This document shows, piece by piece, positions 1-64,000 of a stretch of 64,000 nt of DNA (position 1 is its first letter; each line of letters starts with the position of its first letter). The stretch spans positions 1 through 64,000 of IMG/VR virus record IMGVR_UViG_3300042860_003408. One strand, given 5' to 3'. This DNA is from a virus. The translations under genes were made by a program, and so were the position numbers. The notes beneath the pieces are model-generated. The model saw only the letters and a list, made by a program, of their open reading frames with translations, was not told the DNA's origin and did not search any database.

Positions 1-2
1 AA

Positions 3-227
3 GTAGATAAGAAGATTATTTCTATAATATGTCAATTCCCATTCATGTTCTTAAGAAGACGAATAATGGACCCAGTTAATGAAGATATAGTAATGATTCA
101 TTTCTTTGGGAAGTTTAGAATAAAAAGAACTCAGATTGGAAAGAAGCTTGAGAAATACAGAAAGACTGTAGAATTAGAAAAAAGATTATTTAAAATTAGT
201 AAAAGTGAACAAAGACATAATGTTTAG
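3..227 (+). CDS. C-terminal part of a small uncharacterised protein (cut by window edge)
   Basis: The frame is open from the first complete codon to a TAG stop at 225-227, so this is probably the end of a gene that begins before the window. An internal ATG at 45 exists, but the upstream codons look equally coding (a hydrophobic ISIICQFPF stretch). The visible 74 residues are basic and Phe/Ile-rich, and a single hydrophobic patch is followed by a lysine-rich tail. I do not recognise a family. The last 8 nt overlap the preferred start of the methylase gene (ATGTTTAG), the same type of overlap seen at other junctions here, which supports it being a real gene in the same transcription unit. Confidence 0.5.
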   Translation, partial: VDKKIISIICQFPFMFLRRRIMDPVNEDIVMIHFFGKFRIKRTQIGKKLEKYRKTVELEKRLFKISKSEQRHNV

Positions 228-630
228 CAGTGGAACTGGAAATTGGTCAACGCCAATAGACCTATTCAAAGACTTAGATAATAAGTATAAATTTACAGTG
301 GATGTATGTGCTGATACTAGTAATTATAAGGTTAAGAGATACTATAATGAGAAGCAAGATGGCTTATCTAAAGACTGGAGTAATGAGATAGTGTGGTGTA
401 ATCCACCTTATTCAAATTGCTCAGATTGGGTTAGAAAGGCGGCTGAATCTAAAAACTGCTTAGTAGTAATGCTAGTCCCCGCTAGAGTAGATACGCGGTG
501 GTTTCATGACTACATATATAAGAAAGACAACATATCTTATGAATTTATAAAAGGCAGATTAAAGTTCTCTGGCAGCAAGACAAGTGCACCATTTCCATCA
601 ATGATAGTGATATTTAATAATTATGAGTAA
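220..630 (+). CDS. Phage Dam-type DNA N6-adenine methyltransferase
   Basis: Predicted to transfer a methyl group from S-adenosylmethionine to N6 of adenine in DNA, probably protecting phage DNA from restriction. The N-terminus has the W-S-T-P...LF block, followed by FTVDVCAD, a YY...DGLS.DW block and the catalytic WCNPPYS motif (an NPPY variant of DPPY), in the order usual for the phage Dam family (Dam_phage). At about 136 residues it is on the short side for the family. I chose the ATG at 220 rather than 205. It gives the MFSSG...WSTP beginning common in this family and an 8-nt overlap with the upstream gene instead of 23 nt. Target specificity cannot be read from the sequence. Confidence 0.85.
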   Translation: MFSSGTGNWSTPIDLFKDLDNKYKFTVDVCADTSNYKVKRYYNEKQDGLSKDWSNEIVWCNPPYSNCSDWVRKAAESKNCLVVMLVPARVDTRWFHDYIYKKDNISYEFIKGRLKFSGSKTSAPFPSMIVIFNNYE

Positions 631-787
631 GACTAGATTAGAATTTTATGTATCAGAAGCCTGGAAGAGAGCGCCGATAGGCAATAAGGTAAACTGGCTT
701 ATAGAAAGAAGTAATGAACAACGAACAATAAGAAACAATGAAAATAACAAAAATAAACAACCTAGCGAAGACTCCGGACGTGACTAA
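623..787 (+). CDS. Small basic protein, 54 residues, overlapping both neighbours
   Basis: An ATG inside the methylase stop (ATGAGTAA, 8-nt overlap) opens a 54-codon frame ending at TAA 785-787. It fills an otherwise unexplained gap of about 100 nt. The product begins MSKTRLEFYVSEAW and has mixed amphipathic character for about 35 residues. The Asn/Lys/Gln-rich tail is the part that overlaps the next gene by 50 nt, so the tail could be low-constraint sequence. The identical ATGAGTAA junction occurs between the spanin-like and amidase genes at 17460. No family recognised. The 50-nt overlap is the main argument against it. Confidence 0.45.
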   Translation: MSKTRLEFYVSEAWKRAPIGNKVNWLIERSNEQRTIRNNENNKNKQPSEDSGRD

Positions 788-1154
788 CGGAATAATTAGT
801 TTTGAGGCAGTAGACGTATCAGTTGAAGCTGGAGCAGATAATAAAGTAGTACTTGGATATAAAACAGGATTAACAATAGAGATGAATGAGGACGAGATAG
901 GTATACTATTGGCTCCTGAGCGAGCTGTTGGGAATTCATTATATCAAGCAGGAGGCCCTCAAATAGTCGTAGGCTCAAGCACAGAAGAGCTTGTAGTGCG
1001 ATATAAGGTAAATACTGACGCTATACCTTCATTATTCAAACAAGAGGATATTATAGGTAGAATGATTATAATTAAGAAGCCTACTATTGAATTTGAGTTT
1101 GAAGATAAATCAGAAGCTCCTAAAAAAGATGTTCCTGCAGCTAATCCTGAATAA
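738..1154 (+). CDS. dUTPase-fold-like protein, 138 residues
   Basis: The order of motifs resembles trimeric dUTPases: a beta-rich N-terminus with AGAD, a GLTIEMNEDEIGILLAPERA segment in place of the usual IP-x-G-x-x-x-I-x-x-RSS strand, and an IIGRMIIIKKP segment in place of GDRIAQL near the end. The canonical catalytic residues (the Arg-Ser-Ser of motif 2 and the Gly-x-Asp-x-x-Tyr of motif 3) are not clearly present. The protein may therefore be an inactive fold relative, perhaps structural, rather than an enzyme that keeps uracil out of DNA. The C-terminus is an acidic, proline-containing tail. It is followed after 2 nt by the next gene. Confidence 0.45.
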   Translation: MKITKINNLAKTPDVTNGIISFEAVDVSVEAGADNKVVLGYKTGLTIEMNEDEIGILLAPERAVGNSLYQAGGPQIVVGSSTEELVVRYKVNTDAIPSLFKQEDIIGRMIIIKKPTIEFEFEDKSEAPKKDVPAANPE

Positions 1155-1156
1155 TA

Positions 1157-1684
1157 ATGAAATACTTTGATATAAGTGGAGATAATGTAGTTGTTCATGC
1201 AGATGCTTTAGCAATTCCAGCATTCACAGACATATGGAATAAGTTTGATGACAAGTCAATAGCTACTAATATAATAAAATATATAGTACTGAACAATCAT
1301 CACGATAGTCCATATGTCAAATCAATGCCTACTGAGATTAGAAAGAAGAAGCTAGTAGATAGATTATTCGCTGGAGACTCAGTGCTGGTAGATAGTTTTT
1401 CTGAAGCAGAGGCAATGTATGTTGCATTTACAGATACATTATCGCTACAGATGCTTAGAGGATTAAGGCTTAATATAGAGCTAATGACAAAGTCTCTTAG
1501 AAAATCAACTAACGAGGATATGTCATTTAGAGATATGAAAGAGCTGCTAGATTTAGCGTCTAAAGCAGAGAAGGCTATTAAATCTATTAAGAACTTAGAA
1601 GACCAGGTTAGAAAAGACGAATTAGAAACATCTACTGTTAGAGGCGGAGGAAAGGTTGGATATTATGAAATTCCTAGGAAATAA
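1157..1684 (+). CDS. Uncharacterised alpha-helical protein, 175 residues, upstream of packaging genes
   Basis: Not recognised by motif. The N-terminal half is mixed, with a run reading HADALAIPAFTDIWNKFDDKS. The C-terminal half (from about residue 110) is a charged helix with heptad-like spacing, ending in a glycine-rich turn and a basic tail. Position just ahead of terminase and a helical, potentially oligomeric build would fit a small terminase subunit, but no helix-turn-helix is visible and that role is only a guess. It is separated from the metalloprotease-like gene by one nucleotide, so the two are probably cotranslated. Confidence 0.6.
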   Translation: MKYFDISGDNVVVHADALAIPAFTDIWNKFDDKSIATNIIKYIVLNNHHDSPYVKSMPTEIRKKKLVDRLFAGDSVLVDSFSEAEAMYVAFTDTLSLQMLRGLRLNIELMTKSLRKSTNEDMSFRDMKELLDLASKAEKAIKSIKNLEDQVRKDELETSTVRGGGKVGYYEIPRK

Positions 1685-1685
1685 T

Positions 1686-2084
1686 ATGAAGATATATACA
1701 TTTCACCCAAACATATATCCAGTAAGAATATGGATTGTAGTAAATGGAGATAAAAGAAAACTAGCGGAAGAGTTTGAGTATATCAAAGATGGAGAAGACT
1801 ACTTACATGAAGAGGTTAATCCTAATACAAAAATGAAAACATACGCATATTGCTCTGAGTTGCTATATAATAGAAAGACAACTAATTCTGGAGTCATGAT
1901 ATACCTTGGAGCTGAGCTAAAGCCAAGTGAAATGGCACACGAGGCGTGTCATGCAGCAGATATGATATATAATTACATAGGAGAGGATACTATAGATTTC
2001 GGCTCTGAAGCAAATGCGTATTTAGTAGGTTGGATTGTAGAAAAAATAGATGAAGTTTGTCGAGTTGAATTTAAAGAAAAATAA
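1686..2084 (+). CDS. Small zincin-like metallopeptidase (HEACH)
   Basis: Residues near 80-115 read MAHEACHAADMIYNYIG, then EANAYLVGWIVEKI. HEACH fits the HExxH zinc-binding motif, and the downstream glutamate in the EANAYL helix is a plausible third ligand, an arrangement seen in small phage zincins. The rest of this 132-residue protein is a beta-rich N-terminal half. I use the ATG at 1686, immediately after the upstream stop, instead of an earlier ATG at 1656 that would overlap by 29 nt. Its place next to head genes suggests capsid maturation or processing of a virion protein, but no substrate is evident. Confidence 0.7.
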   Translation: MKIYTFHPNIYPVRIWIVVNGDKRKLAEEFEYIKDGEDYLHEEVNPNTKMKTYAYCSELLYNRKTTNSGVMIYLGAELKPSEMAHEACHAADMIYNYIGEDTIDFGSEANAYLVGWIVEKIDEVCRVEFKEK

Positions 2085-2090
2085 AATAAC

Positions 2091-2333
2091 ATGGAAAATA
2101 AATACTACACCCCAACATTGAGAGAATTGCTGATTGCAATCATAGATGGAGATGAGATTTACTCAAGAAATAAAGACAGTGAACTAATCGCATTTAAATC
2201 TAAATCTCCATTATCATCCTTATATGAATTCATAATGATAAACAACAAACAAAGCAATATTGATGGATCTATAGACTTTAGCATTAATTTAAATAATTAT
2301 TTATTAAAAATAAAAGATGGAAAGCGGATTTAA
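2091..2333 (+). CDS. Hypothetical protein, 80 residues
   Basis: The frame starts 6 nt after the previous stop and ends 17 nt inside the resolvase gene. The product has a TPTLRELLIAIIDGDEIY N-terminal segment, a serine-rich middle and an Asn-rich C-terminus. No transmembrane segment or motif is recognisable. It is kept because it lies in the operon in the correct orientation with tight spacing and is the only frame explaining this interval. Confidence 0.6.
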   Translation: MENKYYTPTLRELLIAIIDGDEIYSRNKDSELIAFKSKSPLSSLYEFIMINNKQSNIDGSIDFSINLNNYLLKIKDGKRI

Positions 2334-2820
2334 AATAGTAGATACAGGATGGGGAACGCAGGTAGAATTGACACAGATGGTATTCATAAAAGGGAATATA
2401 CCAAGCAGCAAGAACAGCAAGGTAGCAACAAGCAAGGGGATCTTCCACTCGAAGACAGTGGGAAAATTCTTAAGGGAGATGGGTATTCAACACTACTCGG
2501 TATCAAAGAAAGAGATAACCTACTACAAGACTCGGCCATGCATGTTTCCGGTAAAAGACCTCAAGGACTTAATCTCTGGGTCATTGAAGACAGGATTAGA
2601 GGGAGGGCCTATAAAAATTGGCGTTCACTTCGTTCGCCAAACAAAATCTAAGTTTGACTTCCATAATATATGTCAAATAATATTCGACTTAATGGTGGCA
2701 TTCGACATAATCGAGGATGATAATATGGACTGTATACTCCCATTTCCTATGAAGATAGATAACAAGTGGTATACGGTAGACAAAGATAATCCAGGCTGTT
2801 ATATTTCTATATTGATATAA
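2317..2820 (+). CDS. RusA-like Holliday junction resolvase
   Basis: The protein starts its fold with FIKGNIPSSKNSK, as RusA-family enzymes do. Near residues 110-145 it has KSKFDFHN...IIFDLMVAFDIIEDDN, matching the RusA pattern of Asp, Asn, Asp and the terminal (I/V)xxDD acidic cluster that binds Mg2+ and cuts four-way junctions symmetrically. A conserved lysine/arginine segment (VHFVRQTKSK) precedes it. At 167 residues it is slightly longer than classic RusA (about 120) because of an insertion after residue 40. Its position directly before terminase suggests it clears branched replication intermediates before packaging. Confidence 0.8.
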   Translation: MESGFKIVDTGWGTQVELTQMVFIKGNIPSSKNSKVATSKGIFHSKTVGKFLREMGIQHYSVSKKEITYYKTRPCMFPVKDLKDLISGSLKTGLEGGPIKIGVHFVRQTKSKFDFHNICQIIFDLMVAFDIIEDDNMDCILPFPMKIDNKWYTVDKDNPGCYISILI

Positions 2821-2853
2821 GGAATATAAATCAAAATAAACAACTAAATATAA

Positions 2854-2870
2854 TATACGTTTTTATACGT
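2854..2870 (+). promoter_or_regulatory. Direct repeat TATACGT x2 in the gap before the terminase operon
   Basis: The 66-nt gap between the resolvase and the next gene holds two identical TATACGT heptamers (2854-2860 and 2864-2870) whose starts are exactly 10 bp apart, one helical turn, within a T/A-rich stretch. This could be a promoter or protein-binding element for late genes. I see no convincing Bacteroidota -7/-33 pair, and the length is short enough for chance in AT-rich DNA. Confidence 0.25.
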
Positions 2871-2886
2871 AAAACAAACTAATGTT

Positions 2887-3171
2887 ATGAAAAACACAAA
2901 AGCAAACAAGGTGGAAGCCACTAATGAAGTGATGCCTACAGTAGAAGTAATTAACGAACAAGTTAAACCAGTGGTTAAGAAAAACTATAAACCACGTAAG
3001 AAACATAACAAGAACAAACAAGAGCAGCCTAAAATTGTTGTCCTTGCAGTAGAAGATGTGGCAATCCCAGAGAATGCCATCCTTGATGTATTTACATCTG
3101 AGGATATTACTCCTACTAAGAAAGAAAAATTTAAGTTCCTAAACTGGTTGAGAAAAACTTTTAAATGGTAA
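2887..3171 (+). CDS. Lysine-rich hypothetical protein, 94 residues
   Basis: The product is low-complexity in its first half: alternating Lys/Asn/Glu/Val, then a strongly basic block around residues 37-50 (KPRKKHNKNK). It ends in a short amphipathic, aromatic helix (FKFLNWLRKTFKW). Such a layout fits a nucleic-acid- or terminase-associated accessory protein, but no family is recognised. Its stop overlaps the terminase start by 7 nt (ATGGTAA), implying coupled translation. Confidence 0.65.
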   Translation: MKNTKANKVEATNEVMPTVEVINEQVKPVVKKNYKPRKKHNKNKQEQPKIVVLAVEDVAIPENAILDVFTSEDITPTKKEKFKFLNWLRKTFKW

Positions 3172-5213
3172 ATTTCAATAAGAAATACAAGAACGTAGAA
3201 CACTTTCAAGCCCCGGCGCTTCATTTCCAGAAGCACGGGGTTTACTGTTTTGCACCAGAAGGGACAACCGAGTATACTGAATACTGGGATAAAGAAGAGT
3301 CTAGATGTCTTGACGGATATACAGCTCCAAATGGAGATTGGATTAGTGGGTATAACTATTTCTATTTAAACTACTGCCCTATATTAAGGCTTGTAGAGAT
3401 TCAGTATAAAGATAGGAATGGAAATATAAAAACTAGACGTGAGAAGAATAGGGAGTTTCCTGACTTCTATGACTACGATGCTCATTACTTTACAGCTGTT
3501 CAAGATGCTGAAGATGATGGAAAACATATGGTTGTTCTAAAGAAACGTGGTAGTGGATATTCATTCAAGGGCGCATCAATGCTCGTTAGAAACTACGCTT
3601 TAATCCCTGAATCTAAATCATATGCCGTAGCCTCAGAGGCTGAATATCTAATAAAGGATGGTGTTTTATCAAAAGCATGGGACTTAATAGACTTTATAGA
3701 TAACAATACTGCTTGGTCAAAAAAGAAGCTTGTTACAACTAAAATGCATAGAAAGTCTGGATTTAAAATCAAAGATGAGTTTGGAAACGAGACTGAGGCT
3801 GGATTTAAATCTGAGATAATCGGGGTTACATTAAAGAATGACCCAAATAAAATTCGTGGTAAACGTGGAAAGATAATACTATTCGAGGAGGCTGGTTCCT
3901 TCAAGGATATATTGCAAGCATGGCAAATAGCTAGACCGTCAGTAGAAGAAGATGGATATGCTTACGCTATGCTTATTGCGTATGGTACAGGCGGAGATGA
4001 AGGTAGTAGGTTTGATGGATTAAAGGAGATGTTCTACCATGCAGATGGTTATAACGTAAAGACTTTCCCTAATATATGGGATACTGGAGCTGAAGGTACT
4101 AAATGTGCTTTCTTTGTACCTGTATGGGCTAATATGTCTATGCTTGATGCAAAAGGCAATAAGCTGTACATGGATAAGTTTGGCAATAGTCTAAAGGAAA
4201 AAGCCACTGACTTTGCCATGTCTGAGAGGAAGAAAGTAATAGATGGAGCGTCAGATTCAAGGGCAATAGATAGATATGTAGCTGAGAACCCAATGACGCC
4301 CCAGGAGGCTTGTTTAGAGCTCACTGGTAACATCTTCCCGAAGAAAGACCTAATGACGCAGCTCAATGCTATACGCGTCAACAAGAAGCTTCAAAACCAT
4401 AAACAGGTGGGTGATTTAAACTGGGTAAATGGCCAGGTTGAATGGACTATAAAGAAGACTGGAGATATTACTAAATATCCATTAGGTAAAGACGATAAGA
4501 AAGAAGGATCTATAGTTATATGGGAGCACCCAGTGAAAGATGCACCAGCAGGATTATATATAGCAGGCAATGACCCTTATGACTTTAACGAAGCTGCTAA
4601 TTCAACATCACTTGGAGCTACTATAGTATATAAAAGATTCCAAAACTTTGAAGAGTACTATGACATTATAGTGGCTGAATATACAGGTAGGCCTGATACG
4701 GCTGATGAGTACTATGAGAATGTGCGTAAGCTAATGATGTATTATAATGCTAGATTACTATATGAGAATGAAAAAAAAGGCTTATATACGTACTTTACTA
4801 ATAAGCACTGTGACTATCTTTTAGCAGACCAGCCTGACATTATATCAGATATTATATCTAAATCCACCGTAAATAGGCGGAAAGGCATACACATGACAAA
4901 GGGTATAATAGACTTCTCTGAGATACTAATCAAGGACTGGCTCAACGAAGAATATGCTCCTGGATACAAAAATTTAACTAGAATATTGTCTGAGCCATTA
5001 TTGGAAGAACTAATTCAATATAATAGCAAAGGAAACTTTGACCGAGTTAGAGCACTGCAATGCTTGATGATATATAGAGAACAATTACATAATCTGCATG
5101 TAAAAAAGAAAGCAGAAGAAGAAAAAAGTATGAGGCTTTTTGAAGTCCCATTATTTGGCTCTAAATGGTTCGAAACAGGTAGAGACAATAGAAAATCATT
5201 ATTAAATTTTTAA
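3165..5213 (+). CDS. terL: Terminase large subunit (TerL)
   Basis: ATP-driven DNA packaging motor with a C-terminal headful/endonuclease domain. Residues 126-136 read KKRGSGYSFKG, a degenerate Walker A (GSGYSFK) of the type seen in crAss-like terminases. A hydrophobic strand followed by FEEAG near residues 240-245 is the Walker B plus catalytic glutamate. The RNase-H-like nuclease domain begins around residue 465 with AGNDPYDF, supplying the first metal-binding aspartate, with further acidic residues in YENEKKG near residue 550. Length (682) fits the group. The first 110 residues, rich in Tyr/Asp, form an N-terminal extension. It is followed after 6 nt by the portal gene. Confidence 0.93.
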   Translation: MVNFNKKYKNVEHFQAPALHFQKHGVYCFAPEGTTEYTEYWDKEESRCLDGYTAPNGDWISGYNYFYLNYCPILRLVEIQYKDRNGNIKTRREKNREFPDFYDYDAHYFTAVQDAEDDGKHMVVLKKRGSGYSFKGASMLVRNYALIPESKSYAVASEAEYLIKDGVLSKAWDLIDFIDNNTAWSKKKLVTTKMHRKSGFKIKDEFGNETEAGFKSEIIGVTLKNDPNKIRGKRGKIILFEEAGSFKDILQAWQIARPSVEEDGYAYAMLIAYGTGGDEGSRFDGLKEMFYHADGYNVKTFPNIWDTGAEGTKCAFFVPVWANMSMLDAKGNKLYMDKFGNSLKEKATDFAMSERKKVIDGASDSRAIDRYVAENPMTPQEACLELTGNIFPKKDLMTQLNAIRVNKKLQNHKQVGDLNWVNGQVEWTIKKTGDITKYPLGKDDKKEGSIVIWEHPVKDAPAGLYIAGNDPYDFNEAANSTSLGATIVYKRFQNFEEYYDIIVAEYTGRPDTADEYYENVRKLMMYYNARLLYENEKKGLYTYFTNKHCDYLLADQPDIISDIISKSTVNRRKGIHMTKGIIDFSEILIKDWLNEEYAPGYKNLTRILSEPLLEELIQYNSKGNFDRVRALQCLMIYREQLHNLHVKKKAEEEKSMRLFEVPLFGSKWFETGRDNRKSLLNF

Positions 5214-5219
5214 GCGCTT

Positions 5220-7763
5220 ATGAAAAATCAAATAACTGCATTCCCAATACAGAAGCTTCCAATGAAGCAAAAGGATGAGGAATGGGGAGAACTATGCGTC
5301 GACTACATAATAAGTAGTGGAGAGCAGAACTCGAAGATGTTTGGAGACAAGACTGAATTCGATGAAATGAAATCGAACTACGATCTATACAATAGTATCT
5401 TTGACAAAAACGACCTGAAGTATGTTACAGACCCATTTAATCAAGAAGATGGATTTCCTGCTTCACCTCAGAACTTCAATATAATAAAACCAAAAATAGA
5501 CCTTTTAATTGGAGAGGAAACTAAAAGGCCTGACAATTATAAGATATCCAGGACCAGTCAATCAGCTGCATCAGATATGCAGGATTCTATGAAGCAAATG
5601 CTTATGGAATATGTAATGGCATCTGTAACTGCATCAATGTCAGAGGAACAAGCTGCTGAATTTCAAGCTAAGCTTGAGTCTGGTGAGGTTATGCCACCTG
5701 AGAAGATTGCGTCATTTATGTCTAAAGAGTATAAAGATGTAGCAGAATCATCTGCATATCATGCAATGAGTTATCTTAAGGAGAGGCTTAATACGAGACA
5801 TGAATTTAATAAAGGATTCTCTGACTTGCTAAAAGGTTCTAAAGAGATATTTTATGTAGGGATTCAAAACGGGGATCCTACATTGGAGCGAGTAAATCCA
5901 TTATACTTCACTCATGACACTGCACCTGACTTAGAATTCATTGAAGATGGAGACTGGGCTTGCAGACGAATGAGAATGTCTTATACAGAAGCATATGATA
6001 GATTGTACGATAAAATGTCAGAAAAAGACCTAGACAAGCTATTGGATATTACAGGACAAAAACCTACATCAGGCAAATACGGCCCTATGAAGAATTCAAT
6101 GGTTGATTACGTGCACATGGACACTATGATATCAAATCCTAGAAATGAAGACAATTTTGACTCAAATGTCGTTAACGTATGGCATGCTACATGGAAATCA
6201 TATAAGAAAATAGGCTTCGTTAAGTATATAGACGATAATGGAGAATTGGTAGAAACTGTTGTCTCTGAGAACTATTTGGTTATTGGAACAGAAGAGTCTA
6301 TTGAATGGAAATGGGTTATTGAGGTATGGGAAGGCTACAGAATTGGGGCTGATTTATACGTAGGAGTGCAGCCGATAGAATACCAACATGTATCTAGAGA
6401 AAATCCAAATTCGCAGAAATTGCCATACTTCGGCGTAATATATAATGGTGGAAAATCATTAGTGTCAATAATGAAGCCACTTCAATATATGTATATTATA
6501 CTTTGGTATCGACTTGAGTTGGCGCTAGCTAGAGATAAAGGTAAGGTACTTAATATGGACATAACGCAGATACCTAAGGACATGAATATAGATCCAGCAA
6601 AATGGATGCACTATTTATCTGCAGTAGGTGTTAACTTTATTAATCCATACGACAATGGATATGATATTCCAGGCAGAGAAGGAGGTAGGGCTAGTGGCTT
6701 TAATCAGATAGCTGCAGTGGACTTAACAATGTCTAATGTTATTGGAGAGTACGTCAATCTTATGTCTAAGATAGAAGATATGATATCAGAAATATCTGGT
6801 GTAACTAGGCAAAGACAAGGTTCTATATCAAGTAGCGAGCTTGTTGGAAATGTTGAACGCTCTGTACAGCAGTCCGCATATATAACTGAATCGTTATTCT
6901 GGACCCATAGCCAATGTAAAAAGAACGTCTTAAAAGGGCTTATAAATACAGCTAAAGAGGCATGGAGAGATTCAGGTAAGACTAAATTACATTACATACT
7001 TGATGATTCCACAAGGACATTCCTTGAATTAGAGGAGCCATTCTTCTATGAAGATATGGATATATTTGTTGTAGATTCAACTAAAGAGATGCAAAACCTT
7101 GAAATGGTTAAAAGCCTTTATCAACCTGCGATGCAGAACGGAGCTACGCTTCTTGATATTGCCGAGATTATAACTCTTGATAATATTACAGAGATGAAGC
7201 AAGCGTTGAAGCGCATTGAAGAGAAAAGGATGCAATTGCAAGAGCAGGCTAATCAAGCTGAGAATGATAGACAAATGCAGCTTATACAAGCCCAAAACGA
7301 AGCCAAGCAAGTTGAAATGCAGCTTAGGTCTGCTGAGCTTGATATGGAGAAATATAAGATAGATACTGATAATCAGACTAGAATATATGTTGCCCAGCTT
7401 AACGCATATAGAGGCGCTGAGGATTTAGATGCAGATATGAATGGAGTTCCAGATCCAATAGAACTTGGAAATCTAGCCATAAAACAAACTCAAATGAATG
7501 CAGATATAGCTGATAAGGCTATGCAAGCGTCAGAGAAAATGAGAGCTGAATCTGCTAAGATAGATATAGAAAAAAGAAAAGTAGCCGCATCTGAGAAGGC
7601 AGAGCAAGCTAAGGTAGAGATTGAGAAATCAAAACTTAATCTTGAAAGATACAAGGTAGAGCAAGCCAAGGTTCTTCAAAAAGCCAAAGATGATGCAGCC
7701 TACAAAAGAGAACAATTAAAAGCAAAAACAGCTAGAGCTAATAAGGTTTCTGGCGAGAAATAA
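5220..7763 (+). CDS. Portal protein
   Basis: A dodecameric portal at the unique capsid vertex is the expected product directly after TerL. The protein is 847 residues, in the range of crAss-like portals. Residues 80-100 contain NFNIIKPKIDLLIGEETKRP, a typical portal N-terminal signature (conserved aromatic/Pro, then GEE.KRP). The central part has the long helical stem region and a TRQRQGSISSSELVGNVERS tract. From about residue 650 to the end it is an uninterrupted Gln/Glu/Lys/Ala coiled coil that would project as the barrel or crown and may contact packaged cargo. It is followed by the scaffold-like gene after 18 nt. Confidence 0.9.
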   Translation: MKNQITAFPIQKLPMKQKDEEWGELCVDYIISSGEQNSKMFGDKTEFDEMKSNYDLYNSIFDKNDLKYVTDPFNQEDGFPASPQNFNIIKPKIDLLIGEETKRPDNYKISRTSQSAASDMQDSMKQMLMEYVMASVTASMSEEQAAEFQAKLESGEVMPPEKIASFMSKEYKDVAESSAYHAMSYLKERLNTRHEFNKGFSDLLKGSKEIFYVGIQNGDPTLERVNPLYFTHDTAPDLEFIEDGDWACRRMRMSYTEAYDRLYDKMSEKDLDKLLDITGQKPTSGKYGPMKNSMVDYVHMDTMISNPRNEDNFDSNVVNVWHATWKSYKKIGFVKYIDDNGELVETVVSENYLVIGTEESIEWKWVIEVWEGYRIGADLYVGVQPIEYQHVSRENPNSQKLPYFGVIYNGGKSLVSIMKPLQYMYIILWYRLELALARDKGKVLNMDITQIPKDMNIDPAKWMHYLSAVGVNFINPYDNGYDIPGREGGRASGFNQIAAVDLTMSNVIGEYVNLMSKIEDMISEISGVTRQRQGSISSSELVGNVERSVQQSAYITESLFWTHSQCKKNVLKGLINTAKEAWRDSGKTKLHYILDDSTRTFLELEEPFFYEDMDIFVVDSTKEMQNLEMVKSLYQPAMQNGATLLDIAEIITLDNITEMKQALKRIEEKRMQLQEQANQAENDRQMQLIQAQNEAKQVEMQLRSAELDMEKYKIDTDNQTRIYVAQLNAYRGAEDLDADMNGVPDPIELGNLAIKQTQMNADIADKAMQASEKMRAESAKIDIEKRKVAASEKAEQAKVEIEKSKLNLERYKVEQAKVLQKAKDDAAYKREQLKAKTARANKVSGEK

Positions 7764-7781
7764 ATTTAAATAGATTAAATT

Positions 7782-8879
7782 ATGAAAGATACACTAAATG
7801 GATTTTCTGCCATATTCGAAGAGATATCGAACGAAGGTATTGACCCAGAGAAAGTATTAGGCGGAGGAAACGAGCCAGAGATAGATGAGAATGGAAATGT
7901 TAAATATAGCGAAAAGCTAGATAGGCTTCCATCAGGTGATGAGCCAGATATGACTCCGGATGATTTGGATATAGAGCCAGACAAGGATGACGATGATGAA
8001 CCAGAAGAAAAGATATCTACAGAAGAAGATGAGCCTGCTGAAACAGGAGATGAGGCTACTGCTTTATTCTTTGATGCGATAGCAGAGGCTGCTGGGTGGG
8101 AAGATATTGACGCTGAGGCAAAACCAAAGACTCCAGAGGAGCTTATAGAATACTTTAAGGACGTTATATCTGAGAACTCAAAACCTCAATACGCTAATGA
8201 TGATGTAGCAGCTCTTGATGAATTCGTTAGAAACGGTGGAAAGATGGAGGACTTTATCAAGGCTTCCGGTGAATTCGACTATGATAACATAGACACATCT
8301 AATGAGTATATGCAAAAACGAGTAGTTAGCGAATTCTTATCAAAGAAAGGTTTCTCGGAAGCTCAAATATCAAGAAAGCTAGAGAAGTATGAAGATGCTG
8401 AAATTCTAGAAGACGAGGCAAAAGACGCAATTGAGTCTCTAAAAGAGATGGCTCAAGAAGACAAGAAAACGCTATTAGAAGAACAGAAGAAAAGTAGAGC
8501 TCTCGCAGAACAGGAACAACAAAAGTTTGTTGACACCGTTATGAGTGAAATAGAGGCTATGGACAATGTTCGCGGTATTAAAATACCAAAAGAAGATAAA
8601 AAAGCCTTGACCAATTATCTATTTAATGTAGAATCTGACGGTAGAACTAAATATCAAAAGGACTACGCCAAATCTACTAAAAACTTAATAGAGTCCGCAT
8701 ACTTCACTATGAAGGGCGACTCACTATTAAACTCCGCGAAAAAAAGTGGAGAAACAACCGCCACTGATAAATTCAGACAGGCGATAAAGACGACTGGGCT
8801 TGGAAAGTCTAAACAGCCAATAAGTACCGGAGCTAGTGCACCACTATGGACCTTAGCCTCAAAATCACTACTGGCATAA
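7782..8879 (+). CDS. Probable scaffold-like head-assembly protein
   Basis: Assigned from position (between portal and major capsid protein) and composition. Residues 25-90 are extremely acidic (Asp/Glu/Pro), the middle is Glu/Lys-rich coiled coil (about residues 185-250), and the C-terminus (about 330-365) is basic and Ser/Gly-rich. An acidic, helical body with a basic tail that binds coat protein is characteristic of phage scaffolds. No protease active site is visible. Removal during maturation might use one of the metallopeptidase-like proteins nearby, but that is speculation. Confidence 0.7.
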   Translation: MKDTLNGFSAIFEEISNEGIDPEKVLGGGNEPEIDENGNVKYSEKLDRLPSGDEPDMTPDDLDIEPDKDDDDEPEEKISTEEDEPAETGDEATALFFDAIAEAAGWEDIDAEAKPKTPEELIEYFKDVISENSKPQYANDDVAALDEFVRNGGKMEDFIKASGEFDYDNIDTSNEYMQKRVVSEFLSKKGFSEAQISRKLEKYEDAEILEDEAKDAIESLKEMAQEDKKTLLEEQKKSRALAEQEQQKFVDTVMSEIEAMDNVRGIKIPKEDKKALTNYLFNVESDGRTKYQKDYAKSTKNLIESAYFTMKGDSLLNSAKKSGETTATDKFRQAIKTTGLGKSKQPISTGASAPLWTLASKSLLA

Positions 8880-8881
8880 TA

Positions 8882-8895
8882 TAATTGGCCAATTA
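8882..8895. promoter_or_regulatory. 14-bp perfect palindrome before the major capsid gene
   Basis: TAATTGGCCAATTA is a perfect palindrome with no loop, in the 31-nt gap between scaffold-like and major capsid genes, 15 bp before the capsid ATG. With no loop it is a poor RNA hairpin but a good dimeric-protein site. It may be an operator or part of a dedicated promoter for the most highly expressed gene. Confidence 0.4.
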
Positions 8896-8910
8896 ATTAA
8901 TCAGTTTTAT

Positions 8911-10386
8911 ATGGAAAATTCAATTCTTAATGACTTGGTAATGTATAAAGGAAAATGGTTCTCTGACCTTGTGGATGAGAATATGTTAGCCAATGCATTA
9001 CTTACAAAACCTCATGAAGTTGCCGGCGTAGTATCCTACGTGTTTGGTGCAATGGATCAGGGGTACAGCTCTGTACTTGACTTCTTAACAGGAGGTATGG
9101 GCAAAAAAATGACTATCGACCAACGCGAATATCGTTGGAAAGTTATGATCGATTCAGACCGTGCTGTAACAATTCGCTCTGCGAAATGGAATGGTGCTGC
9201 AGTAGATTCAAATTCTAAGGCAGGTCTTGGCAACACTCCTATCATGCTATCTGTTGAAGATAAATGGTTTGGTCCAGGTGCTATAATCGAACTTGACGAC
9301 AAAGAATATCAATTACGCGTAGCCGGCACTCCTTATCAGGATGGCAACGAGTGGGTTTACACTTGCTTTATTGCTGACGGTCAAGCCGATTCTTATGTTC
9401 CTTATCAATATTTACAAGCCGGATGTCAAGTATCTCGTCTTGGTTCTGCATACGAAGAGTATTCTGAAGAAGCAGATATCATCAACTACAATACTCATAT
9501 TGAGTTGAAAAACCACTTGACTACTCACCGTTTGTCTTATGACATCACCGGTTCTGCATACAGCACTGTATTAGCAGTTGGTTTGAAAGATCCTAAATCA
9601 GGAAAAACTACTTACTTGTGGTCTGACTTCCAGGAATGGAAAGCCATGCGTGAGTGGAACAAACGTATGGAACGTCAATTAGTATATTCTAAATACAATG
9701 CTAATTCAGATGGTACTACAGACCTTATGGGTACAAACGGACGTCCAGTTTATATTGGCGCCGGATTGTTACAACAGATTGCTCCTGCTAACCGTCGTTA
9801 CTATACTCAGTTGAGCGCAGACTTACTTGAAGACTTCTTATTTGATATGTCTTATAATATGTTGGGTGCTTCTGAACGTAAATTCGTAGCCTTCACTGGC
9901 GAGATGGGTATGCGTGAGTTCGACCGTGTATTGAAAGAAAAAGTTGCAGCTTATACAGTTGTTGACTCTAAATTCATTACAGGCGCTGGACAACAGTTAA
10001 TCCTTGGTGGTCAATTTACCACATACAGAATGACTAATGGTATTGAGCTTACAGTTCGCCATATGCCTTTGTATGACGATATTATCCACAACCGTAAGTT
10101 ACATCCAGTTACTGGTAAACCACTTGAGTCTTATCGTTTCACTTTCTTAGATTTTGGAACCCGTGATGGTGAAGCCAACATCGTAAAAGTTGTACGTAAA
10201 GAACGTGAGTTGTCTATCTGGCATACTGGTGGTTCTGTAACCCCTGGAGCTGGATACGCTAAGTCTATCAGTACTTTACGCTCTAACGCTAAAGACGGAT
10301 ATTCTGTACACTTCTTAGGTGAATGCGGTATCATGGTACGTGACCCACGCGCTTGCGGTGAGTTAATCATGGACATTGCAGAGTAA
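8911..10386 (+). CDS. Major capsid protein (HK97 fold expected)
   Basis: Main shell subunit, assigned from the TerL-portal-scaffold-MCP order, size (491 residues, usual for crAss-like phages) and the absence of enzyme motifs. The sequence is Tyr/Gly-rich and balanced, with an N-terminal helix, a mid-protein block reading ITGSAYSTVLAVGL and a C-terminal RDPRACGELIMDI. Codon use is sharply different from neighbours: arginine is mostly CGT/CGC instead of AGA, and isoleucine is mostly ATT/ATC instead of ATA, as expected for optimised high-level translation. It is preceded by a palindrome and followed by two hairpins, so it may be expressed or processed separately. Confidence 0.9.
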   Translation: MENSILNDLVMYKGKWFSDLVDENMLANALLTKPHEVAGVVSYVFGAMDQGYSSVLDFLTGGMGKKMTIDQREYRWKVMIDSDRAVTIRSAKWNGAAVDSNSKAGLGNTPIMLSVEDKWFGPGAIIELDDKEYQLRVAGTPYQDGNEWVYTCFIADGQADSYVPYQYLQAGCQVSRLGSAYEEYSEEADIINYNTHIELKNHLTTHRLSYDITGSAYSTVLAVGLKDPKSGKTTYLWSDFQEWKAMREWNKRMERQLVYSKYNANSDGTTDLMGTNGRPVYIGAGLLQQIAPANRRYYTQLSADLLEDFLFDMSYNMLGASERKFVAFTGEMGMREFDRVLKEKVAAYTVVDSKFITGAGQQLILGGQFTTYRMTNGIELTVRHMPLYDDIIHNRKLHPVTGKPLESYRFTFLDFGTRDGEANIVKVVRKERELSIWHTGGSVTPGAGYAKSISTLRSNAKDGYSVHFLGECGIMVRDPRACGELIMDIAE

Positions 10387-10398
10387 TAAATAAAATAT

Positions 10399-10447
10399 AT
10401 ATGCGGTGGTTGGTTCTGCCGCATATTACAATATGGCATATTGCCAT
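10399..10447 (+). terminator. Two consecutive hairpins downstream of the major capsid gene
   Basis: First hairpin: ATATGCGG (10399-10406) pairs perfectly with CCGCATAT (10419-10426) around a 12-nt G/T-rich loop. Second hairpin: ATGGC (10433-10437) pairs with GCCAT (10443-10447) around a 5-nt loop and is followed by CTTATG rather than a T-run. Lack of a U-tract makes intrinsic termination weak. They may instead act as 3' stabilisers or processing sites for capsid mRNA. Confidence 0.5.
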
Positions 10448-10481
10448 CTTATGTAAAACTAATCTTATAAATAAAATATAA

Positions 10482-11234
10482 ATGATAGTAACACTTAGAC
10501 ACAAACGCAAAGACCCATGGGCTGGCGTTACAAAATATAAAGGATGCTTTGACTATATTAGTCCACTATTATCTAGATCTGGAAATGCACATACTGGATT
10601 AGAGAAAGAAGACTCTGAAAGACTTGAAGCAGCACTTCACTTAACACCTGGAACATTACTTCCATATAGTAAATATTGGAATACGTTCGCTGTTAAGATA
10701 ACAAATAAAGAATTAGTCCTTAACACTGAAATGCCGTGGGATGAATTGCAATATTTGTTTTTAAAGAATCATAGCAAGGTTGCGAATAGCATTAGCGATT
10801 CAAATCCAGGAGCTACATGGGTTCTTATAAATAAAGAAATTGAAGCTCAAGAAGCTAACAAATCTTCTCGTAGACGAAGAGAGGCTATTAAAGAGTTTGA
10901 TAAAATGTCTATCAATGACATGAGAAAATGTTTACGACTACTTGGTATTAAATCAGATGGATTATCTAATGAACTCATAGAGAATAGAACTTATGACTTC
11001 GTAGAGAAAGAACCTGATAAATTCTTTGCTAAATGGGTAGACAACAAAACAAAAGAAACAGAGTATATAATCGAGGCTGCTATATCTAAAAATATAATCA
11101 GGCGCTCTAGAAATATATACTATTACGGAACGGAAGTTATAGGAAATTCTATGGATGATACCATTGTTCATTTAAATGATAAAAAGAATCAAGACCTAAA
11201 ACTTGCAATTATGAACGATTTAGAAAGTAAATAA
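10482..11234 (+). CDS. Conserved-type virion/head-completion protein, 250 residues
   Basis: This gene follows the capsid gene, a slot usually filled in crAss-like phages by an uncharacterised virion protein. Residues around 140-175 (KEFDKMSINDMRKCLRLLG...LIENRTYDFV) look like a SAP/LEM-like helix-extended-loop-helix. It is preceded by a charged linker with SSRRRREA and followed by AISKNIIRRSRNIYYYGTEVIG, suggesting nucleic-acid or capsid-interior contact. No enzyme motif. The stop overlaps the next start by one base (TAATG), indicating translational coupling with the ring-type protein. Confidence 0.6.
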   Translation: MIVTLRHKRKDPWAGVTKYKGCFDYISPLLSRSGNAHTGLEKEDSERLEAALHLTPGTLLPYSKYWNTFAVKITNKELVLNTEMPWDELQYLFLKNHSKVANSISDSNPGATWVLINKEIEAQEANKSSRRRREAIKEFDKMSINDMRKCLRLLGIKSDGLSNELIENRTYDFVEKEPDKFFAKWVDNKTKETEYIIEAAISKNIIRRSRNIYYYGTEVIGNSMDDTIVHLNDKKNQDLKLAIMNDLESK

Positions 11235-11959
11235 TGACATTATCACAACTGCACTTATATATAAAATTAGAGTTAGATAAGTCTAATGTATCTGGATATC
11301 CATCTTTTCTTCCTGAAGAGATAGATTACTTTATAAACACAGCTATTAAGCGTTTTTATAAAAGGAAATACTCTGGGGTTAGTGCTGTTGGAGGTTCATT
11401 TCAGCAAAATCAACTCAAGAGTGATGACTTCAGAAAGGTTGTCAAGACTGCTGAGATATTAAAAGCATCAATGACTGTATCTGGCAATCAATACATAGCA
11501 GACTATCCGTCTGACTATTGGATTGGAGTTGGAGAATCTGCTTATATAACGTCAACTGATTCAGAATGGCCTAAAACCAGTTTGAATGTAGCAATACCTA
11601 GAAAGGTTGATGTGTTTGAAAGAACCATAGAAAACTTAGATTCTACTCTAAATAATAGTTTATCCGAACACAAATTAAACCATTCATATGCTAGACCAAT
11701 ACGTGTCTACATGAATAGCAAGATATACTTATTTACAGATGGGAATTACTCTATAGATAAGTATGTTATAAATTACATCTCAAGCCCAGTAGAGGTTGAT
11801 TGGCATTCTCAAGTCAATGACAAGAATACTTACCAGCTAATATCTGTTCCAGATCACGCATGGGATGAGATTATTTCAATGGCCACTAAGGCGGCTATAG
11901 AAAATATTGCTGATTCAAGGTATCAAACCTATTCAGCAGAGACCCAAGCAATTGGGTAA
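11234..11959 (+). CDS. Ring/connector (head-tail adaptor) protein, first of the set
   Basis: The N-terminal segment LHLYIKLELDKS...FLPEEIDYFINTAIKRFYKRKYSG is the helical pattern typical of head-completion adaptors: two helices, with an E-I-D-x-F-I-N-x-A-I motif near residue 30. This is followed by a beta-rich middle (about residues 75-190) and a C-terminal helix containing HAWDEIISMATKAAIENIA. 241 residues. Its likely job is to stack under the portal and pass to the other ring proteins encoded at 21-23 kb. The exact ring position is inferred. Confidence 0.65.
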   Translation: MTLSQLHLYIKLELDKSNVSGYPSFLPEEIDYFINTAIKRFYKRKYSGVSAVGGSFQQNQLKSDDFRKVVKTAEILKASMTVSGNQYIADYPSDYWIGVGESAYITSTDSEWPKTSLNVAIPRKVDVFERTIENLDSTLNNSLSEHKLNHSYARPIRVYMNSKIYLFTDGNYSIDKYVINYISSPVEVDWHSQVNDKNTYQLISVPDHAWDEIISMATKAAIENIADSRYQTYSAETQAIG

Positions 11960-11961
11960 AA

Positions 11962-12035
11962 ACTCAGTTTAGTATCGACGAGGAAATCTGAAATAAGAAA
12001 GTAGAAGAACTAAACGATTAATTAATAAACTGAGT
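11962..12035 (+). promoter_or_regulatory. Possible RNA switch (alternative pairings) before the auxiliary capsid gene
   Basis: In a 110-nt gap, ACTCAGTTTA (11962-11971) is a perfect 10-nt complement of TAAACTGAGT (12026-12035). The overlapping GTTTAGT (11967-11973) is also a perfect complement of ACTAAAC (12009-12015). Both pairings use the same 5' arm, so only one can form at a time. The element ends 34 nt before the ATG of the auxiliary capsid gene and could set its expression. Read by eye; no folding was computed. Confidence 0.4.
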
Positions 12036-12069
12036 CGACTAAATATTAATTAAATAAAAAACAAAAATT

Positions 12070-13071
12070 ATGTTACAAAAACCAAATACAGTATTCGTTG
12101 GAAAGAAAGTTAACGCTGCTGGTTCTACATTAGTTGTTGGTGACGTTGTATTGGTAAATGCCGCTACAGGCGCTCCTGTTGCAATCGCAGATGCTGCTGA
12201 CTACGAAAACATCCAATTAGGTTATGTTAAAGCTGTTGGTTCAGCCGATGTAAACGCTACAATCGTAAAAACAGGTATAATCACTAAAAAAGGATTAACA
12301 AGCAAAGTATATACTGCCAATGTTGCAAAAACAGAAGCTAGTTCAGTACTTGACTTTACCGCCGCTTCAATTACAGTTGGACATCGTTATGTTATCCGTA
12401 TTGTATATACAGATCTTTACGAACATCCAGGACAATTTACTCATACTTATGAGCATATCGCAACCTCTACAAACGTAGACACTCTTGCTACTGCATTCGA
12501 GACCATTATAAATGCTCATAAAGGAGCTCGTGTTACCGCATCTTATAGCGCATCTCCAGACCAATTAACATTGACTGCAAAAGTTGTTGATGGCCCAGAA
12601 GCTGGAATCGCTACAAAAGAAGCAATTACTCCTTATTCTCAAGTTCAGATGAAAGTGTTTGTGTATTCTAGTAATCCAGCCGGTGGACTTGGATCTTCTG
12701 CATATACAGCAACTGGAGTTACAGTTGCTACTACAGCTAGCAAGCCTGGCAAAGGAAATGCTTTCGTAGTTAGAGACCGTGAACAAGCTGCTCTTGGATA
12801 CAAAGGAATTACTTTCCGTACAACTTGGCCAATCATCAAACCTGAATTAACAGTAGACCTGTCTAAATCATATGACGAATTGGTTATAGAATATGCTAAG
12901 TCTTATCAATCTCCAGATAATCAATATGTTAAATCAACAGATTTAGCTGCTGAAATCTATGTACAGAACGATGCATCGTCTGGCTCAAAAGCTACAGATT
13001 TAAATGCTGCATTAGAAGTATGGTTGGATTCTGGTATTGATGCTAGAATAACCGCTTTAGAAGAAGCTTAA
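12070..13071 (+). CDS. Auxiliary (decoration) capsid protein
   Basis: 333 residues, rich in Ala/Thr/Val and predicted all-beta apart from a terminal helix. It starts with a compact beta domain (GKKVNAAGSTLVVGDVVLVNAATGAPV). The middle part (about residues 80-210) looks like an inserted Ig-like or jelly-roll domain, and it ends with a coiled-coil-like IDARITALEEA. It shares with the major capsid gene the unusual CGT/GTT/GCT-rich codon choice, so it is probably made in comparable amounts. Its own leader element and a strong terminator (13081) suggest independent expression control. A head-fibre role is the main alternative. Confidence 0.65.
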   Translation: MLQKPNTVFVGKKVNAAGSTLVVGDVVLVNAATGAPVAIADAADYENIQLGYVKAVGSADVNATIVKTGIITKKGLTSKVYTANVAKTEASSVLDFTAASITVGHRYVIRIVYTDLYEHPGQFTHTYEHIATSTNVDTLATAFETIINAHKGARVTASYSASPDQLTLTAKVVDGPEAGIATKEAITPYSQVQMKVFVYSSNPAGGLGSSAYTATGVTVATTASKPGKGNAFVVRDREQAALGYKGITFRTTWPIIKPELTVDLSKSYDELVIEYAKSYQSPDNQYVKSTDLAAEIYVQNDASSGSKATDLNAALEVWLDSGIDARITALEEA

Positions 13072-13080
13072 TATTAAAGG

Positions 13081-13106
13081 ACAGGGCTTCGGCCCTGTTT
13101 CTTTTT
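13081..13106 (+). terminator. Rho-independent terminator with TTCG tetraloop
   Basis: ACAGGGC (13081-13087), loop TTCG, GCCCTGT (13092-13098), then TTCTTTTT. A perfect 7-bp GC-rich stem, an ultrastable tetraloop and a U-tract make this the clearest terminator in the window. It lies 9 nt after the auxiliary capsid stop and divides the capsid unit from the fibre/lysis unit. Confidence 0.92.
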
Positions 13107-13119
13107 AAACACATTAGTT

Positions 13120-13641
13120 ATGGTAATTTTAGAAAACACAAAATACTCATACGAGTCTGGGTTGATATATATCCAGTTAAAAGATACTAATACTGAAATA
13201 TCTGAGAATTTTATAGATAGGGTTGATATGGTTAAGATTAAAAAATCTTATTCTAATTCAGAGGAGACGTATACCGTAACGCCAACAACCTATATCGACA
13301 GCACCAGTAATGACACTCTTCTTATATCAATAGATATAGAAAGCGACATTGCTAAAGACGATGTAGATTATCAAGACTTCGAAGTTAGTGGTATAATAGA
13401 GGTTGATGTTACAATAGACGGAGAAACCTACATATCATATATCTATAATGATAATGAATTTTATTCATACAAATTAGACATCTACAAATCTGAGATGAAT
13501 GATTTGAATACAAAAAGAATGCTTAGATTTTTATTTCTTGAATCTGCCATGCTTAACGCAATAAGTCTTGGTTATATAGAGGATGCTACATTGTTTTATT
13601 TGGAAATGAAAAAGATATATATAACATTTAATCCTAGATAA
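13120..13641 (+). CDS. Uncharacterised structural-type protein, 173 residues
   Basis: Asp/Glu/Ile/Tyr-rich. The first ~120 residues look like a beta-sandwich (alternating hydrophobic strands such as GLIYIQLKDT and EVDVTIDGETYISYIYND). The last 50 form an amphipathic helix pair (NTKRMLRFLFLESAMLNAIS). No enzymatic motif. It is the first gene after the terminator and ends 4 nt before the next gene. Its position between decoration and fibre genes suggests a fibre-attachment or head/tail accessory protein. Confidence 0.6.
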   Translation: MVILENTKYSYESGLIYIQLKDTNTEISENFIDRVDMVKIKKSYSNSEETYTVTPTTYIDSTSNDTLLISIDIESDIAKDDVDYQDFEVSGIIEVDVTIDGETYISYIYNDNEFYSYKLDIYKSEMNDLNTKRMLRFLFLESAMLNAISLGYIEDATLFYLEMKKIYITFNPR

Positions 13642-13645
13642 TAAG

Positions 13646-13960
13646 ATGAAAAATTCAAAAGAAAATACAATCACGATGAGCATTGAGGCATTAGATAATA
13701 TCAAATTCAATTCAAGATATAAGATTTCAGATGCATCAAACATAATACTTCTTATTGACGTATCAAAGGTACTTGACAAAACTAGAGAATATGCTGGATT
13801 ATACAGCGACATAAAACTAGTAGGATTAAGTAAAAATACAAAGCACAATCTAATAAAAAATATAGACATAACGCCAATCAAATACTCAGAAGAAGCAGTA
13901 TTTTACACAGATGAATACAATATCTTATTAACCAGCAATAACAACATTTTACAATTATAA
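13646..13960 (+). CDS. Hypothetical protein, 104 residues, preceding the fibre gene
   Basis: A small basic, Asn/Lys/Ile-rich protein with alternating strands (IILLIDVSKVL, YAGLYSDIKLVG). One base separates its stop from the ATG of the fibre gene, so a fibre adaptor or assembly factor is plausible. No family recognised. Confidence 0.55.
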   Translation: MKNSKENTITMSIEALDNIKFNSRYKISDASNIILLIDVSKVLDKTREYAGLYSDIKLVGLSKNTKHNLIKNIDITPIKYSEEAVFYTDEYNILLTSNNNILQL

Positions 13961-13961
13961 T

Positions 13962-16229
13962 ATGAATTACGTAAAAATACAAGACCTACCAGAAATAACA
14001 TCAACATCGAGTACGACGTATGCACCTGTTATTGATGGAGCTAGCTCAAGAACTAGCAAAATAAAATACAGCAACTTAGTTAAATCTGCCAATAATTTAA
14101 CTACCACTACTGAAGGATACGTGTTAGATGGAAGACAAGGGAAGGTTCTTGACGATAAAATAACAGGCCTATCTACATCACGCGCACCTATAGCAAATCC
14201 AGCCGGAGGAGCAAATAATTATGCCCCGCTAGCTAACCCAACATTTACTGGTAGTGTAACCGTTGATGCTGGAATTGAAACAATAAAAGATTTAACAATA
14301 ATATCTACAAAATCAATATCTTTAGCTGGTCTTATTGGTGGGGTTACTACTGATACTCAATTATTATCTGATGTATCAACTAAAGTTGCAACTACAGAGT
14401 TTGTAAAAAGAAATTTACTTTCACAATATGGTGAAAATATAGCTATAGGTTATAATTCTTTACTTACAAAAAATGATATAACTAATGCAATAGGTGGTAA
14501 TAATTTTGGAAATATAGTATTAGGATATTTAGGTATGTCTAATAATACTACAGGTAAACAAAATATAGCATTAGGTTGGGGAGTTATGAGATATAATGAA
14601 ACAGGTAATGCAAATATAGCTTTAGGTGCCGATGCTTTAGGATTTAGTTATAGAAATACTAATAGTAATGTTGCTATTGGAAATCAAGCTTTAAGACAAC
14701 TATCAGTTAATAGTGAAAGTTCATTATATAATATAGCTATAGGTGAACATGCTGGAAAAATGACAAACGGGGATTCTAATGGTTTAAACCAATCTAATGA
14801 TTCTATTTTTATAGGTAGAGAAACTAAATCAAAATCTGAAAATAGTATTAATGAAATAGTTATAGGTAAAACTGCTATAGGTAAAGGTAATAATACAGTT
14901 GTTTTAGGTAATGATTCGATTATTGAAACACATTTAAAAGGTAAGGTATTTGCTGATAGTTTAAATAGCAAATTAAACGCACCAACTGTATTAAATCATG
15001 TACACACACCTAATTCTACTCCATTTATAGAATGTACAATAACAAATGGAACAGGAACACTTGTCATAAGTGGAGCAGACTCTTTATTTAGAGCTATAAC
15101 CGCAAATAATACAACAGATGATATTTATATTGGAAATAGAGAATTAACATATAATTCCATATCTTATGATGGGACAGATGATGTATATACATTAAATATA
15201 ATAAGTACTTACAATAATACGACTAACAATTCAGATGAATCATTTGTAATACCTACAAACAGTGTAATAACACAAGGTCCGTGGAATCCTATAGAGCGGG
15301 ATGCGCAAGACCCTACTGCGATAAAAGTTATAAATACTAGTAATGCAGATACGTTGAATATAGGAGATACAATTAGAGTAACACAAACATTACCTACATC
15401 TCCTTTTACTGTAACGACTGTAGATTATGCCGTAAACGGTGTTGTTGAAACAGGAGCTATTGGAAGTTTATATAATGTACATACCATAAATGTTGGTAGT
15501 GTAGTTTCTAATATATCAACTGATTACAAAGTTAATTATGATAATAATGTTACTGTAACTATTATAAGAAATACAGCTAATAATTATCCTATTATTAATA
15601 TAGATGGTTACATAGAACAAAACAAAGATAATTCTGTTTATTTTAATTCAAGTTTAAAACCTAATATTAATAATTTTTATTCTTTAGGTAGTAGCTTCAA
15701 TGCTTGGAAAGACGTTTGGGCTATAGATAGTTCTATAAATGCTTCAGATAGTAGAAAGAAAACCATAATATCTGCATTAACACAAGATGAACTTAATGCC
15801 GCTAAGCAATTGTCTAAAGAAATGGGAACATATAAATGGTTATCAGCAATTGCCGAAAAAGGTGATAAAGCTCGTAAACATATAGGTATGACTGTTCAAC
15901 GAGCAATTGAAATTATGACAGCTAATAATCTTGATCCTTTTGATTATGGTTTTATATGTTATGATGAATGGCAAGATGAATTTAAAACTGTAATTGATGT
16001 TCAAGCAGAAGAATATCAAGCTGCTTATTCTGAAGAAATTGGAACAGATGACGAAGGCAATCCCATTGTAATTAATCATCCTGAAGTTCCAGCAGTAGAA
16101 GAAGTATCCCATCAAGAACAAATTACAGTTGCAGGTAATAGTTATTCATTTAGATATACTGAACTTTTAGCTTTTATTGCAGCTGGTATTGAAGCACGTC
16201 TAACAGCATTAGAATTTAATATAAAATAA
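13962..16229 (+). CDS. Tail/head fibre with C-terminal S74 intramolecular chaperone
   Basis: 755-residue trimeric fibre expected to bind the host surface. The N-terminal 90 residues have a fibre linker (GYVLDGRQGKVLDDKI). Residues about 155-330 carry repeated I-A-L/I-G-x-x-A-L motifs (NIALGW, NIALGADALG, NVAIGNQAL), like trimeric-adhesin head repeats. From S595 the SDSRKK signature starts a ~160-residue Peptidase_S74 chaperone that trimerises the fibre and then cuts itself off before the serine. Codon use changes along the gene: the first ~440 nt resemble neighbours, while later parts favour GGT, CAA and CGT. This suggests a module acquired by recombination. The last residues EARLTALEF resemble the auxiliary capsid end. 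Confidence 0.85.
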   Translation: MNYVKIQDLPEITSTSSTTYAPVIDGASSRTSKIKYSNLVKSANNLTTTTEGYVLDGRQGKVLDDKITGLSTSRAPIANPAGGANNYAPLANPTFTGSVTVDAGIETIKDLTIISTKSISLAGLIGGVTTDTQLLSDVSTKVATTEFVKRNLLSQYGENIAIGYNSLLTKNDITNAIGGNNFGNIVLGYLGMSNNTTGKQNIALGWGVMRYNETGNANIALGADALGFSYRNTNSNVAIGNQALRQLSVNSESSLYNIAIGEHAGKMTNGDSNGLNQSNDSIFIGRETKSKSENSINEIVIGKTAIGKGNNTVVLGNDSIIETHLKGKVFADSLNSKLNAPTVLNHVHTPNSTPFIECTITNGTGTLVISGADSLFRAITANNTTDDIYIGNRELTYNSISYDGTDDVYTLNIISTYNNTTNNSDESFVIPTNSVITQGPWNPIERDAQDPTAIKVINTSNADTLNIGDTIRVTQTLPTSPFTVTTVDYAVNGVVETGAIGSLYNVHTINVGSVVSNISTDYKVNYDNNVTVTIIRNTANNYPIINIDGYIEQNKDNSVYFNSSLKPNINNFYSLGSSFNAWKDVWAIDSSINASDSRKKTIISALTQDELNAAKQLSKEMGTYKWLSAIAEKGDKARKHIGMTVQRAIEIMTANNLDPFDYGFICYDEWQDEFKTVIDVQAEEYQAAYSEEIGTDDEGNPIVINHPEVPAVEEVSHQEQITVAGNSYSFRYTELLAFIAAGIEARLTALEFNIK

Positions 16230-16240
16230 TATATATAATA

Positions 16241-16513
16241 ATGCATATGAACAAGGTAGATATAAATGAAATTAGTATCCCACAAATGCTATCTAGTCAA
16301 AACGGAAAAACTAGTGCTACTGCTGTTGCAGGACTATGGCTAGTTCTAGTAGGTTCAATATGCTTCTGCTTTGGAGTGCTTGGATATTTAAAATACGGAA
16401 ACTCTGGAGACGCAATGCTACAAAGCCTAGGGCTGGCTACACTCGGTACATCATTATTAGTCACAAAAAGATTAAAGCCAACAAAAGATACTACAAATAC
16501 TAACATACAATGA
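16241..16513 (+). CDS. Small membrane protein, holin candidate
   Basis: About 88-90 residues with two hydrophobic segments (about 27-50, GLWLVLVGSICFCFGVLGYL; about 60-76, MLQSLGLATLGTSLLV) and a charged tail, the build of a class II-like holin. The ATG at 16247 is an equally possible start. It begins the lysis group and overlaps the next start by 4 nt (ATGA). Function is inferred from the neighbours (spanin-like protein and amidase). Confidence 0.6.
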   Translation: MHMNKVDINEISIPQMLSSQNGKTSATAVAGLWLVLVGSICFCFGVLGYLKYGNSGDAMLQSLGLATLGTSLLVTKRLKPTKDTTNTNIQ

Positions 16514-16842
16514 ACACCATATTAGAATTGATGGAGACTAAAGATTTAATAACACTAGGAGTGTTACTCGTTACATGGCTTGGAGGACTTGCCACTATAT
16601 ATACTAACTTCAACGTAAGAATCGCTGAGATAATAAAAGACGTTCTTGCAATTAGACGCGATATGGAAGATCATAAGATGGTTAATAAGCTAGAGATAAA
16701 GGAGATAAAGGATATGATGCAATCAGACAAGATGGATAATAGAGAAGACCACTTAAGGATACTTGAAACGCTAAACAAGTTATCTTCTTCTATAGCCGAC
16801 CTTAGGGTTGATTTAGCAAAAAATACAAAAACAAAAAAATAA
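16510..16842 (+). CDS. Membrane-anchored coiled-coil protein, holin/lysis accessory
   Basis: One N-terminal transmembrane segment (about residues 14-32, LITLGVLLVTWLGGLATIY) is followed by ~70 residues of charged coiled coil (AIRRDMEDHKMVNKLEIKEIKD and on). This topology is common among phage holin-like or lysis accessory proteins. No catalytic motif. It lies between the small two-segment membrane protein and the spanin-like protein with 4-nt spacing on either side, which supports a shared lysis operon. Confidence 0.55.
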   Translation: MNTILELMETKDLITLGVLLVTWLGGLATIYTNFNVRIAEIIKDVLAIRRDMEDHKMVNKLEIKEIKDMMQSDKMDNREDHLRILETLNKLSSSIADLRVDLAKNTKTKK

Positions 16843-16846
16843 TAGT

Positions 16847-17467
16847 ATGAAAGGCAAATATGTAGCCATACTAACAGGCGCATTGCTATTGATTAGTAGT
16901 GCGCTTTTTGTGTATAATGGCATAATACAGAAGAAGTACGAAGAGGAAAAGATTAATAAAGAGAGGTATAAAAGCAATGCCGTTGCATTCCAGAATGTAG
17001 CCAATGGATACTTTGAAGAGAACAGGGTCCTACGCTTGAATAGAGACGATTTAAGACAGTCTAATAATGAGATGATAAATACTATAGATTCTCTGAAAAA
17101 GTCCCGCAAAACGCCTCCAAACAAGCCTGGTGACGTCTCTACTGGGGTGACTACAGTTATACATGACACCGTTGAGGTTTTGATACCGGTTCCAGTGGAA
17201 ATTAAGGTAGACACTACCCTTGTTTACAACGAATTGACTAGTGTTAGGATAAAAATTGAAAAAAGTTTACTTTCTGGTGAATTATCTGTCAACAATACTC
17301 AGGTTTTAAACGTTTACACTTCCAGGGAGTATGTGAATGTGTATGACAACTGGTGCAAAAGGCTATTAAGACTAGACTACAAGAAGCATGATGTTGAAAG
17401 ATACACTATAGATAATACCAACAAATTAATTAAAGTTACAGACGCAATAGTAATAAAACATGAGTAA
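16847..17467 (+). CDS. Inner-membrane spanin-like (Rz-like) protein
   Basis: 206 residues: N-terminal transmembrane anchor (about 5-24, YVAILTGALLLISSALFVYN), a long coiled coil (about 28-85) and then a beta-rich domain with PVPVEIKVDTTLVYNEL. A signal-anchor followed by a periplasmic coiled coil matches inner-membrane spanins, which link to the outer membrane in the last step of lysis, but the globular C-terminus is larger than in Rz. No outer-membrane partner with a lipobox was found nearby. It overlaps the amidase by 8 nt (ATGAGTAA). Confidence 0.5.
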   Translation: MKGKYVAILTGALLLISSALFVYNGIIQKKYEEEKINKERYKSNAVAFQNVANGYFEENRVLRLNRDDLRQSNNEMINTIDSLKKSRKTPPNKPGDVSTGVTTVIHDTVEVLIPVPVEIKVDTTLVYNELTSVRIKIEKSLLSGELSVNNTQVLNVYTSREYVNVYDNWCKRLLRLDYKKHDVERYTIDNTNKLIKVTDAIVIKHE

Positions 17468-18065
17468 TAGAAAAGAACTAGTAGTAATATTGGATCCTGC
17501 TCACGGAGAAGAAACTCCTGGCAAGCGTAGTCCAGATGGAAGATTTAGAGAGTATAAGTGGTCTAGAGAGATGATTATATTGATTGGAGATATATTGGAT
17601 GATAATGGATTTAGAGTTATGTCTTCTAATGCTTCAAACAAAGAGATAGGATTATCTAATAGAGCAGAGATGGCAAACAATATAGCAGGAACTAGGAAGG
17701 TATTAATATCTTTGCATTCAAATGCTGCCGGAAGTGGTGCTGAATGGATGAATGCTAGGGGATTTAGCGTATACACTACAAAGGGAGATACTAAATCAGA
17801 CGATGTAGCAGAAGAATTAATGGTTAATTTTAAAGCAGATTTTCCTGAATTAAAAGCAAGAACTGATATGTCAGATAAAGACATGGATATAGAAGAGAAC
17901 TTTACTGTAATAGTAAAAGCTAAATGTCCGGCAGTTCTTATTGAATGGTTATTCCAAGACAACAAAGAAGACGTATCAATACTTCTAAATGAAGAATACA
18001 ATAACAGACTAGCTAATTCTATTGCAAAGTCTATAATTAATTTATATAATAAAAATATAATATAA
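17460..18065 (+). CDS. N-acetylmuramoyl-L-alanine amidase (Amidase_3), endolysin
   Basis: Cleaves the bond between N-acetylmuramic acid and L-alanine in peptidoglycan. The Amidase_3 zinc site is complete: H15 in LDPAHG, E31 in REYKWSRE, H86 in LISLHSNA, and the catalytic E162 in VLIEWLF. At 201 residues it is just the catalytic domain, with no cell-wall-binding domain and no signal peptide, so it depends on the adjacent holin-type proteins to reach the periplasm. The start overlaps the spanin-like gene, and the stop overlaps the solenoid gene start by one base (TAATG). Confidence 0.92.
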   Translation: MSNRKELVVILDPAHGEETPGKRSPDGRFREYKWSREMIILIGDILDDNGFRVMSSNASNKEIGLSNRAEMANNIAGTRKVLISLHSNAAGSGAEWMNARGFSVYTTKGDTKSDDVAEELMVNFKADFPELKARTDMSDKDMDIEENFTVIVKAKCPAVLIEWLFQDNKEDVSILLNEEYNNRLANSIAKSIINLYNKNII

Positions 18066-19492
18066 TGCAAATAAATTTTTATAAATCAAGTACGACCGGT
18101 CTGTTTATTCTTGATGATAAAATAGTTCCAGCTGGTTCATTCTCTATGAACATACAAGGAGGTGGTTCTATACAATTTTACAGACCAGATGGCTCTACGG
18201 TATTTGAACAAAGTATACTAATAGAAGATGTATTAGATGAGTCAGGGGATTCGTATGCAAGCATAAGCGCTTTAATAACAGCTGTAGCAGATTTTTTCGT
18301 TAAGGCCTCAGGCGGTGGAGGCTCAACAATAGAACTCTCTACATCGCTGACAGAGACAGTTCCAGGCAAGGCGCTAGACGCAACTGTAGGAAAAACACTT
18401 AACGATATACTGATTACTGCTCTTAAGGACGGATCATCTGCTGTTTATGTAAAAGGCGAAGGCTCCAATATCCAAAATGCAGCAGAATTACAAGCTGTTT
18501 ATAATGCAGCTAAGACAATGTCTCCAGCATTAGGAAATAAGATTACTGTAATAATAGCTCCTGGTAAGTATGAATTTGGTGCGACTGCATTTGTTCATGA
18601 TGCACCTTATATTGATTTAGTATCACTTACAGGTGAAGCTGATGTGTTTATAGGTAGTACAGAAGAAAATACAGAGTATGATTATATTTATGGAATAAAA
18701 GTAACTGCTGATAATACGCTTTTAAAGGGTGTTAATTGTGGTAGTAACACTTTTTATATAGCCGATAGTCTTGATTACTTGACTTGTACTAATTGCATAG
18801 GCGGTTATCTTTCATTTGGGAGTGAAGGTACTGTTTCAGGTACATTCAATAATTGTATAGGTGGTTTATGTACATTTGGTAGTTATGGTACAGCATCAGG
18901 TACTTTTAATAATTGCACAGGTGGTGATTATTCATTTGGTAGTAGTGGTACTGCATCAGGTATTTTTATAAATTGTAAAGGTGGTGATTATTCATTTGGT
19001 TGTGGTAATACTGCATCAGGTACTTTTAAAGATTGCACAGGTTATTATGGTTCATTTGGTGGTTATGCTGGTTATGCATCAGGTACTTTTAATAATTGCA
19101 CAGGTGGTGATTATTCATTTGGTAGTGGTGGTACTGCTGATGGTACATTTAATAATTGTACAGGTGGTGATACCTCATTTGGTAGTAATGGTACTGCATC
19201 AGGAGTATTTAGTAGTTGTATAGGAGGTGATGATTCATTTGGTGCTTATGGAGCCTGCTCGGGTATTCTTGCTAATTGTATAGGTGGTAGCGGTGCATTC
19301 GGGTCTTTCGGCAATGCGCTCGGCACTTTTAATAATTGTATTGGTGGTACTCAATCATTTGGAAGTTCAGGAGAAATTACAGCAACAGCACGACTTTACT
19401 ATTGTAAATCAGGTAGTACATTTCCAACTCCAACAGCAGGTGGTAGGATTATATACTGTATAGACGGAACAAATGCAGCAGTAAATATTTAA
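18065..19492 (+). CDS. Fibre/spike protein with ten-coil repeat solenoid
   Basis: 475 residues. The N-terminal ~100 residues are a beta domain ending in a Gly/Ser linker, then ALDATVGKTLNDIL, a fibre linker like the one in the S74 fibre. Residues about 125-235 start a right-handed beta-helix (IQNAAELQAVYNAAKTM, then stacked strands). Residues 241-441 are ten consecutive ~20-residue coils with consensus F-x-N-C-x-G-G-x-x-S-F-G-x-x-G-x-A-S-G-T, capped by a short cysteine-containing end. Likely a trimeric or monomeric beta-solenoid binding surface polysaccharide. Two positions per coil vary strongly. Translationally coupled to the amidase by TAATG although not itself a lysis gene. Confidence 0.75.
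   Translation: MQINFYKSSTTGLFILDDKIVPAGSFSMNIQGGGSIQFYRPDGSTVFEQSILIEDVLDESGDSYASISALITAVADFFVKASGGGGSTIELSTSLTETVPGKALDATVGKTLNDILITALKDGSSAVYVKGEGSNIQNAAELQAVYNAAKTMSPALGNKITVIIAPGKYEFGATAFVHDAPYIDLVSLTGEADVFIGSTEENTEYDYIYGIKVTADNTLLKGVNCGSNTFYIADSLDYLTCTNCIGGYLSFGSEGTVSGTFNNCIGGLCTFGSYGTASGTFNNCTGGDYSFGSSGTASGIFINCKGGDYSFGCGNTASGTFKDCTGYYGSFGGYAGYASGTFNNCTGGDYSFGSGGTADGTFNNCTGGDTSFGSNGTASGVFSSCIGGDDSFGAYGACSGILANCIGGSGAFGSFGNALGTFNNCIGGTQSFGSSGEITATARLYYCKSGSTFPTPTAGGRIIYCIDGTNAAVNI
18785..19387 (+). repeat. Ten tandem 60-nt coding repeats
   Basis: Ten in-frame units of 60 nt (one of 63 nt), each with one invariant cysteine codon and the pattern FNNC-xGG-xx-SFG. Several units are nearly identical at DNA level (for example around 18912-18960 and 19090-19140), so unit number could change by recombination. 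The divergence of units at the xx pair is greater than elsewhere. Confidence 0.9.
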
Positions 19493-19513
19493 TAACATAT
19501 AAAATAAAACAGT

Positions 19514-19843
19514 ATGAAAAACTTACAATCAACAACGGAAAATAATTGGGTAGAAATTAAACAAGTAACACTAACCCAAGAAGAAAAGGAATTGCTAAGA
19601 AGTACTTCTGAAACAGATAAAGTAGTTAAAAAAACTTTGATGGATAGAATTAAAGCAGAAAGAGAATTAGTAGCTGATGAAGCTGATGTGGTTCTTGCTC
19701 AAGCTGCTTATGATTCAATTAAGCCTGTATTAAAAGAAGGCGATACTTATCAATTAATTGCTGTTAATTTTACTATTGATAATGGTGTCAGAGGTATCCT
19801 TAATTGCAGGGTCAATGATGGACACATTCAAAAAAGATTATAA
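19514..19843 (+). CDS. Hypothetical fibre-associated protein, 109 residues
   Basis: A charged helical N-terminal half (QEEKELLRSTSETDKVVKKTLMDRIKAERELVADE) is followed by a short beta hairpin domain (YQLIAVNFTIDNGVRGILNCRV). Small proteins of this kind between fibre genes are often fibre chaperones or caps. That is inference from context only. Codon choice (GAT, GCT, CAA, GGT) is closer to the repeat part of the preceding gene than to the virion genes. Confidence 0.55.
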   Translation: MKNLQSTTENNWVEIKQVTLTQEEKELLRSTSETDKVVKKTLMDRIKAERELVADEADVVLAQAAYDSIKPVLKEGDTYQLIAVNFTIDNGVRGILNCRVNDGHIQKRL

Positions 19844-19852
19844 TAAATAGTT

Positions 19853-20536
19853 ATGGCAGGAAATCACGGGTTTGGAACTCTAAACCCAACAGAAAAAATA
19901 GACGTTGTCGGCAGAATAAAATCATCTATAAGTGTATTTGCCGGTAATGATACTGACAGGGCTCAGATCGACACTGATGGAGTGCATTTATATGGTAACG
20001 CTACACAATGGGATGATGATAATCTCGATCCAACTACACTTACTGGAGGCGGCTCTGCTCCCTCTAGAATACTATTTGCAAATACAACAATTGGTATAGC
20101 TGCATTCTCTCCATCGCAAACAGATGAAGTCGAGGCATGTAGAGAGATACCACATCAAGCTAAAATAAACTCAGGAACTGGCACAGCTGTAAAGATATCA
20201 TTTCACTGTCATACATACGCGACTACCACATCTGTAGGCGATGTTAGACTTGGCCTTGAATACTTCTTCACTAAAGAAGGTCAAGCAGTCACGACATCTA
20301 GTATAACATATAAAACATATACTACAAATGGTACTGCGTGGTCAAAACAATCTGTAGCATTTAATGATATAGTAGCTCCAAATGAATTAGGATCTCAATT
20401 TCACTTTAGATTCTTTAGGCTTGGTGCAGATCCTCTTGATACATATGGATCTAATGTAGCAATAAGCACTATAGGTTACCACTACGAAATAGATAGCCTT
20501 GGAAGTGACTTAATAACAACTAAGCAGGCAGCATAG
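19853..20536 (+). CDS. Receptor-binding/fibre-tip type protein, 227 residues
   Basis: The start GNHGFGTLNPTEKIDVVGRIKSS resembles the G-x-x-P-x-x-K-L-x-V-x-G collagen-like/fibre shaft motif common before S74-type or jelly-roll tips. The rest is beta-rich with Thr/Ser/Gly and could be a jelly-roll tip domain (ISFHCHTYATTTSVGDVRLGLEYFF). The gene ends in TAG, one of the TAG stops in the window, which shows that TAG is not recoded here. It is followed after 1 nt by a membrane protein. Confidence 0.6.
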   Translation: MAGNHGFGTLNPTEKIDVVGRIKSSISVFAGNDTDRAQIDTDGVHLYGNATQWDDDNLDPTTLTGGGSAPSRILFANTTIGIAAFSPSQTDEVEACREIPHQAKINSGTGTAVKISFHCHTYATTTSVGDVRLGLEYFFTKEGQAVTTSSITYKTYTTNGTAWSKQSVAFNDIVAPNELGSQFHFRFFRLGADPLDTYGSNVAISTIGYHYEIDSLGSDLITTKQAA

Positions 20537-20537
20537 T

Positions 20538-20828
20538 ATGAGTAAGTTAAAGCAGTATATTGTTGATATAATAAATAAAGTTAGGCAACTTAAACACAAA
20601 CTATCACATGACAATCTATTTGATATCGTAGCAGGAACAGCTCTTGCGTTTGTTGGATTGAGAATATACCTAGATCATGCAGAGATAGATAAGTTGATAA
20701 TAATAGCTTTACCTGGCCTTTTCAGCTGGCTCAACGAGCTGCTTAATGTTTGGCAAGGATCTAGGTTTGGCTGGATAGATTTAGGCTTTAGGATGTTTGC
20801 AGGTATTACTTTGTATTTTATCATTTAA
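20538..20828 (+). CDS. Small membrane protein, possible second holin
   Basis: 96 residues with about two membrane-spanning or hairpin segments (LFDIVAGTALAFVGLRIYL near 27-45; LIIIALPGLFSWLNELL near 54-70) plus a hydrophobic C-terminus (FRMFAGITLYFII). The N-terminus is basic. It lies immediately after the fibre genes, so holin, pinholin or superinfection-exclusion membrane protein are all possible. No decisive motif. Confidence 0.55.
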   Translation: MSKLKQYIVDIINKVRQLKHKLSHDNLFDIVAGTALAFVGLRIYLDHAEIDKLIIIALPGLFSWLNELLNVWQGSRFGWIDLGFRMFAGITLYFII

Positions 20829-20836
20829 AGCTCATA

Positions 20837-20930
20837 TAAGCCACGATATATTCAATTGATACATTTATACTATATTACATAGAAAGTGGCTTAAATTGCT
20901 TTAAAATAGCATCTACGCTCATTCTACGCT
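20837..20930 (+). promoter_or_regulatory. Intergenic control region with inverted and direct repeats
   Basis: The 180-nt gap before the ring-protein genes is the longest plus-strand space. TAAGCCAC (20837-20844) and GTGGCTTA (20886-20893) form a perfect 8-nt inverted repeat around 41 nt. Just downstream, TCTACGCT occurs twice (20912-20919, 20923-20930) with starts 11 bp apart, placing both on the same helix face. It looks like a promoter/operator for the ring-muzzle-cargo unit. No certain -7/-33 boxes are visible. Confidence 0.35.
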
Positions 20931-20951
20931 ACTAAATACATTAGTTACAAT

Positions 20952-20999
20952 ATGAAAAGGACAACTAAGAAATCTGGGTGCAAGTCGCCTAAAAAATGA
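20952..20999 (+). CDS. Possible 15-residue cationic micropeptide
   Basis: ATG to TGA encodes MKRTTKKSGCKSPKK, with nine charged or hydroxylated residues in the first half and one cysteine. It lies 9 nt before the next ATG and is preceded by an A-rich tract, as most starts here are. Too short to be sure. Might instead be a leader peptide for the downstream ring gene. Confidence 0.3.
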   Translation: MKRTTKKSGCKSPKK

Positions 21000-21008
21000 T
21001 AATACATC

Positions 21009-21650
21009 ATGAAATATAATACTATTAACACAATAATAGACGATATATTACTTGAAATAAATCGAGGGAATATATCTGAGAGTGAGCAGCTATCTAGGAA
21101 TCAAATAGAACAGTGGATTATCCAATATAGAGCCGTTCTGCTTAAGCAAGATATAGATAAGAATAGGGATATAAACAACCAATATATCCAATATCTAAAC
21201 AGCGTTGAGCTGTCTCAACATAGAATAGGGGTAGGTAGAAATAACGTCTTAAAAAGCACTACTACTATACCAGAAACTATAGACTTCCACTTTAGAAGCG
21301 GCATAGTTGATGTAAGAGATTCTTTTGGCAATGAGATACAATTCTCAACAGAACGAAGAGCTATGATACAGCAAGACAGACGATATACATCATCAGAATA
21401 TATATCATATATTAAAGGTAAATATATTTATGTATCTGGTCCTGGATTAATTGAAAGTGTAAATGTAGCATTAATAGCTGTTAATCCATTTGATATATCT
21501 GGATTTAGTGCAGATGACGTATATCCGATGCCTGCAAATATGATACCTCCAATGAAGGATATGATAATCCAAAAAGAGATTAGGCATATGCTAGTTGCTG
21601 ATGATACAAATAATGCTAAGGATGACACAAATATACAAGCCAACAAATAA
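21009..21650 (+). CDS. Ring/connector protein (second set)
   Basis: 213 residues. The N-terminal helix pair INTIIDDILLEINRGN...LSRNQIEQWIIQYRAVLLKQDI is typical of crAss-like adaptor/ring proteins. It is followed by a beta-rich core (YIKGKYIYVSGPGLIESVNVALIAVNP) and a C-terminal helix ending in IIQKEIRHMLVADDTNNAKDD. Likely a tail-ring subunit below the portal. Placement next to two further small connector genes and the muzzle supports this. The ring number is not certain. Confidence 0.65.
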   Translation: MKYNTINTIIDDILLEINRGNISESEQLSRNQIEQWIIQYRAVLLKQDIDKNRDINNQYIQYLNSVELSQHRIGVGRNNVLKSTTTIPETIDFHFRSGIVDVRDSFGNEIQFSTERRAMIQQDRRYTSSEYISYIKGKYIYVSGPGLIESVNVALIAVNPFDISGFSADDVYPMPANMIPPMKDMIIQKEIRHMLVADDTNNAKDDTNIQANK

Positions 21651-21669
21651 AATACTTACTGAGACTGAC

Positions 21670-22083
21670 ATGTATGTAGAGTTCAAAGAGTATATTGGAG
21701 CAGGCAAAAGATATAAAGTAACACTGAAGATTTTTAGAGATATACTTAAGGATTATATGAAACATATATCTAGTACTATAATCGACAGGGGCGCAATCTT
21801 CACTCCACTATACTCTGTTGGGTCTATATTTGTTGGGAAAAGAAAGATAACTAGACATGTCAGAGAAAGGCTTAGAGTAGACTTTAAGGCTACAAAGGAT
21901 TTAGGCAAGACTGTACTTCATTTAAACGAGCACTCAAATGGGTTTAATTATATGTTTAGATGGAGAAAGAAAGACTCTAGAGCTGCATATGTCAATATGT
22001 ATGAACTAATAATGTCTAGACAAAATAAAAGAGAACTGGCGAAATCAATAAAAGAAAATAGAACAGATTATTTAGAATACTAA
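21670..22083 (+). CDS. Ring/connector protein (third), 137 residues
   Basis: I use the ATG at 21670, which leaves 19 nt after the previous stop. An ATG at 21595 would overlap by 56 nt. The sequence is basic, with a helix (FRDILKDYMKHISSTIIDRGAIF), then strands and the block HSNGFNYMFRWRKKDSRAAYVNMYELIMSR. No enzyme motif. By its position between two adaptor-type genes it is probably a tail-completion or hub-type ring protein. Confidence 0.6.
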   Translation: MYVEFKEYIGAGKRYKVTLKIFRDILKDYMKHISSTIIDRGAIFTPLYSVGSIFVGKRKITRHVRERLRVDFKATKDLGKTVLHLNEHSNGFNYMFRWRKKDSRAAYVNMYELIMSRQNKRELAKSIKENRTDYLEY

Positions 22084-22084
22084 T

Positions 22085-23026
22085 ATGATTTATAATACAA
22101 TTAGCGTTATGCAAGTTATATCAAAAGTACTTGCTGACCTAGACATAAAAGAAGATCCACAGCGCATAGCAGATATGATTGAATGGGCTAGCGAGGCTGT
22201 CGAAAAGATAGGCTCAGTTAAGCAGCTAGAGAGAGCAGTGTCTGGTGTAGATGGAGAAGAATACCTAGAGATAAAGAATAGCCAAGCGAAATTACCGTTT
22301 GGCCTTTTCCGTTTAAATCAAGTAGGTTACAGCACATCAACTAATGGCCCATGGTTTCCAATGAAGGTATCACAATCATCATTCAATAAATGGTCTGAAT
22401 CAGGAACAAGCCCATACGACGTATCGGACATGGTAGTAAAAGATGCAGACATGATAGAGATGGTTAAAATACTGTATCAAAAATACGAAGAGAATCCTGT
22501 ATATGCATGGTTTTCTAAAGTAGACTATGAGAAGGCTCTCGAGATACTTAATACAAACCAGAATGTAAGAACCCTCTTGTCAAATATGATCAAGAGAAAT
22601 ACAGGAAACAATACTAAGGTAGATAATTCCAATTTAGTATATTCAATTAAACCTGGATACATAAACACCAATGTTTCGTCTGGATACTTAAAATTAAGCT
22701 ACGACAGGCAAATAACAGACGAGAATGGATTTCTAATGATACCAGATAAGCTTTCTTATATAGAGGCAGTATATTGGTATATAGTAATGAAGTTGTCGTA
22801 CCCGGAATGGAGAAGCGGAAAGATTAGGACTGATATATATATTGACGCCAAGACATCTTGGGCGTTCTATTGCAAACAGGCTTATGCTGAATCAATGATG
22901 CCAAACCAGGATGAAATGGAAACCATAAAGAATGTGTGGAACAGATTACTTCCAGATATGACTGCAGACAATGATTTCTATAGCAATATATCTAGCAGAG
23001 AAGTAGTATACAATAAAAATAGATAA
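22085..23026 (+). CDS. Ring/connector protein (fourth), 313 residues
   Basis: Begins with NTISVMQVISKVLADLDIKEDPQRIADMIEWASEAVEKIG, the helical start shared by phage adaptor-like ring proteins. A beta domain (GLFRLNQVGYS) and a long middle with IKPGYINTNVSSGYLKLSYDR and IPDKLSYIEAVYWYIVMKL follow. The C-terminal helix includes NVWNRLLPD. Likely the last ring contacting the muzzle, whose gene starts 2 nt later. Confidence 0.7.
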   Translation: MIYNTISVMQVISKVLADLDIKEDPQRIADMIEWASEAVEKIGSVKQLERAVSGVDGEEYLEIKNSQAKLPFGLFRLNQVGYSTSTNGPWFPMKVSQSSFNKWSESGTSPYDVSDMVVKDADMIEMVKILYQKYEENPVYAWFSKVDYEKALEILNTNQNVRTLLSNMIKRNTGNNTKVDNSNLVYSIKPGYINTNVSSGYLKLSYDRQITDENGFLMIPDKLSYIEAVYWYIVMKLSYPEWRSGKIRTDIYIDAKTSWAFYCKQAYAESMMPNQDEMETIKNVWNRLLPDMTADNDFYSNISSREVVYNKNR

Positions 23027-23028
23027 TT

Positions 23029-26000
23029 ATGCAAAGCAAAATAGGATCCGAACAAATAAATACGTTCACTGGAGGTATGAATCCAGATGTTGATGTCTCA
23101 TCATCTAAGGCTAATTCATATATACATGCAGAAAATATTCGCATATCTCCTGATTCGTCTAGTTCTTTTGGAGCAATGTCTCCTCTAGAAGATGAGATCG
23201 TTAGCTTAAATGATGCGTTTGATGAGTCTACTATAGTGCATTCTGACTCTGTTAGGGATATAGCAGTAGTGTTTACAACAGACTCTTCATACACATATAT
23301 CTATAGGATTTCTAAATCTGGAGAATCGCTCGTATCTAAGAAAATATTAAAGGTGGACTATGTTGTACAACCAAAAGTGTCTACTGTATTGAGATATGAG
23401 GACGACGACAACATTAGATTATATTGGACTGACGGAGTTGGTCAAATAAAATCCTATAATGTAGCTCCATCAAATGATAAGCCAACAATAACTATTACTC
23501 CTGAATCATCTATAAATATTATACCAGCATCAAATTTATCTGCTCCTATAATATCTGAGATAACAAGTGGCAAGTTAAATAGAGGTAGAATTCAATATGT
23601 ATATAGAGGAACTAATGAATCAGGGTCATCTTCAGTTATGTCATCTGCAAGTAAGATTGTAGATTTAAAAGAAGAAGGAACTAATGAGATATTATTAGTT
23701 GACGATGGACAGCCAAATTCTGGGCTAGGAGTTAAATTAAAGATAGATAAAACAGAGTTAACTGGATTTAACAGAATCAAATTGTATTCTATTTATTATG
23801 ATAATTACTCGTCCACTCCAAAGATATCACTAATACTAGATACAAAGGTATTGGATATCACAGGAACGCAATTGATATTTAATGACTATGGGACTTCTTA
23901 TTTACAGGAGTTAACAATAGAAGAATTCGCACAAATAGGAATTTCATTTTTCTCGGCAAAATATATAGACTCAAAAGATAATATATTATTTGCTGCTAAT
24001 ATATCTGATATAGAGTTTGATGTAGACTATGATACTAGGGCATACCAATTTAGCAATACAGAATATGAAGATGCAATCATAGTAGAGGCTGGATATGTAA
24101 GACAATTTAGTACAACTAGTGGTTACTTGTATAATGCTATAAATATAATTCCAGAAGCAGGGATGGTATTGTCTGATTTGGTAAAAGAATGGGATATACT
24201 TACTTTAATTGATGGAAATGATTCATTTATAATAGTTGATAGTGTAGATGATTTAAATTCAAGAATAGTATTTAAGAGCGCTATATACCCTAATTATTCG
24301 TCAGGCGACGATATAGAAATATCAGAAGGAGTATATGCAAAATATAGAGAAGCGACTGTATATAATTCTAATGATGCCCCGACTATAATATTTTCTACAG
24401 ACAGTATGGCCTTGGCTGATAATCACGATTGTATTCATAGAGAGATTTATGAAACTGAAAAATGGTCAGACTTAGAATATATATATAACAAGAATGGATT
24501 TCTAGGTGGAAGCGGACCAAACGTAAGTTATAAATATGTAAATACATATCTAATTGGAGCAGCAGAAGGATTAAGAACATCTACATATGAAGCATCTCCT
24601 TCAAATAAATTCATAGACGATAGGATAGTTAGATTAGGCGGAAATCAAAGCACTGTAGATAGCCTTCTGATAAACAAATCTGATGGAGCTCTTGAGTATC
24701 AGGATATATCTGAATTTGGAATTGAGGCTCATTCTGGTAAATTAGATTACTCAAACAGGCTGATATCTGGAGCGCTTCAAAGCTACAAGAGAGATGAGAT
24801 ATACAGGTTTGGGGCTGTATTTTATTCAAAAGACGGAAGAAAGACAGATGTTAAATGGATAGCTGATATACGATTTCCAGCAGGATATTTTGAAGACACT
24901 GTTAATAGATGGACTTCTTCTATGTTTGAAATGCCGGAAGACTTCTTAGCGAACTATGATGTAAATTCTACGATAAAAAATAGACTAGACAAGCAGGAAT
25001 TATTAGTGAAGCCGCTTGGAATTGAATTTGAATTTTCCAATCTAGATAGTATACCTGAAGTAGCAAAAATAGAGATAGTTAGGTGTAAGAGAGATGTTAA
25101 CAATAGGACTATATACACGCAAGGAGTCTTGCAGAAAATAGGAACATTTACAAATCCTACAAAAGGCGACGAATTATACAATGACATAAAATACTATGAC
25201 AGAAATAATTTAAACACATTAAGGCCACACTCAATCATATCTATGGGAGAGAATTATGGAATGGCACCACTGGTCGCAGATACATACACCTCTTCTGGGT
25301 TCTCAGGAGCACAAACTCTTGGTTTCAATGAATTCTACAATACAAACCCTCTTAAGATTGGTAGATTACTAGCAGGCGATTCAGCATCTATAACCATGTC
25401 TCCATATTACTCCTCAAGAACAAATAAGATGCTTATCTCTCCGGAGGTTTCGTATTACGGCGAAGATTTCGCAATACAATTAGCTAGGATTCCGTCGAAG
25501 TATTTATCAATGGAAAGAGTTGTTAGTCCAAAAATAACGCCAGCTACAAGTAATACATCTTTAAGCGGAGGAGAGTCCGTGTCATATATTGGGTCTCCCC
25601 TGCATAGTAATCTTAGGTTTGAATACGAATCTGTCTTATGGCCATCAGCAATGTATGCTGGAGCTGATTTAACAGAAGATTTAATGGCTACTGGATATAA
25701 AGATACGATGTTCTTTATTTTAGGCCTAGCAGGAATGGACGTATTGAATTCAATGACATCTGAAACGCTAGGAACAAATATAACTGAAAATGACTATAAT
25801 GAGAAGTCTTATGATTTAACTCTTTCTTCGCCATTTTTAGAAGACTATTCTCCTAAGGTACTAATATCAGGAACCGGTCTTTTGTCTAGGGTTAATTTTG
25901 GAGATATGCCTCAGCTATGGACAAATCAATATACTTATAAAAGCGGATTTCCTGGATGTGATATTTTAAATATAGGCGGAACTAGCACTAGCAAGCCAAT

Positions 26001-27705
26001 ATACGCAGAGACTGCAGATGATTTATTTAATTCAGGATACCCATCACTAACATTTAAGTTTTATTCATCTTTAAATACAAGAGACGCCAATCTTGCTGCA
26101 AATGATAGCTATATATCTGAGCTTAAAACAATAGTAAGGAGCAGTAATGATATAGAAAGTTACAATATAATGCGCAATCAGAGCGCTAGTTCTATGCCTG
26201 TGTTTAATATATTAGAATCTAGTTATGCGGCGCAGACGTCAGAAGCTGTAGCTCACCAGGATTATACTAATTCTACGTCAGTGGGGGGAGTATTATTTTA
26301 TAATTTTTCAAAATCATTATCCAGTCAAATACCTTACGTTGTAAATGAGAAGTCAGACATAATAAGGGCTGAACTATTCTGGGATGACGACAAAAATAAT
26401 AGGGCTAGCGCAACAAACATAGCTTCTCTAATAAATAGATCTAAAATATCTGGATTGCATGGAGCTGGACTTCTAATCAATACAGAAAGTGAGATTCCCT
26501 CTATATTTGGTATTGATGAGCACATGCGAAAATATAATGCAGGAACTTTAAATAGTAGATTTAGTGCATTAGAATCAAAGATAAGAGCTGGATTAACTAC
26601 ATATATTGTAGATATAAAGGCAAATAACATAGGAATCTATGGTGGTCCATCATACCAGGACAGGCAGTTCTCAGAGTACATATCTACTGGATACTATTTC
26701 TCTAACGATTCGGATGTTAAAAGCAAGGCTGTATTTGGCGGAGATACGTTTATATCAATGTTTGAATATACGATAACATCTGCAAACGATCAAACTAAAG
26801 TAGGCTCAGAAGCAATGATGAGTAAGAATAACTGGTGGAATGACGTAGTTTTATCTCAAAGTACTAGAACCGCTGCCATCATACCATTGGAAACAGGTAT
26901 AAATGTATTTAACGATGACGGTGTGTCTTTCACGGACTCAAACAATACCGTTATACAGGTGTTATCAGGAGTATATTCTCCAGGAGCTAGCCATGGCGTA
27001 AAATATAGCAAGGCTCAGCAAAAAGACCAATACAATTATGATTCAGTATTTTCATCAGAAACTACTGCAATTGGATTTACATCTGATATACTAAATGAAG
27101 AGCAATACAATAAGTACGACTGCAGGATAGTAAATTCTGAAAAGAAGTCCAACGACGAACTAGATGATTCGTGGGCTATATTTAAGCCAGCAAATTATAT
27201 AGATGTCGATACTAAATTTGGAGAAATAACTAGAATAGTAAGTCATTTTAATAAATTGTACTATTTCCAAGAAGATGGTATTGGCGTTGTCTCTGTAAAT
27301 GAAAGATCTCTTATAACATCAGACGATGGGGCTGATTTAGCGCTTGGAACAGGAGGCATATTAACTAGATACGACTACATATCTACTAGCGCTGGACTGT
27401 CTAAATTAAGCATAAAAGGGCTACTTCCAACTGAAAGTGGGATATATTGGGTCGACAAAGATAGGAATGCTATATTCAGAGTTGCTGGAGACGGTATAGA
27501 CCAAGTATCTAGAACTAAGGGAGTTCAGGCGGATATAAATAAAAGCACTGATACATTTGGAACCAGGTCTCTTATTTGGAAGAATAAAAAACATGCCGAG
27601 GTTGTATTTTCTAATTTATATATTCCTAATAGAGAGTCTTTTGGATTGATGTCAAACACAGGAGATGTCTTAGAGACAGACGATGAAAAAATAATTACTA
27701 CATAA
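23029..27705 (+). CDS. Muzzle-type tail protein (stabilisation-like), 1558 residues
   Basis: The start QINTFTGGMNPDVDVSSSKANSYIHAENIRI is the N-terminal signature of podovirus stabilisation/muzzle proteins that plug the tail tube and hold the injected cargo. The rest is beta-rich, with repeated F/Y-x-x-D strands and a beta-propeller-like tone, with no enzyme motif. Late parts (IYWVDKDRNAIFRVAGDGIDQVS) resemble propeller blades. One of the longest muzzle-type proteins by length. TAATG overlap couples it to the next small gene. No transmembrane segments. Confidence 0.75.
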   Translation: MQSKIGSEQINTFTGGMNPDVDVSSSKANSYIHAENIRISPDSSSSFGAMSPLEDEIVSLNDAFDESTIVHSDSVRDIAVVFTTDSSYTYIYRISKSGESLVSKKILKVDYVVQPKVSTVLRYEDDDNIRLYWTDGVGQIKSYNVAPSNDKPTITITPESSINIIPASNLSAPIISEITSGKLNRGRIQYVYRGTNESGSSSVMSSASKIVDLKEEGTNEILLVDDGQPNSGLGVKLKIDKTELTGFNRIKLYSIYYDNYSSTPKISLILDTKVLDITGTQLIFNDYGTSYLQELTIEEFAQIGISFFSAKYIDSKDNILFAANISDIEFDVDYDTRAYQFSNTEYEDAIIVEAGYVRQFSTTSGYLYNAINIIPEAGMVLSDLVKEWDILTLIDGNDSFIIVDSVDDLNSRIVFKSAIYPNYSSGDDIEISEGVYAKYREATVYNSNDAPTIIFSTDSMALADNHDCIHREIYETEKWSDLEYIYNKNGFLGGSGPNVSYKYVNTYLIGAAEGLRTSTYEASPSNKFIDDRIVRLGGNQSTVDSLLINKSDGALEYQDISEFGIEAHSGKLDYSNRLISGALQSYKRDEIYRFGAVFYSKDGRKTDVKWIADIRFPAGYFEDTVNRWTSSMFEMPEDFLANYDVNSTIKNRLDKQELLVKPLGIEFEFSNLDSIPEVAKIEIVRCKRDVNNRTIYTQGVLQKIGTFTNPTKGDELYNDIKYYDRNNLNTLRPHSIISMGENYGMAPLVADTYTSSGFSGAQTLGFNEFYNTNPLKIGRLLAGDSASITMSPYYSSRTNKMLISPEVSYYGEDFAIQLARIPSKYLSMERVVSPKITPATSNTSLSGGESVSYIGSPLHSNLRFEYESVLWPSAMYAGADLTEDLMATGYKDTMFFILGLAGMDVLNSMTSETLGTNITENDYNEKSYDLTLSSPFLEDYSPKVLISGTGLLSRVNFGDMPQLWTNQYTYKSGFPGCDILNIGGTSTSKPIYAETADDLFNSGYPSLTFKFYSSLNTRDANLAANDSYISELKTIVRSSNDIESYNIMRNQSASSMPVFNILESSYAAQTSEAVAHQDYTNSTSVGGVLFYNFSKSLSSQIPYVVNEKSDIIRAELFWDDDKNNRASATNIASLINRSKISGLHGAGLLINTESEIPSIFGIDEHMRKYNAGTLNSRFSALESKIRAGLTTYIVDIKANNIGIYGGPSYQDRQFSEYISTGYYFSNDSDVKSKAVFGGDTFISMFEYTITSANDQTKVGSEAMMSKNNWWNDVVLSQSTRTAAIIPLETGINVFNDDGVSFTDSNNTVIQVLSGVYSPGASHGVKYSKAQQKDQYNYDSVFSSETTAIGFTSDILNEEQYNKYDCRIVNSEKKSNDELDDSWAIFKPANYIDVDTKFGEITRIVSHFNKLYYFQEDGIGVVSVNERSLITSDDGADLALGTGGILTRYDYISTSAGLSKLSIKGLLPTESGIYWVDKDRNAIFRVAGDGIDQVSRTKGVQADINKSTDTFGTRSLIWKNKKHAEVVFSNLYIPNRESFGLMSNTGDVLETDDEKIITT

Positions 27706-28196
27706 TGAATAGCATAATATTTTCAGAACAAATAGATGCATTTTCTACATATGCCGACTCTAATCCAATTGAAGTATTCCACTTAGATGGAGATACGTAT
27801 GGGATATATGAAACAGGCGAGATAAAGAACATTAACGGCGGATATAACGTTGGAGATAATATACAATTTGTATCATTCTCTGTAAACACTAATCCGTCGG
27901 AAACAAAGGCTTTTGATAACGTAGAATTGCATTTTACAAATAACAATAGTAATCCACCGTCATATGCATGGTTTACTAATACAAAGCAAAGTAGCTTGCA
28001 ATCAACGAGCTCTGATTTCGACAACAGAGAAGGAACACATAAATTATCAATCCCAAGAGCTTCATCAGACTTATTTGCTGACAGGATGAGGGACAAATTT
28101 ATAATATGCAATTACGAGTTTATAAGAACTACGCATGATTCAAAATATTTCTCTTTGCCATATATAAAAACAAAATTTAGATATTCATCAATATAA
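27705..28196 (+). CDS. Small protein between muzzle and cargo genes, 163 residues
   Basis: A beta-rich 163-residue protein (HLDGDTYGIYETGEIKNINGGYNVGDNIQFVSF) without recognised motifs, coupled to both neighbours by one-base overlaps (TAATG at 27703-27707 and 28194-28198). The coupling implies stoichiometric synthesis with the muzzle and first cargo-type protein. A muzzle accessory or tail-tip component is a reasonable guess. Confidence 0.6.
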   Translation: MNSIIFSEQIDAFSTYADSNPIEVFHLDGDTYGIYETGEIKNINGGYNVGDNIQFVSFSVNTNPSETKAFDNVELHFTNNNSNPPSYAWFTNTKQSSLQSTSSDFDNREGTHKLSIPRASSDLFADRMRDKFIICNYEFIRTTHDSKYFSLPYIKTKFRYSSI

Positions 28197-30448
28197 TGAA
28201 GAAAACTAATAAGAAATTAAAAAAATATAAAGATGGTACTCCATGGTATATGGATGGCGCTATAACAAAAGAAGGCAGTAGGGCTGCTAGTACTATAGGC
28301 GGAGTAGGCAATGTGGTATCAGGCGCTAGTACACTTGCGTCCTATTTCAATTCTGGCGACGAGGGGGATTTGTCAAACTACGTCACATCAACACTTGGGA
28401 TGGCTGGGCAAGGAGCTGCAGCTGGAGCTGCATTAGGGCCATGGGGAGCTATAGCTGGAGGTGTTATAGGAGGAGCAGCTGGACTAGTTATGCAGAAGAA
28501 AAAAGAAGCTGAATACAACAATAAAGTAATCCAGAAATCTATAAACAGCAATTTAGACTCAATAAGCATGGCGTCAAATAATATCAAGTCCCGCAATTCT
28601 ATTTATTCTCCAAGGAATTATTCAGTTCCTGGATATAAAGATGGGGTTGCATCGGCAATCAATCCAAATGCACTAGTATCTAATGGAGAAGGGTTTAGGG
28701 ACCCTATAACAGGCAGAGTTGGAACATTCCCAGGCGAGCCAAATAACAATGATAGTCTTGCTGTACAATTACAAGAAGGAACATCTATATACTCAAATGC
28801 ATACAAGCTTCCTTATGGTAAGAAACTAACACCGGCAAAGGCAATAGCTAAAATGGAAGCAGTACAGAAAATTGACGACAAGATGGCTAAGTTTGGTGGA
28901 CAAATAAATGATAACACTAAGAAGCTTAACGATATAAATAGAAAGAAGCAAACTGAATTGCTTAATATGAATACACAAATAGAGAATATGGGAAAATCAA
29001 AACCTAAATTTATGCCTAAGTTTGCAGGAGGGACGCATTATTACACAGAACCATTGTCTACGTACAGTAAACTTCCATTTGATAAAGCTACAGCAGAGAG
29101 GATGGCAAAACAAGGCATGTACTATTCTGGTGCAGACGAGAGCGGAAGACATAATTGGCATGCTCAGTTTAAACCTGAGATATCAGATAAATTTAATGAG
29201 GCGCAAAGAGCCGGTAAAATATATGCTGCTTTAACTGCTGATGAAAATGGATTAATGAGAATAGGTGGTGTTAGCAAGCTAGACCCAGTTGCAACTACAA
29301 ATCTAGGAGCAGATAAAGAGCAGCTGCCTATATCTACCCAAGTAGCATCAGCGCAACAAGCTAATCCATCGTACAATGGTATAGTGCCAGGAGTACTAGA
29401 GTCTGATTGGAATACAATGATGAATAGAGGAATTAAAGCTGGACAGCCTGGATATAACCCTGATTGGGTATTTAAAGGACAGGCGGTTCCGTTGTCAGAA
29501 GTACGAAGATCTGCAGCAGCAGGGGAACAAAATAGATATACTTTAGATAATACAGGTACAGCATGGATTCCAATGACTAATACGTCCACTAAGCCTATTT
29601 TAAAGCCCTCTACGGCAGTTTCTCCTCAAAAAGGTTCTACCCTACAGCAAGCACCAGCCGCTCAGGAAACGGCCTTAAAACAAGCCGAAACGCCAGCAGT
29701 AGCTACTCCAGCAATTGCGCCTAAAGTAGCAGCAGTTGAACCTCAGAAAGCAGCGACTGTTGAAGAGCCTAAAAAAGAGTTTACTGCAGAGAATGGATTG
29801 ACAACAGAAGTGTTCAATAAAGGATTTGGAGACTATGCGTCCGAGCTTGGATACAACTTAGCATCATTAGCGCCTGTAGCAGCCAATTGGTTTGGAGCTA
29901 AACCTGAATATGAGACTCCAAGATACGAAACTGCAATCAATCCAACATTGAGGGTTAATATGTCTAAGCAAGTGGAAGATGCTAGAAAGAAAAGTCAGAT
30001 AGCTAGATATAACCAACGTGTTATGAATTCTGGAACTGGAGCGGGCACTACATTTGGAGCTTCTACGTATGCAGCAGGGCTAAACAATTTAAATGCCATA
30101 TCTGCTAATGCTGATAATATCAATAATGAATATAGAGCTAAATCTGCGGCAATATCAAATGAGATAGCGTCTAGAAATGCTAATGTATTTAGAGAAAATC
30201 AGAAAAGTAGAATGCAGACTGATGCAAATGTTAGAGCACATAAGAAAGCAGCATTAGCTCAATTCTCTGATTATGCTCAAAATAAGCAATTGATGAAGAA
30301 TCAGAAAGAAAGAGATATATTAAACTCAGAAGTGTTTGCGTCATTCGCTAATTTACCGGAAGCAGAAAGACAGAAGTTCTTTGGAATGATGACGTCTAAG
30401 AGGCCTGTATTTAAAAAGAAAACTACAACTAAAACAGCAACAACATAA
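28196..30448 (+). CDS. Cargo/ejection-type virion protein with glycine-zipper, 750 residues
   Basis: The N-terminus is basic (KKTNKKLKKYKDG), then residues about 30-100 are Gly/Ala-rich with a glycine-zipper hydrophobic stretch (GAAAGAALGPWGAIAGGVIGG), able to insert in membranes. The middle is Pro/Ala-rich low complexity (about 465-520). The C-terminal 200 residues are helical with many Asn/Arg/Lys. This is the expected make-up of crAss-like cargo proteins stored in the capsid and ejected ahead of DNA. The next gene starts on its last base. Confidence 0.65.
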   Translation: MKKTNKKLKKYKDGTPWYMDGAITKEGSRAASTIGGVGNVVSGASTLASYFNSGDEGDLSNYVTSTLGMAGQGAAAGAALGPWGAIAGGVIGGAAGLVMQKKKEAEYNNKVIQKSINSNLDSISMASNNIKSRNSIYSPRNYSVPGYKDGVASAINPNALVSNGEGFRDPITGRVGTFPGEPNNNDSLAVQLQEGTSIYSNAYKLPYGKKLTPAKAIAKMEAVQKIDDKMAKFGGQINDNTKKLNDINRKKQTELLNMNTQIENMGKSKPKFMPKFAGGTHYYTEPLSTYSKLPFDKATAERMAKQGMYYSGADESGRHNWHAQFKPEISDKFNEAQRAGKIYAALTADENGLMRIGGVSKLDPVATTNLGADKEQLPISTQVASAQQANPSYNGIVPGVLESDWNTMMNRGIKAGQPGYNPDWVFKGQAVPLSEVRRSAAAGEQNRYTLDNTGTAWIPMTNTSTKPILKPSTAVSPQKGSTLQQAPAAQETALKQAETPAVATPAIAPKVAAVEPQKAATVEEPKKEFTAENGLTTEVFNKGFGDYASELGYNLASLAPVAANWFGAKPEYETPRYETAINPTLRVNMSKQVEDARKKSQIARYNQRVMNSGTGAGTTFGASTYAAGLNNLNAISANADNINNEYRAKSAAISNEIASRNANVFRENQKSRMQTDANVRAHKKAALAQFSDYAQNKQLMKNQKERDILNSEVFASFANLPEAERQKFFGMMTSKRPVFKKKTTTKTATT

Positions 30449-32388
30449 TGGTTAATTTATACGATAATCCAGCACAAGCAAAATTTATAAATACATATGT
30501 TCCAATTCAATTTGAGCATCTATATAAATTAGCAGACAAAAGAGAAGCTGATATGGAAAAAGCATATGCAGCTATTGAGAAAGCAAGCTCTGTTGAGGCA
30601 TTAGGCTCACTATCAGACGTAGACAATAAGTTATATGAACAAGAGTATATCACTCCAATAAAAAACTTTATAGCTAATAATGTAAAAGATATGAGTTCGC
30701 TTGCAAATCCAAAAGTAAGGGCTCAGCTTAGTCAGTTAGTTCATAATGCAACAGCATCATCTGGGGCTAAAAATGCAATGGCCTCAAAAGCTATGTATGG
30801 TGAATATTTAAAGAATCTAGACCCTAGATGGGGTCAGGCTGGGATAGAACAGATAAAGACTCATAATACATTCCAAAATGGTATATTCACTGGAAAGCCG
30901 TTGGAGTACTTTGATGTAGATGCAGTGGGCCAAAAGGTAATAAAAGGGATGGGTAGTAAATTAATTAAATCTGCAACACCTGGAGATTGGAATGATTATT
31001 ATGGACAGAGTCCAGAAGACATACGGTCTTATGTAAATGAAAGAGGATTGGAATTTGCGAATGATCCATCTGCTATGTTGTACGCAAAGCAGGCACTGTC
31101 ATCTGGCAGGGCATCTAAGGAGTATTATGAGCTAGACGAGAAAGGAAATCCAACAGGCATAAAGCCAGGCGCTGAAATTCAATTCATACAAGACGCCGTT
31201 TATGGTGCTGCATCAAAAGCAGCTACATTAGAAGGAAAGCCAAATAGAAGAATGGAGGCTATGTATGACAGGTCTACTCAATTCGCATTACTTGGCGCAA
31301 GACAAGCTCATGAAGAAAAAATGAAGGACAAAGAGGATGCCCCAGAGCAAAAAATAAGCGTATTGGCCTCTATAAAAGGAATGGCAACTGACAACTTTGG
31401 TCAATCATTGGTACAGACAGCTGGCTCTAGAGTAGAAGAATTGCTTAAGGCTGGAGCTTCTAGAGCGGAATTAGTCGGACAGGTTGGCTCAGAGATAGTT
31501 CTTGCTGCTGAAAAGAATATAGAAAAACAACAATTAGAAGGGCAAATAAAGGAGCAGGAATCAAACCTAAATTATCTACAAGCATCTGGGGATAAAAGTG
31601 CTGAGACGACAAGTAAGATAGCTGAGCTATCTAAATCAGTATCTGCTGCTAAAGCTAAATTCGCTGAAGTTGACAAACAATACGCATATGCAATAAGGTC
31701 TGCCGCACCAGTTATAATGAATAATGTAAGAGGGTTGAATAATTCAGTAGAAAAAGCTGGAACACAAAGTTCTAGAATGATAACAATTAATGGAAAGAAA
31801 CATCCATTCTTATCGACTGCAGATGTAGAGGACGCATCAACTGGATATGTAGATCCATTAGTTATGAACGAATATGCTGGCATTTCACTTGGCGGAAAAA
31901 CAAAAGCTACAGTTAAATCTACTGGGTCTCAAAGAGATATGATATCTGTATCATCAGCAAATCAATTAAATGTTGTAAATCCAGTATCAAATTCTAAAAC
32001 TAAATTTACAGAGACTGCTGTAATTAATAGAGCTACAGACGCAATAAACAATGCGTTAGCTAGCGGTAAATTAAATGGCAAAGTATTAGCTGAGGCTTCT
32101 GGGAAGATTAGAGTTACTGGGGCAGATGTAGATGCTCAATACTTAATGTATATACCAAAAGAGGAATTAGAAGCAGCTTTAAGTTCAGTGCCAGGCTTTT
32201 CATCAGGAACTACAATATTAGCACTTAAGAATGCAGGGTATATATCAGAGGAGACTATATCTACAGAAAAAGGATTATATGGTGTAGTTGGAGATAGAAA
32301 GATGTATGTAGTACATGCAAACTCCAAAATACAAGATAATGCCATAACTGACAGGCTGACCAGTTCGGCAACGAAAATAAACAAATAA
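30448..32388 (+). CDS. Second cargo-type virion protein, 646 residues
   Basis: Mostly alpha-helical, Ala/Lys/Glu/Ser-rich. The N-terminus YVPIQFEHLYKLADKREADMEKAYAAIEKASS is an ejection-protein-like helix. Coiled coil lies around residues 350-410 (EKQQLEGQIKEQES...AKAKFAEVDKQ). The C-terminal part is a mixed domain. No enzyme motif or membrane segment. Immediately upstream of the giant polymerase-bearing gene, consistent with a chain of virion cargo genes. It may act as a packing partner for the giant proteins. Confidence 0.6.
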   Translation: MVNLYDNPAQAKFINTYVPIQFEHLYKLADKREADMEKAYAAIEKASSVEALGSLSDVDNKLYEQEYITPIKNFIANNVKDMSSLANPKVRAQLSQLVHNATASSGAKNAMASKAMYGEYLKNLDPRWGQAGIEQIKTHNTFQNGIFTGKPLEYFDVDAVGQKVIKGMGSKLIKSATPGDWNDYYGQSPEDIRSYVNERGLEFANDPSAMLYAKQALSSGRASKEYYELDEKGNPTGIKPGAEIQFIQDAVYGAASKAATLEGKPNRRMEAMYDRSTQFALLGARQAHEEKMKDKEDAPEQKISVLASIKGMATDNFGQSLVQTAGSRVEELLKAGASRAELVGQVGSEIVLAAEKNIEKQQLEGQIKEQESNLNYLQASGDKSAETTSKIAELSKSVSAAKAKFAEVDKQYAYAIRSAAPVIMNNVRGLNNSVEKAGTQSSRMITINGKKHPFLSTADVEDASTGYVDPLVMNEYAGISLGGKTKATVKSTGSQRDMISVSSANQLNVVNPVSNSKTKFTETAVINRATDAINNALASGKLNGKVLAEASGKIRVTGADVDAQYLMYIPKEELEAALSSVPGFSSGTTILALKNAGYISEETISTEKGLYGVVGDRKMYVVHANSKIQDNAITDRLTSSATKINK

Positions 32389-32404
32389 CAACAATTGCAA
32401 AATA

Positions 32405-35400
32405 ATGACAAGAGAAGACATTAAAAGGGCTTTGCAGGGTGAAGATACGAGATTTGGCGAATATGTTAGGTCTCGTAGCTCTGTTTATGGCCAAGGAAGA
32501 AGCGAACTTGACGAACTAAAACGCAGAAATGAATACGAAGAGGCTAAGCGCAAGCGCCCCTCTAAAGATGAACCTAAGCGCAAAGCGGCTCGCGATGAGT
32601 CAAAAGACGCAGAAGATGGGCAGAAAAAACTGCCACTTGAAAATGAAACTAAAAAAGGAAATGATTATAACTTCTTTGCCGATTCATATAGAACGTTTGT
32701 AGGCGGAAAAAACCAGACAGAAATAGACAATGCTCTAGGAGAGTTAAAATACAACCTTCCTGTGTTTAAGTATTCATCAGATATGCTCTCATCAAAGGAG
32801 GTTCAATCTGATGAGGATTTATATAAGGCAGCTAGGTTTGCAAGGGAAATGCAGTCGAATGCCAAAGCACAGGCTTTATTTCAAAAAAATGAAGAACTGT
32901 CTGCAGAACAAGCCAGGCTTAAATCTCTATATGAAAGTGGAGATAAAAGCGTTTCTGCTGCATTCATAAATAACGAGCCATGGAACCCAGAATCAAAAGG
33001 CAAAACAATATATAGTTTAACTGGGGCTGTGCAGCAAGGAGAAGGGCCTAGTTTTCTTGAGAAAGCAGATATGATGATGGGCGCGTCTCATGGATATGCT
33101 GAGTGGGAGCAAATGAAAGGAATGGTGAGTGGGTTATTTAGAACCGTTGGCACGTCATTGGTAGCAGCCGCTGTTGCTCCTGTTATATCTGTAATGGGCA
33201 AAGTATCTCTAGGAAATGCAGTTGGCAATATACTTGGAGGGCTTACACTTAAAACTGCAGCAGATGTCGCAATTGATAAGCCGGTAGATCTAATATCAAA
33301 TCTATCTGATGCAACTAGATTCTCAATGGGATATGTTCCAGCTGTAGCAGGTGGCCTAATCGGAGCTGGTGTTAATAAGTTTATGCCGTCTGGTGATGTA
33401 AGACAAGGTTATATTGATATAGACGACTCATTGGTTCCAGAAGATACTAAATATGCCTATTCAAAATACAAGGACTTAATAAAAAACTGGTCAAAGGTTG
33501 GTGGAGATTTTGATGGTACAATTCCATCCATAGATGACGTGCTTGACGGAAAGGAGTCTCTACACTCATATACTGGAGAAAAGGTTGGTAAATTTGACTC
33601 GGTATTAGCTAAAAAAACAAAAGATGCACAAGAAAGCATAAAGACTGACTTGAATGATCTTAGGATGTGGGGAGCTCCATCTGAATATGCTACAAAGAAA
33701 GTAGAAGAAAATGACTGGTATTGGGGCAAGATGCTTAATACAAGTGGGATGTCTATGTCTGAGTTTGAAGGGCAGGTCGGCTTAATAGCATTAAATTCTG
33801 CTATATCTTTGGCTACAAAAAAGCCAACAATTGGAACTAAATTATTGTCTTCTCTAGCTCTTACTGGAGCTAACGCTGCTTTTGCTGTAAGAAGTAGAGA
33901 TAGTGAATTCTTTTCTCAGTTTAGTCAAGCCTTTAACGAGAAGCAAGATGCTATACTTGGAGAGAATGCTATATCTAAGATGTCATACGAAGAACTTCTA
34001 TCTCATATATCTGAGCCAAAGGAAACTATGGACAAAGTAATGTCGCAATTTGGGAAGTATGATAAATCTCAAGAGAGACATAAAAGAGAGACGCTAGAGA
34101 TGCTTATTAGAACTGGAATTGTTAAATCAGATATACCTGGAATAAATGAAGCAGCAGTAGCCGCTAGCGATGGCTCGGATGAGCTTGCTAGACAATATAG
34201 GTCTATGATATACTCAGATATGGGTCAAAATGGATTAATGCTAGCTAGTTTAATGCCTATAAAAGGTGGTATTCCAAAGGCCATGCAAGGACTGGCAAAA
34301 TCTACTTCTGATTATTATAAGAATCTATCATTATCGTCTTTTATTAGAAACAATAGAGCAGGAAGAGTTCTTGGAAAAACAGCTCAATTAGCATCAGAAG
34401 TTGGATGGGAGGCGTTTGTAGACGAACCTCTATTTGAAGAAATCCCACAAACAATGATGGATATGAAATTCAAAGAAGGCTCATTAAAAGAAAATGCAGG
34501 AATCTTTGGATCTTATTTGGATAAAAACAAAACCATAAGCACTGGCGCTAAAGCATTATTTGGATTATCTGGAGACGAAAGATATGATAAAAACGCAGAA
34601 TTGCTTGATACCTATTGGTCTACTGTTATGTCTGTAGCGTTTATGGGTGCAGGCAGAAACGTGATATCATCTCCTGCTCATATAAAAGAACTAAATAGAA
34701 GCTTTAATGCTGATAAATTATTTGATTCAGTTATAGAGCCAGGTATTAAGACATCTGCATTTAAAGCAAAGGCGTCTGCATATATAGGAGCTGTTAAGAA
34801 TGGTCAATTTGATTTTGTAATTGAAAACTTAAAAGAACTTCAAAAGAATCCACCAGAAGGATATACTGCAGAAGATATTACTAATGAAATTAAACTGGCT
34901 AAAAGAATTGCATCTATAGCTGATAGTAAATTTGTAAGAGAATATGCCAAGAAATCAGGTGGCTATGGTTCAGAGGACCACTTATTGCTTACATCATTAA
35001 TATCAGACCATGAGAACGCTGCAAGAGAAGGATATCTTGAGAGCAGAACGGCTAATGAAGCTGAGGCTAATCTTCTTGCTAATTTTGACGAGACTACATT
35101 TTCTAAATTAGTTACATCTATAAATACAACTAGGGAGGACGCAGATAAAATAAGCACTGGAGCTGCAATAGGTATTGCCATGCTTAGAAATAAACTAGCT
35201 GCTATTGCTACGATATCAGTGAATGACCCTCTTGAGTCTAAGGCTTCAAAAATAAAAAGCAACTTAATAACGAGAGCCGCATCAGATGATTTAGGAAGTG
35301 TATCTTCTAATTTAATAGATGCATTATTAAATGCTAAATTAATAACAGAGGAGCAGGGGGCTGAACTTCTAAAAATAGAAAACTCTAAAGATCTTAGTGA

Positions 35401-38400
35401 TGCAATTGATGAATTTGTTCCTATTGAGCTTAATGATGATATTAAGGACATGGCTTATGGATTAGTATCTTCATACGGAGCTCAATATGAAGAACATATG
35501 GCATCCATACTTAGAGGAGATCAAACTCTTTACAATAGAGAGAAAGACACAAAAGTAGATAGATTCCATGATGTAGACGAGCTCCTTGATATGCATAGAA
35601 AGTCTCTTGAATCTAATGAAAAAGAGCAGAGAGTTCTAGAGGCTGCTGAAACCAAAAGAGAAGAGAAAAAGAGGGAAGCTAAAACAAAGCCAGAAACAAC
35701 TGTAGTAGCCGAGCCTGTTGTAGAACCTATTGTAGTTGAATTGGAATCATTAGAGCCAAAGTGGGAAATACCATCTGCTCCTGAAATAGTTGAATACGAA
35801 AGCCTAGAGTCTGCTCCAGAAGTAGAGACAGAGCAAGTTCCACCACTAGACGAGACAGATATTCCTCCATTAACTGAGGCCGACTTGAACTCATCAGTAA
35901 ATAGAGCCGAGGAATTGTTAGCAGATGACAACTTCGATCCATTTAGCGATTACGATAAAGAGGAGGAGGCTGCTAAACAGGCCGCAGATAATCAGGAGGA
36001 GCAGGCTCCCACACAAGGAATTACAAATAATGGGACAATTTACCCAGTGCTGGACTTAAGTAAAATAGATACAGATAATTTTATATATGTAACTCACCAA
36101 ACAGATATCGTCGGGCTAGAACAAATTCTTTCAAGAGGGTTTGATATAAGGAATGGGCTAAATGGAACATCATTGTTTGGGAATACAGAATCTATTCAAA
36201 GCCAAATGGACAGTATTAATTCTGGACACGGCCATAGAGGGGCTAGCAGGATGATTGTATTCGCATTCCCTAAATCAAAATTCGGGAATGTAAGGCAGCT
36301 GGATGAAATATCAGATATGCTTATCGATGAGGGAATATTTTCTATTCCCGGCCAATATGTATTTGGAGTATTCACCGAAAATAATAAGCCAATCACACAA
36401 GAAGCTGCTCCACAAAAATCCAAACAAGACGAGCTTAAGGAGAAATTAAACGCTAGACTAGCTCACTTGGCTGATGTTGCCACGGATGTTCTTGGATCTA
36501 AAATGAATGCTACTGGAAAGCAATATTCAAGCAAAGACTTCTTACCAGCAATGACTGGGGTACTAGAGGTTATTATGGAGCTTGGATATACATCATTCGT
36601 AGATGTAGTATCTAATGCATCTGATGCTATGAAAGGAAATGCAGTACTTGCAGGTCTTATTGATAGAATTAGCCCTAAACAATGGAGAGCTGCTTATAAC
36701 TCGGCTGCAGACTTTGCAGAAGGTACACAATCAGAGGAGGAAGTTATAGCCTATTCTAATGATGATGTAAAAGCTATTGTTGCTGGAACATATAAGAAAG
36801 AAGAAGAGATCGATATCAATGAAGATTTAGAAGATCTTAATCAGCCAGAAAAGACTGAGGAAGAAGAGAATAAAGAAGCGTCTAAAGAGATATCAGAAAT
36901 AGTTAAAGGCGCTGCTGCTATATCTATTGCAATGGAGAAAGAGGATTCTTCTGACTTTGTAAATATAGATGACGAGGCTCCTGGCACAATTGACGAGGAT
37001 AAAGTCTCAGTTAGATTTGGTAGATTGCCACATACACTATTTACGTCTAATCCAGAAATAATTAAATGGTTAAAAACTCCAAAAGCCTTAGAAGGCGCTA
37101 CATTTGAAATAGAGATATCTACAATACCTTTTGATAAAGTGCCACAATCTAGAAAGGACGCAGGAGACTATATCCCATTCGACATCAATAATCCTAATTC
37201 ATGGAACGAGGCTGCAATATTTGTTAAAATAAAAGATAAAAATGGCGTAGTTAGACCATTGAATATAAGCTTCCACAACATAGCAGTTAATAGCATGTTT
37301 GAGGATTCTGATGGCAATATGTATCCTAAGTTCAACGAACAGGATATCGCTGATTTAGTTGATTTTAGAAATAAGATAATAGCTTTATATGCAGAAAGCT
37401 TAGCAAATGGTTCTAATAAGGAATTAGTTGTATCTGGCGTATCTATAGGTAGAGCTAAGATAAAATTAAACAGAAAGAATGGTAAGCCGGTACAGAGAAG
37501 CCTGTCTAAAATCAAAGGACTAATAGAAGGCTTTAATGGAGATTTCTCTACTATAAACAACAATACATTAAGCTTAGCTTACGGTAGGGGGTGGAGAGGT
37601 AATTTTACTGTAGTTGGAATTGACGGAGTGATAGGTGATACTGATGAACAGAACTCTGGTAGTATGTTTGCAGTAAAGATTGACCCTGTACTTGGAACTA
37701 AAAGAAAGATAAAATTAAATAAACGTAGATTCTCAGAAGATAAAGATACTGCAGAATTTATATACAAACTACTTATAGACTGGAACATGTCTAAAGGTGA
37801 GTTAGCGTTAGACCGAGACGGAAATGTTGTTTTGGCCGGAGACGGTGCGTCTAATAGGTTAGGTATATCAGCAGAAGGCTTATTGTCTAAGATAGTTAAC
37901 TTTGGAAAAAGAACTCAAATTAATAAGAAGGACTTGCCAATGTTGACCCACCTGCTTCCAAAGCAATTCTACGTAGAAGGCAATTCACTATATCTAGGAG
38001 AAGCTAAGTTTGACATATCAAATCCAGCTGGAATATCTCCTGAAATTAAAGCTCAGATAATAGACTACATTAAGAATAACTTTAACTGGTCTATCAATGC
38101 TCATGACTTATGGAATCAAACTGGAGCTAATAGAAAGGTGGCTGATGTGTTTTCAGGTATCACCGACTACTTCAGATCTAATCCAGAAGCTAAATCAATT
38201 AAGTTCTTTGAAGGAATGGAAATTAAGAGAGAGGACTTAGGTTTAACCTGGGAAGCTTGGATTGTTAAATACGATAAGCTTATATCTGACGTTGCCGATG
38301 ATATCTTTGAATCTCCGTATACATTCTTAAATGATGTAGAGCTTGCAGATAGAATGGATAAGCCAACTATCAAGAAAGTTGCAAAGAAAAAGACAGATGC

Positions 38401-41400
38401 CAAAGAAGCCGCTTTAGAGCCTGTTTCTGACACGCAAAAAGCAGATGTAGTAGAAACATCAACTAACACTCAAAAGTCGCTAGAATCGCCTGAAAATGGC
38501 CTTAAAAGCGATGCTAGCGAGCAAGTTTCTGGTAAGAAGAAATTTAAGAAGAGGACTAGTGGCGATGTAGATAAAATATCTGACTTAGGTGTAAATGCTG
38601 TTGGTCCTACAAGACTGTCAACTAGTCATGCAGAGGAAGATAATTTAACTAATAGCGAACAAGCTTGGGCTAGAAAAAGGATATCATCTCTTATTGAAAT
38701 CAGTGATACTGAAATTGAAATGGAGAACGGTGATATTGCTATGGGTGTAGCTAACATCTTAAAGAATATTATTACACTATTCTCTGGCGCAGAAAGAGGC
38801 ACTGCTTACCACGAAGCATTTCACATTGTGTCTCTTGGGTTAATACCAAGAAATAGAAGGATGATGATATATGACTCAGTTAGGCGTACTATACCATCAT
38901 TGAGTGATGCTACAAATAAGGATATAGAGGAATACTTAGCCGAGGAATTTAGAGTATGGAGAGAGACTAATAAGATCGGCATTAAGATACCGATGCTTAG
39001 ATCTGTATTCAGAAAATTCTCCAACCTATTTACTGGAATGAAGTCTGCAAACAAGTCTGATATAAATAGATTATTTGAGGATATCGAATACGGTATATTT
39101 AAAAACAAAAAAGGTCCAAAGGCTAAATCTGAGCAATCTAAATTCTTTACTAGATTCTATGTAGATGGAGCTGCTAGAACTTTGAAGTCAAAAGGATTCA
39201 ATGCTATCAATACATTGGATATGCAATACGAAGTAGCCAAGGGGTTAGCATTCTCATTCATAGAATTATCTGGAGTTGAAAAAGTTTCTGATATCCGCAA
39301 TATGAGTAAAGACGTACTATATGATAGTATTCTTGCAGAGTATGAATATATGGAAGAAAATGGAATGGAAGATACATTGAAATATAAAATATATGAAGAT
39401 ATATTGGATAAATTTGATGAGGAAATAGTTCCATTAATAAATAAAGAATTATCTTCATTTGGGATAGCCCCAGCTGTATTCGATGTAGATGGAAACGAAA
39501 TAGAGGATAACGATAAAGATATCGTAAGTAACGAGATAGCTAAACATACAGTAGAATCATATAAGGTTCCTAAGTCTGATAATATTCCAATGGAGGTTAA
39601 ATTCTTCTTATGGACTATCCCTCAAAAAGAGAAAAATGCAGACGGTGTTGTTGTAGATAAATTTAACCCATTAACTGGCTTTAAATTATTCTACGACCAG
39701 ACCACGTCGTGGGTTACAGTTGCAAGCGATTTAGGTCATTTGAAATCGTACACCGAGATGAGGAATAAAATATATTCTCTTGGTGTTGTATCTGGTAATT
39801 TATTCTATAGAAGCGTATTAGATAAGCTTGACAATTCTAGCGATAGATTTAAAACAGCATTCTTTGCCGCAGTAAAATGTCATAGACATGACTTTGCGAG
39901 TATAGCATTTACTGGAGACAAAAATGGAAACATGGCTGAAGCCGACAGAAGACTTAGGGTTATAGAGTCAAAGGCTACAACTGCCAAGATAACTAAGCCA
40001 AAAGAATGGGGTGAGAACATGATGTCTATTGGATTTTTATTCTCTGATAGTGTTGATGGGCCAGTATTTAACAAGGCTAATGCCGAGTCTATAATAGCCA
40101 GACATAAAGCACTTGTATCATTTGCCGGTAGATTAACAAATCCACTAGAAGCTGAAAAGATTACTGACGAGCAAATTACTGCTGCTATTAATGAGTATAT
40201 TGATATATTTAATAAAATAGGCATATCTATAAACGATGCAACTATAGATGAGATAATCAAACATTCTTATCCAAATGCATCTAGAAAAAACGCTATAGCT
40301 AGTTTAATCACCCAATCAAAACCAGAACACCCATCATTTGTTCTTACCAACATCATAACAGACCTAGTTAAGAATGATGGAAAGCTTATAGTAAACAGGA
40401 AAGAGAAGGTAGATAGAAAAGAGATCTACAAGTCTCAGAAGTCGACAGGATTTATAGCTATGATGTATTTCAAGGCCAATCCAAATATAACAGAGACCAC
40501 TTCTACCGGGGCTGATGGAGCCAAGGTATATGAGATATCTCTACCAAACTATGTGACAGAGACGGCAGAAAGAATATCTACTGACACTGAATACAGGGAT
40601 AAAGTAATGCAATCTAGTTTTGCTTCAGGCAGGATTGGAGGAGCAGCTTTCGAAGGAGACAGAACTACTGTTGGAGGCTCTATAGTACTAGACCAATTAC
40701 AATCAGGTGAATCAAAGGGATTAAAGGTTAAGACATTCTTGAAATTCTATGAAGATAATTCTGGAGATAAAGGTAGAGATTACTTTGCACTATCTCCTAT
40801 GGAGGATTATATGATGAAAATGGCAGCCACTAATTCTGGATATATGTTATGTCCTACTATGGCTGATAAGAAATCGTGGTACATGTTTGCTGGCATTAAA
40901 ATGCCGTCATTTAGCGTATCTAAACAAGAAGGAACTCCTATTGCTGTTGATATGAATTCATTGAAAGATGGGCTAGTTAGACAATCAATCACATTCCCTA
41001 CAAAAACAGTAGCTATATTCAATGGATACTTTGAGGCAGAATATCTTGCAATGCAGGATGCTTGGAGTGCATGGAAGGTTGCAATGGGTAATAAAAATAA
41101 ACTAGAACAAACATATCACTACGGCGGATTCTCACAAAGAGGTGCAAATAAATATACCACAAAAGGCAAATGGAATTCAGGACTTGGTAATGGTATGAAA
41201 TTTAGGCATTTCGATGAAATTTCTATTGACATAAAAGGCGACGGCTCATTTGTAAATCTAAATGAATATCAAGAGGAATTGATAGACCAATATGGAGTAA
41301 TTAATGGGATGACTAGATTCTTTGAGGAAATGGATAGTAAAATATTCAATGCATCAAATGAAACTAAATTCCAAATAATGAATGCCACCTTGGCTAATTC

Positions 41401-44400
41401 AATATCTAGAGAATTAAAGTGGCTTGTTAAGAATGGCGCTATAACTGTACAGCACAAAAAGAATGGCGTATTCTATAAAAATAAGAAGCTAGATAAATCT
41501 ATATTTAAAGATACTAGAGCTTACTTCATCAAACAATCTAATTTAAACTCAAAAGAATCTCTTGTTAGTGACTATGCCGACACGTCTGCTATTTACAATA
41601 TGGTTGCTGAGCATATGGTGAACACATCCATATCTACAATAGAATTTGAAAAGATATTCTCAAAAGACCCTGCATTCCATAAAGATCCTGATGCTAAGAT
41701 AAAAAGGTTATCTTCTATACTATCAACAGGTACTCCATGTTTATCTGAAACAGGAAGATCCACATTTGTGTCTGCTGAGTTAAATGACAATGAAATACCT
41801 TCTCCTAATTTATCTGAGATAAAATCAAGGATGATTGCTGCTCATGTAAACGAAAGACATGGCGATGAATTAAATATGACTTTTAATGAAATATTAGAGG
41901 CTATTAATTCTGGAAATATGGACGAGATAAATAAGTTATCAGACATCAAAATGATAATGAATATAGTTGATGCTCAGACTGCTGGATATAATAAAGTAAA
42001 TGAAACAGACGCTTCTGTGTTCATATCTCCTGTTATGTATAGAGATATACTTAGAAAATTAGGAAGATGGAATGAAGACTTAAATGAGGCATTTGATTTA
42101 TTGGAATCAGAAGATATGTCTTGGATGGAAGATTCTGCTAAATATCTAAAAGTGATGGAGCTTGCTCTTAATCCGCTTAAGATGATATATTATGGAGATA
42201 AGTTCAGTAATGGGTTAAATATTCCAAAACTAGACAAGATGGCAATGTTCTGTTTATTTAGATCTGTCGCTACAGGTGCAAATAAAGCTCTATATGAAAG
42301 GATGAACAATCCAGAAGATGGTGCAAGCAAAATAGATATGGTCGCATTCTCATCTGCTGTTAAGTCTGGGAATAATAATCCAATAGACTTCTTTGACAAA
42401 GACGGTAATGTATCTAACCTTGATAAGTTTACAGAAGAAATTCAGCACTTTGAATTCCTTAGACATCAGCTTGAAACTGAAGCTCACGAGGAAGAGGAGG
42501 TTGGATTGGCAACTCAGGTTCAAAAAGTTGCAATGTCCAATATAGTGTCAGATAAAGTTTATTCAAATATAACAATAGGCGGAAATAAAGGTGCTACAGG
42601 AAGACAGTTAATAGAGGAATGGTCAAATGCATTAACAGAGATATCTAATAGGGGTAGAAATGATGTAGAGAATGAATTAGGAATTAAATACGAAGGCGGA
42701 GTATTGACTTTCGATAAAAAGAAATTATACGGATTCTTGCATTCAGAGGCAATCAAGTCTAATATGACTGATGATGTCTACGAGACCCTTATGAAGGCAG
42801 CTGAGCCAAATAGCAGGATAACACTTCAGGCCATGGCTGATAGAGATTGGATTGAGAGCAAACTTGTTTCATTTATTATGAAGAAGACTCTTGATGTCAA
42901 TACCCCAGGTGGTGCATTTATTCAGATGTCTACATTTGGTATAAATACACTTACAGACAGCATAACTAGCGAAGGATATAAGCTTAATGGTGGAAGAAAG
43001 TTAAATTACATGAATGCTGACGGAAGCATGGATTGTGTCGTTTCTCTATCATTATTTAAAGATGTTTTGCCAGAGGATGTTAAGTTGATGTCTCCAGTTA
43101 AGCAAAGAGATTGGCTTTTAATGCATAATATAATCGGTCCTGACTCAGATCCTGCTGCATTAGGATATCGTATTCCAACTCAAGGTATGTCATCTGTATC
43201 ATCATTAAAGATTATAGATGTTATCCCTAAGATAATTGGAGATACTATAATTCTTCCAACAGAATTCACTGCGCTCACAGGCTCTGACTTTGACGTTGAC
43301 AAGTTGTATTTAGCTAGATATAACTATGCTAAAAACCCAGCTGGTCGATTCGAAAAGGTTGAGTTTGATGACAACAAGAAAAGTGAGAAGAATCCAGAGA
43401 AGTCTAAATGGCAAGTAAATTCAAATGCTGCTATCCAAAATAGATTGTTGGATGTAATGATGGCTGCAATAACAGAGCCATCTTCTATACATGAAACAAG
43501 GCTTCCATTAGATGCTACTACTAGTGTAATAAAGGACGATATTCTTCCAGACATAGACTCAGTTACTGGCACTGGAGAAAAGCGAGGAGCTCTTATGTTT
43601 ACATCACCTTCATATCAAACAGATAAGAAAGTTGAGTATTCTACAGGCAAGAAGAATTTGGGTATAATGGCACTTGCTAATACAAACCATATTTATACGC
43701 AGATGACTAATCTGACTATAAATCCAAAACAAAGGACAGCCGCTAAACACGGAATATTTGAACTTGGAGGAATATATGGAGCTGACGGAATGCGTATATT
43801 GGACTGGCTATCTGCCATGATTAATGCTCACGTTGACGTTGCCAAAGATCCATATATCATACGACTAGGTGTTAATGAACATACTGTTAATATGGTTGCA
43901 TTCTTACTTAGAGCTGGTATTGGCGGAAACGCATTCTACTTCTTATCACAACCATCTTTAAAAGAGGCTTATGCTGAGGTTGAAGAATTTAATGGCAAAT
44001 ATGAAGTAAATAAAGATTCTGTTAAGAAGTTGCATGAAGTAATAAAGGACAAGCTACAGAAATATAGAGCTATGGCTGCTAGAATTGATGGTGGTAAAAA
44101 CGCTCAATACGTAGAATCTTTATTCGTTGAAGATAAATATGGTAGACGTGATATGCCGACAGGAGATGTACTTAATAGTAGATCTAAATTAAAGTCTGGC
44201 CTAAATAAAGACTTGTCTAATTTTGATTATCTATTGCACCAGATATTGGTAATGGAAACTTATTTAGAATTACTTCCATATTCTAACGAATTATCTGAGC
44301 TTGTCAAATACTCTCAAATTGAGACCAAAAAACAAGGTAAATCATTTATAGCAAATAATGAGTTTATTTCAAAAGTAAATTCATTGATATTGGATGATGA

Positions 44401-47400
44401 TAATGGAACGTCTGTATTTAGTGGCGTAAGAAACTATTATGAATCTACACCATTGATGGCAAGGCTTAGAAATAGCTCTGGGTTAATAGTAGGAATAAGT
44501 CGTGGTTTATTATTTAGAACCTCTAGACAAGTATTATCTATTCTTAACAAAGTAAATATACTTGCAGGAAGAGAAGGTTTTGACAATAGCAAATTCATGC
44601 ATGGCGTATCAAGGTATGTCGAGACGGCAATTAAGGATTCTTTTTATAGAAAATATGCAGAACAAAACGATATAGATATAAATAGCTTGTTCTTTGGAGA
44701 AGACACTGTCGCTAAGGAATTATTCCATATCAAGTCTGCTATAAATAACGGTCATTTACCTGGATATGAAAACAATGTCTTCTTGAAGGTATTGTCATAT
44801 ACTATGCATAGTAAATCAGAGGAGTCTTATCCAGACCATGTTACTATAGACTCATCTGCGAAGGACGATAAAAATATTCAAGAGAAGATAAAGTACTATT
44901 TTTCTGAATTATTAAATCCAATACTTGAAGATGAATCGCAAGAAGGCCTTAGTGAACAAGAAATAAGCGCACTTAAATCTAGAAATAAAGATAGGGTTAT
45001 GCTTAAGGATTTTGCTAAGAGATTCATACTATATCAATTTTATAGCACTGGTGACAATAGCGCATTAAATTACGTTAAATTATCTGAGGATGATAGAATT
45101 TCACTGGAGATTAATTCAGGGTTAGTAGATGCTAATACTGGAGCACCAATCAAGATTGCACTATACGACTTTATAGATGATGTGTTGACGGAACTGAATG
45201 AATTATCATATGAACATACTCCTGGAGTAGCGCTTCAAAATGATGTTAAATTCTTGGAAGATTTGTTCATTAGTAGATGGTGGGATAATGAACTAGTTCC
45301 AACTACCACTGCATATAAAGTAAGAAAAGGTCAATTTGATGAAGATGGGCATCCATTAGTAGATCAGAAACCTAAGAAAATGTCGACTAAAAAGATGCTT
45401 GGTATTGAATATGAATTGGAATTTATAGACACTGCTGCTAGACCTATTGGATCTACATCTGATGGAAAACATCCAGTATTTAAGCCATTCGTTAAGATAA
45501 TCAAGACAGGCACCAATGGAAGACAGTTTGAAATACTATATAAATACATAGGAAACTCGACAAGGTCTAATGCTAAAGGCGATGTGTCTATTAAACCAGT
45601 ATATGTTGCTGTTGACAAAAAAGGTAGCAAAGCATCTGGTCTTGCACTTATAGAGTCTAATTCAAAGACTTCTGTAATAAAGACAAACGAACTTCCACAG
45701 TCAAATATAAATTCATCTATATTCTCGAAAGAGGCTGGATTTGATAAAGTAAGCTGGTTTGATATGTTTATGGGTCTTGAAGATAAGTTCGTTGAGAGCT
45801 TAGGTGCTAGCACAGTAGATAAAGCAGTGACTAATGCAATAGATAACAATAGTTATTCTATGTCTTATTTAGATAATGCTATAGAAGATGCTGGAATTAC
45901 AGATAGCGCAAGGATAGCCTCAATGAGGGAGGAATTCGCTAGAGGCATTTTAAGCCGTTTTAACGAACTCAATTTACCGGATAATACAATTGCCCAGGAA
46001 GATAGAGAAAGTGCCTTAGAAGAGCTTAAAACAAGCGCAGAGGCCTATCTAGGACAATTTATTAGGAAAGTAGAAATGCAACCTAGCAATAATGCTAGAA
46101 GCATTAACATATACGCTGGTACTGGAGAAAATGCAAACTTAAGTAATCTCGCAATAAGACCATTTACTTTGCCAACAGGATCCTCTAGGCTGAATATGAT
46201 TAAGGGAGATATCAGCTTTACTAGCGTAGAGCAAGCGTTCCAATTAGCCAAATACACGTATACTGGAAATGTAAGAGATGATGGTAGCTGGCAGCCGCAA
46301 ATGCTGTCTGGTGGAGGCTTTGGGAATGAGATGTCAAAAGAGGATGATGAGTTCAATTGGAAACTGGCTGGACAAATACAGAACAGTAAAAACCCTGCTG
46401 AGGCCAAAGCCCTGGGAAGACAATTTAAACATTTGGACGTAGATAGATGGAATAAAGCCTCTTCTTCTATCATGAAAGAGTTATTGCTAGAATCATTTAA
46501 ACAAAACCCTGATGCACTTCAAGAATTATTAGCAACTGGGAACGCAATACTTACTCATACGCAAGATAAAGGCAAGTGGAGTACTGAATTTCCTCGACTT
46601 CTTATGGAGGTTAGAGATGAATTAAACGCAGATCTTACTACAGAAGCAGAAGGCGAACAGGATTTAACTAATATTAACGAATCTAGCACGCTTACTGGAT
46701 ATCAAGGAAGAAAGTCTGATGTAGCAGACAATAGAGAATATAATTTCTATTCCACATCAGAAGAGGAGGCCAGGGATTATGGAAGTAATGTTTCTAAAAA
46801 ACGAATAAGCCTAAATAACTTCTTATTTAAAACAGAATTACTACCCAATGGGACGTCTGTCTATACAGAGGCCTATGATAAGATATATAAAGCATTTCAG
46901 GAAAAATATGGATCTCCATTTGATATATTGAATAATGGAACACCAGAAAAAATAGAGCTTATGAATAAGTTCTTTGAAATGGTAAGAGAGGCTGGATTTA
47001 GTGGATATACAGAGATAAGAAAGAATAATAATTTTAGTCAATCAGATAATAGGTATATTGTTACGTTTAATCAAAAGTCTACTGCTAAATCAATTTCGAT
47101 TGCATCTGAATTCACTAATCATTCTGGTGGCGCTTATGGTGCTGACACCTTCTGGGATCAAATTGGTAGAGAATATGGTGTAACTGATAATAGGCATTAC
47201 AGACAAGAAGATAATAAGTCTTTATCTCAAGCGCTTAGAAATAAGAAAGTTGAAGCCACTGTTCTTACAACGGAACAGATGGATAAAGCTAGAACTGAGA
47301 TAGAGAAATTGCTAGGCAAGAAATACCCGGATACAAAAGAAGGCAACCTGCAAGTAAGAAATTATTATCAAGTGTCTAATGCAGATGCTGTATTTGCAAT

Positions 47401-50400
47401 AGCAAAAATATCTGGAGATGCCAAATTTAATTCTGGAACTGTGTTCGGCGGAACAAACACTGCAGTTCAATTAGGAGTTCAATTAGGAAAGCCAGTATAT
47501 GTATGGGATGTAACCTCTGAGCAATGGATGCGGTTTGTTCCGGAAATGCGAAAAGATGATAAGATTGTAGGAAAGTTTGTCCCAACAAGCACTCCTATGC
47601 TCACAAAGAACTTCGCTGGCGTTGGTACTAGAGATATTGAAAACTATAATACTTTAAATAAGACTACTAATCAGTGGGAGCCAAGAAAAGAGTATTTAGG
47701 AATAGAGAAAGAAAATGCCGCAAAACAGGCTATTAGAGATGTGTTTGAAAATACATTTAAAAATCAAGAAAACACTACAGCTAGTGAAGAAGAGCATGAG
47801 TCTACTATAAAATCTATAGAGGGAAAACAAGAATCGTTAAGTAAGCAAGACCAGGAAACTGTTAATGAAGTATTTAATGATGGAGGAAAACCTAAGATAC
47901 TTATAGCCAGCGAGACGTCAGACCCAGTATTCCATGTTAAGAAAATAAAAGAAATTGTAGCCAACAGAAAGACTAATGGGGTAAATGCAATGTATCTTAT
48001 AACAAAACATGACGGACTCCCATTGAAAGAATTGGCTGAATTAAAAATTCCTAAATTCTATCACTTCAGCATAACTACTCTTGGCGGCACTAAGTATGAG
48101 CCAGGCGTTATGAAATACGACGACTTATTAGATAGGATTGAGACATTTATAAAAGAAGGCCTTTTAAATCCAAATCTAATAACAGTTAGGATTGACCCTA
48201 TCATTCCAGGAGTTACTAATTTTGATGACGTAGAGCGTGTAATAAAGAGAGCGTCAGAAATGGGAATTAGGCAGATTAAGTTCAGTGTAATGGATAGCTA
48301 TTCAGGATCTAAAAACGATAGATTTATAGTAGCTAAAATGAAGGAACTTGGCTACGATTTTGCAGCATATAAAACAAATGACAATATTAAATTTAGCGCT
48401 AAACAGGAGATAATAGATGAATTAAGTGTTAAAATGCGCGATCTTTGTAAGAAATATGGAATACGACAATTAAGTTCTTGTGCTGAAAAAGTAAACGTAG
48501 ACGGAGTTCAAAAATTAGGTTGTTTAAATGTTCAATCTATAAACGCTGCGATGGGAAGGACTGATGTTACTCATGTCCAAGGAAATCAAAGACAAGATTG
48601 TAGTTGCTACGGGAATAAGGTGGATGCATTAAGATATAATGATAAATGCGCAAGTAGCTGTGTATATTGCTATGCAGGACATAACAGTGTTGTTTCGCTT
48701 AAGTATTATAATGAGGATGGTAGTCTAAAGGTAAATGATTTTACGAAGACATCAAATACTGAACAAGCAATTATCGAGCCGGAAGTGACACAAGAAAGAT
48801 TCACTGAATTTGGGACTACGTATGCTTTTGGATTTGTTGACGGAAAAATGACTTCGGCAATGTATCAGCAAGGAAATGGCGAATTTAATAATATGAATAT
48901 GTTATCTGCAGAGAAGGCATATTCTAGATTGAAATCAAAAAGTGAAAATGCTGTCGTTAGTGAAGTAACGCCTGATACTCCATCAGAAGCTGATATAAAT
49001 CTATTTGGAAAAGATATTGACTTAAGTAAGATTGGTATTCCTTATCAATTAAACGATGAGCAAGAAGCTGCATTGAAAGCAATAGAAGCATGGGTTAAAG
49101 ATAAAACAATAACTACCCCATTCTCGCTATTAGGCTCTGCTGGTTCTGGTAAAACATCCATAACTAGAGTACTTATAAATGCACTTAGCAATGCTGAGAT
49201 TACATATCAATTATTAGCTCCAACACATAGAGCTAAAGGTGTATTATCTAGAGCTACTGGCAAGAAAGCTAAAACATATCATGCTTACTTTCAATTAGTC
49301 CCAGAGGCCAGAGAGGTTGGTATGAAGCTTGAGTTTGGCGGAGCTACTAATTATGAATCTAATGTAGATCTATATATAATAGATGAGGTTTCTTTAATCT
49401 CAGATAAGAGTGTAGATGAAATACTTAAAGTTGCGGAAGCTACTGGAGCTAAAGTATTGTTTATTGGAGATCATGCTCAGTTATATCCTGTTGGAAATAC
49501 TGACGCAAAAGGAATGCCTAAACAATCAATTGGGTTAGAATCTCCAACCAGCATAGTTCTTAATAAGGTTATGCGTGTTGCGAATGGAAATCCATTAGCA
49601 GATGTATTAAGTATTATGAGAATGTATCAGGCTCCTGGGCTTATGAATATCAATGGAACTGAATATAATTTTACCGACCAGTCTAAAGCAATCTTCTCTA
49701 AGAGAGATGCATTTAACGACCAAGGCGGCGTTGTATTTGTAGGCGAAGCTGATAGAGCGAAAGCAGTAGAGCAATTTGTTGATATGTTCTTTACGTCAGA
49801 AGACTATTCTAAGGATGTTAATTTCGCTAAGATATTGGCATTTAGAAATGATGTAATAGACTCAATGAATGCCTATGTTAGAGCTAAATTAGGAAAGAAA
49901 GGATTGATTGAGGTTGGAGAACAAGTCATAGGATATAGTCAAATAAAGGCTGGAAAGGTAGACTTGGTTGCGAACGACGATGAATATGTTGTTGACAGCA
50001 TAGGAGCTCCTAGAGAGATTACGTCATACGCAGTGCCTGGAGTAACATTGAAAGTTGTTCCAATAGAAATACGAATGACTACTGGTGCTTCCGCTGGAGG
50101 CGTATTTAATTTATTAACTGATTATAGCGAAGAGAATATGCTTGCAATACGAGCGGCTATTCTTAAGCGGAAACAGGAGATAAGTAATATGGACTATCAA
50201 GAAAAAAGAGAGGCTAATAGAAACTTCTTTATTGCATTGACTAAAGATTTCATTACGCTTAAACCTATAAAAAATAGCTTAACTGATAACGAAAATGCGT
50301 CAAATAATTTAAAGGATAGAACTATTGGATTTACATACGCATCTACAGTACACAAAGCTCAAGGCGGAGAATATCAAAACGTTCTTGTTCTTGATTCGGA

Positions 50401-50617
50401 CCTCAGAGGAATAGATAAAAACTTTGATGGATTAATTTACAGGAAAGCATTGTATACGGCTGTATCTAGAGCTCGTAGAACTGCTACTGTAATTACTAAT
50501 ACTAAAAAATTAAACTCAGAGAAAAAACAAGTTTCAGCTGATGGAACTAAAATACCTGAGTCGTTTAAACCAAATAATAGTCTGATTGGAAATGAAAGAC
50601 CGTCAGATAAATGTTAA
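32405..50617 (+). CDS. Giant multidomain virion protein with RNA polymerase, zincin, NADAR, SLOG, DUF1848 and SF1 helicase
   Basis: 6070 residues, uninterrupted. Basic N-terminus, then a hydrophobic stretch about 240-285. An H-x-T...HRGA segment near 1220-1320 (possibly ADP-ribosyltransferase-like, weak). Zincin HEAFH with H2136, E2137, H2140 and glutamates at 2180-2181. Crass-type RNA polymerase with DFDVD at 3628-3632 inside TALTGSDFDVDKLYLARY, after YRIPTQGMSSVSSLKI. NADAR/YbiA-like domain about 4560-4740 (SVEQAFQLAKY with E4609; GKWSTEF end). An uncertain domain about 4765-4890. SLOG-like Rossmann segment about 4900-5080 (GGAYGADTFW, GGTNTAVQLG). DUF1848 about 5160-5430 with C5399, C5401, C5415, C5419, C5422. 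SF1 helicase from about 5545: Walker A GSAGSGKTS 5577-5585, DEVS, GDHAQLYP, VHKAQGGEY, VSRARR near 6020. Likely injected and cleaved. Confidence 0.85.
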   Translation: MTREDIKRALQGEDTRFGEYVRSRSSVYGQGRSELDELKRRNEYEEAKRKRPSKDEPKRKAARDESKDAEDGQKKLPLENETKKGNDYNFFADSYRTFVGGKNQTEIDNALGELKYNLPVFKYSSDMLSSKEVQSDEDLYKAARFAREMQSNAKAQALFQKNEELSAEQARLKSLYESGDKSVSAAFINNEPWNPESKGKTIYSLTGAVQQGEGPSFLEKADMMMGASHGYAEWEQMKGMVSGLFRTVGTSLVAAAVAPVISVMGKVSLGNAVGNILGGLTLKTAADVAIDKPVDLISNLSDATRFSMGYVPAVAGGLIGAGVNKFMPSGDVRQGYIDIDDSLVPEDTKYAYSKYKDLIKNWSKVGGDFDGTIPSIDDVLDGKESLHSYTGEKVGKFDSVLAKKTKDAQESIKTDLNDLRMWGAPSEYATKKVEENDWYWGKMLNTSGMSMSEFEGQVGLIALNSAISLATKKPTIGTKLLSSLALTGANAAFAVRSRDSEFFSQFSQAFNEKQDAILGENAISKMSYEELLSHISEPKETMDKVMSQFGKYDKSQERHKRETLEMLIRTGIVKSDIPGINEAAVAASDGSDELARQYRSMIYSDMGQNGLMLASLMPIKGGIPKAMQGLAKSTSDYYKNLSLSSFIRNNRAGRVLGKTAQLASEVGWEAFVDEPLFEEIPQTMMDMKFKEGSLKENAGIFGSYLDKNKTISTGAKALFGLSGDERYDKNAELLDTYWSTVMSVAFMGAGRNVISSPAHIKELNRSFNADKLFDSVIEPGIKTSAFKAKASAYIGAVKNGQFDFVIENLKELQKNPPEGYTAEDITNEIKLAKRIASIADSKFVREYAKKSGGYGSEDHLLLTSLISDHENAAREGYLESRTANEAEANLLANFDETTFSKLVTSINTTREDADKISTGAAIGIAMLRNKLAAIATISVNDPLESKASKIKSNLITRAASDDLGSVSSNLIDALLNAKLITEEQGAELLKIENSKDLSDAIDEFVPIELNDDIKDMAYGLVSSYGAQYEEHMASILRGDQTLYNREKDTKVDRFHDVDELLDMHRKSLESNEKEQRVLEAAETKREEKKREAKTKPETTVVAEPVVEPIVVELESLEPKWEIPSAPEIVEYESLESAPEVETEQVPPLDETDIPPLTEADLNSSVNRAEELLADDNFDPFSDYDKEEEAAKQAADNQEEQAPTQGITNNGTIYPVLDLSKIDTDNFIYVTHQTDIVGLEQILSRGFDIRNGLNGTSLFGNTESIQSQMDSINSGHGHRGASRMIVFAFPKSKFGNVRQLDEISDMLIDEGIFSIPGQYVFGVFTENNKPITQEAAPQKSKQDELKEKLNARLAHLADVATDVLGSKMNATGKQYSSKDFLPAMTGVLEVIMELGYTSFVDVVSNASDAMKGNAVLAGLIDRISPKQWRAAYNSAADFAEGTQSEEEVIAYSNDDVKAIVAGTYKKEEEIDINEDLEDLNQPEKTEEEENKEASKEISEIVKGAAAISIAMEKEDSSDFVNIDDEAPGTIDEDKVSVRFGRLPHTLFTSNPEIIKWLKTPKALEGATFEIEISTIPFDKVPQSRKDAGDYIPFDINNPNSWNEAAIFVKIKDKNGVVRPLNISFHNIAVNSMFEDSDGNMYPKFNEQDIADLVDFRNKIIALYAESLANGSNKELVVSGVSIGRAKIKLNRKNGKPVQRSLSKIKGLIEGFNGDFSTINNNTLSLAYGRGWRGNFTVVGIDGVIGDTDEQNSGSMFAVKIDPVLGTKRKIKLNKRRFSEDKDTAEFIYKLLIDWNMSKGELALDRDGNVVLAGDGASNRLGISAEGLLSKIVNFGKRTQINKKDLPMLTHLLPKQFYVEGNSLYLGEAKFDISNPAGISPEIKAQIIDYIKNNFNWSINAHDLWNQTGANRKVADVFSGITDYFRSNPEAKSIKFFEGMEIKREDLGLTWEAWIVKYDKLISDVADDIFESPYTFLNDVELADRMDKPTIKKVAKKKTDAKEAALEPVSDTQKADVVETSTNTQKSLESPENGLKSDASEQVSGKKKFKKRTSGDVDKISDLGVNAVGPTRLSTSHAEEDNLTNSEQAWARKRISSLIEISDTEIEMENGDIAMGVANILKNIITLFSGAERGTAYHEAFHIVSLGLIPRNRRMMIYDSVRRTIPSLSDATNKDIEEYLAEEFRVWRETNKIGIKIPMLRSVFRKFSNLFTGMKSANKSDINRLFEDIEYGIFKNKKGPKAKSEQSKFFTRFYVDGAARTLKSKGFNAINTLDMQYEVAKGLAFSFIELSGVEKVSDIRNMSKDVLYDSILAEYEYMEENGMEDTLKYKIYEDILDKFDEEIVPLINKELSSFGIAPAVFDVDGNEIEDNDKDIVSNEIAKHTVESYKVPKSDNIPMEVKFFLWTIPQKEKNADGVVVDKFNPLTGFKLFYDQTTSWVTVASDLGHLKSYTEMRNKIYSLGVVSGNLFYRSVLDKLDNSSDRFKTAFFAAVKCHRHDFASIAFTGDKNGNMAEADRRLRVIESKATTAKITKPKEWGENMMSIGFLFSDSVDGPVFNKANAESIIARHKALVSFAGRLTNPLEAEKITDEQITAAINEYIDIFNKIGISINDATIDEIIKHSYPNASRKNAIASLITQSKPEHPSFVLTNIITDLVKNDGKLIVNRKEKVDRKEIYKSQKSTGFIAMMYFKANPNITETTSTGADGAKVYEISLPNYVTETAERISTDTEYRDKVMQSSFASGRIGGAAFEGDRTTVGGSIVLDQLQSGESKGLKVKTFLKFYEDNSGDKGRDYFALSPMEDYMMKMAATNSGYMLCPTMADKKSWYMFAGIKMPSFSVSKQEGTPIAVDMNSLKDGLVRQSITFPTKTVAIFNGYFEAEYLAMQDAWSAWKVAMGNKNKLEQTYHYGGFSQRGANKYTTKGKWNSGLGNGMKFRHFDEISIDIKGDGSFVNLNEYQEELIDQYGVINGMTRFFEEMDSKIFNASNETKFQIMNATLANSISRELKWLVKNGAITVQHKKNGVFYKNKKLDKSIFKDTRAYFIKQSNLNSKESLVSDYADTSAIYNMVAEHMVNTSISTIEFEKIFSKDPAFHKDPDAKIKRLSSILSTGTPCLSETGRSTFVSAELNDNEIPSPNLSEIKSRMIAAHVNERHGDELNMTFNEILEAINSGNMDEINKLSDIKMIMNIVDAQTAGYNKVNETDASVFISPVMYRDILRKLGRWNEDLNEAFDLLESEDMSWMEDSAKYLKVMELALNPLKMIYYGDKFSNGLNIPKLDKMAMFCLFRSVATGANKALYERMNNPEDGASKIDMVAFSSAVKSGNNNPIDFFDKDGNVSNLDKFTEEIQHFEFLRHQLETEAHEEEEVGLATQVQKVAMSNIVSDKVYSNITIGGNKGATGRQLIEEWSNALTEISNRGRNDVENELGIKYEGGVLTFDKKKLYGFLHSEAIKSNMTDDVYETLMKAAEPNSRITLQAMADRDWIESKLVSFIMKKTLDVNTPGGAFIQMSTFGINTLTDSITSEGYKLNGGRKLNYMNADGSMDCVVSLSLFKDVLPEDVKLMSPVKQRDWLLMHNIIGPDSDPAALGYRIPTQGMSSVSSLKIIDVIPKIIGDTIILPTEFTALTGSDFDVDKLYLARYNYAKNPAGRFEKVEFDDNKKSEKNPEKSKWQVNSNAAIQNRLLDVMMAAITEPSSIHETRLPLDATTSVIKDDILPDIDSVTGTGEKRGALMFTSPSYQTDKKVEYSTGKKNLGIMALANTNHIYTQMTNLTINPKQRTAAKHGIFELGGIYGADGMRILDWLSAMINAHVDVAKDPYIIRLGVNEHTVNMVAFLLRAGIGGNAFYFLSQPSLKEAYAEVEEFNGKYEVNKDSVKKLHEVIKDKLQKYRAMAARIDGGKNAQYVESLFVEDKYGRRDMPTGDVLNSRSKLKSGLNKDLSNFDYLLHQILVMETYLELLPYSNELSELVKYSQIETKKQGKSFIANNEFISKVNSLILDDDNGTSVFSGVRNYYESTPLMARLRNSSGLIVGISRGLLFRTSRQVLSILNKVNILAGREGFDNSKFMHGVSRYVETAIKDSFYRKYAEQNDIDINSLFFGEDTVAKELFHIKSAINNGHLPGYENNVFLKVLSYTMHSKSEESYPDHVTIDSSAKDDKNIQEKIKYYFSELLNPILEDESQEGLSEQEISALKSRNKDRVMLKDFAKRFILYQFYSTGDNSALNYVKLSEDDRISLEINSGLVDANTGAPIKIALYDFIDDVLTELNELSYEHTPGVALQNDVKFLEDLFISRWWDNELVPTTTAYKVRKGQFDEDGHPLVDQKPKKMSTKKMLGIEYELEFIDTAARPIGSTSDGKHPVFKPFVKIIKTGTNGRQFEILYKYIGNSTRSNAKGDVSIKPVYVAVDKKGSKASGLALIESNSKTSVIKTNELPQSNINSSIFSKEAGFDKVSWFDMFMGLEDKFVESLGASTVDKAVTNAIDNNSYSMSYLDNAIEDAGITDSARIASMREEFARGILSRFNELNLPDNTIAQEDRESALEELKTSAEAYLGQFIRKVEMQPSNNARSINIYAGTGENANLSNLAIRPFTLPTGSSRLNMIKGDISFTSVEQAFQLAKYTYTGNVRDDGSWQPQMLSGGGFGNEMSKEDDEFNWKLAGQIQNSKNPAEAKALGRQFKHLDVDRWNKASSSIMKELLLESFKQNPDALQELLATGNAILTHTQDKGKWSTEFPRLLMEVRDELNADLTTEAEGEQDLTNINESSTLTGYQGRKSDVADNREYNFYSTSEEEARDYGSNVSKKRISLNNFLFKTELLPNGTSVYTEAYDKIYKAFQEKYGSPFDILNNGTPEKIELMNKFFEMVREAGFSGYTEIRKNNNFSQSDNRYIVTFNQKSTAKSISIASEFTNHSGGAYGADTFWDQIGREYGVTDNRHYRQEDNKSLSQALRNKKVEATVLTTEQMDKARTEIEKLLGKKYPDTKEGNLQVRNYYQVSNADAVFAIAKISGDAKFNSGTVFGGTNTAVQLGVQLGKPVYVWDVTSEQWMRFVPEMRKDDKIVGKFVPTSTPMLTKNFAGVGTRDIENYNTLNKTTNQWEPRKEYLGIEKENAAKQAIRDVFENTFKNQENTTASEEEHESTIKSIEGKQESLSKQDQETVNEVFNDGGKPKILIASETSDPVFHVKKIKEIVANRKTNGVNAMYLITKHDGLPLKELAELKIPKFYHFSITTLGGTKYEPGVMKYDDLLDRIETFIKEGLLNPNLITVRIDPIIPGVTNFDDVERVIKRASEMGIRQIKFSVMDSYSGSKNDRFIVAKMKELGYDFAAYKTNDNIKFSAKQEIIDELSVKMRDLCKKYGIRQLSSCAEKVNVDGVQKLGCLNVQSINAAMGRTDVTHVQGNQRQDCSCYGNKVDALRYNDKCASSCVYCYAGHNSVVSLKYYNEDGSLKVNDFTKTSNTEQAIIEPEVTQERFTEFGTTYAFGFVDGKMTSAMYQQGNGEFNNMNMLSAEKAYSRLKSKSENAVVSEVTPDTPSEADINLFGKDIDLSKIGIPYQLNDEQEAALKAIEAWVKDKTITTPFSLLGSAGSGKTSITRVLINALSNAEITYQLLAPTHRAKGVLSRATGKKAKTYHAYFQLVPEAREVGMKLEFGGATNYESNVDLYIIDEVSLISDKSVDEILKVAEATGAKVLFIGDHAQLYPVGNTDAKGMPKQSIGLESPTSIVLNKVMRVANGNPLADVLSIMRMYQAPGLMNINGTEYNFTDQSKAIFSKRDAFNDQGGVVFVGEADRAKAVEQFVDMFFTSEDYSKDVNFAKILAFRNDVIDSMNAYVRAKLGKKGLIEVGEQVIGYSQIKAGKVDLVANDDEYVVDSIGAPREITSYAVPGVTLKVVPIEIRMTTGASAGGVFNLLTDYSEENMLAIRAAILKRKQEISNMDYQEKREANRNFFIALTKDFITLKPIKNSLTDNENASNNLKDRTIGFTYASTVHKAQGGEYQNVLVLDSDLRGIDKNFDGLIYRKALYTAVSRARRTATVITNTKKLNSEKKQVSADGTKIPESFKPNNSLIGNERPSDKC

Positions 50618-50637
50618 TATAATAAGAGGAAAACAAC

Positions 50638-53600
50638 ATGTGCCCAAATATTAATGATAAAAAAATAAGGAATGATTTTAATAAGATCGTTCAAGCGTTC
50701 GGTGGTCGACCAATGACTATTGATGAGTTTAAATACAAAGAATTGCGTGATGAGCGTAGCGGGGTCGATGACTTCGCTATGCAACATGCATACGCAGTTT
50801 GGGATAAAACAAATGGAGAGCCAAATTTAGACACTCCGGATATACTTAACTATTCTAAATTTGTACTTAGTGGAGATAAGAAGTATAAGGCTGAATACGA
50901 GAAGAATGTAAATAATGGAGCTGGAATATTGCCTATATCTACAAATAGGGATTTATATAAAGAACTAAATCTATTAAATGATGATGGAAATATCTTAACC
51001 TTCCCATACTCAAAGTTTCCTGACAATGAAAAAGGCGAGGCTAAATTCATAGAGGAGGTGTTTAATAAAAAGTCGTCTAGAAATGACATCCAAGGTAAAT
51101 ACTCCTTATCGTTTAAAAAGTCCCCTAATAGTAAAGGTAGAGTTATATGGATAACTAAGCTGGATGAGCCAAAAGAGCTGCAAGGCGAGATTGATTTTGA
51201 TACTCCTGTATATAGCACACAAGAGAGATTGTCCGACTTATCTGAGGCTGATGAGATTATAGTTTCAAATTCGATTAAACAGACAGATGTTGTTCTATTT
51301 GGACATCCAACTATAGGAAAAAGTTTCCTTAAAAACAATGGAGCCGATAGTTTTATTTCTCTAGATGACGACTATGCAGAAGAGATAAATAGAGAGGTTA
51401 GCGCCATTGCGATAAAATATAAAGTAGCCGAACATTTAGTGAAAGATGGCGGAAATATGCAATGGAACGTCGAGTATAACGATATGATGCAGAGGCTGTT
51501 TGATGCTGCCAAAAAAGAGGCCGCCTTATCTGGTAAAATGCTGTTCACGTCAAACACTAATTTACTTAGAAACAATTCGTCTTCATTTGATAGAGTAATA
51601 AACTTAACTGATAAAGAATTCAAAGACAGGGCTAATGCTAGAGGAGTTAAGTATGATATTAATGAATGGAAGGCTCAAATAAATGAAGTGGTAAGTAAAT
51701 TTCCAAAAGAAAAAGTTATTACTACTGATAAATATCTATCCGACCTTCTTCCGAAAAAATCAACAGGAAATGACAGCGGAATAAATACTGTATTCGAGCA
51801 AAATCCAGAATTATCTAAAATTGGAACAAAGGAACAGTACTCACGGTATTTAGAAACGATATTTCCAGACAGCAAAGTAAAAGACATTGTATACCACGGA
51901 GGATCTCCTGCCGCAGATTTTAACAATCCTGAGTTTGGAACTAGTGGGTTCCATGGATTTTTTGCCACAATCAAAAGTGTTGCAGATGAATTCGCAAACA
52001 GATGGACTAGAAATAAGGGTACTACAGGAAAAACAAAGGCTATACTTGTTAACATACAAAATCCAGATATTACTGATAAATTGTACCAAGGAGAGTATAA
52101 AGAGTCTGTTGAATATATAAAAGCAAAGATAAATGAAGGCTCTAATGATGGAATTATAGCGACAAATACAAATGATAAGTTCTCAGATAAGCTTGGGAGT
52201 TATGACCAATACGTCGTATTCGATAAGGAGCAGATTCATATTTTAGGCTCTAAGCAGGATATAGAAGGATTTAAGGCATTTGTAAAAACGACCGATTCTA
52301 AGGCGATTTCAGCCACTCAAAATAACGAGGATAGGCTAACCTCCATGTCTGCCGAGAAAGTGGCTCAGAACGTCTCTAAACGCCAAATAAAGGCCATTGT
52401 AAGAATAGCCGATGACCTTAGTAGAAGGTTTGGTGTAAAGTTCAATGTTATGAATAGAAATACATCTATGTTTTATGGAGTTTCTAAGTCAATGAATACA
52501 GGAGCATATTATAAAGCTGGAGGCGCTGTATTTTTCTACGATACAATAAAGCCTAGTTATATTATTCATGAAATGTTTGGTCACCCAATGATGTTTGCAT
52601 TAAGAGCAAGCTCAGATCCAAAACATAGAGAGATATATGACGCGTTACTTGCGGAGGCAATGAAAAATACAGAGATAGTTAATGCTGTCAACAATTCATA
52701 TATTGACGACGCTAAGACCATAAAAACATATGACGATGAAGTTGTAGGAGATGAAATAATTATTAGGTCTATAGAAAAAGAATATAACAATAGAGAGAAT
52801 AGGAAGATAGCATACTTATGGTCTAGAGCTTTAAGAGCTCTGACAGAGACTATTAAAAGAATATTTGGAAACAACTCCATACCAACAGATATAAATCCAT
52901 ATATATCAATAGGAGATATGCTGGATTATGTATTGTACGGAAAGAATGCTGTTGATATATTATCTCTAGAGGATAAGGACTTAATGGCAAAGTCAGTCGA
53001 CTCGATTACAAATGAAATAAAGGGAATAAATGGAGCTAACATAGCTATAGCTGAATTTCTTAATCTGTTTAAAAGCGATACTTCTAAGCAAAGAGCAATA
53101 GAGCATGGAATAAATGAATATTCAATTGAGAAAGAAAATGATTGTGCATATATTTTAGCATCATTCTCTCATCAGTTATACAAAATGTCTATTTCTAGAG
53201 ATATAATAGTAGAAGATGGAAAAACAGGAAATCGCTTTGAGTTTAAAAAAGTTGATGATATATATCAATTCCCAACTGACGATACTTTATATGGGTTAAA
53301 AAACTCTCACGTAATAGCATTTCTGAGGGCCGCTAGTAGGCTTGGAGATGGCGCCATTACAATTAAGTCAGATAGAACTGAGTTTATTGGCGTTATTATG
53401 AGATTTACTCCATCTATGCTTGTGTCTAAAATAGATGAAAATACAGTAGTCTTGTTTCCAGTAGACAGAATGGCTGATATAGGCCCAGACTCATTTAATG
53501 TCTCATATAGAATGCTTGACTCAGAGATGGTTACATCGGATGAATTAAGTAAGTCTACAGCAATGGCTACAATGAATAGGGTTCTTTCTGGATTGAAATC

Positions 53601-56600
53601 TAAGCTGCATACAGCAGAGAGAAGTAAGAACGTTACTCAGTCCTATCTAGACTCATTGAAATTGCTAATAAAGGACGTTGAAAAACACGAGGCGATGGTT
53701 GGCATGATTAAATTTATAGAATTCTCTGCAAATGAAATCAAAGACGTAAGAGTCAAGCTTGATAAGATGGTAGTCCTTAAGAACACAGGCAAATGGCTTG
53801 ATGATGAGCAGTTATTCGATATATCTAAGAACTTCCTATCTATGTATGACTCAGCAACAGCTGCTATTAGTACAATTATAAACGACTCTCCGTCTATAGC
53901 CAAGGGCTTCCCAAAAGAAGATATAGATAGTCTTATTGCCACCGTAAGAAAGATTAGGTCTGAGATTGATGATATCAAGTCAATGCTTATCGGGCTAAAT
54001 GAATATCAATATGTCAATACTATAAAGAGAGAGGGGTTAAATTATAGATCCACTACAGTTAAAGGTATAACCAAGAAATCTTCAGACACTTCAGAGCAGA
54101 CTGTATTTAGCGAGAGCGACGACATAGGTCAATTAACAATGCTTGTAGGTGCGATGGTGATGTCTCCTAAGGAGCAGCATAGAATACTATTTGCCAAGGT
54201 TGAGGAGGCTAAGATGAACGCTAGACGCACAATGGAGACTGATGGTGTGATTCTTGGTTTAAAAGAAAAATGGGACGCTGTTAGAGCTAAGAGAAAGTAC
54301 GCTACATTCTCTAGATATATGGAGAAAAATGACAATGGCAAAACAACTGGATATCTTCTGTCTGACTTAAAGTATGGTTCGTTCTACAAGAACTACGATA
54401 TCTTTATGAATGACCTTAATTTCAGATACGGATTAACTGGTCATGGAGCAATTCCTATTGATGAAAAAGAAGCCGCTGAATTCCAAAAAGAAAAGAATGC
54501 TTGGATGGAGGCTAACGTTGAGCGCATATTCACTCCTGAGTATTATAAGCTAAGAGAGAATATAAGTCCTTCAACACAAGAGCTTATGACAGAATATGAT
54601 GACATACTTAGATCTTTTTATTCTAAATTCAGAGATGAGAATGGAATAATAAGGACTGAAAGAATGACCCTTGAAGATAAGGAAAGCTTGTTCGACATAA
54701 AGAAGAGAAAAGAAGCCTTATCTATGCTTACATACGCTGATGGTACCCCTAAGACTGTAGGTTCATACGATTATAATGTAGCGATAGAACTTCAAGAATT
54801 CTACAAAGCTACCACTGATGGTATAAAATACAAATTCAATGTAGATGCATTTGAACGAGCCAAGGAAAACGCAAGAAAGACTTTGACTGCAGCTGAGTTC
54901 AAGGAATGGATGAAAGAGAATACTACCGTAAGACTTAAAGATGAGTTTTACGAGATGATTTCTTCATCTGCCAATGAAATGCAATCTGAGAAATGGAAAG
55001 AACTCTACCAAATAAGAAAAGACCTACTTAAGTATAATAGAGATATGAATACTATGGAGGTTATAGGTACAAGGGTTGAGGCTAATAAGCACATAGCTGA
55101 GCTAATAAAAAGAATAGATAAAAAACTATCAGACACTCGAGTTAAGACAACATCTACTGCTAGATTTAAATTTAAAGATATAGCGGAGGTTGTTCCTAAT
55201 CAAGCCTATAATAGTGAAATAGAGAGATTATCAGCAGATAAATCATCGGCTGGCGTTAATGCTCTGAATGAATTTAAAAAGAATTCAGGGTATTATAATA
55301 AAAAAGGTAAATTTACTCTATATTCTCACTGGTCAAAAATAGTTCCAAAGAATAAGTCGTTTATAGAGATCTCTCCGAACTTCATATGGCAAGAGCTAGA
55401 CGAAAGTTCTCCATTATATAATAAGGATTATGATAAGTCTAGAGAGAAATATGGTATGCAACCAAAACGCTCAATGTATGATAACTCTAAGGAATATAAT
55501 AGATTAACTTCAAACAAAGAAGATAAGGAATTTTTAGAAGCGTATAGAAGTGCTATGCAAAAAGCAAATGAGAACTACTTCTATATGAATAGGTCTAATC
55601 CAAATAGATTGCCTCAAATATCTACATCATTCTTTGCAAAGGTTGTTAGAGGCAGCAATTGGATATCTGGATTTATAAAAGCGTTGAAAGACTCTATGAA
55701 TTATATGCCTGAGGATTTATTTATTGGGGATTCAGATTCGAGTGGTAAATATTATGCCGACGGCACAGCTGTTAAGCATATACCAACTAGATATAGAACG
55801 ATGCTTGAGGATACAAATATGATATCCAGGGATTTACTTGGCTCATTTGCTATGTATTACTCGTCATCTCTTAATTTCGTTGAGATGTCTAAGGTTCGTG
55901 GAACCATAGAAACTATACTAGAAGGGCTTAGAAATGTTCAGATACATGATCCAAAAGGGAAAGAGGTTAAGACTGGCGGTAGAATGTACCAAAAAGCCGC
56001 AGAGTTTGTTAACTCAGAAGTTTATGGTGATGATAAAGTAAGCGCACTTGAATTCTCAATATCTAGAGGCAATATCGCTACGTCACTATATAATATGATT
56101 AGGCGAATGTTTAACAAAGAAAAAGTTACTTCTGGTAGAATCGGCTCCGTATCTGTAGACAAGTTTATAAAGGCAATAATATCTTATACTAGGATAGTCA
56201 ATCTTGGATATAATATAAAATCTATATTCAGTAACTTTGGTGGTGCTAAGGTTCAGCAAAAAATAGAAGCATCAATGGGCTCATTCTTTACAGAAAAAGG
56301 ACTTATGTTTGCTAATAAAGAAATAGCTCTACGTTTGCCTAGCATAGTAGCTTCATCCACTAATAGAAGCAATGATAAGATAACGTCTCTTATGAGATAT
56401 TTTGGCATTACAAGAAGCAACGAGTCGGATATGAAAAACTTGCATGGATGGAAATTTGCAAGATATGTAGAAGATAAATTCTGGTATGGCCCATACGAGG
56501 CTGGCGACTTTGCAATAAAGGCTCCGTCTATGATAGCTATACTAGACAACTTTAGGTTGTATGAAGGTGAATTTTATAGTAGAGAGCAATTCTTAACTAG

Positions 56601-57669
56601 ATTTTTCCCTGGCGCTCAAAGAAAAGAAGGGGCTAGGGAATGGGATTTGATAAAAGATACACTATACTCTGCATACAGCGTTGCTGACAACAATCTAGTA
56701 ATAGATCCAAAATATGCTGAATATATAACTCCAGAGCTAGAAAATCAAGTAAGCTTACTTTCAGCATCTATGTCTCGTAAATTAGATGGATCGTTAACTG
56801 GAACAGAGAGAACTGCAGCACATAGAAATCTAGTTGGCTCAATGATGCTTTTACATAAGAATTACTTATTGTGGGCAATCCAAGATAGGTTCCATCCAAA
56901 AATGTATAGGTACGATCTAGGGGTAGAGACTAGTGGTATCTATAGATGGGGTAATTTAAAGACGGCTCCAAAAATATGGATGAATATGTTGTTCATGAAA
57001 ATGTCAAATGTCAACGAGAAATACGAGTACAGTCAAAGGTACTCAGCACAAAGGCTTGCTAAGGAATTCACGTTCTTTATAGCATTGTCTGCTGCAGCAA
57101 CTATATTTAGCAAGTACGCAATCGGGGACGATGATGATAAGATAAAAGAGTCATGGGAGATGTTAATATATTTATTGATGGCTCGTGTTACTATGGAGGT
57201 TGGTGCCATGATGTCTCCATCCGATGTTTATAATCTGCAGAAAGAACCATTTGGTACTATAGGTATAATTACACAAGGCAGAGAGATATTAGATATGGTT
57301 GGAGATGGTTCTTATGGAGACATAGTTAGAACCGGACACTATGAAGGCTTTAGGAAGATAGATAAATCATTATTGAAAATCATACCTATAGCTAAGCAAT
57401 ATCAACCATACATTGGAAATCCCAACTTTAAGAAAGATGATGCGTTTCTAAATGAAAGTATGTTTATACCATATAGTAGGGTTAGAGATTTTATTTGGCC
57501 TGAAAACTGGAATGCAAGAGCTAGAGAGAAATCTAAGCAATTGCTTCAAAAGAAACAAGACAAAGAAAATATGCTAAGAGATGCAGGCGTAGATCCTGAA
57601 GAAATAAAAAGAATGAGAAAAAAATCTGAACACATTCGGGATTCTATAAAAAGAGAATACGGTTATTAA
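50638..57669 (+). CDS. Giant polyvalent virion protein with P-loop, ART-like and HExxxH metallopeptidase segments
   Basis: 2343 residues, starting 20 nt after the other giant gene with an AGAGGAAAAC leader resembling a ribosome site. Near 200-330 a P-loop GHPTIGKS (222-229) followed by acidic SLDDDY suggests a nucleotide kinase-like domain. Residues about 419-530 (YHGGSPAADF...FGTSGFHGFFATIKSVADEFANRW...YVVFDKEQIHI) match the polyvalent-protein ADP-ribosyltransferase pattern of phages. H644-E645-M-F-G-H649 is an HExxxH motif, as in M49 peptidases, rather than HExxH. The middle is long helical. The last ~200 residues have a hydrophobic patch and an Arg/Lys helix. Fits an injected virion protein. 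Confidence 0.7.
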   Translation: MCPNINDKKIRNDFNKIVQAFGGRPMTIDEFKYKELRDERSGVDDFAMQHAYAVWDKTNGEPNLDTPDILNYSKFVLSGDKKYKAEYEKNVNNGAGILPISTNRDLYKELNLLNDDGNILTFPYSKFPDNEKGEAKFIEEVFNKKSSRNDIQGKYSLSFKKSPNSKGRVIWITKLDEPKELQGEIDFDTPVYSTQERLSDLSEADEIIVSNSIKQTDVVLFGHPTIGKSFLKNNGADSFISLDDDYAEEINREVSAIAIKYKVAEHLVKDGGNMQWNVEYNDMMQRLFDAAKKEAALSGKMLFTSNTNLLRNNSSSFDRVINLTDKEFKDRANARGVKYDINEWKAQINEVVSKFPKEKVITTDKYLSDLLPKKSTGNDSGINTVFEQNPELSKIGTKEQYSRYLETIFPDSKVKDIVYHGGSPAADFNNPEFGTSGFHGFFATIKSVADEFANRWTRNKGTTGKTKAILVNIQNPDITDKLYQGEYKESVEYIKAKINEGSNDGIIATNTNDKFSDKLGSYDQYVVFDKEQIHILGSKQDIEGFKAFVKTTDSKAISATQNNEDRLTSMSAEKVAQNVSKRQIKAIVRIADDLSRRFGVKFNVMNRNTSMFYGVSKSMNTGAYYKAGGAVFFYDTIKPSYIIHEMFGHPMMFALRASSDPKHREIYDALLAEAMKNTEIVNAVNNSYIDDAKTIKTYDDEVVGDEIIIRSIEKEYNNRENRKIAYLWSRALRALTETIKRIFGNNSIPTDINPYISIGDMLDYVLYGKNAVDILSLEDKDLMAKSVDSITNEIKGINGANIAIAEFLNLFKSDTSKQRAIEHGINEYSIEKENDCAYILASFSHQLYKMSISRDIIVEDGKTGNRFEFKKVDDIYQFPTDDTLYGLKNSHVIAFLRAASRLGDGAITIKSDRTEFIGVIMRFTPSMLVSKIDENTVVLFPVDRMADIGPDSFNVSYRMLDSEMVTSDELSKSTAMATMNRVLSGLKSKLHTAERSKNVTQSYLDSLKLLIKDVEKHEAMVGMIKFIEFSANEIKDVRVKLDKMVVLKNTGKWLDDEQLFDISKNFLSMYDSATAAISTIINDSPSIAKGFPKEDIDSLIATVRKIRSEIDDIKSMLIGLNEYQYVNTIKREGLNYRSTTVKGITKKSSDTSEQTVFSESDDIGQLTMLVGAMVMSPKEQHRILFAKVEEAKMNARRTMETDGVILGLKEKWDAVRAKRKYATFSRYMEKNDNGKTTGYLLSDLKYGSFYKNYDIFMNDLNFRYGLTGHGAIPIDEKEAAEFQKEKNAWMEANVERIFTPEYYKLRENISPSTQELMTEYDDILRSFYSKFRDENGIIRTERMTLEDKESLFDIKKRKEALSMLTYADGTPKTVGSYDYNVAIELQEFYKATTDGIKYKFNVDAFERAKENARKTLTAAEFKEWMKENTTVRLKDEFYEMISSSANEMQSEKWKELYQIRKDLLKYNRDMNTMEVIGTRVEANKHIAELIKRIDKKLSDTRVKTTSTARFKFKDIAEVVPNQAYNSEIERLSADKSSAGVNALNEFKKNSGYYNKKGKFTLYSHWSKIVPKNKSFIEISPNFIWQELDESSPLYNKDYDKSREKYGMQPKRSMYDNSKEYNRLTSNKEDKEFLEAYRSAMQKANENYFYMNRSNPNRLPQISTSFFAKVVRGSNWISGFIKALKDSMNYMPEDLFIGDSDSSGKYYADGTAVKHIPTRYRTMLEDTNMISRDLLGSFAMYYSSSLNFVEMSKVRGTIETILEGLRNVQIHDPKGKEVKTGGRMYQKAAEFVNSEVYGDDKVSALEFSISRGNIATSLYNMIRRMFNKEKVTSGRIGSVSVDKFIKAIISYTRIVNLGYNIKSIFSNFGGAKVQQKIEASMGSFFTEKGLMFANKEIALRLPSIVASSTNRSNDKITSLMRYFGITRSNESDMKNLHGWKFARYVEDKFWYGPYEAGDFAIKAPSMIAILDNFRLYEGEFYSREQFLTRFFPGAQRKEGAREWDLIKDTLYSAYSVADNNLVIDPKYAEYITPELENQVSLLSASMSRKLDGSLTGTERTAAHRNLVGSMMLLHKNYLLWAIQDRFHPKMYRYDLGVETSGIYRWGNLKTAPKIWMNMLFMKMSNVNEKYEYSQRYSAQRLAKEFTFFIALSAAATIFSKYAIGDDDDKIKESWEMLIYLLMARVTMEVGAMMSPSDVYNLQKEPFGTIGIITQGREILDMVGDGSYGDIVRTGHYEGFRKIDKSLLKIIPIAKQYQPYIGNPNFKKDDAFLNESMFIPYSRVRDFIWPENWNARAREKSKQLLQKKQDKENMLRDAGVDPEEIKRMRKKSEHIRDSIKREYGY

Positions 57670-57704
57670 TTTTGCGGTTACAACAATATAACTAGCAACA
57701 AGAC

Positions 57705-57749
57705 AAAAAAAAGACTACTATTGAGTAAAATCAGTAATAGTCTTTTTTT
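57705..57749. terminator. Bidirectional intrinsic terminator between convergent units
   Basis: A-run, GACTACTATTGA, 6-nt loop, TCAGTAATAGTC, then seven T: the inverted repeat has one mismatch and one wobble in a 12-bp core. A-tract/T-tract flanks on both sides let it work for plus-strand transcripts ending at 57669 and for minus-strand transcripts ending at 57753. Confidence 0.88.
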
Positions 57750-57752
57750 ATT

Positions 57753-58343
57753 TTAAGCCAACTTGATACCTTTTAGAGAATCAATTAAAGCGCTATCAAA
57801 TTCATCAATATATGCTGTTGCTAAATCAAACTTCTTATCTTTCAATTGCAATACATCATTAGACGTTTTAATAGGCTCTATAGCAGATACCATTAAGGCA
57901 TTATAGAGATTCGAATTAAATGTTGAATTCCAAAAGCTTAATATCTTCTTTTTTATTTCTACATCAATTTCGAAGTACTTGTTTAGCTTAACTTTCTCAT
58001 AGGTTTCAATATATTTTTCTATTATAGAGAATGAGTATACATCTAAAAATGTAGGCTCATTTTCTTTATCAGAAAATCTAGCAGAATATTTTGATTTAAA
58101 ATTTTCGTTTTCCTCAAATTGGTCAATCTTTAATCTACTGGACATCTCCGTATTAATTGCAACTTTAAATGAGTTTTCTATATCAGGTGTATTTAAATCA
58201 TAAATATACCCATTATAGACAGCGTGGCAGTCATTTTTAAGCAAAGACCACCAATCTGCATATTTATCAAATATTAGCGGCAATAATAAATAAAAAGATA
58301 GATTAAGACCATCAGGAAATTGTTTCAATTCCATCATTTTCAT
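57753..58343 (-). CDS. Hypothetical protein, 196 residues, downstream of the nuclease
   Basis: The start overlaps the upstream nuclease gene by about 30 nt. Internal methionines at the 3rd and 4th codons would reduce the overlap slightly. The product has an FYLLLPLIFDKYADWWSLL hydrophobic/aromatic helix near residue 17 and a lysine/glutamate-rich body. No catalytic motif. It is the last gene of the minus-strand unit, directly before the shared terminator. It could be a nuclease partner, but this is a guess from coupling. Confidence 0.6.
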   Translation of the reverse strand: MKMMELKQFPDGLNLSFYLLLPLIFDKYADWWSLLKNDCHAVYNGYIYDLNTPDIENSFKVAINTEMSSRLKIDQFEENENFKSKYSARFSDKENEPTFLDVYSFSIIEKYIETYEKVKLNKYFEIDVEIKKKILSFWNSTFNSNLYNALMVSAIEPIKTSNDVLQLKDKKFDLATAYIDEFDSALIDSLKGIKLA

Positions 58344-59307
58344 AATATTCTCTCCTATAATCCCATAAATTATTGACTGTATGCCAATGTATTTCTGAGA
58401 TAGTTTTATTTATTCTTGGTATTTCTGGTTCTAATAATTCAGGACTTACAGAGAAAACTCTACAGTCATATGGACTATTATTTTTGATTGCAACTATGTA
58501 CGTCTCAAACGACCAATCAGAAAGGTCGACTTCTTTTATGTTTTTCATATACCAAATTATAGCCATCCAGTAAAAAGCCATTTGACCTGCATATTCATAC
58601 TCTACAAACGATTTTTTAAAGTTTGAGGTGTCTACAGTGGTCTTTATGTCTATTAGTTGAATCACTTTATTTTCTTCATCAACAGTTAATCTGTCAATTA
58701 ATGATTTGCATTGGTATACTATGTTGTCTTCTAACTTATACTCCCAGTTTATATGGAATTCGTTTTTAGCCCAGAATTTATCAGAGTCTTCTCTAAATAG
58801 CAATTCTTTGGCTTTTTTGTGTAATAACACGTTTTCTTTTGTTATTTTAAGACCATTTAACTCAGCCCAACTCATCGTTTTCACTGAATTTGACTCTGAC
58901 CTCAAGAACTTAATGTACTGCTTCAATTTTAAGGCCATTTCTAGCCCCTTAGCGGCACTTTCTTCGTCTTTCTTACCTGTAGTACTATAGTTATTTTTAA
59001 ATGCCTCTAAGGCCTTTAAAATAGGCTTCTCGGCCTTGCTATTAATATAGTCTTGACAGAATTTCTTTTGTTGCGCAGAGCTTGGTGTTTCAAAAGTTAA
59101 TACCTTGTATTCTTTCTTGAACTCCTCCTGCTGTAGTAGATACATATGAGTCATTATGCCCTTATCTATATACTTTCCTTTTAATCCCCCGTCTTTCCCA
59201 TCTAACATATCTCGGTAGTCTTTAGGCGATATTTCAAATCGCTTAAGACCACTTCTTGAGATACGTGAATTGTCATCATAATAAGGGATAGTTATATCCA
59301 TTGTCAT
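58312..59307 (-). CDS. PD-(D/E)XK nuclease (RecB/Cas4-type exonuclease-like)
   Basis: 331 residues. The C-terminal half carries CKSLIDRLTVDEENKVIQLIDIKTT (Asp in a beta hairpin, then D-x-K on the next strand), followed by a helix with Y-x-x-Q (YEYAGQMAFYWMA), the usual core of RecB-like nucleases. The N-terminal half is helical, with a start SRSGLKRFEISPKDYRDM resembling phage exonuclease N-termini. Likely acts in replication/recombination, as do PD-(D/E)XK genes in other crAss-like replication blocks. Confidence 0.8.
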   Translation of the reverse strand: MTMDITIPYYDDNSRISRSGLKRFEISPKDYRDMLDGKDGGLKGKYIDKGIMTHMYLLQQEEFKKEYKVLTFETPSSAQQKKFCQDYINSKAEKPILKALEAFKNNYSTTGKKDEESAAKGLEMALKLKQYIKFLRSESNSVKTMSWAELNGLKITKENVLLHKKAKELLFREDSDKFWAKNEFHINWEYKLEDNIVYQCKSLIDRLTVDEENKVIQLIDIKTTVDTSNFKKSFVEYEYAGQMAFYWMAIIWYMKNIKEVDLSDWSFETYIVAIKNNSPYDCRVFSVSPELLEPEIPRINKTISEIHWHTVNNLWDYRREYYENDGIETIS

Positions 59308-59309
59308 AA

Positions 59310-59615
59310 TTACGCTGCCATTTTTTCACCAAAGAATTCTTCATACATTACTGTAATCTCTTCCTTAGTTTTAATTGCATTTCTTTTTTTGTTTCGAATT
59401 TGAAGTAATTTGTTCAAATCAACATTTTCAATATTCTCCATTGCTTTATTGAAATCATTTTCAGATTCAATAATGGCATCTTCCAGCGAGTCATAAGACG
59501 ATTGAAATTTGCGTTTAAACGCTCTTTCTACTAATGGCTCTTTCAACTTTTTCATGACATCTTCAGTCATGTTATAGAACTTTTTAAATAAAGTTACTTC
59601 TTTTTTTTCTGACAT
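59310..59615 (-). CDS. Small coiled-coil protein, 101 residues
   Basis: Charged and helical throughout (Lys/Glu-rich), with KKFYNMTEDVMKKLKEPLVERAFKRKF in its first half and a C-terminal EEFFGEKMAA. No known motif. It ends 2 nt before the nuclease start, so likely a cotranslated partner or small DNA-binding factor. Nothing in it shows a function. Confidence 0.6.
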   Translation of the reverse strand: MSEKKEVTLFKKFYNMTEDVMKKLKEPLVERAFKRKFQSSYDSLEDAIIESENDFNKAMENIENVDLNKLLQIRNKKRNAIKTKEEITVMYEEFFGEKMAA

Positions 59616-59619
59616 AATT

Positions 59620-59940
59620 TTAAAAATTTTGATTTACTTTTTCAAATGTTTCAAATTCAATTATTGTGATCTTAATAACATCTGTTTTTTGAGGTTGCTT
59701 TTCAGCAGTTTTTGTGTTCCAATTCGGTATAAACCCACTGAACGATCCGCCAATTGAGACAAATCCAGAATACCCTGTTGATGCATTTATATTCTTATCT
59801 CCTACTGTACCATTATATTGATTAGTACAAACAATAAAAGTACCAGGCTTATGCTCATATATACATCCTGCATATCCATTTATTGTTCCAAAAAGCATGG
59901 TTCCAGGGCTAATTCCTCTAAATATTTCACTAACACTCAT
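59620..59940 (-). CDS. Small beta-rich protein, 106 residues
   Basis: Gly/Ser/Thr/Asn-rich with short strands (FRGISPGTMLFGTINGYAGCIYEHKPGTFIVCT) and a charged C-terminus. Probably a small beta barrel such as a ssDNA- or RNA-binding fold. There are two cysteines, spaced too far apart for a zinc site. Not recognised. Its start follows a good Shine-Dalgarno-like AAGGA 5 nt upstream, and a structured RNA lies between it and the peptidase gene. Confidence 0.55.
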   Translation of the reverse strand: MSVSEIFRGISPGTMLFGTINGYAGCIYEHKPGTFIVCTNQYNGTVGDKNINASTGYSGFVSIGGSFSGFIPNWNTKTAEKQPQKTDVIKITIIEFETFEKVNQNF

Positions 59941-59967
59941 TTCATTCCTTCTATAATTAAATAAGTT

Positions 59968-60012
59968 GCGAGCAGATTTCTCTGCCCGCTTCCAAATATT
60001 GCGAGTATTCGG
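59968..60012 (-). ncRNA. Two adjacent hairpins with a possible pseudoknot in the peptidase-106aa gap
   Basis: Reading the minus strand: CCGAATA (60012-60006) pairs with TATTTGG (59998-59992) around loop CTCGCAA. Then GCGGGCAGA (59989-59981) pairs with TCTGCTCGC (59976-59968) around a GAAA tetraloop. Both stems need G-U wobbles that exist only on the minus strand, so the structure is in that RNA. CTCGCAA occurs both as loop 1 and at the 3' end of stem 2, so loop 1 could pair with GCGGG as a pseudoknot or alternative. Likely an mRNA element. Confidence 0.45.
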
Positions 60013-60017
60013 AGTTG

Positions 60018-61250
60018 TTATTTTTTGATATATGATTCTATACTTTCTACATAAACAGCATCAGATTTTTTAATCCATCTGTTATATAGTCTACACAAAA
60101 CATATATTGTTCCGTTATCTTCTAGTTCGATATTTTTAATTATCTCACCGTCGTCTTCTATTTCCGCATTGCATTCTTTTTCGTTGCAGAAAGTGAAGTT
60201 ATCGTAAGTCATATAGGCTATATCGCCTATTTTTCCGCATTCTGGACATACAGCTTTTTCTACTTCAATATATTCATCTCTGATTAAATTATAGTATCCG
60301 CTCTCCAATATTTCCTCAAACATTAACGACTGTTCTTTTCCTGAAACCTCTACGGCATTCATCTTCAGCAATGTTCTAGTAAAGAAATTCGATTCTAATA
60401 CCTTATTTTTGCGTTTAGATTTTCCTGCTGGAAGCGCATACCTACTCGAAGGGATATATGTCACTACTTCTTTCTTGTGATCATATCTTGTATTTCCCAT
60501 TGTATTGAAAATATCAGATATCATAAGATATGTATTATCCAATACTTTGATATTTACTGTTTCGAACCCACTGTGTGGTTCAAAATAACCAGAAGATATA
60601 TTGGCTGCAGAAACTTCAAGCCCATTTCTTTTTAGCGCACCAACATCTGTCGATGTGCCGTAATTTGGAGAAAATCCATATTTTGTATAAATTTCGCTTG
60701 AATCCTTTTTGAATTTATCACTTGCAATGGTTAACCCATTTGTATGTGTAATAAAATCAGACGAACCCTTTCTGTCCAATTGCAATACCATGTTACAGTC
60801 TTTGAAGAACTTCATGTTTGCAGCAGAAGATCCGTTGCATCCTGTTTCCTCAAATCTGAAAAATACAGATTTAATATTATCAAAATCTGACATAGCTTGA
60901 AGACAAGCGTATACTCCGCATTTATCATCTCCTCCAACGCCAACTTGGCAAATATCAGATTGATTGTATGCGGTTCTCTCTTTTTCTGCTATCGCAAATA
61001 AAGTGTCTTCAAATATATATATTTTTCTGTTTTTGCACATCTGATGGACTGTATCTGTGTGAGACACTATACATTTATATCCATTCTCTCCAGATCCTTT
61101 AGTAGCATAAATGTTTCCAAATGAATCTTTTTCAATAGATACTCCATCTATCTTTGACAGATACTTCTCTATGAATTCGTTTATCAACTTGTCTTCCTTT
61201 ACGGTTGACTGTATTGATAATACTTTTATTAATAAATCTTTGTTTATCAT
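60018..61250 (-). CDS. M20/M28-like metallopeptidase with C-terminal zinc ribbon
   Basis: The two-metal peptidase core is complete by eye: H64-T-D66 in VSHTDTVH, D108 in VGGDDKCG, the general-base pair E134-E135 in FEETGCNG, D159 in LQLDRKG and H226 in FEPHSGFE. This layout is shared by peptidase T and aminopeptidases that act on short peptides. After residue ~330 an extra module has CPECGK and CNEKECNAE, a probable zinc ribbon. No signal peptide, so it is cytoplasmic. It overlaps the upstream gene by 4 nt (ATGA). Substrate unknown. Unusual for a phage. Confidence 0.8.
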   Translation of the reverse strand: MINKDLLIKVLSIQSTVKEDKLINEFIEKYLSKIDGVSIEKDSFGNIYATKGSGENGYKCIVSHTDTVHQMCKNRKIYIFEDTLFAIAEKERTAYNQSDICQVGVGGDDKCGVYACLQAMSDFDNIKSVFFRFEETGCNGSSAANMKFFKDCNMVLQLDRKGSSDFITHTNGLTIASDKFKKDSSEIYTKYGFSPNYGTSTDVGALKRNGLEVSAANISSGYFEPHSGFETVNIKVLDNTYLMISDIFNTMGNTRYDHKKEVVTYIPSSRYALPAGKSKRKNKVLESNFFTRTLLKMNAVEVSGKEQSLMFEEILESGYYNLIRDEYIEVEKAVCPECGKIGDIAYMTYDNFTFCNEKECNAEIEDDGEIIKNIELEDNGTIYVLCRLYNRWIKKSDAVYVESIESYIKK

Positions 61251-63739
61251 TCTTGTACTAAATCTTTTAATTTGATTAATAGCGCTCTATATTTGAATGA
61301 AAAATATAATTCTTCATTTATCATAGACAAAGAAGATACAGTTTTCAATGTATAATCAGAAGAGTTCGCTATTTCTTTTTGAAGTGCCAATATTTCATTT
61401 TCATATCTTCCTCTTGTAGAGAGAATTGCTTCTTTCGATACAGACAGCTCTTTTGCAGTATACCCAGACAATAACATTACTTTTGCAACGTACTTATCGA
61501 TATTCTTTTCTGCAAGCTTTATAATAGCCTTTCTGTTTGCATTATATAGATTAGACTCTAAAATCGGACCAATTATAGACAGTTGCTCTATCGCTTTAAT
61601 TTCAATTTCTGTTGGATTTTTTGGAACAACTACTGTTAGTTTTGATTTCAATAATTGCAACGACATGGTTGTACACGTTTCGTCATAATAAATTTTCTCA
61701 GCATCTGATATGGTCGTAGCTCCATAAATACAAGGCCTGTAAGAAACATCGCAATTGTGAGAAAATAAAAATTCATGAATTCTATATTGCAATTCTCCGA
61801 ATGAAGTATCCATTTTAATAAAATTTAACTTTGAATTAAATTCATATTTTCCACGAGTTCCTGTCGACAAAAAATCTTTTGTAACTGGTCCTTTAAGCAT
61901 AGTCCCGTCTTCTGTCTGCAGGCCTCCTGAATTTATAATAATAACCTTGTTGTCAGTCATTAATTTAATATGCCTATTACATACAGCGCCTAATTCCAAT
62001 TCAGTTAAATTACTCTTACTGCTCAGTACGGCTCCACAAATCTTACATGTGCGTTGTTTTGCGGCCTCTATGTATAATTCTGGACTATTGATATTTATAG
62101 CTCCAATTGGAAGTGAAATATCGTTTTTTCCAACTGCAGATGAAGTTGCTACAGCTAAACCGTCTTTATTTACAAGAACAGTGCTTAAACTGTCAAAATA
62201 AGGCATCTCTAGGGCTGCGTTTAAATTTGAAATTTTAATTTTTGGGAAGCCGCTTCTAAGGTGTCCTGCTATTCCTGATTCATTTGAATGAACAAGATTA
62301 CAATTCTTAAGACCTTGTAGATATGCTACCATTGAATTATACGTACTGCTATCGGTGTAGTAAAGTCTGTCTGCGTACATTTTCTTTGTTTCTTTATCAA
62401 ACCAAATTAATGCGCGACCTTTAATTTTTGTTAGATCCTCGTCAAGCCGTATATACAACTTAACAAGTTCTTTGTTTTTTGCATAAAACATAATTTTCTC
62501 CTTTTGCTCTGGATATCTCATACATGAGTTCCATAATGTGCCGCCATACGATGCACTATAAGAAGAGCTATTGTAATATTTGATTATATCATCTCCTTCT
62601 ACAATTATGTTTTTTACATTATTTCTTTCTGCTAACGCTTTCTTATCTAATTCAATCTTTTCATTAATTTTTTCGATAAATTTATTCGTCTCAGAAACAA
62701 CTTCAATTATCTTATTGCAATAATCAATATCACTGCATTTCGATTCAATTGGAGCTCTATATTTTACGACAATTTGATTGCCGGTATATGTGTTTAATTC
62801 CGTTTTTTCTCTTACTTCGGTATTTTTTAAAAAATATTCTAGGTTATTCTCCATAAAATCAAATGTATTCGATATTATATTTGATATAGAATATTCAGAA
62901 AAGAACTTTTGCTTTACTTCTTTTTTAAATATATTTTCTGTGAATATAGCGGTATTTTTTAAATACTCATCTATATACGTTAATATAACTTCGAATTCTT
63001 TAAGTTTTATAGCTATTTTATCTCCATGATTCTTTGAATATGAAGCATAATATCTTTCTGATACTTGTTTTGCTATTTTCTTTGTCTTTGATTTAGATAT
63101 TGTCGTACCTATAATACTTGAGCGAAATGGGTCCATGTAGGATATCATGTGTCTAATAATCATAATATCTATCATTTCATCACTTAATATCTCATAGAAT
63201 CTAATTTCTTTCTTCTCTGTAGAGTCAGAATAAATTTTATTTGCGAAACAAGAAGCTATCCTGTTTAAGTTCGTAGTCATCTCTCCAAACTCATGTATTA
63301 ATGAAGAAAAGATTAATGCCGAAAACTTAGACTTAGATATTGCTGTTATTTTTGACGAATCAGAATCAGATATATAATCAAAGAAATTTAAATTCGAAGA
63401 TTTAATATACCTTGTTTTTATAGCTCCATTTTTTAGTTTTTTTGATATGTAATCATTTTTATATGATAATAATAGATTAGAAAAATTATTAGAAAGAACT
63501 AATTCTAGTGATTTATTATCACTTTTATAATAGTCATTTACAACATTCTCTGTATATACATTTATTTTATCAAGAAAGCTAAACAATTTTGTTAAAAAAA
63601 CAACATGATTATGCTTCTTTTTAGCCTTATTCTCTTCTATGATTTTATCTTTTGATTTATAAAATCCATAAATTCCCATATTGCGAATAACAGCGCTAAA
63701 TTCTCTTGCAATCAACAGTTGTTCGTTGATATGTTGCAT
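61247..63739 (-). CDS. Large uncharacterised protein with zinc-binding cluster, 830 residues
   Basis: I use the ATG at 63739 (MQHINEQLL), two bases after the preceding stop, rather than 63760, which overlaps by 19 nt. The central part contains GTLWNSCMRYPE...FYAKNKELVKLYIRLDED...IKGRALIWFDKE...MYADRLYYTD, a pattern I recall in many uncharacterised phage proteins but cannot name. Further on, TCKICGAVL...GAVCNRHI gives C-x2-C-x17-C-x2-H, a probable zinc knuckle. The N-terminal 300 residues are helical, with HEFGEM superficially like HExxx. Operon partner of the peptidase. Function not known. Confidence 0.7.
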   Translation of the reverse strand: MQHINEQLLIAREFSAVIRNMGIYGFYKSKDKIIEENKAKKKHNHVVFLTKLFSFLDKINVYTENVVNDYYKSDNKSLELVLSNNFSNLLLSYKNDYISKKLKNGAIKTRYIKSSNLNFFDYISDSDSSKITAISKSKFSALIFSSLIHEFGEMTTNLNRIASCFANKIYSDSTEKKEIRFYEILSDEMIDIMIIRHMISYMDPFRSSIIGTTISKSKTKKIAKQVSERYYASYSKNHGDKIAIKLKEFEVILTYIDEYLKNTAIFTENIFKKEVKQKFFSEYSISNIISNTFDFMENNLEYFLKNTEVREKTELNTYTGNQIVVKYRAPIESKCSDIDYCNKIIEVVSETNKFIEKINEKIELDKKALAERNNVKNIIVEGDDIIKYYNSSSYSASYGGTLWNSCMRYPEQKEKIMFYAKNKELVKLYIRLDEDLTKIKGRALIWFDKETKKMYADRLYYTDSSTYNSMVAYLQGLKNCNLVHSNESGIAGHLRSGFPKIKISNLNAALEMPYFDSLSTVLVNKDGLAVATSSAVGKNDISLPIGAININSPELYIEAAKQRTCKICGAVLSSKSNLTELELGAVCNRHIKLMTDNKVIIINSGGLQTEDGTMLKGPVTKDFLSTGTRGKYEFNSKLNFIKMDTSFGELQYRIHEFLFSHNCDVSYRPCIYGATTISDAEKIYYDETCTTMSLQLLKSKLTVVVPKNPTEIEIKAIEQLSIIGPILESNLYNANRKAIIKLAEKNIDKYVAKVMLLSGYTAKELSVSKEAILSTRGRYENEILALQKEIANSSDYTLKTVSSLSMINEELYFSFKYRALLIKLKDLVQE

Positions 63740-63741
63740 TG

Positions 63742-64000
63742 TTATAATACTACTGCACATTTATATTTATTTTCGTTAATATCAAATATTGCTTTAAACG
63801 TGAATGATGTTATTATTTTTTCATCTAATAGCATCAGTAAATATCTTGCCCATTTCTTAGATACTCTTATCATTGGAATTTTTAATTCATAAGTATCAAA
63901 TGAAACTGTTATGACCTTTGTTCTTTCTTGGAAATCAGTTGTTCCAGAAAATTTATCATACCCAATAATAGGCCTTGATAAAACCTCAAATGGATTTATT
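63742..64000 (-). CDS. C-terminal part of an uncharacterised gene (cut by window end)
   Basis: The minus-strand frame is open from the window edge (codons from 63999) to a TAA at 63744-63742 and encodes the last ~85 residues. The visible part has regular beta strands (RTKVITVSFDTYELKIP) and a helix (VSKKWARYLLMLLDEKII). This confirms that the minus-strand unit continues beyond the window. No motif recognised. Confidence 0.65.
   Translation of the reverse strand, partial: INPFEVLSRPIIGYDKFSGTTDFQERTKVITVSFDTYELKIPMIRVSKKWARYLLMLLDEKIITSFTFKAIFDINENKYKCAVVL

Follow-up and report, generated by a model that had tools for sequence, protein, structure and literature searches.

Phage Fiber Cassettes and Repeat Proteins

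In the Alteromonas phages A5 and V22, a tail fiber and its DUF4376 chaperone are exchanged as a cassette (PMC10579305). In crAss-like phages, tandem repeats of the BACON domain are encoded near the tail genes, and a function in host binding has been suggested for them (PMC6949934). The DNA described here, called the window, is a stretch of 64,000 nucleotides (positions 1 to 64,000 of IMG/VR record IMGVR_UViG_3300042860_003408) and forms part of an 85,865-bp record of a crAss-like phage. It carries a gene for a repetitive solenoid protein followed by a small companion gene. The repeat, its family, the gene pairing, the copy-number variants, the dN/dS pattern, and the solenoid model reported below were all obtained by computation.

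Like the Alteromonas module, this cassette consists of a fiber-type gene and then a small partner gene, spread over distant phage families, and both small proteins have helices and a β-hairpin. However, the companion described here is not matched by DUF4376 and has 109 residues rather than 195–239, and the proposed fiber is a repeat solenoid. The BACON repeats of crAssphage are likewise in tandem near tail genes, but whole domains are repeated there, whereas single 20-residue solenoid coils are repeated here. The β-helix tailspikes (Dettilon gp208, 6f7k; K2-2 TSP, 8iqe; HK620; and Sf6) share with the solenoid protein a predicted β-solenoid, a tail-gene neighborhood, and an exchangeable N-terminus. 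In contrast to these tailspikes, the coils here are near-identical, 20 residues long and variable in number, with no sequence similarity, a low TM-score, and no catalytic site identified. Pentapeptide-repeat proteins (MfpA, AlbG, QnrB1) also have about 20 residues per coil and give weak structural and profile matches, but their A(D/N)LXX motif is absent from the coil consensus and the matches are weaker than those to tailspikes; the Pentapeptide_4 profile matches one of 25 members (4e-4), and tandem A(D/N)LXX motifs were not found.

The Solenoid Gene and Its Repeat

The cassette is composed of the following features.

18065-19492, plus strand: solenoid open reading frame, 475 aa
18065..18418, plus strand: phage-specific N-terminal region, aa 1-118; the alignment with relatives in other phages starts no earlier than about residue 101-123; pLDDT below about 63
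18419..18793, plus strand: N-terminal solenoid cap, conserved, aa 119-243; four relatives are 37-49% identical to it; pLDDT 77-98
18794..19396, plus strand: ten coils of 20-21 residues each; pLDDT mostly 90-98, about 63 in the last coil
19064..19064, plus strand: T>G difference (Tyr334Asp) in the coil 5 loop between the window and the strain IMGVR_UViG_3300042508_000132 (L002)
19397..19492, plus strand: C-terminal cap (YYCK...CIDGTN) and stop codon; kept in nearly all relatives; pLDDT about 51-63
19514..19843, plus strand: 109-aa companion, a proposed fiber chaperone or cap

A sequence-only reading of this DNA had proposed ten coils, and ten coils that each start with a cysteine (244, 264, 284, 304, 324, 345, 365, 385, 405, and 425) are indeed present. 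Nine of them have 20 residues and coil 5 has 21, with the consensus C-x-G-G-x-x-S-F-G-x-x-G-T-A-S-G-T-F-x-N. The same reading held that F-x-N-C, GG, and SFG are kept in every coil, and here the cysteine stood, being invariant in all ten, whereas each motif as a whole fails somewhere: F-x-N-C is replaced by FKDC, FSSC, or LANC in some coils, GG by GY in coil 5, and SFG, found in eight of the ten, once by TFG and once by AFG. C1, G3, F8, and G9 are identical throughout the window coils. The repeat is far above chance, because its TRF score reaches 625 and the DNA identity among coils 1–7 is 65–85%, whereas the background averages 40% and does not exceed 50%. An 80-aa open reading frame at 18981-19223 was rejected as a gene; it reads the repeats in another frame. 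Automatic parsing, from which the coil counts of the family and the table of 227 unique coils derive, missed window coil 1 or split coil 8, and the ten-coil table of the window was built with corrected coil positions.

AlphaFold (monomer) gives repeating strands with pLDDT mostly 90–98 over residues 130–420 and low confidence in residues 1–118 and beyond about 430. The best PDB matches in Foldseek are tailspikes and pectin methylesterases, with the Dettilon tailspike at the top; the probability is up to 0.99, the TM-scores are mostly 0.2–0.34 and all below 0.45, and no E-value is below 0.001. The solenoid fold anticipated from the sequence thus has a confident model behind it. The protein is predicted to be a parallel β-solenoid like those of tailspikes, at low TM-scores. 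In most coils a strand reads T-A-S-G-T-F-N, and its alternation, together with conservation, suggests that A14, G16, F18, C1, G3, and F8 point inward. The stacked cysteine ladder proposed earlier is reasonable, because Cys is near-universal in the family; the 227-coil table is anchored on Cys and is no independent proof.

Carriers and Genome Context

When the protein, its repeat, and an N-terminal cap alignment were used as queries, 27 distinct solenoid genes were found, that of the window included; one of them lies on a contig of a Paludibacter genome, and all the others are in IMG/VR. The cap alignment gave 28 viral loci and one genome locus, and further loci came from a scan in which the companion was the query. 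The N-termini vary between phages, and the cap, coils, and C-terminal cap are common to them. Searches of Pfam, PHROG, PDB sequences, and INPHARED found no named homologue of the solenoid protein: no Pfam or PHROG family was matched, nothing significant came from PDB sequences, and neither INPHARED phages nor PLSDB plasmids matched the cassette. The repeat family and the gene pair are real, and apparently undescribed so far.

The Phage_fiber_rpt profile matches one of 25 relatives (8e-4), and no further sequence match to a known tail-fiber family was found, so the tail role is proposed from the gene neighbors. In the window, the cassette is preceded by a tail fiber gene with an S74 chaperone domain (13962-16229) and by an N-acetylmuramoyl-L-alanine amidase gene, and it is closely followed by genes for ring protein 1, ring protein 2, and the muzzle. 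The interval between the two fiber-type genes (16241-18065) contains small open reading frames and the amidase gene and is possibly a lysis cassette; the amidase alone was identified. Elsewhere in the window, two open reading frames are unusually large (32405-50617, 6070 aa; 50638-57669, 2343 aa).

Matches to the crAss muzzle occur in seven of 18 carrier records. Immediately before the solenoid gene there is a collar-domain gene in L003, a record that also has a baseplate hub, and a gene for a tail-collar-like protein in L074. Another carrier (L037) has DUF2586, and a 120-kb carrier record has a phrog_11589 head protein and PhoH. Judged by their gene content, the carriers appear to be different phages: crAss-like phages, contractile-tail-type phages (one in the Paludibacter genome), and the phage of the 120-kb record.

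The Companion Gene

In 24 of the 26 testable cases, a companion homologue follows the solenoid gene, directly adjacent in 22 of them, a chaperone-type position; L029, at a contig edge, was left out. One gene separates the two in L012 and L013, Anp1-like in L012, and no companion is present in L019 or L034. The scan with the companion found 22 further loci. Upstream sequence could be used for 19 of these, and in 18 of the 19, some of which are near-duplicates, it contains a solenoid gene.

The exception, L069, has a companion without an intact solenoid gene upstream. Its segment L069:1953-2276 begins with an N-terminus like that of L068 and continues with an out-of-frame tail end, and the companion is kept; this looks like the remnant of a solenoid gene stripped of its coils. 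L017 has tandem solenoid genes (820-4152 and 5011-7050), each with its own companion gene. In four loci (L012:2496-3244, L013:6787-7518, L045:4295-4984, and L064:4225-4965), a glycosyltransferase-like gene occupies the slot between solenoid and companion, belonging to family 25 in L045 and looking alike by eye in L013 and L064. This cargo-like gene might modify the fiber or the host surface.

The companion is modeled by AlphaFold with a pLDDT of 95.5. Its fold has no significant match in PDB or BFVD, and its sequence has none in Pfam (DUF4376 included), PHROG, or PDB. The companion profile also hit protein A (E 0.0045), which was taken as chance. With no match to known chaperones in sequence or fold, the chaperone role is proposed from position and pairing.

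Change in Coil Number

The similarity of the coil DNA had been taken to allow copy-number change, and this expectation was confirmed: relatives hold 4 to about 23 coils per gene and include clean whole-coil losses. Between L030 and L032 there is an in-frame loss of 186 nt, equal to three coils, with ten mismatches in the 324 nt before it and two in the 617 nt after it. One 63-nt coil present in L023 is absent from L057, and the flanks of 187 and 197 nt have zero mismatches. Because short-read assembly can collapse repeats, some copy-number differences could be artefacts; the loss in L057, on a 4.2-kb contig, is the most suspect case and could be such a collapse. Recombination would be the route of coil loss.

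Variability and Selection within Coils

The two residues before (S/T/A)FG, positions 5 and 6, had been read as YL, LC, DY, DY, YG, DY, DT, DD, SG, and TQ, and they read identically in the window. That variation is confined to this pair was an overstatement: among the ten window coils the pair has entropies of 1.96 and 2.65 bits, the second residue of the loop after SFG has 2.73 bits, and the residue two positions before the next Cys has 1.88 bits, and in relatives position 4 also varies. Over the 227 unique family coils, no site varies more than the pair (3.16 and 3.51 bits); the loop comes next (3.03 bits), and then position 2 (2.59 bits). Positions 5 and 6 are polar or charged in 72% and 42%, a residue make-up that suggests exposure.

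A comparison of 68 syntenic coil pairs, which come from metagenome contigs and are non-independent, revealed that dN exceeds dS at the variable pair. The ω value (dN over pooled dS) of the pair is 2.62 (bootstrap 1.95–3.57) and that of position 4 is 2.95, compared with 1.11 in the loop, 0.88 at other outward positions, and 0.08 in the core. The pair value stays at 2.34–2.84 when any single group is left out; in the small group L008/L031 (three pairs) it is 0.57. Gene conversion between coils could inflate dN/dS.

At the strain level, the window and L002 have two differences in 17,425 bp, namely Tyr334Asp in coil 5 and a silent change in the S74 fiber gene. Conservation of the pair between strains had been named as a finding that would refute the proposal; the pair is unchanged at this 99.99% identity and is not conserved at larger distances. 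Near-identical loci provide two coil substitutions in all, one affecting a loop residue (window/L002) and the other position 3 (L023/L024), which is too few for strain-level inference on the pair.

The ω values bear on an alternative in which the coils serve passively as a spacer or rod, positions 4–6 are relaxed, and recognition takes place elsewhere, for example at the S74 fiber (13962-16229). Such a fiber is encoded in the same genome, and the wide range in coil number is what a spacer would show. However, dN of the pair is about 2.6-fold dS, compared with about 0.9 at other outward positions, and a ratio above 1 is not expected from relaxed constraint alone, so the spacer reading is unlikely.

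It is less likely still that the solenoid is an enzyme such as a depolymerase, as many right-handed β-helix tailspikes and pectin-degrading enzymes are. The Foldseek neighbors, tailspikes and pectin methylesterases, would suit this function, but inspection of the cap and the coils revealed no obvious conserved acidic catalytic group, the coil number varies freely, and the TM-scores of the matches are below 0.45.

Ice-binding β-solenoids use Thr/Ser-type ladders, and many coils carry T-x-S-x-T-x-N. The steadier Thr/Ser/Asn face (T13, S15, T17, N19) might be the working surface, for example a flat and regular one as in ice-binding solenoids, and the variable edge incidental; these four residues are only moderately conserved (1.6–2.4 bits), however, and we regard this explanation as improbable.

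Hypermutation of the pair by a diversity-generating retroelement would fit amino acid variation concentrated in a putative receptor-binding protein, and phage receptor-binding proteins are known among the targets of such elements (PMC10743442), but it is very improbable, because no reverse transcriptase (PF00078) was found in the record of the window and 17 other carrier records, most of which are fragments.

Proposed Function of the Cassette

Taken together with the gene neighbors, the pattern suggests that the solenoid protein is probably a receptor-binding tail fiber or spike of a crAss-like phage, with a dedicated assembly partner, and that the two are moved as a cassette. The phage-specific N-terminus, presumed to be the virion attachment region, would anchor the protein to the virion, and the conserved cap would begin the β-solenoid; ten coils would then make a rod that is closed by the C-terminal cap. 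The residues read as inward (Cys1, Gly3, Phe8, Ala14, Gly16, and Phe18) would stay fixed, and positions 4–6 of each coil, and to a lesser extent the loop after SFG, would diversify under selection. Diversifying selection on this coil edge implies that a variable patch, repeated along the rod, may face a ligand on the cell surface, for which a polysaccharide of repetitive structure is plausible. Whole coils would be gained or lost in frame by unequal recombination among them. The 109-aa product would act as a dedicated partner, most probably as an assembly chaperone or transient cap, and both genes would travel together among unrelated phages, probably of Bacteroidota.

A more specific and tentative proposal is that the protein is a modular recognition rod, in which each coil bears a contact patch that evolves independently, so that the ligand would meet an array of contacts instead of a single site, and in which no mutagenic retroelement takes part. 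Whole-coil copy-number change combined with diversification at the same few positions of each coil sets this protein apart from an ordinary fiber. If this proposal is true, a phage could retune its binding by swapping, adding, or deleting coils. Little is known about the proteins with which crAss-like phages bind their receptors. Because the cassette is present in many viral contigs and common to unrelated phages, it provides a natural series of coil numbers and sequences with which one can ask how a repetitive rod recognizes the host surface.
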